The position numbers and the translations under genes were made by a program. Positions 1 through 43,174 of a stretch of DNA of 43,174 nt are shown in pieces. The notes under the pieces were generated by a model, which made no database searches, was not told the DNA's origin, and saw only the letters and a program-made list of their open reading frames with translations. The first letter of the stretch is position 1, and each line of letters opens with the position of its first letter. The stretch comes from an uncultured Verrucomicrobiota bacterium (lineage in GTDB: Bacteria > Verrucomicrobiota > Verrucomicrobiia > Limisphaerales > CAIMTB01): the NCBI GenBank assembly GCA_903844265.1, contig CAIMTB010000049.1, positions 1-43,174 of the forward strand, read 5' to 3'.

Positions 1-2
1 GG

Positions 3-1097
3 AAAACCGGCGCTACGGGCCTCTACATCGACGATCTTCAGGAGGAGTTCGCCCGTGATTTCATCTACCCGATGCTCCGCGCGAGTGCGCTGTACGAGGG
101 CCAGTATCTGCTCGGCACTTCCATCGCCCGCCCTCTCATCGCCAAGCGGATGGTCGAGATTGCCCGCGCCGAGAAGGCCGACGCCATCGCGCACGGCGCC
201 ACGGGCAAGGGCAATGACCAGGTCCGCTTCGAGCTCACCGCCGCTGCCCTCGCCCCGGAGCTCGACATCATCGCCCCGTGGCGCGACGAACGCTTCCGGA
301 AGGAGTTCCCGGGCCGCGCCGAGATGATCCGTTACTGCGACAAGAAGGGCATCCCGGTCCAGGCCTCTGCGAAAAAGCCGTTCTCGATGGATCGCAACCT
401 GCTCCACATCTCGTACGAGGCAGGCATCCTGGAGGATCCGTGGTTCGAGGCCGGGAACCTGAAGTACCGCGGCCATTTCAACACGCTCTCCGTCTTCCCT
501 GAAGACGCCCCCGACAAGCCGGAATACGTGACGCTGGATTTCGAGCGCGGCGATTGCATCGCCGTGAACGGCAAGAAGCTCCCCCCGCTCGCGGTCATGC
601 GGGCCCTCAACAAGCTCGGCGGCAAACACGGCGTCGGTCGCGTCGACATGGTCGAGAACCGCTTCGTCGGCATGAAGAGCCGCGGTGTGTACGAGACCCC
701 AGGCGGCGCCATCCTCCACTTCGCCCACCGACAGATCGAGTCGCTCACCATGGACCGCGAGGTCATGCACCTTCGCGACTCGCTCAGCCCGCGCTACGCC
801 GAGCTGGTCTACTACGGCTTCTGGTTCGCCCCCGAGCGCCTCGCCCTCCAGGCCCTCGTCGAGGAAAGCCAGAAGAACGTCGCCGGCACCGTCCGCCTCA
901 AGCTCTACAAGGGCAACATCATCGCCGCCGGCCGCAAGAGCCCTGTCAGCCTCTACAACCCCGCCATCGCCACCATGGAGGCCGACCCCACCAAGGCCTA
1001 CAATCAGGACGACGCCAGCGGGTTCATCCGCCTCAACGGACTCCGCCTCCGCGTCAACAGCACGGTCAACGGGGCGGCGAATCTCTCGAAACTCTGA
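3..1097 (+). CDS. argG: argininosuccinate synthase, 5'-truncated
   Basis: Joins citrulline and aspartate with ATP to give argininosuccinate, the penultimate step of arginine synthesis in the cytosol. The frame is open from base 3, so the N-terminus with the ATP-binding PP-loop lies outside the window; 364 residues are visible of a family length near 400. Family-typical stretches include [34 protein letters not shown] and the [33 protein letters not shown] region, and the [10 protein letters not shown] block near the C-terminus. The substrate-binding core and the C-terminal oligomerisation part are intact. A strong hairpin follows about 75 bases after the stop. Identification is secure; only the start is missing. 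Confidence 0.96.
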
Positions 1098-1170
1098 ACG
1101 CGGCACTGCCGCAGTCTCGTGGCGGAGCCCAGAGCTCCGGCTTCGATCAACGGACTCTGACGCAGCAGCC

Positions 1171-1210
1171 CAACACCGGGATCCTGGTGGCCACGAGGAT
1201 CCCGGTGTTG
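1171..1210 (+). terminator. perfect hairpin after argG
   Basis: The 15-base arm at 1171-1185 (CAACACCGGGATCCT) is exactly matched by its reverse complement at 1196-1210. The 10-base centre is itself nearly palindromic, so the arms extend to 20 bases with one mismatch. There is no T-run after it, so it is either a non-canonical terminator or a 3'-end stabiliser for the argG transcript. It sits 60 bases before the next start. Confidence 0.6.
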
Positions 1211-1269
1211 AAGGTCGGCCGTCTCTCGGCTTCCCCCAGGCCAGCTTTTCGGCACTGTCGGTCCGTCCC

Positions 1270-3906
1270 ATGAACCCAGCGATTCCCCACACCTCGGCCA
1301 TCCTCTCGCGACTCCTCCTCCTCGCCACGCTTTGCTCCACCGCCGCCGCCGCCCCGAAGCCGATCACCGACGCCCATCGCATCCTCTTCATCGGCGACAG
1401 CATCACCTACGGCGGTGAATACGTGGAGTTCGTCGAGACCTGGCTCCGCACCGCCCACCCCGAATCCCGCGCCGAGATCATCAACGTCGGTCTCCCCAGC
1501 GAAACCGCGTCCGGCCTCTCCGAAGACGGCCACGCCGGCGGCACCTTCCCGCGCCCCGATGTCCACGAGCGCCTGGATCGTGTCCTCGCCAAGATCCACC
1601 CCGACCTCGTCTTCGCCTGCTACGGCATGAACGACGGGATCTACTTTCCCTACGCCGAAGCCCGCGCCGCGAAGTTCCAGGACGGCATCCGCCGCCTCCA
1701 CGACAAGGTCACCGCCACGGGCGCCCGGATTGTCCACGTCACATCGGCGCCCTTCGACCCGAAGCCTCTCGGTGGACGCACGCTTCCCGCCGGTCGCGAC
1801 GCCTATCCCCAACCCTTCGAGGGCTACGACGGTGTCCTGGCCCAATACTCGGAATGGCTTCTCACGCGGAAACACGACGGCTGGGAAGTCATCGATCTCC
1901 ACGGCCCGATGACCCGGTTCCTCGCCGAGGCCCGGCAGTCGAACCCCAACTTCCTGCTCGCCGGCGACGGAGTGCATCCTTCGTCCCAGGGCCATTGGCT
2001 GATGGCCCGCGAAATCCTGCGCTTTCTCGGCGCCGAAGATTCGATCACCCGCGCCCCGACCACCGAAGCCCTCCTTCAATCGCACCCTCAATCCGGAGCC
2101 GTCCTGCAACTCGTCCAGGCACGCCAGCGGATGCTGAAGGATTCGTGGCTCACCGAGACCGGCCACCAGCGCCCCGGCATGGGCAAAGGCAAGCCTCTCG
2201 CCGACGCCCAGATCGAAGCCGCCGCGATCGAGTCGAAACTCCGACCCCTCATCGATCACCCCTTCCCCGGCAAACGCTCATCGTGGTTCGGCTTCGATCG
2301 CTACGACTTCGAGGTCGATGGCAGACCCGTCCTCGTCGTCCTCCCGAAGCGCGAGGCTCCCGGTCGCCCCTGGGTCTGGCATGGCGAATTCTTCGGCCAC
2401 AAACCCAACCCCGACATCGCCCTTCTCGGCCGCGGCTTCCACGTGGTCTACATGAGCGTGCCCGACATGCTCGGATGCCCCAAGGCGGTCGCGCATTGGA
2501 ATGCCCTGTACCTCGAGCTGACCACCCGCTTCCACTTCGCCCCCAAGGCCGCCCTCGTCGGCCTCAGTCGCGGCGGCCTCTACTGCTACAACTGGGCCAC
2601 CGCCAACCCCGACAAGGTCGCCTGCCTCTACGGCGATGCTCCCGTCTGCGACTTCAGGAGCTGGCCCGGCGGCAAGGGCAAAGGTCCCGGTAGCGCCGGC
2701 GATTGGAAGCTCATCCTCGATCGCTACGGCTTCAGCTCCGAGGCCGAGGCCCTGGCCTACAAGGGTAATCCGGTCGACAGCCTCGCCCCACTCGCCGCCG
2801 CCAAAGTCCCGCTCCTCCACGTGTACGGGGACGCCGATGAAGTGGTTCCCTGGGACGAGAACACCGGGGTGATCGCCGAGCGCTATCGCAAGCTCGGCGG
2901 GGACATCACGCTCATCGCCAAGCCCGGCGTGAAGCATCACCCCCACGGCCTCGACGACTCGACCCCGATCGTCAACTTCATCCTCGCCCACGCCGGGACG
3001 CCCGCCCGTGACACCGGACCCCACGACGCCGCAGGCCGCCCGCTCATCCGCAAACTTGGAACGGTCGACGTCGATCTCGTCGAGACTACACCTGTGGTCT
3101 TCGGGGGCCGGCTCCTTCGATTCGAGTGGGTGCGCGACAGCTATTGGAACAACCAGCGCAAGACGAACTACTTCCGCTTCGTGGATCACGAGACCGGCGA
3201 GGCCGGTGAGCCGTTCGCCGACGGCCACGAGTTCGGGAGCGCCTACGTGCATGACGGCACGATGATCGTGACCGGCACGTCCGGCCGCGACCGGGTGAAT
3301 GTGTTCACCTCGCGCGACCTCAAGCATTGGGAATCCTGGCCTGCCATCGCCGGCGGCCGTTACGGGATCTTCAACACCTCGATGACCCGCGCCGGCGGCG
3401 AGTTCGTCCTGATGTTTGAAATCGACAAGCCGGTGGAGGAAGCGGGTGCTGCGTTCACGGCGCGGTTCACGAAATCGCGCGATCTCCACACCTGGACGCT
3501 GACCCCGCCGGAATGCAACTACGCCAAGGACCGCTACACCGCGCCGCATTGCCTGCGGTGGCTCGACGGATGGTTCTACGATTTCTACCTCGAAGCCCGT
3601 GACGGCTACGAGATGCGCGTCGTCCGTTCCCGCGACCTCGCGCACTGGACCCCCAGCCCGCTCAACCCGGTGCTCAAGGCGTCGCCCGAGGACCGCCAGA
3701 TTGCGAACCCGAAGCTCACCGAGGCCCAGCGCAGACGCGTGGCCGACGCGGTGGACAAGAACAACTCCGACATCGATTTCTGCGATTGGCAGGGACGCCT
3801 GATGATCACCTATTCCTGGGGCAACCAACTCGGCGTCGAACACCTTGCCGAAGCCGTGTACGACGGCTCCGAGGCTCAATTCCTGCGAGCCTGGTTCCCC
3901 GAATAA
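1270..3906 (+). CDS. secreted SGNH hydrolase / alpha-beta hydrolase / propeller-like fusion
   Basis: An 878-residue exported protein with three apparent units. Residues 1-28 look like a signal peptide (LLLLATLCSTAAAA). Residues about 35-260 are an SGNH/GDSL esterase: block I FIGDSITYGG with Ser44, block III GMND with Asn121, and block V DGVHPS with Asp233 and His236. Residues about 300-585 are an alpha/beta hydrolase with nucleophile elbow GLSRGG (Ser433), an acid-bearing loop YGDADEVVPW and a terminal GVKHHPHG histidine. Residues about 595-878 resemble a five-bladed propeller of the GH43/GH32 type (repeated 'SRDLKHWES', 'SRDLHTWTL', 'SRDLAHWTP' blade motifs). A periplasmic or extracellular role in removing acyl groups from polysaccharide is inferred. 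The ATG at 1270 is chosen because the frame upstream is only the antisense or shadow of argG. The exact substrate is unknown. Confidence 0.85.
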   Translation: MNPAIPHTSAILSRLLLLATLCSTAAAAPKPITDAHRILFIGDSITYGGEYVEFVETWLRTAHPESRAEIINVGLPSETASGLSEDGHAGGTFPRPDVHERLDRVLAKIHPDLVFACYGMNDGIYFPYAEARAAKFQDGIRRLHDKVTATGARIVHVTSAPFDPKPLGGRTLPAGRDAYPQPFEGYDGVLAQYSEWLLTRKHDGWEVIDLHGPMTRFLAEARQSNPNFLLAGDGVHPSSQGHWLMAREILRFLGAEDSITRAPTTEALLQSHPQSGAVLQLVQARQRMLKDSWLTETGHQRPGMGKGKPLADAQIEAAAIESKLRPLIDHPFPGKRSSWFGFDRYDFEVDGRPVLVVLPKREAPGRPWVWHGEFFGHKPNPDIALLGRGFHVVYMSVPDMLGCPKAVAHWNALYLELTTRFHFAPKAALVGLSRGGLYCYNWATANPDKVACLYGDAPVCDFRSWPGGKGKGPGSAGDWKLILDRYGFSSEAEALAYKGNPVDSLAPLAAAKVPLLHVYGDADEVVPWDENTGVIAERYRKLGGDITLIAKPGVKHHPHGLDDSTPIVNFILAHAGTPARDTGPHDAAGRPLIRKLGTVDVDLVETTPVVFGGRLLRFEWVRDSYWNNQRKTNYFRFVDHETGEAGEPFADGHEFGSAYVHDGTMIVTGTSGRDRVNVFTSRDLKHWESWPAIAGGRYGIFNTSMTRAGGEFVLMFEIDKPVEEAGAAFTARFTKSRDLHTWTLTPPECNYAKDRYTAPHCLRWLDGWFYDFYLEARDGYEMRVVRSRDLAHWTPSPLNPVLKASPEDRQIANPKLTEAQRRRVADAVDKNNSDIDFCDWQGRLMITYSWGNQLGVEHLAEAVYDGSEAQFLRAWFPE

Positions 3907-3913
3907 CGAGCCC

Positions 3914-6900
3914 GTGAATCCCGTGGAACACGCGATCCCGATCCCGATGGCGATCCGGGATCGCCTTGAGCAGGCCCGACGCGAGCTGCTTGATCTCTCC
4001 ACGCGCAACCGGCTCCTCGCCGTCCCGCTCGCCTCCCGCACCGCCCGTGTCGTCGAGATCGTCGATGAGCGCGCGGGCGAGGTTTTCCGTCTCCTCTCCG
4101 CCGAGCGCAAGGCCCTGAGTTTCACGCCCGCTCCTGAGCCGTCGAAGTCAACGAGGATTCAGGCCCCGCCCGACCTGCCGCGGCCGCAGGCGGATTCCCC
4201 GGAACCCGAGGACACCGCGCCCGAGGACACCGCGCTGCCACCGGCGGATGACGTTTGTGATCCATCCACCGGCTTGCCGCGCCGCCACGTCGATGCCCGG
4301 CTCCAGACCCAGCTCACCCCGGAACACCTGCAACGCCGCCTCCTCGATCTCTACCGCGACGCGCAGACGACGGTGGAGGAGACGGGCGTCAACGTCCTCT
4401 ACCTTGCGATCGGGCAGCTGAAGTGGTTCGACGTGGACGACGACGCCAACCCGCGACACGCGCCGTTGGTCCTCGTGCCCGTCCAGCTGGATCGCCGGAC
4501 CGCCTCGGAGCGATTCGTCCTTCGGGCGCGCGAAGAGGACATCGAGGAGAATCTCTCGCTGCAGTCCAAGCTCGAGACGGATCTCGCGATCCGATTGCCC
4601 GAGTTCCCCGACGTCGAAAACCTCGACCTCCCCAGATACTTCTCCGAGGTCTGCACCGCGGTCGCCAGTCATGCCACCTGGGAAGTCCTGCCCGATGCCA
4701 TGGTCCTCGGCTGTTTCTCGTTCGCGAAATTGCTGATGTACCGGGATCTCGACCCCGACACGTGGCCGGCCGAGCGGCCGCTCCTCGGGAACCCGCTGCT
4801 CCCGGCGCTGCTCGTGGACGGCTTCGCCGCATCGGATCCGCTCCTCCCGGAGTCCACCGCGCTTGATGAGCTGATCCCGGTCCAGAAGCTCGACCACGTC
4901 GTCGACGCCGATGGATCCCAGACGTTGGCCATCGAGATGGTTCGTCAGGGTCGGAACCTCGTTCTCCAGGGACCCCCCGGCACCGGCAAGAGCCAGAGCA
5001 TCACCAACATCATCGCCACCGCGGTGCTCGACGGAAGGAAGGTCCTCTTCGTCGCGGAGAAGCTCGCCGCGCTCGAAGTGGTGAAGCGCCGTCTCGAGCG
5101 CGAAGGCCTCGGCGATCTCTGCCTCGAGCTCCATAGCCACAAGGCCGCCAAACGCGCGGTGCTCAACGAGATCGGCCGCACCTGGCGGCTGGGCAAGCCA
5201 CGCAATGACGAGCTCGACGAGATCGTCCCCGGCTTGACCGCACGCCGGACCACGCTGAACAACCACTGCACCGCGCTCCACACGACCCACGCCGCCACCG
5301 GCCTCACGCCTTTTCGCGTCCTCGGCGAATGTGTCCGACTCGAGAACCGCGGCGAATCCGGTGCCACGATCGACCTGCCGGACGCCGCGACCTGGCCAAC
5401 CGCCGAGCGTTCACGGCGCGAAAGCCTGGTCGCCAATCTGGCCGCCTGCGTCCAGCGAACCGGCCTTCCCGCACAAAACCCGTGGCGCGGCGTGGGCCTC
5501 GATGCCGTTCTCCCTTCCGACACCGATCGCGTTCTCGCCCGGGCCGCCGAGGCGTCACGACTTCTTGAGACTTGCCGGATCCAGGCCCGTGATCTGGCAC
5601 GAACCCTCGGCAAAGCTGAACCCGCGTGCCTCGCGGAAGTCCGAAACCTGCGAGGCATGGCCCGCCACGCCGCCGCCGCGCCCACGTTCGATCGCACTTC
5701 AATCAGCAATCCCCTCTGGGACAATGATCCCGGTGCCATCCGCGACCTCGTGGCTGTCGGACATCGATACCGCGCCGCAACGGAAACCCTCGACCTGAAG
5801 GTGACCGACGCCGCATGGGAAAAGGATTTTGAAGCGGTCCGATCCTCGATCGCGGCCCACGGCCCATCGCTGTTCCGGTTCCTGAACGGAGAATACCGCC
5901 GGGCTCTCGCCGAGTTGAAGGGCGTCGCCAAGGGCACGATCCCTTCCGCCTTCGAGGAGCGGCTCGCGCTGGTCGACGAACTGGTTGCAGGCCAGCGCGC
6001 CCTTCGCGCGCTCCGCGCAGCCAGCGACGTCGGCAACGCAGCCTTCGGCTCCGCGTGGCGTGCCGAACGCACCGACTGGGCCCGGTGCTCAGCCGTGGCA
6101 GACTGGATCGACGCGCAGCGCGCCGACGGTTTGGACGCGACCTTTCGCCAGGCGATCGCAGCCCTCCCCGACCCTCGCGCACTCGGGCCCGCCGGCGATG
6201 ACCTCGAGCGCGCGCTGGGTCCGGTCTCCAGCGCGCTCCACGAGTTGACCACCGCGCTCCAACTCGACCTCGCAGCCGCATTCGGACCCGGCGTCGAGCA
6301 TCTCGAGAACATCCCGCTCCAGCCGTTCGCCGATCGGCTGACCGCGTGGCACGAACAACCGGAAGCGCTGTCGCTCTGGACGCGTTACCACGGCTGCGAC
6401 CAGGAGGGACGACAACTTGGCCTCGGCCCGCTGCTCGACGGCGTGCGTGACGGAACGGTCCCCCAAGCGGAAATCGTGGATGCGTTTCGTCGCGCCTGCT
6501 TCAACCAGATCCTCCGCGAGATGATGCGCTCGAATCCGCAGCTCGCCCGTTTCGACGGCGCAGGCCACGCGCAGATTGTGGAGGAATTCCGGGGGCTGGA
6601 TCGCGAGCGGCTTCGTCTCTCCCGTTACCGCGTTCTGGCCGCGCACCACGCACGAATGCCAGGCATCAGCGCCGGCGTCGGCGCCGTCGGGATCGTGAAC
6701 GGCGAACTCGAGCGCAAACGCGGCCACCGGCCCGTCCGCCAGCTGCTCCGCGACGCCGGCTCGGTCGTCCAATCCATCAAGCCGGTGTTCATGATGAGCC
6801 CGCTTTCCGTGGCCCAGTTCCTCGCCCCGGGCGCCGTCGAATTCGACCTTCTTGTCATCGACGAAGCCAGCCAAGTCCAGCCCGTCGACGCCCTCGGCGC

Positions 6901-8725
6901 CATCGCCCGCTGTCGGCAAATCGTGGTCGTGGGCGACAGCCGCCAACTTCCTCCAACGCGCTTTTTCGCGAGGGTCACCGGCGATGACAGCGAGACGACG
7001 AAGGAGTCCGGCGCCGCGCGCGTGCAGGATCTCGAGAGCATCCTGGGCCTGTGCTCCGCGCGAGGGCTGCCCGGCACCATGCTCCGGTGGCATTACCGGA
7101 GCCGACATCACTCCCTCATCGCGGTCTCGAACCGGGAATTCTACGAGAACCGGCTGTTCATCGTGCCCAGTCCCCGCGAGGTCGGCCCCGATCTCGGCCT
7201 GCAGTTCCAGCTGGTTCCCGAAGGCGTGTTTGACAGCGGCGGCACCGGAACCAACCGCATCGAGGCCAAGGCGGTGTGCCGCGCCGTGCTCGAGCACGCA
7301 CGACAATTCCCCGCACTTTCCCTCGGCGTGGCCGCGTTCTCGGTGCGCCAGCAACAGGCCATCCTCGACGAACTGGAACTTCTCCGACGCGAACATCCCG
7401 ACACCGAGGCGTTCTTCGCCGGCCACCCCGAGGAACCGTTCTTCGTGAAGAACCTCGAGACCGTCCAGGGCGACGAACGTGACGTGATCCTCATTTCCAT
7501 CGGCTATGGCCGCGACGCCGATGGGTTCCTACGAATGAACTTCGGACCGCTCGGGGCCGACGGCGGCGAACGCCGACTCAACGTCCTCATCTCCCGCGCC
7601 CGCCGTCGATGCGTGGCCTTCTCCTCCATCCAGGCCGCCGACATCGACCTCTCACGCGCCGGCGGCCGCGGCGTCGCCGCACTCAAGACCTTCCTCCAGT
7701 TCGCCGAAACCGGCCGCCTCGAAGTCGCCGAAGCCAGCTCCCGCCAACCCCAGTCGCCCTTCGAGGAATCCGTCCGCGACGCTCTCCAGACACACGGACA
7801 CTCGATCCATCCCCAGGTCGGCATCGCCGGCTTCTTCATCGACCTCGGAGTCGTCGACCCCGATCAACCCGGCCGCTACCTCCTCGGCATCGAGTGTGAC
7901 GGCGCCACCTACCACGCCTCACGCAGCGCCCGCGACCGCGACCGGCTCCGACAAGCCGTCCTCGAAGACCACGGTTGGAGAATCCACAGGATCTGGAGCA
8001 CCGACTGGTTCCAGCGCCCCGCCGAACAACTGCGCCAAACCCTCGCGGTCATCGAGGACGCCCGCCGCACCCGCCCCGCCCCACGACCGCAGGAATCACC
8101 CCAGGCAACCTCGCCGACACGCGCCGAAATCGAGCGCGCCGATCCCGCCGGGATCGACGACTCCCGACCCGCGTTCGCCGCAGAGCCCTACCAGGTCGCC
8201 GACTTCGCACCGCCTCGCGGCGCCGAACCCGCCGCGCTTCCCACCGGAGCCATGACCGACCTCCTCCAACGCATCATCGAGGTCGAGGGCCCGGTGCACG
8301 AGGACGAGCTGGTCGCCCGGGTCCGCGACCTCTGGGCCCTCCCGCGTGCCGGCGCCCGCGTCCAGGACGCCGTCGCCCGCGGCGTGAGGGCCCTGCTCGT
8401 CGCCCGACGCTGCGTCCGCGAGGACGACTGCCTCGATCTCCCCGACCGCCCGGTCCGGGTTCGAAGCCGCGACGGCGTCCGGTCCGCGAACCTCCGCAAG
8501 CCGGACTTCCTCCCGCCGTCCGAAATCCGCGCCGCGATCCTCGCCATCGCCGCCGCGGTCCACGGCGTGAATCGCGCTGAACTGCCCACGGCCGTGGCCC
8601 GCGTGCTCGGTTTCAAGACCACCCCGGCCTCGCTCCGCGTCCTCGTCGAACGGCAGTGCAGCCGGCTTGAGACGGACGGTCTGCTCACCGGCCAAAACGG
8701 ATTCCTCCTCCCAGGCCAGGTCTGA
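3914..8725 (+). CDS. DUF4011-type SF1 helicase with C-terminal Vsr/MTES-like nuclease and DUF3320-like tail
   Basis: About 1603 residues. The N-terminal part (about 10-330) has the DUF4011 signature (RRELLDLSTRNRLLAVP, NVLYLAIGQLKWFD). A split superfamily 1 helicase follows: Walker A GPPGTGKS at 353-360, Walker B VIDEAS with Asp983, motif III VVGDSRQLPPTRFF, motif V ETVQGDERDVI, and motif VI ISRARRRC. Residues about 1283-1375 form a PD-(D/E)XK/Vsr-like nuclease (FEESVRDALQ, GIECDGATYH, Glu1327, Asp1329, HRIWSTDWF). The last 150 residues resemble DUF3320. The architecture is known from predicted anti-phage helicase-nucleases; a DNA-directed defence role is inferred. No methylase or partner gene is adjacent. 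GTG at 3914 lies 7 bases after the upstream stop; ATG at 3947 is an equally good alternative start. Confidence 0.88.
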   Translation: MNPVEHAIPIPMAIRDRLEQARRELLDLSTRNRLLAVPLASRTARVVEIVDERAGEVFRLLSAERKALSFTPAPEPSKSTRIQAPPDLPRPQADSPEPEDTAPEDTALPPADDVCDPSTGLPRRHVDARLQTQLTPEHLQRRLLDLYRDAQTTVEETGVNVLYLAIGQLKWFDVDDDANPRHAPLVLVPVQLDRRTASERFVLRAREEDIEENLSLQSKLETDLAIRLPEFPDVENLDLPRYFSEVCTAVASHATWEVLPDAMVLGCFSFAKLLMYRDLDPDTWPAERPLLGNPLLPALLVDGFAASDPLLPESTALDELIPVQKLDHVVDADGSQTLAIEMVRQGRNLVLQGPPGTGKSQSITNIIATAVLDGRKVLFVAEKLAALEVVKRRLEREGLGDLCLELHSHKAAKRAVLNEIGRTWRLGKPRNDELDEIVPGLTARRTTLNNHCTALHTTHAATGLTPFRVLGECVRLENRGESGATIDLPDAATWPTAERSRRESLVANLAACVQRTGLPAQNPWRGVGLDAVLPSDTDRVLARAAEASRLLETCRIQARDLARTLGKAEPACLAEVRNLRGMARHAAAAPTFDRTSISNPLWDNDPGAIRDLVAVGHRYRAATETLDLKVTDAAWEKDFEAVRSSIAAHGPSLFRFLNGEYRRALAELKGVAKGTIPSAFEERLALVDELVAGQRALRALRAASDVGNAAFGSAWRAERTDWARCSAVADWIDAQRADGLDATFRQAIAALPDPRALGPAGDDLERALGPVSSALHELTTALQLDLAAAFGPGVEHLENIPLQPFADRLTAWHEQPEALSLWTRYHGCDQEGRQLGLGPLLDGVRDGTVPQAEIVDAFRRACFNQILREMMRSNPQLARFDGAGHAQIVEEFRGLDRERLRLSRYRVLAAHHARMPGISAGVGAVGIVNGELERKRGHRPVRQLLRDAGSVVQSIKPVFMMSPLSVAQFLAPGAVEFDLLVIDEASQVQPVDALGAIARCRQIVVVGDSRQLPPTRFFARVTGDDSETTKESGAARVQDLESILGLCSARGLPGTMLRWHYRSRHHSLIAVSNREFYENRLFIVPSPREVGPDLGLQFQLVPEGVFDSGGTGTNRIEAKAVCRAVLEHARQFPALSLGVAAFSVRQQQAILDELELLRREHPDTEAFFAGHPEEPFFVKNLETVQGDERDVILISIGYGRDADGFLRMNFGPLGADGGERRLNVLISRARRRCVAFSSIQAADIDLSRAGGRGVAALKTFLQFAETGRLEVAEASSRQPQSPFEESVRDALQTHGHSIHPQVGIAGFFIDLGVVDPDQPGRYLLGIECDGATYHASRSARDRDRLRQAVLEDHGWRIHRIWSTDWFQRPAEQLRQTLAVIEDARRTRPAPRPQESPQATSPTRAEIERADPAGIDDSRPAFAAEPYQVADFAPPRGAEPAALPTGAMTDLLQRIIEVEGPVHEDELVARVRDLWALPRAGARVQDAVARGVRALLVARRCVREDDCLDLPDRPVRVRSRDGVRSANLRKPDFLPPSEIRAAILAIAAAVHGVNRAELPTAVARVLGFKTTPASLRVLVERQCSRLETDGLLTGQNGFLLPGQV

Positions 8726-8738
8726 GCAATCGCTCAGA
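8721..8738. terminator. symmetric hairpin containing both convergent stop codons
   Basis: TCTGAGC at 8721-8727, loop AATC, GCTCAGA at 8732-8738: a perfect 7-base stem. The TGA of the helicase gene (8723-8725) lies in one arm, and the TGA of the barrel gene (read on the minus strand, 8734-8736) lies in the other. It may act as a short bidirectional terminator, though no T-run is present on either side. Confidence 0.4.
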
Positions 8739-9849
8739 ACCGCCGCGATACCGTCGCCACGATCATGAAGTCGGCGAAGGCCGCGTCCCCGTGTTGGGCA
8801 ACGCCCGTCGCCGCAGACTGCTGCTCATCCGGCACGCTCACCTCGCGGTTCCGATACAACGCCACGGGCGCAGTCACGCCAAACATCCATGGACCGCGCG
8901 TCAGGCCCACGCCCGGCTCGATCGCGATCGAGAGCCCCGGCCGGCGGAAACCGTCGCTGCCCCCGATGGCATCATTCGCCGGCACGCCCTCGATGCGCCC
9001 TCCCAACGAGAGCGAAAGACCCCACGACGGCATCACCACATAGTCGAAGCCCACGCGCCCGAGGTAGGTGTCGGCGATGGACATGATCGCCTCGTACGGA
9101 TTCGACCGATAGGTCGGCACGCCATTCTTCTCCTCCGGCGTCATTGTGTAGGCGCCATTCACATAGGCGTTCAGCTGGTCCGTGAAGCGATAATAGCCGT
9201 ACATCTCCATCACGATTCCCCAACCTCCATCCCCCGGCTGGATCGACTGATCCACGGTCCGCTCCCGCGCCACGATCTGCCGGGTCTTCGCGTCGTACAC
9301 CTGGAAGGTGTCCCTCACGTCGTCCTGCCCGGTCGGCGCATCCACACCCAGGCCGAGTTGCACGTTCCACTTGGGATGGCTGGCCGGGTCGATCACCCAG
9401 GCCGCTCCCGTCAGGCGGATGTCGCCGAGGCCCGCCGATTGCGTCGAGAACCGCTGCAGGATCGTCCTCGCGACGTCGTTCGACCGCACCACCTGCGAGC
9501 GATCATTGAAGGAGAACGGCAACGTCAGCGTCGCGCTGTACCGCGGCGTGAACGCATAGGCCAGGCTCAGGTCGACGAAATGTGAGTCGTTGATCACCTG
9601 GCTTCCCTCCGCCTGCCGCTGCGTCTGCTCCACATCGCCGACGAAATGCCGATCGCTGTGCAGCCATCGATACCCCGTCGCCGCCGAGAATCCCTCCGCC
9701 GGCTGAAGCTCGACTCCGGGAACCATGAAGCAACTCCCCGAGCGCGCCGCCACGCAACCCTGGGCCAGGGCGCTCGAATCGTGCGAAAGGGCGAAAACCG
9801 CCAGCGCGGACCTCAGAAATCGAAAGGCGTGTGTGCTTGGAGTAACCAT
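8734..9849 (-). CDS. outer-membrane beta-barrel protein, unknown substrate
   Basis: A 371-residue protein. The N-terminus has a basic start, a hydrophobic run (FLRSALAVFALS) and a likely cleavage after ...SSALA-Q near residue 29. The mature part alternates polar and aromatic residues in strand-like segments (HFVDLSLAYAFTPRYSATLTLPFSF, KWNVQLGLGVDAPTG, GFDYVVMPSWGLSLSLGGRIEG, MFGVTAPVALYRNREV) and ends in Phe (VSRRF), the classic C-terminal residue recognised by the BAM machinery. It is probably an outer-membrane channel or porin-like barrel. I cannot assign a specific family or cargo. It is convergent with the helicase (8-base gap) and lies downstream of the cbb3 locus on the same strand, separated by 163 bases, so it is probably its own unit. 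Confidence 0.75.
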   Translation of the reverse strand: MVTPSTHAFRFLRSALAVFALSHDSSALAQGCVAARSGSCFMVPGVELQPAEGFSAATGYRWLHSDRHFVGDVEQTQRQAEGSQVINDSHFVDLSLAYAFTPRYSATLTLPFSFNDRSQVVRSNDVARTILQRFSTQSAGLGDIRLTGAAWVIDPASHPKWNVQLGLGVDAPTGQDDVRDTFQVYDAKTRQIVARERTVDQSIQPGDGGWGIVMEMYGYYRFTDQLNAYVNGAYTMTPEEKNGVPTYRSNPYEAIMSIADTYLGRVGFDYVVMPSWGLSLSLGGRIEGVPANDAIGGSDGFRRPGLSIAIEPGVGLTRGPWMFGVTAPVALYRNREVSVPDEQQSAATGVAQHGDAAFADFMIVATVSRRF

Positions 9850-10012
9850 TTATTGGTGTGTTGGAGTTAACGGATGGTCGGTTTTTAAACAGCTTCTCCG
9901 TTGACATGCACATTTGTGGGGCGAACAGCCCTTTTCAAGGGGCGAAGTGGAGAAACCCACGGGTGAACCGCGGAGCCCCAGGAACAGCAGGGATCTGCAC
10001 CAGGAATCGCGC

Positions 10013-10705
10013 TCAGTGACCGGAGCAGCAGCCGTCTCCGCCGCCCGCCGTGAGGTTCGGGCTCACGTACGGAATCCCAAGCGACATCCCCCGCAGGATG
10101 AGCAGGACAGCCAGCAGCCCGACACCGATGGGCATGAGATGCCTCAAGCGGAGGCGGACCGCCGATGGCAACAGGTGCCCCGAGAGGCTGATCGCCATCA
10201 TGACCGGCAGCGTGCCCAACCCGAACACCAGCATGAACAGCGCCCCCGACGCCCAATGCCCCGTGGCCGCCGCGCCTGCACAGGCCGCATAGACAAGGCC
10301 GCAGGGGAGAAGTCCATTCAATCCGCCAAGCACTGCCAGGGACGTCAGAGTCCGGGTCCGCAGGAAGCCCGACATCGTGCCCTTCAACAGGCCCACCCAC
10401 CGGGCGATCCACGGGAACTCGAAGAGCCGGGGCGACACGAGAATCCCGGCGAGGAGCACCGCACCGAGGAAGATGGAAACCCACCGCTGCATGCCGACCA
10501 TCCACAGCGTCCGCCCAACAAGTCCGAACAACAGCCCGAGGGCGCAATACACGGCGACGCGGGCGAGGTGATACAGACAACGGCCGGCGATGAAATTCCC
10601 GCGGGTCCGACCCGCGACGGGGAGCGCGAGCATCAGCGGGCCGCACATGCCGGCACAGTGGAGACCACCCAGGAGTCCGAGCAGCAGAGCGGGCGCGAAT
10701 TGCAT
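10013..10705 (-). CDS. TauE/SafE (UreH/DsbD-like) membrane protein of the cbb3 locus
   Basis: A 230-residue membrane protein with about six hydrophobic segments. Two signatures suggest metal or thiol handling: an N-terminal HCAGMCGPL motif (Cys17, Cys21) inside the first membrane helix, and a C-terminal tail GGGDGCCSGH rich in Cys and His. Proteins of this type follow fixH in many Bacteroidota and PVC cbb3 loci, where a role in copper delivery or cytochrome maturation has been proposed. The start at 10705 is chosen because it begins directly at the first membrane helix, and upstream codons in this frame overlap fixH in an unrelated frame. It begins 7 bases after the fixH stop, so it is the last gene of the operon. 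Confidence 0.85.
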   Translation of the reverse strand: MQFAPALLLGLLGGLHCAGMCGPLMLALPVAGRTRGNFIAGRCLYHLARVAVYCALGLLFGLVGRTLWMVGMQRWVSIFLGAVLLAGILVSPRLFEFPWIARWVGLLKGTMSGFLRTRTLTSLAVLGGLNGLLPCGLVYAACAGAAATGHWASGALFMLVFGLGTLPVMMAISLSGHLLPSAVRLRLRHLMPIGVGLLAVLLILRGMSLGIPYVSPNLTAGGGDGCCSGH

Positions 10706-10712
10706 GGGAAGC

Positions 10713-11225
10713 TCAATGTGCGGTGCCACCGACCGAAGGAACCACCAGGTTGCGCTCCGCGAAGAACTCGTCGTCCGCCACCTTCCATTGGAGGCGGACC
10801 TTCCAGAGGCCGCCCGCGAGGTCACGAAGCGGGAGCACCTGGCTGCCCTCCGCGTCGAGGGCGAGTTGGATCGAGCGGTCGTCGTCCTCGGCTGAGGGTC
10901 TGTAAAGCGAGGCCGTTCCCGAGGCCCCGAGCGCGGCGTGTTCCCTGGGCAGGTGGATCTGGACTCCCGACCCCGCGAGATACCCGACCGCAATCCGACC
11001 CTCCCACGGCTGGGTGCGCTTCACCTGGTCAACCCGCTTCTGGAACCGCATCTCCTGGTCGTAGTAGTCGGTCGCGACCAATTCGCTCCGGTGCGTGACC
11101 GCGATGGTCACGAGGGTGGCGATGCCGGTGATGGCCACGACAAAGAACGCGACCAGCGAATACGGCCAGGGATTGAAGCGCGGCGCACCCGCGGGCGGCC
11201 TGGGCGTTCGCGTAGGCGGGATCAT
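10713..11225 (-). CDS. fixH: FixH/CcoH family cbb3 oxidase assembly protein
   Basis: A 170-residue protein with a short proline-rich cytoplasmic start, one membrane helix (SLVAFFVVAITGIATLVTIAV) and a periplasmic domain containing the FixH-typical LVATDYYDQEMRFQKRVDQ segment and an immunoglobulin-like strand region ending GLWKVRLQWKVADDEFF. FixH/CcoH is a single-pass factor needed for stable assembly of the cbb3 oxidase. It begins 3 bases after the ccoG stop and is followed 7 bases later by the TauE/SafE gene, so all are likely co-transcribed. Confidence 0.88.
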   Translation of the reverse strand: MIPPTRTPRPPAGAPRFNPWPYSLVAFFVVAITGIATLVTIAVTHRSELVATDYYDQEMRFQKRVDQVKRTQPWEGRIAVGYLAGSGVQIHLPREHAALGASGTASLYRPSAEDDDRSIQLALDAEGSQVLPLRDLAGGLWKVRLQWKVADDEFFAERNLVVPSVGGTAH

Positions 11226-11228
11226 GAT

Positions 11229-12707
11229 TCAATGGCGCGGCCCGATGAAGAACGTGTTCAGGACCTCGAGCGGCTTGCCGGGTTCGTCCTCCCGGTAGAC
11301 CCCGATCGAGAGCGGCGTCGATCCGCCGGTAAGCTTCGCGGGATCCATCTCGATCAGCACCGAGGTCTCCACCAGCTTCTCGCCGGGAACACGCAAGGCG
11401 CCGCCCATGACCTTCACGGATCCCCCGGACCCCTCGAGCTTGAGCGAGAGCGGGATTTCCAGGTGGGTCTTGTTGACCACCTTCAGCAGGTAGAGGTTCA
11501 CGATCTTCCCGTCGGCCGTCTGCTGGAACAGCGTGTCCGAGCGGGCACGGAGGAGCGTGGACTGGACCGCGGTGCGCGTGAAGAGCAGGTACACGAAGAG
11601 GGAGACCAGCGCGAGAAGGACGACCGAATACCCGATGAGTCGCGGCGTCACCTTGAGCGGCTCACCAGTCTCGATGCCATTCAGCGACGCGTAACGGATC
11701 AATCCACGGGGGTGCTTGATCTTGTCCATCACGTTGTCGCACGCGTCGATGCAGGCGGTGCAGCTCACGCACTCCATCTGCGTGCCGTCGCGGATGTCGA
11801 TGCCCGTGGGGCAGACCACGACGCATTGACGGCAGTCGATGCAATCGCCGGCGCCGGAGGCCTGCCGTGCGGCAGGAGTCTCACTCCGATGAAGAGTCTC
11901 GCGCCGCTCGCCGCGCCGCTTGTCATACGCCACGACGATGGTGTTCTCGTCGAGCAGTGCGGACATGAACCGCCCATAGGGGCAGATGAACGTGCATGCC
12001 TGCTCACGGAAACGCGCGAAGATCCCATAGAACAACAGCGCAAAAAGAATCATGAACGTCAGCCCCTGGACGTGGAGGGTCGGGCTGTCGGTGATGATTT
12101 TGGACAATTCCTCGCTGCCGATGATGTAGGCCAGAAGCGTGTTGCCGACCACGAATGACAGACCCAGAAAAACCGCGTGCTTCACGGTCTTCCTGAGCAC
12201 CTTCCCCAGGGTCCACGGCCCACGATCCAGCTCCCGCCGGACGTGATGGTCCCCCTCGATCCAGAACTCGAGCTTCCGGAACACGCCCTCCATCATCACC
12301 GTCTGGGGACACGTCCAGCCGCACCAGAGCCGGCCGAACGCCGCCGTGAAGATGGCGATGCCCGTGAGGAAGATGAGCATCGCGGTGGCGAAGATCGGCA
12401 GGTCCTGAGGCCAGAAGACCTGCCCGAGAATGACGAAGCGCCGCTCCAGGATGTTCATCATCAGGAGCGGGTTCCCATTTATCCGGATGAACGGCCCGGT
12501 GAACATGATCGTGATGAGCACGATGTTCACCCACTTCCGGACCGTCGTGTAGCGACCCTCAGGATCCTTCGGGTACAACCACATCCGCCGCCCCTGCTGG
12601 TCCGCCGTCGCCAGATGATCCCGGAAATCGGTCCAGTCTACATTCTTGAAGACCGGCTTGTCCGAGGTGGTCAGCGGCTCAGCGAGGGGCGGATCGGATG
12701 GAGGCAT
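11229..12707 (-). CDS. ccoG: cbb3 oxidase accessory polyferredoxin CcoG/FixG
   Basis: A 492-residue inner-membrane protein. Several membrane helices occupy the first 230 residues (IVLITIMFTGPFIRING, IFATAMLIFLTGIAIFTAAFGRLW) and include the conserved LWCGWTCPQTVMMEG motif. Then comes a ferredoxin-like domain with two 4Fe-4S cysteine sets (CIDCRQCVVVCP and CVSCTACIDAC), a further helix (YSVVLLALVSLFVYLLF), and a periplasmic immunoglobulin-like C-terminal domain. CcoG is thought to reduce Cu(II) to Cu(I) for insertion into the cbb3 oxidase. It lies between ccoP (18-base gap) and fixH (3-base gap). Length and motifs match the family. Confidence 0.95.
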   Translation of the reverse strand: MPPSDPPLAEPLTTSDKPVFKNVDWTDFRDHLATADQQGRRMWLYPKDPEGRYTTVRKWVNIVLITIMFTGPFIRINGNPLLMMNILERRFVILGQVFWPQDLPIFATAMLIFLTGIAIFTAAFGRLWCGWTCPQTVMMEGVFRKLEFWIEGDHHVRRELDRGPWTLGKVLRKTVKHAVFLGLSFVVGNTLLAYIIGSEELSKIITDSPTLHVQGLTFMILFALLFYGIFARFREQACTFICPYGRFMSALLDENTIVVAYDKRRGERRETLHRSETPAARQASGAGDCIDCRQCVVVCPTGIDIRDGTQMECVSCTACIDACDNVMDKIKHPRGLIRYASLNGIETGEPLKVTPRLIGYSVVLLALVSLFVYLLFTRTAVQSTLLRARSDTLFQQTADGKIVNLYLLKVVNKTHLEIPLSLKLEGSGGSVKVMGGALRVPGEKLVETSVLIEMDPAKLTGGSTPLSIGVYREDEPGKPLEVLNTFFIGPRH

Positions 12708-12725
12708 GGCGGACGTACAACTCTC

Positions 12726-13316
12726 CTACTCGAACTGGCTCGGCCCCGTCGGGGCCTGCACCGTGTTCTCGGCCGGCTTCGGATTGGGCGGCTGGGTGCC
12801 GCGCAGCGTATAGATGTAGCTCGCGACGTTGTGGATGTCCTGCGGTTTCAGGACGCCCTTCCAGGTCACCATACCCTTCTCAGGTACACCGTTCCAGATG
12901 GTCTTCAGATTGTCCACGAAGTTGGAGCCGTGGATCCAGTAGGTGTCGGTCAGGTTCGGCCCGACAAGACCGCCGGCGTCCTCGCGGTGGCAGGGGGCGC
13001 AGAGCGTCTTGAATGTCGCCTGCCCCTGGGCCAGCGCCACCGCGTCGGAAAGCGGCTTCATCTGGCCGAGCTCACCCTCAAACCGGGCGAGAGCGACGGA
13101 TTTCACCCGTTCGCCGGCCTCCGATTCCTTCCTGTACTCGGCAGCCATGAGATCGCCGGCGCCCATCGCGTGGTAATACACGAGGTACACCGCCGCAAAG
13201 GCGATCGAGAGGTTGAAGAGCCAGACCCACCAGCGCGGCAGGTTGTTGTCGAGCTCGCGGATGCCATCGACCTCGTGGTCGAGCAGCAGCGGATCTTGTG
13301 GGTCATTCGCATTCAT
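12726..13316 (-). CDS. ccoP: cbb3 oxidase subunit III CcoP, short mono-haem form
   Basis: A 196-residue electron-entry subunit. The N-terminal cbb3 anchor is clear (DHEVDGIRELDNNLPRWWVWLFNLSI then a membrane helix to about residue 48), followed by one cytochrome c domain with haem motif CAPCH (Cys106, Cys109, His110) and a candidate axial Met in VPEKGMVTWKG. Classical proteobacterial CcoP has two haem-binding motifs and is about 300 residues; only one is present here, as also seen in Bacteroidota-type CcoP. A low-complexity Pro/Asn tail follows the domain. Its first 14 bases overlap the end of ccoQ. Confidence 0.93.
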   Translation of the reverse strand: MNANDPQDPLLLDHEVDGIRELDNNLPRWWVWLFNLSIAFAAVYLVYYHAMGAGDLMAAEYRKESEAGERVKSVALARFEGELGQMKPLSDAVALAQGQATFKTLCAPCHREDAGGLVGPNLTDTYWIHGSNFVDNLKTIWNGVPEKGMVTWKGVLKPQDIHNVASYIYTLRGTQPPNPKPAENTVQAPTGPSQFE

Positions 13317-13548
13317 GACGGGAGCAGGGATTGGAGCCGGGTTTGGACGGGGGTGAGCAGGGCGCGTTCGTTGATTCGGTCGGGGCCTGGCCGTCGTCGA
13401 GCGGCAACCTGCCCATGGACTCCAGATGTCCGGGCTTCAGCCGGAACGCCCAGATGAGCATCCCGGTGAAGAACGCGAAGAACAGGAGCACGGACGCGAT
13501 GCCGTAAATCTCAACGCCGCCGATATGACTGAGCACATTTCGGATCAT
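13303..13548 (-). CDS. ccoQ: cbb3 oxidase small subunit CcoQ/FixQ-like
   Basis: An 81-residue protein with one membrane helix near the N-terminus (YGIASVLLFFAFFTGMLIWAF) and a polar tail, the layout of CcoQ. It lies between ccoNO (15-base gap) and ccoP, overlapping the latter by 14 bases. CcoQ stabilises the cbb3 complex. The last 25 residues (from about TNAPC) are poorly conserved-looking and overlap the ccoP start. The assignment rests mainly on position and topology. Confidence 0.85.
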   Translation of the reverse strand: MIRNVLSHIGGVEIYGIASVLLFFAFFTGMLIWAFRLKPGHLESMGRLPLDDGQAPTESTNAPCSPPSKPGSNPCSRHECE

Positions 13549-13563
13549 GGTCGGTTCCGGAGG

Positions 13564-15690
13564 TCAGGGTTTGGCGGCCGCGGGCTTGGCCTGTGCCTTG
13601 ATGTCGGTGCCGAGCCGTTGGAGGTACGCGATCATGGCGATGATCTCACGATCGGGTTCGGCCTTGATCATGCCAGTCTTCAGTCCCTCGACCACGACCT
13701 TGACCTGGGTCTCAAGATCCTTCTGCGCTGTCGCCTCGTACCCCGCAGGGTACGGGACGCCGACGCTCCGGAGCGCCTTGATGCGGGCGGGCAGCGACGT
13801 GGTGTCGAGCTTCTGTGACAGCAGCCACGGATACGGCGGCATGATGGAGCCCGGCGACGTGGTGCGCGGGTTTTCCATGTGGTTGAAGTGCCACGCGTTC
13901 GGGTACTTCCCACCCACGCGGTGCAGATCCGGGCCGGTCCGCTTGGAACCCCACAGGAACGGATGGTCATACACGTACTCACCCGCCTTCGAGTACTCAC
14001 CGTAACGCTCGGTCTCGGATCGCAACGGACGGACCATCTGCGAGTGGCAGCCGAGGCAGCCTTCGCGGATGTACAGGTCGCGGCCAAGCACTTCGAGCGG
14101 GGTGTACGGCTTCACCGACGAGATGGTCGGGACGTTCTCCTTGATGAGATACAGCGGGACGATCTCGATGAGACCGCCGATCAGGACGGCAACGGCTGCG
14201 AGGACCGTGAAGAGGAGCGGCCTGGCCTCGAGCCAGCGGTGGCCCGAACCGTCGTGCTCCGCCTTCGCCGACACGGGCACCTGGACCTCCTCGTCCTCGA
14301 CCGGCTTGCCGCCCTTTGCGGTCTTGTAGAGATTGTAGGCCATGATGAGGACCCCGACGATGAAGAGGGACCCGCCGACCGCGCGGAGCCTGTGCATCGG
14401 GAGCAGCCGGATCACCGTCTCCAGGAAGCTCGGATACTGGAGGAACCCGTCGGCGGTGAACTGCTTCCACATGAGCCCCTGGGTCACGCCACTGAAGTAC
14501 ATCGGGACGACGTAGAACATCATGCCGAGGAGCCCGATCCAGAAGTGGTAGTTGGCCAGCTTGATGGAGTAGAGATTCGTGCGGTAGAGACGCGGGAAGA
14601 GATAGTAGAGAAGACTGAATGTCAGGAAGCCATTCCAGCCGAGCGCGCCGGTATGGACGTGGGCGATGGTCCAGTCGGTGTAATGCGAGAGTGAATTGAC
14701 GCTCTTGATGGCGAGCATGGGTCCCTCGAGCGTCGCCATGCCGTAGGCGGTGACGGCGACGACCATGAACTTGAGCATGGGATCCTGGCGGACCTTGTCC
14801 CAGGCGCCGCGGAGGGTGAGGAGGCCGTTCAGCATGCCGCCCCAGGAGGGAGCCACGAGCATCAGCGAGAACACCATGCCGAGGGACTGGGCCCAGTCGG
14901 GGAGCGCCGTGTAGAGAAGGTGATGCGGGCCGGCCCAGATATAGAGGAAGATCAGGCCCCAGAAATGGATGATCGACAGGCGGTAGGAAAACACCGGGCG
15001 GTTGGCGGCCTTCGGCAGGAAGTAATACATCAGGCCCAGGTAGGGCGTGGTGAGGAAGAACGCCACGGCATTATGCCCATACCACCACTGCACCAGCGCG
15101 TCCTGGACGCCGGCGTAGACCGAGTAACTCTTGAACGCGCCCGCGGGCACCTCGAGTGAGTTGAAGATGTGCAGCACCGCGACGGTGATGGCCGTGGAGA
15201 TATAGAACCAGATCGCCACGTACATGTGTTTCTCTCGGCGCCTCGCTATCGTGCCGAACAAATTCACGGCGAACACCACCCAGACCAACGCGATGCAGAT
15301 GTCGATGGGCCATTCCAGCTCGGCGTATTCCTTCGAGGTGGTGATGCCCAGCGGGAGGGTCAGGGCGGCCATCACGATGATCGCGTTCCACCCCCAGAAA
15401 TGGAACCAGCTCAGCGCGTCGCTGAAGAGCCGCGCCTTGCACAGGCGCTGGAGGGAATAATAGATGCCCATGAACATGCCGTTGCCCACGAAGGCGAAGA
15501 TCACGGCGTTCGTGTGCAGCGGCCGCAGGCGGCCGAAGGTGATGTATTGCAGGCTGAGGTTGGCGGCCGGGTAGAAGAGCTGGATCGCGGCCAGCAGTCC
15601 GGCAACCATCCCTACGATGGCCCAGATCACCGTCGCTATGCCAAAGGCACGGATGATCTTGTTGTCGTAACGGAATGTCTCGACGTTCAT
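13564..15690 (-). CDS. ccoNO: fused cbb3 cytochrome c oxidase subunits I and II (CcoN-CcoO)
   Basis: A 708-residue fusion of the catalytic subunit and the mono-haem subunit of the high-affinity oxidase that reduces O2 to water. Residues 1-475 are CcoN, with about 12 membrane helices and haem/CuB histidines in RPLHTNAVIFAF, WWYGHNAVAFFLT, AGPHHLLYT and IAHVHTGALGWNGF. A charged linker (KGGKPVEDEEVQVPVSAKAEHDG) leads to CcoO at about 500-708, with a membrane anchor (LLFTVLAAVAVLIGGLIEIVPLY) and haem motif CLGCH (Cys545, Cys548, His549), then MVRPLRSETERYGEYS and HFNHMENPR. The fusion is known in Bacteroidota and some PVC bacteria. It overlaps ccoS by 4 bases (ATGA), indicating translational coupling. 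Confidence 0.96.
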   Translation of the reverse strand: MNVETFRYDNKIIRAFGIATVIWAIVGMVAGLLAAIQLFYPAANLSLQYITFGRLRPLHTNAVIFAFVGNGMFMGIYYSLQRLCKARLFSDALSWFHFWGWNAIIVMAALTLPLGITTSKEYAELEWPIDICIALVWVVFAVNLFGTIARRREKHMYVAIWFYISTAITVAVLHIFNSLEVPAGAFKSYSVYAGVQDALVQWWYGHNAVAFFLTTPYLGLMYYFLPKAANRPVFSYRLSIIHFWGLIFLYIWAGPHHLLYTALPDWAQSLGMVFSLMLVAPSWGGMLNGLLTLRGAWDKVRQDPMLKFMVVAVTAYGMATLEGPMLAIKSVNSLSHYTDWTIAHVHTGALGWNGFLTFSLLYYLFPRLYRTNLYSIKLANYHFWIGLLGMMFYVVPMYFSGVTQGLMWKQFTADGFLQYPSFLETVIRLLPMHRLRAVGGSLFIVGVLIMAYNLYKTAKGGKPVEDEEVQVPVSAKAEHDGSGHRWLEARPLLFTVLAAVAVLIGGLIEIVPLYLIKENVPTISSVKPYTPLEVLGRDLYIREGCLGCHSQMVRPLRSETERYGEYSKAGEYVYDHPFLWGSKRTGPDLHRVGGKYPNAWHFNHMENPRTTSPGSIMPPYPWLLSQKLDTTSLPARIKALRSVGVPYPAGYEATAQKDLETQVKVVVEGLKTGMIKAEPDREIIAMIAYLQRLGTDIKAQAKPAAAKP

Positions 15691-15896
15691 GGATTGCTTT
15701 GTGTTCGTTTCTTCAGAGAGGGGTTGCCTGCGTCCGCGGAAGTGACGGCGACCACGGGGATGTCATCGGCCAGCATGCGCAGCGCGGGCGTCGTGGTGTC
15801 CTCGAACTGGCCGCTCTTCGTCGCCCAGACAAAGATCGCGAGGAAAATGCCAGCCAGCGTCAGGCTGGCCAGGATGAGTAGGATGATGACTTCCAT
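15687..15896 (-). CDS. ccoS: cbb3 oxidase maturation protein CcoS
   Basis: A 69-residue small membrane protein with one N-terminal helix (IILLILASLTLAGIFLAIFVWAT) followed by KSGQFEDTTTPALRML. The GQF/YDD-like segment right after the helix is the CcoS family signature. CcoS is needed for cofactor (haem/copper) insertion into CcoN. The stop overlaps the ccoNO start (ATGA), and ccoI ends 48 bases upstream. The 22-residue polar tail after the signature is somewhat long for the family. Confidence 0.92.
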   Translation of the reverse strand: MEVIILLILASLTLAGIFLAIFVWATKSGQFEDTTTPALRMLADDIPVVAVTSADAGNPSLKKRTQSNP

Positions 15897-15944
15897 GCGT
15901 GGCTCCGGTCCGTTCGGTTCAAGTCCGGCGTTGGCGTTGACGTT

Positions 15945-18539
15945 TCATGAGGAGAATGACGGGCGTCCGCTCCCCGGCGACGGCGCGGCGACAGGCCGCA
16001 GCTGATCATCGAGGGACGGGACGATGGAAGACAACCCGGACCGCCGCGCGGCAAGCCGGGTGGCCCCGACGGCAAACAAAACGACGCTGATCGAGCTGAG
16101 CGGCATCAGGATCGCGCAGACGATGGGCGAAAGAAGTCCCGCCGCCGCGATGACCACGCCAACGATATTGTACGCGGCAGAGATCAGGAAGCCGGCCCGC
16201 ACAACGCGCGCCGAGCGTCGGCTGAAATCGAGTATCCGACCAATGCCGGGCACCACGGAAGCATCCATGATGACGTCGCTGGCGGGTGAGAACTTCCCGA
16301 CGCCCTCGACGATCGCCACGCCCACATCGCTCTGCCGCAGTGCCCCGGCGTCGTTCAGGCCGTCCCCCACCATCATCACGCTGCGATGGTTTTCCTGCAG
16401 GCTCCTCACGAAGCTGAGCTTCTCCCGCGGGCTCTGGTTGAAATGAAGCCGCGCGCCCTGCCCGAAGAGCGCCTCGAAATGTTCGCGCTCGCGTTCGTTG
16501 TCCCCACTGAGCAGCGCGAGATGGAAATGCTGCCCGAGGTCACGGAGCAGTCCCTCCACCTCCGGTCGCAGCGTGTTGGCCAGCGTGAACGCGCCGACGC
16601 AACGTCCCTCGAAGGCAATGTACACCGCGCCGCCCGCAGGCAGCTCCGGCCACCCGCCCGTGACATTCTGCTCCTCAAGCCACAACCGCGAACCCGCGAT
16701 CACCCGGCACCCATCCACCACCGCCTTCAATCCCTTGCCCGCCACCTCCTCGAAATCCCCGGCACACACCACGCCCCGGTTGCCACCAAGTGCCGCCGTC
16801 ATCCGCCGCGAATAGGGATGGGTGGATTGACGGCAAACCGACGCCACCATCGCAGCCTGGACAGCGCTCAGCGGCGTCCCATGAAATCGCACACCCGCCG
16901 CCTCGGGAGCCGTCAGGGTTCCGGTCTTGTCGAACACGACCGTGTCGACCTGGGCGAGGGTCTCCGTCACCTGGGCGTTACGCAGGAAGACGCGGTTGCG
17001 ACCAAGAAGGCGCTGCGCCGAGCCGAGCGTGAACGGGGCCGCCAGCGCGAGCGCGCATGGACACGCCACGATGAGCACCGACACAAAGGCCTTGAGCCCG
17101 CGCCCGGGCTGTCCGACCCATCCCCAGGCGGCAGCGGAGACCAGGGCAATGACGAGGACAAGCGGTGCGAACCTGCGCGAATAGACGTTCGTGAGCGTGG
17201 AGAACGTGTCGTCCCGCTCCTTGCGAAACGCCTCGTCGTTCCAGAGCGACGTCAGGTAACTCTGGGACACCGGCTTCACCGTCTCGATCTCCACCGCGCC
17301 GCCCACCTGCCGACCACCCGCGAACACGTGCTCGCCGACGCCGCGCGCAACCGGCTCCGACTCGCCGCTCACGAAGCTGTAGTCCATCAACCCCTCGCCC
17401 GCGACCACCCGCGCGTCCGCAGGCGCAAGCTCGCCGTGCCGCAGAATGAGCCGGTCACCCACCGCAAGACTGGAAATGGAAACGGTTTCCTCGCCCGCCA
17501 ATCCCCGACGAACCACCGCAAGCGGAAAAAAACCGCGGTAATCGCGATCAAAACCAAGGCGATCGTAGGTCTTCTGCTGAAACGCACGGCCGCAGAGCAG
17601 GAAAAAGATCAGCCCGGCAAGCGAGTCGAAGTAGCCGTCGCCGGTATGTGAAATGATCTCCCAAACGCTCTGCCCGTAGATGGCCGCGAGCCCGGCGACG
17701 ATCGGGACGTCCAGCGTCAAAGCCTTCTGGCGCAGACTCGCGAACGCTGCGCGCCAGAAATCAGCGGCGCTGAACACCACCGCCGGCAGTGCCAAAGCCA
17801 GGCTCAACCACCCAAACAGCCCCCGGAAGACGGGCCCGCTGAAGCTGTCCAGGCCGAAGTACTGCGGCAGGCTGAACAACATGATGTTCCCGAAGGCAAA
17901 CCCCGCGACCGCAATGCGAAGTCCCAGCATCCGCGTCGGTGCCGCCGCCGGACGATCGAGTTCCGCCAAGGTCAGCTCGGGTTCGTACCCGAGTCCCGAC
18001 AGCAATGCCGCGACCTCGCCCAAACGCACACTGTCCGTCGCATAGGCGACCGAGATTTCGCGCCGGCCGAAGTTCACCCGCGACCGGCCGATGCCGGGGT
18101 TCAGACGGAACAGATTCTCGAGGAGCCAAACGCAGGCGACGCAATGAATCGCCGGCAGATGAAAGGTCACCCGCGCGCTTTTGCCGTCCTTGAAATCCAG
18201 CAGCTTCGCTTCCACCGCAGGTTCATCAAGAAAGCCCCAGCGCCCCGGCAGTTGGGTCCCATCGGCGATTCGAATGCCAGGCCTCTCGCCGAGCCGGTAA
18301 TAACCGTCCAACCCGGAGTCGCGCAGCAGCGAGAACACGGTCTGGCACCCCAGGCAGCAAAACGACTGCCCGGCCGATTCGAAGGAACCCCGATCACAAG
18401 GCTCGCCACAGTGATGGCACCCCGAAGCCCCCGACCCGTCGAGACGCGCCTCCTCGCGGTCCACGCCCGGCAAGGGCACGAAACCGGCATCGACCGGCGA
18501 GAGGCCGGCGAGAGCGACTGGTTCAAGGACGTTGGCCAT
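15945..18539 (-). CDS. ccoI: copper-translocating P1B-type ATPase CcoI/FixI
   Basis: 864 residues from the ATG. An N-terminal zinc-ribbon-like cysteine cluster (CHHC at 41-44, Cys48, FCCLGC at 61-65) is typical of CcoI, followed by an HMA metal-binding domain (HLPAIHCVACVWLLENLF). Membrane helices carry the copper-site CPC motif (VACPCALALAAPF). The phosphorylation site is DKTGTLT (Asp537) and the hinge is VGDGLNDAGAL. It exports Cu(I) to the periplasmic side to supply the cbb3 binuclear centre. ATG at 18539 is preceded by GGAAG with 6-base spacing, favouring it over the in-frame GTG at 18557. It is the first gene of the oxidase operon. Confidence 0.94.
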   Translation of the reverse strand: MANVLEPVALAGLSPVDAGFVPLPGVDREEARLDGSGASGCHHCGEPCDRGSFESAGQSFCCLGCQTVFSLLRDSGLDGYYRLGERPGIRIADGTQLPGRWGFLDEPAVEAKLLDFKDGKSARVTFHLPAIHCVACVWLLENLFRLNPGIGRSRVNFGRREISVAYATDSVRLGEVAALLSGLGYEPELTLAELDRPAAAPTRMLGLRIAVAGFAFGNIMLFSLPQYFGLDSFSGPVFRGLFGWLSLALALPAVVFSAADFWRAAFASLRQKALTLDVPIVAGLAAIYGQSVWEIISHTGDGYFDSLAGLIFFLLCGRAFQQKTYDRLGFDRDYRGFFPLAVVRRGLAGEETVSISSLAVGDRLILRHGELAPADARVVAGEGLMDYSFVSGESEPVARGVGEHVFAGGRQVGGAVEIETVKPVSQSYLTSLWNDEAFRKERDDTFSTLTNVYSRRFAPLVLVIALVSAAAWGWVGQPGRGLKAFVSVLIVACPCALALAAPFTLGSAQRLLGRNRVFLRNAQVTETLAQVDTVVFDKTGTLTAPEAAGVRFHGTPLSAVQAAMVASVCRQSTHPYSRRMTAALGGNRGVVCAGDFEEVAGKGLKAVVDGCRVIAGSRLWLEEQNVTGGWPELPAGGAVYIAFEGRCVGAFTLANTLRPEVEGLLRDLGQHFHLALLSGDNEREREHFEALFGQGARLHFNQSPREKLSFVRSLQENHRSVMMVGDGLNDAGALRQSDVGVAIVEGVGKFSPASDVIMDASVVPGIGRILDFSRRSARVVRAGFLISAAYNIVGVVIAAAGLLSPIVCAILMPLSSISVVLFAVGATRLAARRSGLSSIVPSLDDQLRPVAAPSPGSGRPSFSS

Positions 18540-18557
18540 CCGATTCTTCCGCTTCAC

Positions 18558-18909
18558 CCACTTTATTCGCGCAACTCGACGAGGTCGCTTCTGCTCACCG
18601 CCTTCGACCCATGGCCGCGTCCGAGAACGTCACCGAGAATCAATGAATCCTGCGCCTTAGGGCAAACCCTGACCCCACCGAAAACCCTCCGGCCCTGGCA
18701 TGCCGTCGTAGCTCACGAATCAATCTGGCGAATCTAGCGGCGGGGCGGCATTCGGAGGCTAAACACTCCTTGGCTTCTACTGGGCGTTTCTTGGCAGGGC
18801 TCACACGGACACTTGTGCCTCGTCAGCGGGACCGGGTGGGAGCAGATTGCAGACGTAGTTGAAGGTCATTTCCCACAGGATTTCGCGCCTTCGGGACAAA
18901 ACGCGGGCC
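18558..18909. other. divergent intergenic region between ccoI and the CLC gene
   Basis: About 350 bases separating two divergent genes, so it should hold promoters for both. I looked for an FNR/ANR box (TTGAT-N4-ATCAA), expected for a cbb3 operon, and found only a half-site (TTGAT on the minus strand near 18638). No ORF is convincing. The TTG at 18859 is an alternative start of the downstream gene. Confidence 0.5.
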
Positions 18910-20685
18910 ATGATGGGCCGGAACTGGCGGCGGGCGCTGCGGCTTCGGGAGCGTCTGGATTTCAGCGAGGAGGCGTTTGATCTGCTGATCGCCGGGGCGG
19001 TCGGGGTGCTCGGCGGAGTGGTGAACCTCCTGTTCTTCCTCGCGACCGAAACGTTCATGCGCGCCGCCATCGGCCACACCGGAGACCCGGTGCTGGTCGC
19101 CGAGATCCTCCCCGGCTGGCAGCGCGTATCGATCTCGGCCCTCGGCGGATTGGCCTCGGGATTGGTCCTGAGCCTCGGCCTCCGATTGGTGGGACAGCAG
19201 GGAACCAGCAACCTGCTCGAGGCGGTCGCGGTCGGCGATGGCCGATTGCCGTTCCGGACCAGCCTTGTGAAGGCCGCATCGTCCGTCATCTCCATCGGGT
19301 CCGGCGGATCGATCGGGAGGGAAGGAGCCATCACGCAACTCACCGCGATGCTGGCGTCCAAGCTCGGGCAGTTCGCCGGGTGGCAGCCGTACCGGCTGCG
19401 GTTGTTGGTGGCCTGCGGTGCGGCGGCGGGGATTGCCGCCCCCTACAACGCACCCATCAGCGGGGCCGTGTTCGCCGCGATGATCGTCCTCGGCAACTTC
19501 TCGATGACCCTCTTCGCGCCGCTGGTGCTGTCGTCCGTCACAGCCTGTGTCGTCTCGCGCAGCCTCTTCGGAATCCACGCCTCCTATACCGCGCCCGACT
19601 TCGAGTTCAACCGCCTTTCCCAACTGCCACTCTTCGTGGTCGTCGGACTCCTTTCCGGCGCGCTGGGCGCCGCGTTCCTGAAGCTCCTGAAGCTGAGCCA
19701 GGCCTTGTTCGAACGCCTGAATATCCGGCTGTGCGAGCGGATGCTGCTCGGCGGCCTGATCGTGGGTCTCATCGCCGTGGTCTACCCGGAGGCCTGGGGC
19801 AACGGCGCCGTCGCCGCGAACCGCGTCCTGCGCGGACTCGACGGCGAACCCGTGCTGCTGATGCTGCTGGGCCTCTTCCTGGCCAAGCTGGTGGCAACAC
19901 TCGCCACGGTCGGGTCCGGGGCGGTCGGTGGCGTGTTCACGCCGACCCTTTTTCTCGGCACCGCCCTGGGCAGTCTCTGCGGCGAACTCGCGCACTGGGC
20001 GGGCCTCGGACTGGCCGTGCCCACGCCCGCCTTCGCATTGGTGGGCATGGGTGGCGTCCTCGCCGCCACGACCCAATCGCCCCTGCTCGCCATGATCCTG
20101 GTGTTCGAGATTTCCCTGAACTACTCCCTCATGCCGGCCCTGATGCTCGGGTGCGTGATCTCATCCGTGGTCGCCCGGCGATTGCATCGCGACTCGATCT
20201 ACGCCGCCACAGCACGCCTTCAGGAAGTAGCCGGCAAACGCGAGGATACCCGGCCCGGAGCGGCATCGACACGCTCGGTCGGCGACATCATGCGACAGCC
20301 GATCCAGCCGCTGCGCGAATCCGCAAACCTGCGGGAAATCGCCGATCGCTTCCTCGCCAGCTCGCACAATTTCCTCCCGGTGGTGAACCCGCAACAGCGA
20401 CTCGTCGGCATGGTCGCCCTCCACGACCTCAAGGAATTCCTGGGCGCCGGGGAAGAACTGCGCGCGGTGATCGCCTACGATGTGATGCGCCCCCCTCCCC
20501 CCTGCCTCACCCCAAGCCAGCCCCTCACCAACGCCCTCGACATCCTGCTGCGATCCGAGATGCGAAACATCCCCGTCGTGGACTGCGCCGCCGATATGCA
20601 CCTGGTCGGCTCCGTGCCCCGCGCCGAATTGCTCGCGATTTTCGCTGAAGCCATCGCAAGCACCGACACCACGCCACATTCCTGA
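18910..20685 (+). CDS. CLC-family chloride channel/antiporter with CBS pair
   Basis: 591 residues from ATG 18910 (TTG at 18859 would add 17). Ten or more membrane helices span about 20-430, with the gating-glutamate motif GREGAITQ, the helix-N motif GGVFTPTLFLGTALG and the AGIAAPYNAPISGAVFA segment typical of CLC proteins. Two CBS domains follow (from VGDIMRQPIQPLRES and from VMRPPPPCLTPSQPL). Retention of the gating Glu suggests a Cl-/H+ exchanger rather than a passive channel. The usual first filter motif GSGIP is replaced by a GTSNLLEAV-like sequence, closer to ClcB-like members. The downstream gene is convergent with a 25-base gap. Confidence 0.92.
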   Translation: MMGRNWRRALRLRERLDFSEEAFDLLIAGAVGVLGGVVNLLFFLATETFMRAAIGHTGDPVLVAEILPGWQRVSISALGGLASGLVLSLGLRLVGQQGTSNLLEAVAVGDGRLPFRTSLVKAASSVISIGSGGSIGREGAITQLTAMLASKLGQFAGWQPYRLRLLVACGAAAGIAAPYNAPISGAVFAAMIVLGNFSMTLFAPLVLSSVTACVVSRSLFGIHASYTAPDFEFNRLSQLPLFVVVGLLSGALGAAFLKLLKLSQALFERLNIRLCERMLLGGLIVGLIAVVYPEAWGNGAVAANRVLRGLDGEPVLLMLLGLFLAKLVATLATVGSGAVGGVFTPTLFLGTALGSLCGELAHWAGLGLAVPTPAFALVGMGGVLAATTQSPLLAMILVFEISLNYSLMPALMLGCVISSVVARRLHRDSIYAATARLQEVAGKREDTRPGAASTRSVGDIMRQPIQPLRESANLREIADRFLASSHNFLPVVNPQQRLVGMVALHDLKEFLGAGEELRAVIAYDVMRPPPPCLTPSQPLTNALDILLRSEMRNIPVVDCAADMHLVGSVPRAELLAIFAEAIASTDTTPHS

Positions 20686-20710
20686 CCTCCAGACTGACGG
20701 AGTCCCGGTG

Positions 20711-21385
20711 TCACTGGCCACTGACCACTGAGCCTCCGCGAAGGCGCAGGATCCGACCGGTCCGCTGCGCCAGCTCGGCGTCGTGGGTCACCAACACCAG
20801 CGCCGTTCCCGCGGCGGCATTGAGCTGGAACAGACTCTCGATCACGCGCCCGCCGGTCTCCAAGTCCAGGTTGCCCGTCGGTTCGTCCGCGAACAGCAGT
20901 CTGGGCCGGTTCATGAATGCCCGCGCGATCGCCACCCGCTGCTGCTCGCCTCCGGATAGCTGGGCAGGATAATGGCCCGCCCGATCCTCGAGCCCAACCT
21001 CCCCGAGAAGCTTCCTGGCCGCCGGGCCAAGTCCTCGTTCCCCACGCAATTCAAGCGGCACCATCACATTCTCCAACGCCGTCAACGTCGGGATAAGCTG
21101 GAAATTCTGGAAGACGAACCCCACCTGCTCGTTACGAACCCGCGCCCGCCCATCCTCATCCAACGTGCTCAAATCCACGCCCCCTATCCGCACCCGGCCA
21201 CGGCTCGGAACATCCAGCCCCGCACACAACCCGAGAAGCGTGCTCTTGCCAGATCCCGACGGCCCCACAATCGCCAGGGTCTCACCCGCGCCCAACCGGA
21301 ACGACACGCCCCGGAGAACGTCAAGAATCCTGTCCCCGCTCGGATAGGTCCTTCCCAGGTCCTCAACCTCAAGGATGTCCACCAT
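20711..21385 (-). CDS. LolD/MacB-type ABC transporter ATP-binding protein
   Basis: A 224-residue ABC ATPase with Walker A GPSGSGKST, Q-loop FQNFQLIPTLTALENV, signature LSGGEQQRVAIARA, Walker B LLFADEPTGNLD and switch His VTHD. The FQ...LIPTLTALENVMVPLEL segment and the DEPTGNLD form are typical of the LolD/YbbA/MacB group, which powers lipoprotein release or export by MacB-fold permeases. No permease gene is present in the window, so the partner is encoded elsewhere. ATG 21400 (5 codons upstream) is an alternative start. Its 3' end carries a small CACTG heptamer repeat. Confidence 0.93.
   Translation of the reverse strand: MVDILEVEDLGRTYPSGDRILDVLRGVSFRLGAGETLAIVGPSGSGKSTLLGLCAGLDVPSRGRVRIGGVDLSTLDEDGRARVRNEQVGFVFQNFQLIPTLTALENVMVPLELRGERGLGPAARKLLGEVGLEDRAGHYPAQLSGGEQQRVAIARAFMNRPRLLFADEPTGNLDLETGGRVIESLFQLNAAAGTALVLVTHDAELAQRTGRILRLRGGSVVSGQ
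20712..20732. repeat. three tandem CACTGNN heptamers
   Basis: CACTGGC-CACTGAC-CACTGAG forms a 7-base tandem repeat (three units) that encodes the last residues of the ABC ATPase on the minus strand and lies in the convergent junction with the CLC gene. Confidence 0.6.
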
Positions 21386-21450
21386 CGCTGCTTCGACCAT
21401 GCGCAGGAAGGTGCCAGCACAGGCCCCACGCTCATAGCGTCATTTCCCTC

Positions 21451-21609
21451 CTGTCCCTTCCCTGTAACCAAGGCATGAAGGCGCACTCCCGCCGCAGGAG
21501 GCCAACAAGGGACCTGTCCCTTGATTCGCACGCCCACCATGAGTCTAGGACACAAGACCTGTCCCTTCATTGCGGTTTGCCTCGTGTACCCAACGAAATG
21601 CCTGTCCCT
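21451..21609. repeat. four dispersed copies of CCTGTCCCT
   Basis: The 9-mer CCTGTCCCT occurs at 21451, 21513, 21558 and 21601, spaced 62, 45 and 43 bases apart. The second copy sits in AAGGGACCTGTCCCTT (21507-21522), a near-perfect palindrome. The stretch 21401-21666 otherwise contains no recognisable gene. Such AGGGACAGGT-like sequences resemble REP-type intergenic repeats, often mobilised by Y1/RAYT transposases, but no transposase is present here. Confidence 0.55.
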
Positions 21610-21629
21610 CTATTTGCTGGCGACCCACC

Positions 21630-21658
21630 TTGGACCCGTCAGAAGCCCATGCTAAGGT
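21630..21658 (+). promoter_or_regulatory. putative sigma70 promoter of the phosphatase unit
   Basis: TTGGAC at 21630-21635, a 17-base spacer, TAAGGT at 21653-21658. An ATG follows 8 bases after the -10 element (21667), which would give a leaderless or nearly leaderless transcript. The 8-mer AGGTTGCT at the -10 is shared with the clpP promoter. Confidence 0.45.
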
Positions 21659-21666
21659 TGCTTCCC

Positions 21667-21804
21667 ATGATCCACCTGAACCTGCTCGCCGTCGCGGTCG
21701 CTTGCTCGCCGTGGACCCCGCAGCCCACCCCACGGCCCGCGTGGTGCGGACCCACCGCAGACGGGGTCTCCCACACGGTCGCCACCACCGGATCGAAGCC
21801 ATGA
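21667..21804 (+). CDS. possible 45-residue leader ORF coupled to the phosphatase gene
   Basis: ATG at 21667 opens a short frame that begins MIHLNLLAVAVACSPWTP, with a hydrophobic run, and ends with TGA overlapping the ATG of the phosphatase gene (ATGA at 21801-21804). It lies directly downstream of the putative promoter at 21630-21658. The ATGA overlap is what translational coupling looks like, but the composition is Pro/Thr-rich and no family is recognised. It could equally be untranslated leader. Confidence 0.3.
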   Translation: MIHLNLLAVAVACSPWTPQPTPRPAWCGPTADGVSHTVATTGSKP

Positions 21805-23252
21805 GCCGAAGTGCCGTCCTCAACGTGGTCGGGCTCACGCCGCGCCTGATCGGCGAGCACACGCCCAACCTCCGCGCCTTCCGTGATGTCAGCCGCGCGG
21901 CCTCGGTGGACCCTGCCTTCCCCGCCGTCACCTGCACCGCCCAATCCACCTACCTCACCGGCCTCGCTCCGTCCGGGCACGGCATCGTCGCCAACGGTTG
22001 GTACGACCGCGAACTCGCCGAGGTCCATTTCTGGAAGCAGAGCAACCGCCTCGTCCATGGCCCGAAACTCTGGGAGACGCTGCGCCAACGCCGTCCCGGC
22101 TTCACCTGCGCGAAGCTATTCTGGTGGTACAACATGTTCTCCACCGCGGACTGGTCGATCACGCCGCGGCCCATGTACCCGGCCGACGGCCGCAAGTCTT
22201 TCGACGTCTACGCCTGGCCCTACGACCTCCGTACCGCGATCAAGCGCGATCTCGGCGATTTCCCGTTCGCCGGCTTCTGGGGACCCGCAGCCGGCAAACA
22301 TTCGCCCCAGGGCCGTCCCGATGCCGCATCCCGCTGGATCGCTGAATCCGCGAAGTGGGTCGAAACCCGCCATGCCCCGGACCTCAATCTCGTCTACCTC
22401 CCACACCTGGATTACAACCTGCAACGGCACGGGCCATCACTCCCGGCCCACGCTTCTGCCGCCGCCGGGCTGAACCCTGCCATCACCCGCGATCTCCGCG
22501 AGATCGATGAGATCGTCGGGGACCTCCTCCGCTTCTTCGCCAGCCGCGACGTCCAGGTCGCGATCCTCTCGGAGTACGGGATCACAAATGTAAGCCGCGC
22601 GATCCATCTGAACCGCCTCTTCCGCGAGCGCGGGTGGCTGGTGACCAAGGAAGAACTCGGGTTGGAGTTGCTCAACGCCGGCGCCAGCCGCGCTTTCGCC
22701 GTCGCCGATCACCAGATAGCCCACATCCACATCCACGATCCCTCGATCACAACCGAGGTCCGCGATGCCGTGGCCGCGGCGGACGGCGTCGCGGAAGTCC
22801 TTGATCCGCCCGCCCTGCGCGATCGCGGTCTCGACCATTCCCGATCCGGGGACCTTGTCGCCGTGGCGAGGGAGCACGCGTGGTTCACCTACTATTATTG
22901 GTTCGACGATTCGCGGGCGCCGGATTTTGCGCGCACGGTGGACATCCACCGCAAGCCTGGGTACGACCCGGTGGAACTGTTTGCGGACCCGGCGTTGTCG
23001 TCACTGGCGTTGAAGGCCCGCATTGGTTGGAGGCTCCTTCAGAAGAAGCTGGGGTTCCGGATGCTGATGGACGTGATCCCGCTCGACGCGTCACTCGTGC
23101 GGGGGTCGCACGGATGCCGGCCGGGGGACCCAGCGGACTGGCCGGTGCTCTGGCTGGGAGGCCGCAGTGGAGCATGCGTTGCCCCGATGCGCGCGACGTC
23201 GGTGCATGATGAGCTGATGGCGTGGATGGAAAGCGACCATCCTTCGGCTTGA
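21801..23252 (+). CDS. alkaline-phosphatase-superfamily phosphodiesterase (nucleotide pyrophosphatase-like)
   Basis: A 483-residue protein of the type I phosphodiesterase/nucleotide pyrophosphatase group. It has the opening LNVVGLTPRLIGEHTPNL, the nucleophile region FPAVTCTAQSTYLTG, the metal-site segment YLPHLDYNLQRHGP, and the late VRGSHGCRPGD histidine. The usual SDHGM metal-ligand motif is SEYGIT. The family SRAFAVADHQIAHIHI segment is present. The expected activity is hydrolysis of phosphodiester or phosphoester bonds of an unknown small molecule. No signal peptide is seen on this start. ATG 21801 is chosen by family alignment; longer starts in frame read into noncoding sequence. Confidence 0.85.
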   Translation: MSRSAVLNVVGLTPRLIGEHTPNLRAFRDVSRAASVDPAFPAVTCTAQSTYLTGLAPSGHGIVANGWYDRELAEVHFWKQSNRLVHGPKLWETLRQRRPGFTCAKLFWWYNMFSTADWSITPRPMYPADGRKSFDVYAWPYDLRTAIKRDLGDFPFAGFWGPAAGKHSPQGRPDAASRWIAESAKWVETRHAPDLNLVYLPHLDYNLQRHGPSLPAHASAAAGLNPAITRDLREIDEIVGDLLRFFASRDVQVAILSEYGITNVSRAIHLNRLFRERGWLVTKEELGLELLNAGASRAFAVADHQIAHIHIHDPSITTEVRDAVAAADGVAEVLDPPALRDRGLDHSRSGDLVAVAREHAWFTYYYWFDDSRAPDFARTVDIHRKPGYDPVELFADPALSSLALKARIGWRLLQKKLGFRMLMDVIPLDASLVRGSHGCRPGDPADWPVLWLGGRSGACVAPMRATSVHDELMAWMESDHPSA

Positions 23253-23295
23253 AGTCGACCCCGGTTTTCGTTGTCACTTCCGGGGTAGCCATCCG

Positions 23296-26200
23296 ATGCA
23301 AACCATTCGACGTCTCTTTGTCCGTGCCTTCGTGGCACTGGGTCTCGTCCTGGCCCTCGCGCCCGCAACCGCGCGAGCGGCCGACCCACTTCGTATCTTC
23401 ATCCGGGGCGGGGTGAAGACCCACGGGCCTAACCAGCACGATCACCCGCGCTTCCTCGGCGAATGGACCAAGCTCCTCGGCGAGCGCGGCCTCAAGGTCG
23501 ACGGGGCCATGCAATTCCCGTCGGGCCCGCAACTCGACGCGATCGACGTGCTGATCATCTACGCCGCCGACGGCATGAAGATCACCGGGGACGACCGTGC
23601 CGTCTTCGAGAAATTCATCCGGCGCGGCGGCGGTGTCATGGTCCTGCATGACGGCGTTGTCAGCGGGGACCAGCAGGAGTGGTGCAAACAGGTCATCGGC
23701 GGGACGTGGCGCTGGCCCGATGCGACGTTGCCGAAGGAGAAGGCCACCAAGTGGCTCGAAGGCGACGTCGGCATCTACTTCACCGACCTCGATCATCCCA
23801 TCAGCCGGGGGCTCTCGAACTTCGACTGGAAGGACGAGATCTACTACGACCTCGACATGGCCCCCGACGCCGGGGTCCTCGCCACCAGCTTCCACAACGT
23901 CCACATCATCGCGCCACAACTCTGGACCTATGAGAGGACGTGGTCGGGCGGGACCGCGCCGTACCGCGCGTTCGTCTCGCTCCCGGGCCACGAGTTCGAC
24001 GTCTTTTCCACCGCGCAATACCGCTCCATCCTGCTGCGCGGCATCGCCTGGGCTGGCAAGCGGGCCAATGTCGATGAGTTCTGCAAACCCGAGGAACTGG
24101 CGTCCCTCAAGTACCCGCCCGGAGGACCGAAGCCCGCATCCGAGGCGATCAAGACGTTCCAGCTCCACCCCGATTTCAACCTCTCGCTTGCCGCCGACGA
24201 AAACGTGGCGGAGAAGATCATGTCGGTCGATTGGGATTCCCGTGGCCGCATGTGGGTCGTCGAGACGCCCGAGTACCCGAACGGCCGCGACATCAACAAG
24301 AACGACGCGAAGATCACGCCCTGGCGCATCCGCGACCCCGAGAAGTACCCGCTCGGTTCCAAGGAATCCCGTCCCGCCCGCGACCGCATCTCGGTCCTCG
24401 AGGACACCAACGGCGACGGGATCATGGACAAGAAGACGGTGTTCTACACCGGCCTCGAGCTGCCCACTTCGCTGGTGTTCTACAAGGACGGCGTGATCGT
24501 GTCGCAGGCTCCCGACACGCTCTGGATCCGCGACACCGACGGGGACGGCAAGGCCGACAAGGTCGAGGTCCTGTTCACAGGTTGGGGAACGTTCGACGCC
24601 CACGCGGTCACGAGCAATCTGCGGTGGGGTCCCGATGGCTGGATCTATGGCTCGGTCGGTTACAGCTCGGGCGAACCGCATTCCCCGGATGGCTCCCGCA
24701 AGTTCGGCCGGATCTCCGCGGGACTGTACCGCTTCCGCCCCGACGGTTCGGCGCTCGAGCAATACGCCGCGGGTTCCTGCAACACCTGGGGCTGCGAGGT
24801 CGCGCCCGACGGGGAGATCTTCTTCAGCACCGCCACCTGCGGGGAACCGATCCTCCACGTCGTGATGCCCGAGAAGATCATCAGCCGCGCCGGCGTCCCG
24901 GGTATGCGCGCCGCAAAGTCGATCATCGAGGAAAACAAGATTTTCACGCCGCGCCACGAGACCCGGCAGCCGTACCTCCAGATCGACTGGGTCGGCGCCT
25001 TCACCGCGGCCTCGGGCTCCACGATCTACGACGGCGGCGCATGGCCCGGAAAGTGGCAGGGCCCGAGCTGGTCCTTCTTCCTGCATGAACCGACGGTCTG
25101 GCTGACCCACCACGAATTCCTCGATCCCACCGGCGTGACCTATCAGGGCCGGCGCGAGGAGGGGCGCAAGGACACCCACTTCTTCACCAGCACGGATTAC
25201 TGGTTCAAGCCGATCCACAGCCAGGTCGGTCCCGACGGCGCGTTGTACGTCGTCGATTTCTACAACCAGATCGCGGTCCACAACGACACGCGCGGCCCCG
25301 CCCACGGCGCACGCAACGCCGCCTCGCGTCCCGACCGCAACCACGAGTTCACCCGGGTCTGGCGCATCCAGCACAAGCAGGCCCAGGTCCTGCCTCCGTT
25401 CAAGCTCGATGCCAGGGATGCAGCGGGCCTGGTCAACATGCTGGACCACCCGAACGGCTGGGTTCGCACCACCGCCAACCGACTCCTCAGCGAAGGCGCT
25501 GGTCGCACCGTCATCGCCGCGATCGAGACCAAGGCCAACGCCGCGAAAACCTCCTACGGCCGCATGCAGGCCCTCTGGGTCCTGCACAACCTCGGCTCCG
25601 ATGACAACGACCTGCTCCTCGCCGCCGCCGGCGACGACGACCTCGTGGTCCGCAAGAATGCGATCCGCATCGCGGCCGAGTCCGACCATGCCGGCGTCGA
25701 AATCCCAGCCCGCCTGATCCGGGCCCGCCTCGCCGACCCGAACCCGCGCGCCCGGTTGCTGGTGTTCACGGCCCTCACCACGTTCACGCCGAGCCGCGAC
25801 ATGGCGGATGCCGTGGTCGAGGCCTGGCCGACGTTGAAGGACAAGTATCTCGAGACGGCAGCCCTCGCGGTCAGCGCAGGCGACCCACTGCTGTTCCTCG
25901 ACGCCGCGCTCGATGCGCGCGATCCCGCGTTCCTCGCCGGCATGGTCCCGCATCTGGCCCGGCAGGTCGCACAGCGCCAGGATGCCGTGCTCGCCGCCAA
26001 GGCCGTCGCGCTGCTCGCCTCAAAGCCCGCCGCCACCGATGCACTCAAGGCGCTGGTGCTCGAGTCCCTCGCCGCCAACCTCAAGGCCAACGTGGCACCC
26101 CTCGCGGACGATGCACTGCGCGCCGCGTTGAAGAGCCTCGTCGCCTCGCAGGCCACCGCCGGTGCGGCCCTGCCACTCGTCGCACGCTGGAACCTCACCG

Positions 26201-28428
26201 AAGCGCTCGGCGATTCACTCAAGGGCGCCGTCGCCAAGGCCGTTTCGAAACTCTCCGACAAATCGCTCTCCGACGACGCCCGCGCGCAAATCGCGGTGAA
26301 CCTCCTCGGCGTCCGCCGCCTCGATGCCTCCATCGTCACGGCCGTCGCAACCCTCGTCGGCAGCGATGCCAGCGCCGGATTGCAGCGCCGGATCATCGAC
26401 GCCCTGGGAACGACCGCCGATCCCGCCGCGGGCGCCGCCATGCTCGCCGCGATGCCATCCCTCGATTTCGACCTGCGCGAGGCCGCCTTCGGTCAGCTGC
26501 TCAAGCGGGCCGACTGGTCCGCCTCCGTCGTCCAGGCCCTGGCCGACAGGAAGCTGGACCCGCGCCTGCTCGGCACCTCGAACCTCTATCGCCTTCGCAC
26601 GCACTCCGACAAGGCGGTTGCGGAACGCGCCGGCACGACCATCGACGAGCTCAAGGGCCCCGAGGAGAAGCAGAAGGACCAGCTCATCGCGAAGTTCCAG
26701 CCTGAGGTCGCGAAGCCGGGCGACGTCGCCAACGGCGCGAAGCTCTTCACCCAGAACTGCGCGGTCTGCCACAAGTTCAAGAACGAAGGCGCCGAGTTCG
26801 CCCCGAACCTCACCGGGATGGGCGCCCACGGAGCCGAGGAACTGATCGTCCACATCCTCGACCCGAACCGCATCGTCGAGCCCAACTTCGTCTCCGTCAG
26901 CATCGAGACGAAGGACGACCTCAGCTACGACGGCATCGTCCTGCGCGAGAACAACTCGGCCGTGGTCGTCCGCAACCAGACCGCCGAGACCGAGATTCGC
27001 AAGGACAACATCAAGACCCGCCGCTCCACCGGCCGCTCCCTGATGCCCGAGGGATTCGAGCAGCTCGGCGCGGTCGGCCTGCGCGACCTGCTCACATTCC
27101 TTTGCGTCGACGAACAGCGGTTCCGCATCCTCGACCTCCGCACGGCGTTCACCGCCAACACCACCCGCGGCATCTACATGACCGCGGACTCACGCGATGA
27201 ATCGCTGCGGTTCCGCAAGTGGGGAACGATCAAGCATCGCGATGTTCCCTTCGACATCGTCAGCACCACCCGCACACCGACCGGCAACAACGCCGTCGTT
27301 CTCCAGGGCGGCGACGGGATGTCCCGCAACTACCCGAAGGAAGTCTCCTTCAAGGTCGGCATGGCCGTGTCCCGGCTCCACTTCCTCGGCGGCGTCGCCG
27401 GCTGGGGCTATCCGCTCGGCGAAAAGGACAAGCCCGCCGCGAAAATCACGGTCCACTATGCCGGCGGCAAGACTGATGAATTCGTGCTGCGCAACGGTGT
27501 CGAGATCGCCGATTACATCTCCAAGATCGACGTTCCCGGCTCGGAAGCGCTCGAGAACCTCGACCAGTTGCTCCTGCAGGGACGTCAACTGCGCTACTTC
27601 AGCCGGACGCTCCCGAAGAAGGCCGTGGTCGAGAAGATCACCCTCTCGAGCTACGCCAATGAAGTCGCACCCACGTTCGTCTCCGTGACCGCCGAAATCG
27701 GCGATCTCCCGCCCGGCACCGCGGCTTCAGCGTCCAGCGCCGCGGCCGCAACCACCCCCAGGCCCGCGATCACAGTGAAGTGGGCTTCAGGCCTCAGGGT
27801 CCTCCTCATCGGCGGCGGCGCATCCCATGACTACCAGCGCTGGTTCAACCTCGCCGACGTCGCACTGCTGAATGGCACCGGCAAGATGTCCGCCGCCTAC
27901 CTCGAGCCACAGGATGTCTCGGTCGACTCCGTCCGCTCCGCCGACGTCCTGCTCATCAGCGCCAACAAAGCGTTCCCTGATGCCGCGGTGCGAAAGGCCA
28001 TCTTCGACCACGTCGAAGCCGGCAAGGGCCTCGTCATCCTGCATCCGGGCCTCTGGTACAACTGGCCGGACTGGCCGGAATTCAACAAGACACTCGCGGG
28101 CGGCGGGTCGCGCGGTCACGACCGACTCGGCGAGTTCGAGGTGGTGGTGAACGGCGGCGATCATCCCCTCACCCGGGGTGTGGCCGGCACGTTCAAGATC
28201 ACCGACGAACTGTATTGGTTCGAACCCGACACGACCGGAACCCCGGTGAAGGTGCTCGCCACCGCACAATCGGCGGCGAAGAAAACGGCGTTCGCGCAGG
28301 TCTTCGTCGTCGAGCATCCCAAGGCCCGCATCGCCGGCATCACCCTGGGCCATGATGGTCTGGCCCATTCGCTCGATGCCTACCAGACACTGCTCAAGAA
28401 TGCGGTGACCTGGGTCGCCGGAAAATAG
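23296..28428 (+). CDS. secreted PVC-type dehydrogenase/cytochrome c with ThuA domains at both ends
   Basis: A 1710-residue exported protein. A signal peptide ends near residue 29 (ALAPATARA). Residues about 30-265 are a ThuA-like (glutamine amidotransferase-fold) domain. About 285-700 is the PVC membrane-bound dehydrogenase propeller (MWVVETPEYPNGRD, SVLEDTNGDGIMDKKTVF, GADGALYVVDFYNQ-type repeats). About 700-1130 is a HEAT-like helical solenoid. A cytochrome c domain with haem motif CAVCH (Cys1155, Cys1158, His1159) and the PVC haem-binding region (NLTGMG, DPNRIVEPNF, RSLMPEGFEQL) follows. Residues about 1280-1460 are a beta domain, and about 1494-1710 a second ThuA-like domain (RVLLIGGGASHDYQRWF, GKGLVILHPGLWYNW). 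Periplasmic oxidation of a sugar or similar substrate, passing electrons to the haem, is inferred. A terminator follows. Confidence 0.9.
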   Translation: MQTIRRLFVRAFVALGLVLALAPATARAADPLRIFIRGGVKTHGPNQHDHPRFLGEWTKLLGERGLKVDGAMQFPSGPQLDAIDVLIIYAADGMKITGDDRAVFEKFIRRGGGVMVLHDGVVSGDQQEWCKQVIGGTWRWPDATLPKEKATKWLEGDVGIYFTDLDHPISRGLSNFDWKDEIYYDLDMAPDAGVLATSFHNVHIIAPQLWTYERTWSGGTAPYRAFVSLPGHEFDVFSTAQYRSILLRGIAWAGKRANVDEFCKPEELASLKYPPGGPKPASEAIKTFQLHPDFNLSLAADENVAEKIMSVDWDSRGRMWVVETPEYPNGRDINKNDAKITPWRIRDPEKYPLGSKESRPARDRISVLEDTNGDGIMDKKTVFYTGLELPTSLVFYKDGVIVSQAPDTLWIRDTDGDGKADKVEVLFTGWGTFDAHAVTSNLRWGPDGWIYGSVGYSSGEPHSPDGSRKFGRISAGLYRFRPDGSALEQYAAGSCNTWGCEVAPDGEIFFSTATCGEPILHVVMPEKIISRAGVPGMRAAKSIIEENKIFTPRHETRQPYLQIDWVGAFTAASGSTIYDGGAWPGKWQGPSWSFFLHEPTVWLTHHEFLDPTGVTYQGRREEGRKDTHFFTSTDYWFKPIHSQVGPDGALYVVDFYNQIAVHNDTRGPAHGARNAASRPDRNHEFTRVWRIQHKQAQVLPPFKLDARDAAGLVNMLDHPNGWVRTTANRLLSEGAGRTVIAAIETKANAAKTSYGRMQALWVLHNLGSDDNDLLLAAAGDDDLVVRKNAIRIAAESDHAGVEIPARLIRARLADPNPRARLLVFTALTTFTPSRDMADAVVEAWPTLKDKYLETAALAVSAGDPLLFLDAALDARDPAFLAGMVPHLARQVAQRQDAVLAAKAVALLASKPAATDALKALVLESLAANLKANVAPLADDALRAALKSLVASQATAGAALPLVARWNLTEALGDSLKGAVAKAVSKLSDKSLSDDARAQIAVNLLGVRRLDASIVTAVATLVGSDASAGLQRRIIDALGTTADPAAGAAMLAAMPSLDFDLREAAFGQLLKRADWSASVVQALADRKLDPRLLGTSNLYRLRTHSDKAVAERAGTTIDELKGPEEKQKDQLIAKFQPEVAKPGDVANGAKLFTQNCAVCHKFKNEGAEFAPNLTGMGAHGAEELIVHILDPNRIVEPNFVSVSIETKDDLSYDGIVLRENNSAVVVRNQTAETEIRKDNIKTRRSTGRSLMPEGFEQLGAVGLRDLLTFLCVDEQRFRILDLRTAFTANTTRGIYMTADSRDESLRFRKWGTIKHRDVPFDIVSTTRTPTGNNAVVLQGGDGMSRNYPKEVSFKVGMAVSRLHFLGGVAGWGYPLGEKDKPAAKITVHYAGGKTDEFVLRNGVEIADYISKIDVPGSEALENLDQLLLQGRQLRYFSRTLPKKAVVEKITLSSYANEVAPTFVSVTAEIGDLPPGTAASASSAAAATTPRPAITVKWASGLRVLLIGGGASHDYQRWFNLADVALLNGTGKMSAAYLEPQDVSVDSVRSADVLLISANKAFPDAAVRKAIFDHVEAGKGLVILHPGLWYNWPDWPEFNKTLAGGGSRGHDRLGEFEVVVNGGDHPLTRGVAGTFKITDELYWFEPDTTGTPVKVLATAQSAAKKTAFAQVFVVEHPKARIAGITLGHDGLAHSLDAYQTLLKNAVTWVAGK

Positions 28429-28451
28429 ACGACTCCTCGCATCAACCCACG

Positions 28452-28493
28452 GACCCGCGGCCGCTGGACACCAGCCCCGCGGGTCTTTTCTTT
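28452..28493 (+). terminator. rho-independent terminator after the ThuA/cytochrome gene
   Basis: GACCCGCGG at 28452-28460 pairs with CCGCGGGTC at 28477-28485 (9-base perfect stem). The 16-base loop contains its own GCTGG/CCAGC hairpin. TTTTCTTT follows at once, a canonical U-tract. The stem lies 24 bases after the stop at 28428. Confidence 0.85.
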
Positions 28494-28554
28494 GCGGTTC
28501 ACCGTCCCGACCCCATCCAAGGCGGTGGCAAGCCTCCACACAATCGCCCGACGC

Positions 28555-31500
28555 TCACCTCGCCGCCGCGTCGACCACGCGCAACTCGACATCCGCCCAG
28601 TACCCGAATTCCCACGCCCAGTCGTTCGCCGCGTTCTCGAGACGCAGCGCGACTTTGTGGCCTGCAAATTCCTTGAGATCGACAACCACGGTTCGCCACC
28701 GATCTCCGCCATGCCCGATGATCTCGTCCTTCATGACGCGGCCATCGACCCGAACCCGCAGCTGCCAATCCCCCTGATCGTGCGCAGCCACCGCGAAGCG
28801 CAACGTCATGGCCCTGTCCTTCGGCAGCTCGACCACCCGCTCCAACGCCGCAGGAGTGACGCGGTCCGGAAACGGATGCGTCATGAGCACATTCGCGCGG
28901 CCCAGATGTTCCGGAAGCTTCCGTGGTGATCCCTGGAAATCCGGGGCGACGACCTTCCACTCCGGATTCCACAACGCAACGGACTCACGGTCCGTCGACG
29001 CCGCACCCTGCGCTGCGGCTTCCGCACTGGCGTGTCCGCCCACGCTCCCAAGACGCTCCCTCTTCGCAGGAGTCAGCGGGCCCTCCTGCGGCGGCGAGAG
29101 GACGAACCAGATCAGATTTCGGAGATCGGCATCCGGCATTTGCTCGAGGCCCTCGGGCATGACGGAACTCTCCAGGACCCGCTGGCTCTTCACGTCGGAC
29201 CTGGCCACCACCTCCTCCTTCCCGCCCTGCAGGAGAAGGCGCACACGGGCGTCGGTGTTCTCCATGAGCCGGCCCGCGATGACGCGGTCGTCGCGCGTCT
29301 CCACTTCGACCTGCTCGTAACCCGCACCGATGACCTGGTTCGGATCCACGACATTCCACAACAACGCGTCGAGCGAAGACCGGCCGACGCCGGTGAGATC
29401 GGGTCCAACCCCTTCGCCTTCGCCGTGAAGCTTGTGGCAGACGAGGCAGGTCTTCTTCGCGACCTCATGCCCCGCGGCAATGTCGGGTTCTCCGAGCAGA
29501 ACCATCCTGCGCTTCGACACGAGCAACGCGGCCTTGTCGGCACCCGATTCGCGGAATCGCCCGATGACAGACTTGGATTCCTCACGGATGTAGTCGTCCT
29601 TGTGCTGCACCAATCCGCGGATCACGGGCGCCCCGAAATCACTGGCGGAGATCGCCCCGCCCCGAACCTGCGCGAGCAGCGCGAGGGCCCAACGGCGACG
29701 CGATGAAAGTGTCGATGCCGCCGCACGACGCGCCGCCGGCGACATCCCCTTCCAGCGAGGCAGCATCTTCTCGGGAACATCGTCGCCGCCGATCTCGCCG
29801 AGCGCCGCGAGCGCCTCGAGCTGCACAGCCTCCGGAACGTCTTCGCTCAGGAGCTGGAGCATCGCGTCCCGCGTCGCCGCGCTCCGTCCCTTTCGAACCG
29901 TCTGCACCGCGCGGACGCGCTGCTCGACGGCGGCCTTCGGATCCAGAGCCTGTCCGAGGACCACGTTCATCGCGGTCGCGTCACCCCAGAGCGCCCCAAG
30001 TTTTTCGCCGCGTGCGGTGAGCGAGGCATTGCCGGTCGAGGTGAGTTTCGCGATGAACGGGCCGACCGGCCGGCCCGGCAACGACGCCTTCCCTTCCTGG
30101 CCCTTGATCAATCCGTCGAGTGCCGCCTCGGCCAGGGCCGGACTGAGCGGAATCACTTTCTCCACAAATTCCACCGCGCGATCCACCGACTCGGCATCGC
30201 CCAAATCACAGAGGCGCCGCAGGGTCTTGCCTGCGAGGATCCCGGCCAGTGGCAGGTGCGAGGGTCCCTTCTCCGCAAGCCACGAAAGCACCGACCCGCT
30301 CTCCGCCGCAGCCACCGGCTCCACCGCCTCCCAGATCATGAACGGCAACACCGGATCCCGGGCGTCCGAGGATGCTGCAATCAGCGCCTCCAGCGTCGGC
30401 CCGAGATCCACGCCCTGCCTCAGCGGCGGAGAGTCCACGGTCAATTGGCCCGAGACGAACTGCCGGCAGGCGACCGCCACGGAGAGCCGGACCGCCGCCT
30501 CCCTGTCCGCGCCGAGTTTCGCGAGCAACGACAGTTCCGCTTCACTGCCCACCTGCCGTTCACCGATCAACCGCGCAGCACACGAACGGAGCAACGGCTC
30601 GGCGTCCACCGCCGCCTTCGCCAGGATTTCATCCGTAATCTGCCCGGAGCCATGCAGCGTCCACAAGGCTGCCAGCCGCGCCGTTGAAGGCGTTGCGAGG
30701 AGCTTTCCACCGAGCGAACCCACCGGCAGAGGGCCATCCGGAACGCCTGACGCAAACAACTTCTCCAACGCGCCGCGAACCGCCGGCTCCCGCCGCTCGT
30801 TCAACAAGCGCTGCGCCGTCCGCCGCTGCCAGGCGTTGGGATGGGCGAGGAGACGCACGAGATCCGCGCCGGTCAGCTTCGCGAGGTCCATTTTGGGGTC
30901 GGGTCGTGAGGGCACAGGTTTGCCCTTTTCCTTTCCCGTGTAGACCACGCGCCAGATGCGGCCGAGCTCGCGATCAACCCCCGCCGGGTCGGCGTTCGCG
31001 TTCTGGTAACAGGGGTAGCGATCGTACCAGTCCATGATCCACACCGCGCCGTCAGGCCCGACCTGGATGCTGACCGGCATGAACCAACCGTCGTTGGCGC
31101 GGACGAGGTCGCGAAAGCGGGACCCGGTGAACGACGAGCCGTTCGGAGTGAGGCGATCCTGGTGGATCGCGTTGTCGTGGATGTTTCCCTGGAGGATCGT
31201 TCCCTCGTTTTCCGCGGGGAACAGATCGCCCTGATAGACCTGGATGCCCGCGTAGGCCGCCATGTGGTGCTTGTGATCGTTGATGGAATGCAACGACTCA
31301 TAGGCGTACGGATTCGGCGGCGACCCCGCCTGACGATCATAGATCCCACCCGGCACCAGATGGAACAGGTGCTCGATCACGCAGGCACTGACATAGGCGT
31401 TGCCCGCGGCATCGAAATCGACGCCCCACGGATTGCTCGTCCCCTCGGCATAGACCTCGAAGCGCCTCGTCTGCGGGTGCATCCGCGCAACGCCCGCGGT

Positions 31501-32193
31501 GAGCAACACCGGCGCTTCGCCCCCTGCAGCCCCGGGGTTCCGGACACTCGAGCGCGTGAACACGCCGTGCGTCATGTACAACTGCCCGTCCGGCCCCCAC
31601 GTGAATCCGTTCAGCAACTCATGCCGGTCTTCCAGGCCAAAACCGGTCTTCACCACCTCGCGCGTGTCGGCGCGATCGTCGCCATCCGTGTCGCGAAGAA
31701 ACAACAGGTCCGGAGCCTGGCCCACATAGGCACCGCCCTGGCCAAGCACGATGCCGGTCGCGAGATTCAGCCCGTCGGCCCAGATATGAACCTTGTCCGC
31801 GCGGCCGTCGCCATCCGTGTCCTCCAGGATCTTGATGCGGTCGCGCGGCTTCGCTCCGGGCTTCGCACCAAGCGGGTACTCGTAGAGCTCCACGACCCAC
31901 AACCGCCCGCGATCGTCCCAACTCATCGCGACCGGGTTGACCACTTCCGGCTCGCTCGCGAAAAGTCGGATCTCGAATCCCTCAGGGAGCGTGAATCGGC
32001 GCAGCGCGTCGTCGGGTGAGAGGGCCGGCGTCAGCGCCGGCACATGCTGCCCGGATAGCTGCTGACCGATCGGCGCGTTGGTGTAGACCGGGAAACCCAG
32101 ATCCTTGCGCTGCGGGTGATAGTCGGCGGCCCCCAGCTGAAAACCGGATGCCGCGAGTACAATCGGGAGGACAAGGCGTGAACGGGCGGACAT
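28555..32193 (-). CDS. secreted PVC-type membrane-bound dehydrogenase with HEAT repeats and cytochrome c
   Basis: A 1212-residue exported protein, convergent with its relative upstream. A short signal peptide (LVLPIVLAASGFQLGA) is followed by a PVC dehydrogenase propeller at about 60-430 (RLWVVELYEYPLGAK, KILEDTDGDGRADKV, FLRDTDGDDRADT repeats; GPDGAVWIMDWYDRYPCYQN), a HEAT-like solenoid at about 440-880, a cytochrome c domain with haem motif CLVCH (Cys916, Cys919, His920) and PDLTGVG, the haem-binding domain (DPNQVIGAGYEQVEVETRDDRV, SVMPEGLEQMPDADLRNL) and a C-terminal beta-sandwich of about 150 residues. Unlike 23296-28428 it has no ThuA domain. The predicted role is a periplasmic, haem-linked oxidation of an unknown substrate. 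Confidence 0.92.
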   Translation of the reverse strand: MSARSRLVLPIVLAASGFQLGAADYHPQRKDLGFPVYTNAPIGQQLSGQHVPALTPALSPDDALRRFTLPEGFEIRLFASEPEVVNPVAMSWDDRGRLWVVELYEYPLGAKPGAKPRDRIKILEDTDGDGRADKVHIWADGLNLATGIVLGQGGAYVGQAPDLLFLRDTDGDDRADTREVVKTGFGLEDRHELLNGFTWGPDGQLYMTHGVFTRSSVRNPGAAGGEAPVLLTAGVARMHPQTRRFEVYAEGTSNPWGVDFDAAGNAYVSACVIEHLFHLVPGGIYDRQAGSPPNPYAYESLHSINDHKHHMAAYAGIQVYQGDLFPAENEGTILQGNIHDNAIHQDRLTPNGSSFTGSRFRDLVRANDGWFMPVSIQVGPDGAVWIMDWYDRYPCYQNANADPAGVDRELGRIWRVVYTGKEKGKPVPSRPDPKMDLAKLTGADLVRLLAHPNAWQRRTAQRLLNERREPAVRGALEKLFASGVPDGPLPVGSLGGKLLATPSTARLAALWTLHGSGQITDEILAKAAVDAEPLLRSCAARLIGERQVGSEAELSLLAKLGADREAAVRLSVAVACRQFVSGQLTVDSPPLRQGVDLGPTLEALIAASSDARDPVLPFMIWEAVEPVAAAESGSVLSWLAEKGPSHLPLAGILAGKTLRRLCDLGDAESVDRAVEFVEKVIPLSPALAEAALDGLIKGQEGKASLPGRPVGPFIAKLTSTGNASLTARGEKLGALWGDATAMNVVLGQALDPKAAVEQRVRAVQTVRKGRSAATRDAMLQLLSEDVPEAVQLEALAALGEIGGDDVPEKMLPRWKGMSPAARRAAASTLSSRRRWALALLAQVRGGAISASDFGAPVIRGLVQHKDDYIREESKSVIGRFRESGADKAALLVSKRRMVLLGEPDIAAGHEVAKKTCLVCHKLHGEGEGVGPDLTGVGRSSLDALLWNVVDPNQVIGAGYEQVEVETRDDRVIAGRLMENTDARVRLLLQGGKEEVVARSDVKSQRVLESSVMPEGLEQMPDADLRNLIWFVLSPPQEGPLTPAKRERLGSVGGHASAEAAAQGAASTDRESVALWNPEWKVVAPDFQGSPRKLPEHLGRANVLMTHPFPDRVTPAALERVVELPKDRAMTLRFAVAAHDQGDWQLRVRVDGRVMKDEIIGHGGDRWRTVVVDLKEFAGHKVALRLENAANDWAWEFGYWADVELRVVDAAAR

Positions 32194-32233
32194 GCGACGA
32201 GGCTAGCGGGATCGAAGAGCGAGTGAAGCGGGG

Positions 32234-32264
32234 AAAACAAAAAGGCGCCCGAAAGCCGGGCGCC
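32234..32264 (-). terminator. rho-independent terminator after the rhodanese gene
   Basis: Read on the minus strand: GGCGCCCG, loop GCTTT, CGGGCGCC (plus-strand 32244-32264), then TTTTTGTTTT. It lies 35 bases after the rhodanese stop and separates it from the dehydrogenase gene downstream. Confidence 0.85.
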
Positions 32265-32298
32265 GCCGTCGAAGGAACCGGTCAGGGCAGGACAGGAC

Positions 32299-32700
32299 TC
32301 AGCTCTTCTTTTGCTTGCGGGCCTTCTCGGTCTTCAGGCCGGCCTCGACCCAACCCGAGATCCCGGCGGACATGTGTTTCACGTTCTTATACCCGAGCTG
32401 TGTCGCGGCCTTGGCCGCGGCCTGGTAGGCATTGCACTTCGGCCCGCCGCAGTAGGCAATGATCAGCGAGTCCTTGTCGGCCGGCAGGGATTTCGCGAGT
32501 TCCTTCTCGATCACGTCGAAGTCCAGCGCACCAGGAACATGACGCTTGGCATAACTGGCGGAGCCGTTGACGTCGATGACGGTGGCGCCCTTGGCCTTCA
32601 CGAGGGCTTTCACCTCGGAGACACTGATGTCGGGAAAATCACCCGCGAAGGAGGAGGCGGCAAGGAATACGGAAGCAAGGCATGCTAGGATTCTTTTCAT
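32299..32700 (-). CDS. secreted single-domain rhodanese
   Basis: A 133-residue protein with a signal peptide (MKRILACLASVFLAASSFAG) and one rhodanese domain: VSEVKALVKAKGATVIDVNG, AKRHVPGALDF, and the catalytic loop YCGGPKCNAYQAA with nucleophile Cys84 and a second cysteine at 89. Rhodaneses transfer sulfane sulfur between thiols or carry it to partners; here the site is periplasmic. A Lys-rich tail (ARKQKKS) ends the protein. It appears to be a single-gene unit: a terminator follows, and a candidate promoter with a 13-base direct repeat lies upstream. Confidence 0.9.
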   Translation of the reverse strand: MKRILACLASVFLAASSFAGDFPDISVSEVKALVKAKGATVIDVNGSASYAKRHVPGALDFDVIEKELAKSLPADKDSLIIAYCGGPKCNAYQAAAKAATQLGYKNVKHMSAGISGWVEAGLKTEKARKQKKS

Positions 32701-32715
32701 ATGTTTGACGTGGAG

Positions 32716-32743
32716 GAGATAGCCGCAAAACGACGCGGCGCAA
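32716..32743 (-). promoter_or_regulatory. candidate promoter of the rhodanese gene
   Basis: On the minus strand, TTGCGC (plus 32738-32743), a 16-base spacer and TATCTC (plus 32716-32721), 15 bases before the ATG at 32700. The match to consensus is partial. The 13-base direct repeat lies immediately upstream of the -35 element. Confidence 0.35.
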
Positions 32744-32746
32744 GTA

Positions 32747-32774
32747 TCGATCAGCTATTTGTCGATCAGCTATT
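32747..32774. repeat. 13-base direct repeat upstream of the rhodanese gene
   Basis: TCGATCAGCTATT occurs at 32747-32759 and again at 32762-32774 (period 15). The second copy overlaps the ubiX stop codon. It could be an operator for the rhodanese promoter or a small tandem duplication. Confidence 0.6.
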
Positions 32775-33330
32775 ACTCCGCATCCTCCTGCCATCGGGCC
32801 TGAAGTCCATGGGCCACGCCCATGTGGTCAAGAACTCGCGCCACCACCGTGTCGACGAGGGCCTCGATGGTCTGCGGCCGGGAATAGAACGACGGATTCG
32901 CCGGCAGTATCGTGGCCCCCGCAAGGAACAGGAGTTCGAGATTACGGATGTGGACCAGGTTCAACGGCGCCTCGCGCGGCACGAGGATGAGTTTGCGCCG
33001 CTCCTTGAGCATGACGTCAGCGGCACGAAGCAGAAGGTCGTCGCTCAACCCGTGCGCGATGCGACCCAACGTGCCCATGGAACAGGGAATCACCGCCATC
33101 GCGTCGAAGGCATTCGACCCACTCGCAAACGGCGCCTGCATGCTGCGATGATTGTGGCTCACCACCCCGGGCCGGAGCTTCAACCCGTCCGGCAATTCCT
33201 CCTGCATCACCACCGGCGCGTACCGGCTGAGGACGACATGGACTTCGTGCTCTGCAGGATCCAACGCATCGAGGAGCCGCTGCGCGTAGATCGCGCCGCT
33301 CGCACCCGTGATCGCAACGACGAATCTCAT
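32773..33330 (-). CDS. ubiX: UbiX-family flavin prenyltransferase
   Basis: A 185-residue flavoprotein that attaches dimethylallyl to FMN to make prenylated FMN, the cofactor of UbiD decarboxylases in quinone synthesis. It shows the N-terminal FMN-binding VAITGASGAIYAQRLLDAL, the conserved SMQAPFASGSNAFDAMAVIPCSMGTLGRIAHGLSDDLLLRAADV block, and KLILVPREAPLNLVHIRNL. Length and motifs match the family. No ubiD homologue lies within the window. It is followed downstream by the rhodanese gene on the same strand (72-base gap). Confidence 0.95.
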   Translation of the reverse strand: MRFVVAITGASGAIYAQRLLDALDPAEHEVHVVLSRYAPVVMQEELPDGLKLRPGVVSHNHRSMQAPFASGSNAFDAMAVIPCSMGTLGRIAHGLSDDLLLRAADVMLKERRKLILVPREAPLNLVHIRNLELLFLAGATILPANPSFYSRPQTIEALVDTVVARVLDHMGVAHGLQARWQEDAE

Positions 33331-33430
33331 TCTGGCGACCGACTATGGAGAACCCCAGCGCCCGTCGCAAGTCGCCCTCCTTCGACGAGTTGTCGGTGCG
33401 CGGCCTCTCCGAGGGCGCCGTGCCTGGGTG

Positions 33431-33475
33431 CGTCCGCAAAGGACGACGCGCAGGGCAGTGCGCGCCCTACCGTCC
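33431..33475. repeat. overlapping hairpins in the ubiX/emfourin spacer
   Basis: CGTCC (33431-33435) can pair with GGACG (33441-33445), which can instead pair with CGTCC at 33471-33475 around an inner AGGGC/GCCCT stem (33452-33468). The 181-base spacer otherwise contains no gene. The composition suggests a terminator for the protease/inhibitor unit or a REP-like element. Confidence 0.35.
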
Positions 33476-33511
33476 CTCTGTGAATGCGCCGGGCTTCTGG
33501 CGTGGGAAGGC

Positions 33512-33841
33512 TCAATCAGGAGAGCCATGGTCCATGACGAATTCCGCGACCCGACGCACCACGTCCGGACCCTGACCGCTGTCGAAGGCCACGAAACGCT
33601 CCAGCACACCCGCACCCACGCGAAGCCGGTGATGGAAATCGGATGACCTGGGATGCGGGGCCCTGAAGGCAGCGCCCCAGGCGGTGTCGGGAATGGCCGC
33701 AAGATCCCGGCGAAGAATCTCGGCTTCGGCCGGCATCAAACGCGACCAATCGACGGTCAACAATTCCGGTCCGGTCGGAGCCGCGAAGCCTCCCACCGTT
33801 TCCAGGATCACCGTTATTTCAGGACTTTGACGGATTTCCAT
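33512..33841 (-). CDS. emfourin-like M4 metalloprotease inhibitor
   Basis: A 109-residue protein with no signal peptide, resembling the protealysin inhibitor emfourin: ITVILETVGGFAAPTGPELLTVDWSRLMPAEAEILRRDLAAIPDTA, then a strand-rich middle (SSDFHHRLRVGAGV) and VVRRVAEFVMDHG at the end. Emfourin blocks the active site of protealysin-like M4 enzymes and is usually encoded beside them. The ATG at 33841 lies inside the last codons of the protease gene, a 28-base overlap in another frame, so the two are almost certainly co-expressed. The longer open frame to 33979 would overlap the protease for its whole extra length and is rejected. Confidence 0.85.
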   Translation of the reverse strand: MEIRQSPEITVILETVGGFAAPTGPELLTVDWSRLMPAEAEILRRDLAAIPDTAWGAAFRAPHPRSSDFHHRLRVGAGVLERFVAFDSGQGPDVVRRVAEFVMDHGSPD

Positions 33842-34827
33842 GCCTTCGTGACCGCAGCCTTCTGCGTCTTTCCGAGGCCTGCCGCCACAGAAATCGTCGC
33901 ATTCGCGGCGTCGACGAATGTCGCGTTGGCGTGCAGGTGTGGCAACGCGCCATACCAGATCCTTGCAGCCGCGTCCCACGAGTTCCCGCCCAGCGCCATC
34001 GCGGCGAGATAAAAGGCATGGTTCGGTATTCCGGAATTCGTATGCACGTCACCGCCCACCACAAAGCCATCCATGGTGGACGGCTGATCGTCACCGGGCC
34101 AGGTCGCGGCCTTGTTGCCCGGAGCCTTCATCGAGCGAAGCGCCTTCCACGTGGGCTGCGCCATCAAACCAGCGCCGATAAGCCAGTCCGCCTTCGCGAC
34201 GCCCTGCTTGAGGGACCACTGCTTCACGATGCTCCCGAACACATCCGAGAACGATTCATTCAAGGCGCCGCTCTGGTCGATGTAATCCAGGCCCCCGGGG
34301 GTGGAGAATTGGGTCACGCCATGCGTGAGTTCGTGGGCCACCACGTCGAGCGCCTGCGTGAACCCCCTGAAAAGCTTGTTGTCCCCGTCCCCGTATACCA
34401 TTTCCGCACCATCCCAAAACGCATTGTTGAACTTCTTCCCGTAGTGCACATACGAATCCAGCCGCATGCCACGATTGTCGATGGAGTTGCGACCGAGCAC
34501 CTTACTATAGAAATCATAGGTGGTGCCCGACGCATCGTAGGCCTGGTTCACCGCTGTGTCCGCCACAGGCGCCGATCCCTCCCCGCGGACAAGCGATCCC
34601 TTCGGAGGCGTCGTCCTCGTGTTGCGGCAGTCATACACCGTGCGGCGCTTCTCCCCGGCCACGTTGGCGAAGAGTGACATGCCCCGCGCGGAACGATGCC
34701 CGCGCAGGTACTCCGACTGCAGCGCGCAATCGAGCAGGTCCAACCGATCCTGTCCCTCGGACTTCTCGGCGAGATGACGCAGGACCTTCGAGGGAACGAT
34801 GAAACAAGTGCAATGATGACGATCCAT
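33814..34827 (-). CDS. protealysin-like M4 family metalloprotease
   Basis: A 337-residue zinc endopeptidase of the thermolysin family. The N-terminal 50 residues are a short protealysin-type propeptide (CTCFIVPSKVLRHLAEKSE, corresponding to the PPL/YIL motif region) and no signal peptide is seen. Catalytic residues: HELTH with His165, Glu166, His169; the third zinc ligand Glu191 in GALNESFSDVFG; and the C-terminal-domain GDVHTNSGIPNHAFYLAA histidine. Short-propeptide M4 enzymes are made as cytosolic precursors, and in Serratia are linked to host-cell invasion. The start MDRHHC is chosen from propeptide similarity; 32 more residues are open upstream but look noncoding. It overlaps the inhibitor gene by 28 bases. 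Confidence 0.93.
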   Translation of the reverse strand: MDRHHCTCFIVPSKVLRHLAEKSEGQDRLDLLDCALQSEYLRGHRSARGMSLFANVAGEKRRTVYDCRNTRTTPPKGSLVRGEGSAPVADTAVNQAYDASGTTYDFYSKVLGRNSIDNRGMRLDSYVHYGKKFNNAFWDGAEMVYGDGDNKLFRGFTQALDVVAHELTHGVTQFSTPGGLDYIDQSGALNESFSDVFGSIVKQWSLKQGVAKADWLIGAGLMAQPTWKALRSMKAPGNKAATWPGDDQPSTMDGFVVGGDVHTNSGIPNHAFYLAAMALGGNSWDAAARIWYGALPHLHANATFVDAANATISVAAGLGKTQKAAVTKAWKSVKVLK

Positions 34828-35059
34828 GGAGTGTTTAGGCGTTGGGTTGTACGGATCTCCTCGCGGTTCGCGTCCCCCGGCTGATGACGCTCCCCGCAGG
34901 GCCCGTCCAAGACTGCCCGACACCCTCTCCCTTGCCTGCCAAACAGGTCAAGCCAGAAGCAGCGCGTCTCATTGTCCCCATCAGACGGAGCACCCGCACC
35001 GATCGGCATGCCATGAATTCGCTTTGCTCGGCCGAAGCCACCCTTAACCTCCTCCGCCC

Positions 35060-35872
35060 ATGCGACTGGAGTTCACCAAGATGTCGGGCGCTGGAAATGA
35101 TTTCGTCGTGGCTGACAACCGTGACGGTAGCCTTTGCCCGACTCGCGAGCAGGTTGCGCGACTCTGCCACCGGCAGTTCGGGATCGGCGCCGACGGATTG
35201 ATGCTGCTCGTCCCCTGCACTTCGGGGCGGGCCGACTGGGCGTGGCAATTTTGGAACTCCGACGGTTCCGACGCGGAGATGTGCGGCAACGGGGCCCGTT
35301 GTTTCGCAAGGTTCGTTCAGCGGGCCACCGCGAGCCCCCTGAACTCCATCAGTTTCGAGACCGTCGCCGGCGTCATCCGTGCAGAGTTCGAGGGCGATCG
35401 TGTCACGGTGAACCTCACTCCGCCCCAGGGCCTGCGGCTCCACGAAATAATTTCCACGGCGGCTGGCCTGCTCGAGGTGAACTCCCTCAATACAGGCGTT
35501 CCCCACGCCGTTGTCTTCGTCGAGGATGCGGATCAGGCGATGGTCCAGGAGCGAGGCCGCGAGCTTCGATTCCATCCGCACTTCGGGCCACGCGGAACCA
35601 ACGTGAACTTCGTCCAGGTCATGGGCCCGGATTTCATCCGTGTGCGCACCTACGAACGAGGCGTCGAGGGCGAGACGCTGGCCTGCGGGACCGGGGTGAG
35701 CGCCTGCGCGATGATCAGCTCCCGCGTACACGGCTTCCACTCGCCGGTGCGCGTCAGGGTCCAGGGCGGGGACGAACTGCGTGTGGGCTTTGCCGAGCGC
35801 GACGGCCAATTCTCCGACGTGCGCCTCAACGGCCCTGCGTCCTTCGTGTTCGAGGGCCGCATCGACATCTGA
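35060..35872 (+). CDS. dapF: diaminopimelate epimerase
   Basis: 270 residues. Interconverts LL- and meso-diaminopimelate for lysine and peptidoglycan synthesis. It has the opening FTKMSGAGNDFVVADN, the catalytic cysteine pair in MCGNGARC (Cys75) and ACGTGVSAC (Cys209), GIGADGLMLL, and WNSDGSDAEMCGNGAR. The C-terminal LRVGFAERDGQFSDVRLNGPASFVFEG is typical. It is the first gene of dapF-dapA-dapB-trpF. A TTAACC sequence at 35044-35049, 10 bases before the ATG, is a candidate -10 element; no Shine-Dalgarno is visible. Confidence 0.97.
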   Translation: MRLEFTKMSGAGNDFVVADNRDGSLCPTREQVARLCHRQFGIGADGLMLLVPCTSGRADWAWQFWNSDGSDAEMCGNGARCFARFVQRATASPLNSISFETVAGVIRAEFEGDRVTVNLTPPQGLRLHEIISTAAGLLEVNSLNTGVPHAVVFVEDADQAMVQERGRELRFHPHFGPRGTNVNFVQVMGPDFIRVRTYERGVEGETLACGTGVSACAMISSRVHGFHSPVRVRVQGGDELRVGFAERDGQFSDVRLNGPASFVFEGRIDI

Positions 35873-36025
35873 TCCGCAGCGGGGATCGCGCTCCGTCGCG
35901 ACCGCCGAAAAGGCCACTTGTCCGGGAGAGCCTGCCGGGCTGACGGATGGCGCCCGTGGCCCGTCTCGTGTTCGTTCTCATTTCGCGGTTTCCCGTGGAG
36001 GCGGCTTCCTTCATGCTGCGCACCC

Positions 36026-36904
36026 ATGTTTACCGGGACCTATACGGCCATCGTAACGCCGTTCCGCGACGGGAAGGTTGACGAGGCTGCGCTCCAGCGC
36101 CTGATCCAGCTCCAGGTCAAAGGCGGCGTCGACGGCATCGTTCCCGTTGGCACCACCGGCGAATCGCCGACCCTCGACTACGACGAGCACATCCGCGTCG
36201 TGGAAGTGTCCGTGAAGGCGGCCGCAGGACGGGTCAGGATCATCGCGGGCACCGGTGGAAATTCCACGCGCGAGGCCGTTTTCCTGACCCAGGAAGCCGC
36301 GAAGGTCGGAGCCGACGCGTCACTCCAGGTCGCGCCGTATTACAACAAGCCGACCCAGGAAGGCCTCTACCTGCACTTCCGTGAAATCGCCTCGGCGACA
36401 AAGCTGCCCCTGATGCTCTACAGCATCCCGGGGCGCTGCGGCATCGAGATCGCGATCGACACGATACGACGCCTCGCGGCTGATTGCCCCACGATCGTGG
36501 CCATCAAGGAAGCCGGTGGCACCCCGGATCGCGTCAGCCAGATCCGCGCCGCATGCGGCACGAAGTTCTCGATTCTCAGCGGCGACGATTCCCTCACGCT
36601 GCCGTTCATGAGCGTCGGGGCCCACGGCGTTGTCTCCGTCGCCTCCAACGTCGCCCCAAAAGAGGTGTCGCGCATGGTCCGCGCCTTCGCCAGGGGCGAC
36701 GCCCGGGCGGCATTGAGGCTGCACGCCCAGCTCTACCCGCTGTTCAAGGATCTCTTCGTCGAGACGAATCCCGTTCCCGTGAAGGCCGCGCTCGCCTTGA
36801 TGGGTCTCATCGCCGAGGAATATCGACTGCCTCTCTGCCCTCTCTCGGACAAGAGCCGGGCCACGCTCACCGCCACGCTCACCGCCACGGGAATCATCCC
36901 CTGA
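36026..36904 (+). CDS. dapA: 4-hydroxy-tetrahydrodipicolinate synthase
   Basis: 292 residues, a TIM-barrel enzyme condensing pyruvate with aspartate semialdehyde, the first committed step of the lysine/diaminopimelate branch. Signatures are GTYTAIVTPFRDGKVDE, PVGTTGESPTL (Thr43-Thr44), APYYNKPTQEGLYLHF, LYSIPGRCG (Tyr132) and the Schiff-base lysine IKEAGGT (Lys161). The C-terminus ends with a duplicated TLTA from a 12-base tandem duplication. A 153-base gap separates it from dapF, so it may have its own promoter. ATG 36026 fits the family N-terminus. Confidence 0.97.
   Translation: MFTGTYTAIVTPFRDGKVDEAALQRLIQLQVKGGVDGIVPVGTTGESPTLDYDEHIRVVEVSVKAAAGRVRIIAGTGGNSTREAVFLTQEAAKVGADASLQVAPYYNKPTQEGLYLHFREIASATKLPLMLYSIPGRCGIEIAIDTIRRLAADCPTIVAIKEAGGTPDRVSQIRAACGTKFSILSGDDSLTLPFMSVGAHGVVSVASNVAPKEVSRMVRAFARGDARAALRLHAQLYPLFKDLFVETNPVPVKAALALMGLIAEEYRLPLCPLSDKSRATLTATLTATGIIP
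36861..36884 (+). repeat. 12-base tandem duplication in the dapA tail
   Basis: CCACGCTCACCG occurs at 36861-36872 and 36873-36884, followed by a partial third copy. It encodes a repeated TLTA at the extreme C-terminus of DapA and keeps the frame. Confidence 0.7.
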
Positions 36905-36929
36905 CCCAATCCCGAACTCCATTTCTCCT

Positions 36930-37667
36930 ATGACCAAGGTCATCATCAACGGTTCCAAGGGTCGCATGGGTGCCGCCCTCCTCGCCTGTGGCGCCCTCAT
37001 GCCCGAAGTCCAGGTCATGGCCGGCATCGATGTCGGGGATGAGTTGCCCGCCGCCGTCAGTTCCTGCGACGTCGTGATCGACTTCAGCTTCCATTCCGTC
37101 ACCCCAAAGGTTGCCCGCCTCTGCGCCGAACGCGGCAAGGCCCTCGTCATCGGAACCACAGGCCATTCGGACGCCGACAAGGCCGTGATCCGTGATGCCG
37201 CGAAGTCCATTCCGATGGTCTGGGCCACGAACTTTTCCACCGGCGTCAACACGCTGTTCTGGCTCACCCGCAAAGCCGCGCAGATCCTCGGCCCATCGTT
37301 CGATCTCGAGGTCGTCGAAATGCACCACCGCCTCAAGAAGGACGCCCCCAGCGGGACCGCGACAACCCTTCTCGAAATCCTCGGCGCCGTCCGGAAACTC
37401 GAGCTCGAATCCGCGCTTCGCCACGGACGAAAAGGAATCACCGGTGAACGCACTTCACACGAGATCGGTGTCCACGCCCTGCGCGGCGGCGATGTTGTCG
37501 GGGATCACACGGTCATCTTCGCCACCAACGGGGAACGCATCGAACTCACCCACAAAGCCAGCAGCCGGGACACCTTTGCCAACGGAGCACTCCGCGCTGC
37601 CGTCTGGCTCGTCGGCCGACCGCCCGGCATCTACGACATGCAAAACGTCCTCGGTCTCGAGGACTGA
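36930..37667 (+). CDS. dapB: 4-hydroxy-tetrahydrodipicolinate reductase
   Basis: 245 residues. Reduces the DapA product with NAD(P)H. The N-terminal Rossmann motif is INGSKGRMGAAL. VIDFSFHSVTP, VIGTTGHSD and the catalytic EMHHRLKKDAPSGTA follow, with GERTSHEIGVHALRGGDVVGDHTV and FANGALRAAVWL at the end. Length is normal for the family. It lies 25 bases after dapA and 6 bases before trpF, a tight operon. Confidence 0.97.
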   Translation: MTKVIINGSKGRMGAALLACGALMPEVQVMAGIDVGDELPAAVSSCDVVIDFSFHSVTPKVARLCAERGKALVIGTTGHSDADKAVIRDAAKSIPMVWATNFSTGVNTLFWLTRKAAQILGPSFDLEVVEMHHRLKKDAPSGTATTLLEILGAVRKLELESALRHGRKGITGERTSHEIGVHALRGGDVVGDHTVIFATNGERIELTHKASSRDTFANGALRAAVWLVGRPPGIYDMQNVLGLED

Positions 37668-37673
37668 AGCACC

Positions 37674-38342
37674 GTGCGCGTCAAGATCTGCGGCGTCACG
37701 TCGCTCGAAGATGCCCAGGCCGCGGTCCAGGCCGGGGCGGATGCCCTCGGTTTCATGTTCTACCGGCCGAGCCCGCGCTTCCTCGAACCCCACGCCGCCC
37801 GCTGCATCATCGAGTCCCTGCCACCCTTCATAGCCCGCGTCGGCGTCTTCGTGGATTCCTCCTACGCCGAGATCCGACGTCACATCGACACCTGCGGGAT
37901 CGACACCGTCCAACTGCACGGAAACGAATCCCCGGAGTTCTGCCGCAGCCTGGATCCCATCCGTGTCATCAAGGCGTTCCGCGTGCGGGGACCCGAATCG
38001 ATCGAGGCGCTGGCACAGTTCCCAGGTCTGGCCTGGCTCCTCGACAGTTACGTCGCCGGATCCATGGGGGGCACGGGACAAGCCTTCAATTGGAATCTGG
38101 CGGCCGATGCGGTGAAGCGCGGCGGCCGCGTGATTCTCGCGGGAGGACTCACGCCGGCCAATGTCGCCGACGCCGTGGCCGCAGTGAACCCGTGGGCCGT
38201 GGATGTTTCGAGCGGTGTCGAATCCGCGCCAGGTCGGAAAGATGCCGCGAAGATGCGCGACTTCATTGCCGCGGCGAAATCCTGCGGTGGCTTGGAAGCC
38301 ACCGTCCCAGGCTCCGTGGGCGGCCCCTCGGTGGAGGGCTGA
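37674..38342 (+). CDS. trpF: phosphoribosylanthranilate isomerase
   Basis: 222 residues, a (beta/alpha)8 enzyme of tryptophan synthesis. It opens VKICGVTSLEDAQAAVQAGADALGFMFY, with the general-base cysteine in KICG (Cys6) and the acid Asp in LLDSYV. VQLHGNESPEFC, FNWNLAADAVKRGGRVILAGGLTPANV and AVDVSSGVESAPGRKD (phosphate loop) are present. GTG start at 37674, 6 bases after dapB. Its presence in the dap cluster is unusual in enteric terms. The gene is convergent with the acyltransferase pair (39-base gap). Confidence 0.97.
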   Translation: MRVKICGVTSLEDAQAAVQAGADALGFMFYRPSPRFLEPHAARCIIESLPPFIARVGVFVDSSYAEIRRHIDTCGIDTVQLHGNESPEFCRSLDPIRVIKAFRVRGPESIEALAQFPGLAWLLDSYVAGSMGGTGQAFNWNLAADAVKRGGRVILAGGLTPANVADAVAAVNPWAVDVSSGVESAPGRKDAAKMRDFIAAAKSCGGLEATVPGSVGGPSVEG

Positions 38343-38381
38343 GCTCCGTCGCAGGATCCCCCGGAACTGTCAGACAGGCTC

Positions 38382-39110
38382 TTAGGCGGCGGCCGAAACG
38401 GCGCCTGCAGCAGCCGAATCCACCGCCCCGACACCTTCGTGCTTGGCTGTTGGCGGCTGCGCCCCGAGCCGCTCGTGGATGTGCGACGGCCAACCATCGG
38501 TGAAGAATCGGAACAGCCAACCTCCCTGCTCGCGGAGGCGGTGGTATCCGCTCTTCAGGTCCAGGATCAGCGTGATCCGCCGGTTGGGACAATTCAGTTC
38601 CCCGGTGTCATGGGTGGCGACCGGCTGGAAGCCGAGGACCCGGGTATGGAAATTGTAGGGGTTGTGGGCCTCGCCCTCGAAGATATCCGTGACGTAATGG
38701 GTGTAGTTGCGCTCGACCGTTTCGCGGCTCGCCTCGCGCATCAGCGCGCCCACCACCATCATGTGCCGGCGATACTCGGGAAGCACAGCGAACCGCCCGA
38801 TCTCGGCAATCCGATTGCGCCGGATGAATTCATCGAGATCGATGCCTCCGATCGTCTTGAATCCATATTCCTTGTAGACTTCGATGGGGAGATCGTAGAG
38901 CACCCGCAGCGTCCCCACGGGTCGTTCCCCCTCCAGAACCACGAACCAGGACACGGCCCGGTTGCCAAGTTCCTCATCGGGGAAAAGCTTGTCGTCGCAG
39001 GTGATCCAGTTCTTCTCCTGCTTGTACGTCGCACGCATCACCTCGATGGCGAGGGCACGTTCAGCCTCCCCGGAGACTCGGATCACACGCAAACGATCAC
39101 TCAAACCCAT
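38382..39110 (-). CDS. GNAT-fold N-acyl amino acid synthase-like acyltransferase (FeeM / exosortase-associated type)
   Basis: 242 residues. The GNAT core spans about 20-170: ALAIEVMRATYKQEKNWITCDDKLFPDEELG, SWFVVLEGERPVGTLRVLYD, and IAEIGRFAVLPEYRRHMMVVGALMREA, then NYTHYVTDIFEGEAHNPYNFHTRVLGFQPV. This pattern matches the FeeM-like N-acyl amino acid synthases and the PEP-CTERM/exosortase-associated acyltransferases, which use acyl-ACP rather than acetyl-CoA. An Ala-rich tail ends the protein. The start overlaps the end of the LPLAT gene by 14 bases, so the two are coupled. No exosortase is in the window, so an aminolipid product is the inferred role. Confidence 0.82.
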   Translation of the reverse strand: MGLSDRLRVIRVSGEAERALAIEVMRATYKQEKNWITCDDKLFPDEELGNRAVSWFVVLEGERPVGTLRVLYDLPIEVYKEYGFKTIGGIDLDEFIRRNRIAEIGRFAVLPEYRRHMMVVGALMREASRETVERNYTHYVTDIFEGEAHNPYNFHTRVLGFQPVATHDTGELNCPNRRITLILDLKSGYHRLREQGGWLFRFFTDGWPSHIHERLGAQPPTAKHEGVGAVDSAAAGAVSAAA

Positions 39111-39852
39111 GATGTTTCCTCCGGCTCGATCCGATGTCCCAGATCTTCCCGCTCAGTCGGCCCAACTCGAGCATGATCCGCCCGTGCCATTCACGCACGT
39201 CGTCCCGCGCAGGCTCGGCGTTAGATGCCCCCGGGTGCAAGGGTTCGCCCGCTAAAATTTGCATCCGCGTACGGTCACGAACCGGTCGCCCCGTCGGATT
39301 CCCAGGGAACCGCACACCCACCGGCAACACGGAAACCCCGGTCAGCAGCGACAGTCTCGCCGCACCTTCGAAGCCGCGCAACAACCGGGTGGGATGCCGA
39401 TTCACGGTGCCCTCAGGAAAAATGCCCACCGACCTCCCCGCGCGCAACAACCGCGCCGCCTGCTCCAGCGCGGGACCCTTCCGCTCAAACCACGGCCTGA
39501 AGACATTCAGGAAAGCAGGCTTGGCCGGCTTTCGCACCAACAGGATGGAGTCGCCCGCGCGTAGCGCCGCCCCCAACCCCGGAATCAACGCGAAGTTCCA
39601 GTCAGCCACGAACGGAATCACCCGGCCGTGACGATGAAACGCGAAGAAAACCGGAAGGAGCAACGCCTCCAACCGCGTGCTGTGGTTCATCACCACAATG
39701 AACGGATCGCTCCCCGATGACAGGCGCTCCAGACCGTCCGTTCCAAGGATGTCCCCCCGAAACGTCGCAAGCAACCCCCTCAACATCCACCGACGATGCC
39801 AACCCACCAAGTGCGGAAGCCCGCGTTTCCAAACCTCCGACCTGGAGGGCAC
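39097..39852 (-). CDS. lysophospholipid acyltransferase-like (PlsC/LPLAT) protein with HX4E motif
   Basis: 251 residues from the proposed GTG. LPLAT motifs are VMNHSTRLEALLLP (block I; His57 with Glu62 in place of the usual Asp), a middle block GDSILLVRKPAKPAF, and FPEGTVNRHP (block III), then VSVLPVGVRFPGNPTGRP. It transfers an acyl chain to a glycerol- or amino-lipid acceptor at the inner membrane face. The open frame extends to ATG 40029, but those 59 codons read like noncoding sequence; GTG 39852 has GGATGGGG just upstream. The start is uncertain. It overlaps the FeeM-like gene by 14 bases. Confidence 0.78.
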   Translation of the reverse strand: MPSRSEVWKRGLPHLVGWHRRWMLRGLLATFRGDILGTDGLERLSSGSDPFIVVMNHSTRLEALLLPVFFAFHRHGRVIPFVADWNFALIPGLGAALRAGDSILLVRKPAKPAFLNVFRPWFERKGPALEQAARLLRAGRSVGIFPEGTVNRHPTRLLRGFEGAARLSLLTGVSVLPVGVRFPGNPTGRPVRDRTRMQILAGEPLHPGASNAEPARDDVREWHGRIMLELGRLSGKIWDIGSSRRKHHGFE

Positions 39853-40082
39853 ACCCCATCCTGTCCCATCCCCGCACCGCGAGGACGAGTTCCCTGCTCC
39901 CCGGGGATCGTGGTCCTTCGCCGCGCCCTCCTGGGATGGTAAAATGACGGTCGGAGCACTCAACAAACCCGACGGCAGGAAAACAGATGGCCGCCGAACT
40001 ACGCAAGACGCGAGTTCGAGCCCGCCCATCGATCCACCGGTCCCCCCAGCAGGCCCGTCATCATCGCCCCAATCCGGGTTTC

Positions 40083-40111
40083 TTGACGGTCCACACCCCC
40101 GCCTCTAGGTT
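40083..40111 (+). promoter_or_regulatory. sigma70 promoter of clpPX
   Basis: TTGACG at 40083-40088, 17-base spacer, TAGGTT at 40106-40111. The clpP ATG is at 40120, only 8 bases after the -10 element, so the transcript would be leaderless or carry one or two leader bases. No Shine-Dalgarno is present. Confidence 0.6.
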
Positions 40112-40119
40112 GCTCGCCC

Positions 40120-40755
40120 ATGAGTTCGAACAGTCAGGCCGGATTCCTCATCCCGTACGTCATCGAGCAAACCGGCCGAGGCGAAAAGGCTTACGACATC
40201 TACTCGCGCCTGCTCGTCGACCGCATCGTCTTCCTCGGAACACCCGTCGACGACATGGTCGCAAACGTCATCATCGCCCAGCTCCTCTTCCTCCAGATGA
40301 CCGACCCGAAGAAGGATATCCACCTCTACATCAATTCCCCGGGTGGAAGCGTCACCGCCGGCCTCGCGATCTTCGATACCATGCAGTTCCTCACCTGCGA
40401 CGTGAACACCTACTGCATCGGCCAGGCCGCCAGCATGGGCGCTGTCCTCCTCGCCGCCGGCACCAAAGGCAAACGCTACGCCCTCCCCAACGCCCGCATC
40501 ATGATCCACCAACCCTGGGGCGGCGTTCAGGGCCAGGCCACGGATATCAGCATCCAAGCCAGGGAAATCCTCCGGCTCAAGGATCGCCTCAACGAAATCC
40601 TCGCCAGCGCCTGCGGAAAATCACTCGACGCCCTCACAAAAGACACCGACCGCGACAACTTCATGTCCGCCGATGAGGCCAAGGCCTACGGACTGGTCGA
40701 CGGCGTCGTGAAATCACGCCGCGAACTCGTCGATACCCCCGCAAAACCCTCCTGA
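40120..40755 (+). CDS. clpP: ATP-dependent Clp protease proteolytic subunit
   Basis: 211 residues, a serine peptidase that forms a double heptameric barrel and degrades proteins fed in by ClpX or ClpA. The triad is Ser105 in GQAASMGA, His130 in [10 protein letters not shown] and Asp179 in [52 protein letters not shown] and [14 protein letters not shown] are family standard. It is followed 13 bases later by clpX. The usual upstream trigger-factor gene (tig) is absent; instead a divergent acyltransferase gene lies upstream. Confidence 0.98.
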
Positions 40756-40768
40756 TCGCCGTCACTCC

Positions 40769-42064
40769 GTGGCTCGCCCAACTCAACTCACGATGTGCAG
40801 CTTCTGCGGGAAATCCCACGCAGAGGTCAAGAAACTCATCGCCGGACCCGGAGTCTTCATCTGCGACGCCTGCGTCAACGTCTGCAAACAGGTCCTCGAC
40901 AAGGAACTCCACGTCGACGAACGCCGCCCCTCGCAACGCCTGTCCATCCCGAAACCCGCCGACATCAAGCGGCACCTCGACCAGTACTGCATCGGACAGG
41001 ACCAGACCAAGCGAACCCTCGCCGTTGCCGTCCACAACCATTACAAGCGGATCACGACCAATCCGCCTCAGGTCCCAGGCAAAGACTCTCCCAAGGACAC
41101 CCCGACACCGGGTCCAGACGACGTCGAGCTCGAGAAGAGCAACATCCTGCTCATCGGCCCCACCGGCTGTGGCAAGACGCTCCTCGCCCGAACGCTGGCC
41201 AAGCTCTTGGACGTCCCCTTCGCCATCGCCGACGCCACGACACTTACGGAAGCAGGCTACGTGGGCGAAGACGTGGAAAACATCGTCCTGCGTCTCCTGC
41301 AGAACGCCGATTACGACGTGCGCCGCGCCCAACTCGGCATCGTCTACATCGACGAAATCGATAAAATTGCCCGCAAAACCGAGAATGTCTCCATTACCCG
41401 TGACGTCTCGGGCGAGGGAGTCCAGCAGGCCCTGCTGAAGATCCTCGAGGGAACGATCTGCAACGTCCCCCCCCAAGGCGGCCGCAAACACCCCCAGCAG
41501 GAATACATCCGGGTCGATACCTCCGGCATCCTGTTCCTCTGCGGCGGGGCTTTCGTGGGCCTCGACCGGATCATCGAGCGGCGTGCAGGCCGGCGAAGCC
41601 TGGGCTTCGGTTCCGCAGCAAACGCCGCCAGCGCACACGGTGGCACGGGCGGCCATCCATCGGAAGGTCTTGAGCCAGAAGATCTTCTCAGCTACGGATT
41701 CATCCCTGAATTCGTCGGACGCCTGCCCATTGTCAGCGTCCTCGAACCCCTCAACGAAGATCAACTCGCCACGATCCTGACCGAACCCCGGAACGCCCTG
41801 ACCCGGCAATTCACGAAATTGCTGTCGATGGACGACGTGCAGCTCGAGTTCACGCCGGACGCCATTCGTGAAATCGCCCGCCAAGCCATGTTGAAAGGCA
41901 CGGGCGCACGGGCCCTCCGCGGAATCCTCGAAAAACTCATGCTCGAGCAGATGTTTGAGATCCCCGGCAATCCCGAGATCGCGGGCGTCACCGTCTCCAG
42001 TGCCGTGGTCCGGGGAGAGGTTCCTCCCATCATCCGCCGCCGCGAGGTCAAGGCCGCCGCCTAG
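40769..42064 (+). CDS. clpX: ATP-dependent Clp protease ATPase subunit ClpX
   Basis: 431 residues, an AAA+ unfoldase that delivers substrates to ClpP. The N-terminal zinc-binding domain carries Cys10, Cys13, Cys32, Cys35 (CSFC...CDAC). Walker A is GPTGCGKT (130-137), and Walker B is [10 protein letters not shown] with Asp195-Glu196. The ClpP-contacting loop is LGF in [11 protein letters not shown]. The pore-loop region [11 protein letters not shown] and sensor EFVGRLPIV are present. GTG start at 40769, 13 bases after clpP. The stop is at 42062-42064. Confidence 0.98.
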
Positions 42065-42066
42065 CC

Positions 42067-42146
42067 GGGGCCTTTCCTCCAGCGGCCCCTCCGCCTCCTT
42101 CCGAGCCGGCGCCAACCTTGCTTAGGCAAGGTTTCGGCCTGGCGCC
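42067..42146 (+). terminator. hairpins after clpX
   Basis: GGGGCC (42067-42072) can pair with GGCCCC (42084-42089). Further on, AACCTTGC (42114-42121), loop TTAG, GCAAGGTT (42126-42133) makes a perfect 8-base stem, nested within GGCGCC (42108-42113 and 42141-42146). No long T-run follows. These are probably the clpPX transcript end. Confidence 0.45.
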
Positions 42147-42618
42147 CTTGCCGTACCTGCCCTGGTCGCCGGTGGCCTCCCACGCCCGTTCTCAACCGCT
42201 GGCCTGGCTTTCGCCCCATATTCGTCCCCGCTCGGCTGCCCGTCGAGGGCACCGGCTCATCCTCAAGCCCTGTGCAAGGCGGTGTCCGGATGGCGCCGGA
42301 CGCCGAAAAATTTTGCATGCGCCCGGCAAAAATCCGTTCGAATACGGTGTAAGCTGTTTATCCGCAACATTTTACGACAAAAGAAAGGAGTGCGAAATTT
42401 TTTGTAAGAATCCGAACACAACTCGCGTTATCCGGGTGGTTAGAAGGCGGGAGTTCCGCCATCTGCTCGAGCAGGCCCTGAAATCGGAAAGAATCGAAGA
42501 AAATCGGCGGGGCTGGTTCGGGTGGGTGGGGTTCCCAACGGAATCGCAGACTGGTTGGACCTGACCTTGGGAGAGGCGGGGGGCAGCGAGTCGCGGTTCC
42601 AAACGCAGATTACTGAAA
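42147..42618. other. intergenic region with an AT-rich patch
   Basis: Downstream of the hairpins there is no recognisable gene. Bases about 42305-42430 are much more AT-rich than the surroundings and hold the ECF-like promoter. A 42-codon frame from GTG 42436 (VVRRREFRHLLEQALKSERI...) is open but not convincing. Confidence 0.4.
42403..42431 (+). promoter_or_regulatory. candidate ECF-sigma-type promoter
   Basis: TGTAAG at 42403-42408, 17-base spacer, CGTTAT at 42426-42431 within an unusually AT-rich patch. The pair resembles the TGTAAC/CGTTA type used by extracytoplasmic-function sigma factors. It would drive the small gene at 42619 with a leader of about 180 bases. This is a pattern match only. 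Confidence 0.35.
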
Positions 42619-42882
42619 ATGAACAGTTTACTGGAAGCGCCGGTCTCGAATCGCTGGTGGAACGACAACACCACGACGGATAGCGATTGGCGTTGGTCGG
42701 AATCCGCGGCGGAGTCGCGCGCACCGTTCGTCGAATACGTTGGACGGACAGCGCTGGTGGTGACGGGGCCTTACACCGGCGCCCGCTACCGCTTCCTCCA
42801 GCCTGGAGCCCGTGTTTCGGTGGATTCCCGCGATCGTCAGGCGATGCTCTCGATCCCGATGCTTCGCGCGGTCGCGGGCTGA
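42619..42882 (+). CDS. small conserved-looking protein of unknown function
   Basis: 87 residues. The N-terminal 35 residues are polar and low-complexity (WWNDNTTTDSDWRW). The rest, VEYVGRTALVVTGPYTGARYRFLQPGARVSVDSRDRQAMLSIPMLRAV, looks like a compact beta domain resembling small hypothetical proteins that share a 'TG..Y.F..PGA...VD.RD...L..VP.L' pattern. No signal peptide, membrane helix or cysteine is seen. No Shine-Dalgarno is visible before the ATG. The function is unknown; neighbours give no clue. Confidence 0.55.
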   Translation: MNSLLEAPVSNRWWNDNTTTDSDWRWSESAAESRAPFVEYVGRTALVVTGPYTGARYRFLQPGARVSVDSRDRQAMLSIPMLRAVAG

Positions 42883-43174
42883 TCGGTCCCAAGGTTGACC
42901 GCATCGGCAAATTTGGTTGCCCGTGCGTCAAGATCGCCTTCGATACCACGTTACGTCTCCCCAAGCCCCCGCAACCCGACTGGTCCGGCTCCCACCCACC
43001 AGTCCTTGGCTCTCGGTCCGTGTTCTCTGAACAACGTCGGTTTGGCATCCGTCCGTGATGCCAGGATTCCGGAGGTGGCTGACAGCAAGCCAATGCTCCG
43101 GATTTTTGCTGCCCCGGCGGGGTTCGCAGCCTACCGGTGCTTGTCAGGATAAGCCGGGATAGCGGGAATCTGGA
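42883..43174. other. 3' end of window, no gene recognised
   Basis: About 290 bases. Short frames are open on both strands but none resembles a known protein or shows a plausible start. I did not find an RNA gene here. Confidence 0.4.

Follow-up and report, generated by a model that had tools for sequence, protein, structure and literature searches.

Is a large helicase-nuclease gene that stands alone between a hydrolase gene and a membrane barrel gene an anti-phage gene, and how could its product act with no methylase at hand? The question is raised by a stretch of 43,174 nucleotides (the window) from contig CAIMTB010000049.1 of an uncultured Verrucomicrobiota bacterium of the order Limisphaerales, for which a first-pass annotation had proposed a defence gene. 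From sequence profiles and distribution we consider it fairly probable that this is an accessory gene whose product, of the PDC-S37/ProA type, defends against phages on its own. If the protein is protective, one chain without partner or methylase would tell invading DNA from that of the host, and would do so in many phyla; with the DefenseFinder Hhe model, relatives have been reported from Proteobacteria only.

Domains and family of the helicase-nuclease

The open reading frame is intact over about 1600 codons and single-copy in its 6.0 Mb, 671-contig assembly. Its start may be GTG 3914 or ATG 3947, since in 29 of 79 homologues an ATG lies no more than two codons away from the position of the latter; residue numbers count from GTG 3914. 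The features of the locus are as follows.

1270..3906, + strand: left flanking hydrolase, stop 7 bp before GTG 3914; Pfam below cut-off
3914..8725, + strand: PDC-S37/ProA-type helicase-nuclease gene; product of 1603 aa with GTG 3914 as start, 1592 aa with ATG 3947
3983..4573, + strand: DUF4011, N-terminal alpha/beta region, residues 24-220; Pfam 4.7e-41
4970..4993, + strand: Walker A GPPGTGKS, residues 353-360, with K359; invariant in 80 of 80 aligned rows
5222..6655, + strand: all-helical insert within the helicase, residues about 437-914; AlphaFold2 model, block pLDDT about 75-93
6860..6874, + strand: Walker B/motif II DEASQ, residues 983-987; invariant in 80 of 80 aligned rows
6932..6955, + strand: motif III GDSRQLPP (GDxxQLPP), residues 1007-1014; from the alignment
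7571..7600, + strand: motif VI RRLNVLISRA, residues 1220-1229; from the alignment
7760..8044, + strand: REase_MTES_1575 (Vsr-type) nuclease, residues 1283-1377, with E1284, D1310, E1327 and D1329; Pfam 5.9e-36 and conservation
8243..8437, + strand: winged helix 1 (DUF3320), residues about 1444-1508; Pfam DUF3320 at 1444-1485, 8.8e-13, and HHHEE pattern in the model
8516..8713, + strand: winged helix 2, residues about 1535-1600; HHHEE pattern in the model
8734..9849, - strand: right flanking barrel-type outer-membrane protein, ending 8 bp from the helicase-nuclease stop; Pfam below cut-off

Pfam also finds the SF1 helicase stretches AAA_11/AAA_12, and all catalytic motifs are present, which bears out the single chain of about 1600 residues with helicase, Vsr-like nuclease and DUF3320-like tail described in the first-pass annotation. 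The alignment used throughout has 80 rows, 79 homologue loci and the window; homologue loci are the best 80 of 227, and seven of 86 loci (L014, L042, L044, L065, L080, L084 and L148), with partial or split genes, were left out. The helicase motifs, K359, D1310, D1329, R1340, R1342, D1343 and R1344 are invariant in all 80 rows, and E1284 and E1327 of the nuclease, the latter in an E1327-C-D1329 motif, are conserved in 99% of them. K359 and D1329, which had been put forward as residues to mutate, are sound targets because of this invariance. In L014 and L148 the homologue consists of two ORFs, the break falling within the nuclease or close to it and separating the winged-helix tail, by frameshift or as a natural split.

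Comparison with defence-system HMMs, the check first proposed for this gene, gives a full-length match to PADLOC PDC-S37 (PDLC05009; 1836 bits, residues 13-1595 onto 5-1541 of 1550). No difference between the helicase-nuclease and PDC-S37, an entry that is itself a phage defence candidate, was found. NCBIfam NF058533, "anti-phage protein ProA", is matched at 1506.4 bits, about 6 bits above its curated cut-off of 1500, over model positions 356-1902, the N-terminal 355 positions of ProA having no counterpart. Same-genus relatives G002 and G004 fall just below that cut-off (1450.6 and 1448.8 bits); among relatives, three with the long form of the helical insert described below score 1547-1630 and two with the short form 1452 and 1382. 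These profiles place the gene most fittingly in PDC-S37, with a likeness to ProA from profile position 356 on.

Part of the ProA N-terminus is matched by the transglutaminase-like C-terminal region of an unrelated same-genus protein (L005 1-2433) that also has a weak CHAT match; the transglutaminase-like call was made by eye and its Pfam support is weak (E 0.065). Used as phmmer query, this region has no match in any of the 80 aligned proteins. A transglutaminase domain split off nearby was likewise discarded, with no match among 1118 neighbour ORFs.

Hhe (NCBIfam NF042953, PADLOC PDLC02194, DefenseFinder Gao_Hhe), said to originate from Gao 2020, has the same order of helicase and nuclease domains and a longer middle part, its positions about 603-1102 being unmatched by the helicase-nuclease. 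Membership is ruled out on score: the match reaches 1032.9 bits in two stretches against a curated cut-off of 2000, and none of 30 relatives exceeds 2000. According to passages of PMC9090908, DefenseFinder found Gao_Hhe only in Proteobacteria.

A published description of this architecture dates from 2013. Sections of PMC3710099 name the MTES_1575 REase and winged helices overlapping DUF3320, and argue that giant proteins of this kind work without modification genes, DNA being probably recognised via the winged helices. They share with the protein studied here an SF-I helicase, a Vsr REase and tandem wHTH domains in one chain with no modification genes; their HEPN and transglutaminase domains were not detected here, Pfam giving no HEPN family in the helicase-nuclease at E up to 0.1. 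The defence candidacy is already foreseen by the existing family models and by this paper. A literature search found no paper naming PDC-S37, no source paper for ProA, no paper joining DUF4011 with Vsr and no phage assay for the PDC-S37/ProA-type subfamily; a DUF4011 helicase of P. syringae is mentioned in a passage of PMC6589727. The two-sized insert and the same-genus empty site reported below are useful additions, the helicase-nuclease being otherwise an ordinary member of its family.

Distribution and neighbourhood

The helicase-nuclease is present in three of five genomes of the genus, the two without it being 94% and 82% complete. Across the order 74 of 196 genomes match PDC-S37 somewhere, many only partly; nine reach at least 1500 bits, and with a split match in G170 about 10 of 196 carry the gene. 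These figures rule out a core housekeeping gene in the genus or the order. In G003, a genome of the same genus, the two flanking genes stand convergent about 220 bp apart with no helicase-nuclease gene; the hydrolase relative there, 70% identical, adjoins the barrel gene, and only these two genes are syntenic. The empty site fits gain in one genome or loss in the other alike, and two genomes of one genus, only one of which has the gene here, offer a natural comparison. The first-pass annotation had held that conservation as a core gene in all relatives would speak against defence; comparison of related genomes reveals patchy presence instead.

A tree from a quick search pairs the window with G004 (support 100) and places G002 elsewhere in a 13-row clade where Verrucomicrobiota are mixed with one Planctomycetota and one Acidobacteriota row, which suggests horizontal transfer of the helicase-nuclease. 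As for an insertion signature, the gene ends bear no repeat of more than 6 bases, whether direct or inverted. Foreign composition was considered and set aside (GC 68.4% against 65.1% for the window, GC3 unremarkable). Carriage by phages yields two matched records, none at 80% coverage. Elsewhere in the tree, a homologue from a record titled Bacillus subtilis SK7B5 (L019) groups among Stenotrophomonas sequences (support 98); the assembly may be contaminated or wrongly labelled.

The flanking genes are a hydrolase and a membrane barrel as first described, both with weak, below cut-off Pfam support. The hydrolase appears to be a fusion of an SGNH/GDSL-type part, recognised by eye, with alpha/beta hydrolase and glycosidase-like parts. 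A Pfam scan of the window shows no methylase or defence gene in the 10 further ORFs that it covered, in line with the earlier remark on the absence of a methylase. The term "stand-alone" also holds, because between distant loci no family of neighbours keeps a constant position (87 loci, naive longest-ORF calling). A hidden partner gene was sought among 10 neighbour families present in at least three loci and rejected: seven of the 10 occur only in close relatives and three lie at differing places and distances.

Ten neighbours scanned in close relatives include DNA ligase, lipase-like, pilin-like DUF1559, sulfatase-modifying, RlaP, P450 and Usp proteins, three have no match, and none of the 10 is a clear defence gene. 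A PADLOC scan at 1e-8, which counts families rather than proteins, assigns 236 families (at most two members each) to 147 proteins next to short-form loci (58 loci, at most two proteins on each side) and six families to 99 control genes, these from one genus. Two of the matched members match PDC-S37 itself and are probably pieces of split copies.

Plasmids provide a different setting. The family matches 433 plasmid records, at least 14 of them at 80% coverage or more among the matches listed, and the neighbourhoods of six of 15 listed rows were inspected. Defence-type genes, in which we presumptively include SIR2 and DUF262, lie near four of the six copies, one set per copy: SIR2, a DUF4297 anti-phage-associated protein, two DUF262 genes and a type I-E CRISPR-Cas system. 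The other two copies have nearby helicase and nuclease genes whose role is unclear.

The proposal of a candidate defence gene is strengthened by the full-length PDC-S37 and ProA matches, the patchy presence and the empty site; the invariant ATPase and nuclease residues, the scatter of same-genus copies within the 13-row clade, the plasmid neighbourhoods and the greater number of PADLOC families next to the gene than among control genes also speak for it. It is weakened by the housekeeping genes that surround this locus and its nearest relatives. Against it also stand the missing ProA positions 1-355 and the DUF4011 gene of P. aeruginosa, which passages of PMC10250203 report in every isolate, on the right flank of the defence hotspot cDHS1. 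The same housekeeping neighbours and the same core P. aeruginosa gene agree with a role in DNA repair or replication restart, in which a Dna2-like helicase-nuclease, gained and lost by transfer, would process ends or flaps with no direct anti-phage part; Dna2 is moreover among the structural matches. We hold this to be unlikely, though deserving attention: repair enzymes are rarely as patchy as about 10 of 196 genomes, the PADLOC and NCBIfam families carry the names PDC-S37 and ProA, and defence-type genes adjoin the four plasmid copies.

A UPF1-like fold with a helical insert

Two structure models cover the protein. That of residues 12-1195 (pLDDT 83.5, pTM 0.66) comprises the alpha/beta N-terminal part, the first RecA domain and the all-helical insert, and that of residues 965-1603 (pLDDT 84.9, pTM 0.57) a RecA domain, the nuclease, a linker and the two winged-helix patterns. 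The best structural matches of both are UPF1-like helicases. In the structure search the RecA-domain fold gives Z 19.0 (rmsd 3.5 over 254) with IGHMBP2, 18.8 (rmsd 3.3 over 261) with UPF1 and 16.3 with Dna2; the N-terminal model gives 19.5, 18.8 and 18.8 with the same three proteins. Sequence searches agree, with hits to IGHMBP2, Sen1, SETX and Dna2. The likeness to UPF1-like SF1B helicases lies in a common fold of the RecA domains, and the models point to a probable UPF1-like SF1B helicase with a predicted 5'-to-3' polarity. DUF4011 is probably the stalk/1B part of such a helicase, since by alignment end points IGHMBP2, UPF1, Dna2 and Sen1 align from residue 1 of the N-terminal model and UvrD and PcrA from about residue 312.

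UPF1-like helicases often act on RNA. The protein could accordingly be imagined as a UPF1/SETX-like RNA helicase using its nuclease on transcripts or R-loops during infection, a reading drawn from top matches (IGHMBP2, UPF1, Sen1/SETX, Aquarius) that are mostly RNA helicases. We find it improbable, as Dna2, a DNA enzyme, scores nearly as well and the nuclease, followed by winged helices, belongs to a Vsr-type DNase family according to sections of PMC3710099.

The insert sets the family apart in size: Walker A and motif II are 113 residues apart in IGHMBP2 (254 to 367) against 580 in the family (370 to 950 of the profile). With whole models as query, no fold match clearly covers the insert alone, a result with no bearing on the fold of the insert itself. 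Its length is bimodal, with 472-503 residues in 51 of 80 rows (480 in the window) and 709-737 in the other 29. All long-form rows except one form a single clade of 28, 27 from Pseudomonadota and one from Acidobacteriota; the remaining one, L033 (420-5849), is from Verrucomicrobiota and sits in the otherwise short-form clade of the window, so that a second origin of the long form, or its exchange, may have taken place. Local alignments suggest that divergent helical modules were added in the long form. A duplication is left unproven by self-comparison of the insert, which gives no internal repeat.

A speculative idea, to which we give little credence, is that the insert, standing where UPF1-like helicases have their small 1C domain, is a DNA-gripping ruler arm in two sizes (about 480 and about 736 residues). 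The arm would determine how far the protein has to move along DNA, starting at a free 5' end, until its own nuclease is set free, and discrimination would then depend on DNA state and length within one protein and require no modification enzyme.

Proposed mode of action

Read as an anti-phage protein, the helicase-nuclease may work as follows, by inference from its domains and from Hachiman. The UPF1-like SF1B motor would load on single-stranded ends or gaps as phage DNA enters, replicates or recombines, with DUF4011 and the helical insert gripping the strand. ATP-driven movement would bring the Vsr-type nuclease onto the DNA, which it would cut, and the tandem winged helices could restrain the nuclease or read DNA. 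The trigger would be a DNA state, not a methylated sequence, so no methylase would be needed. The first-pass annotation supposed that the protein itself or DNA ends provide the self/non-self discrimination, which is plausible; a version of this view was argued in print in 2013, in sections of PMC3710099. In Hachiman HamAB a helicase sensing DNA state releases a nuclease (passages of PMC12278908), and the likeness is one of mechanism by analogy only: Hachiman has two proteins, and the same passages describe HamB as binding 3' single-stranded ends and resembling Hel308, not a UPF1-like helicase.

A scan of positions 3600-9000 detects no sigma-70-like promoter and no terminator, the sigma-70 model not being telling for this phylum. 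That the gene is a passenger, brought by transfer and not expressed or not functional here, finds some echo in this missing promoter and in the mere 7-8 bp to each flanking gene, but is very improbable for a frame intact over 1600 codons with every catalytic residue kept.

Elsewhere in the window, a single 708-aa ORF (13564-15690) resembles by eye, from its translation, CcoN and CcoO of the cbb3 oxidase fused into one chain. Two very large DUF7133 proteins are encoded on opposite strands at 23296-28428 and 28555-32193, one with ThuA and cytochrome c, the other with HEAT repeats.
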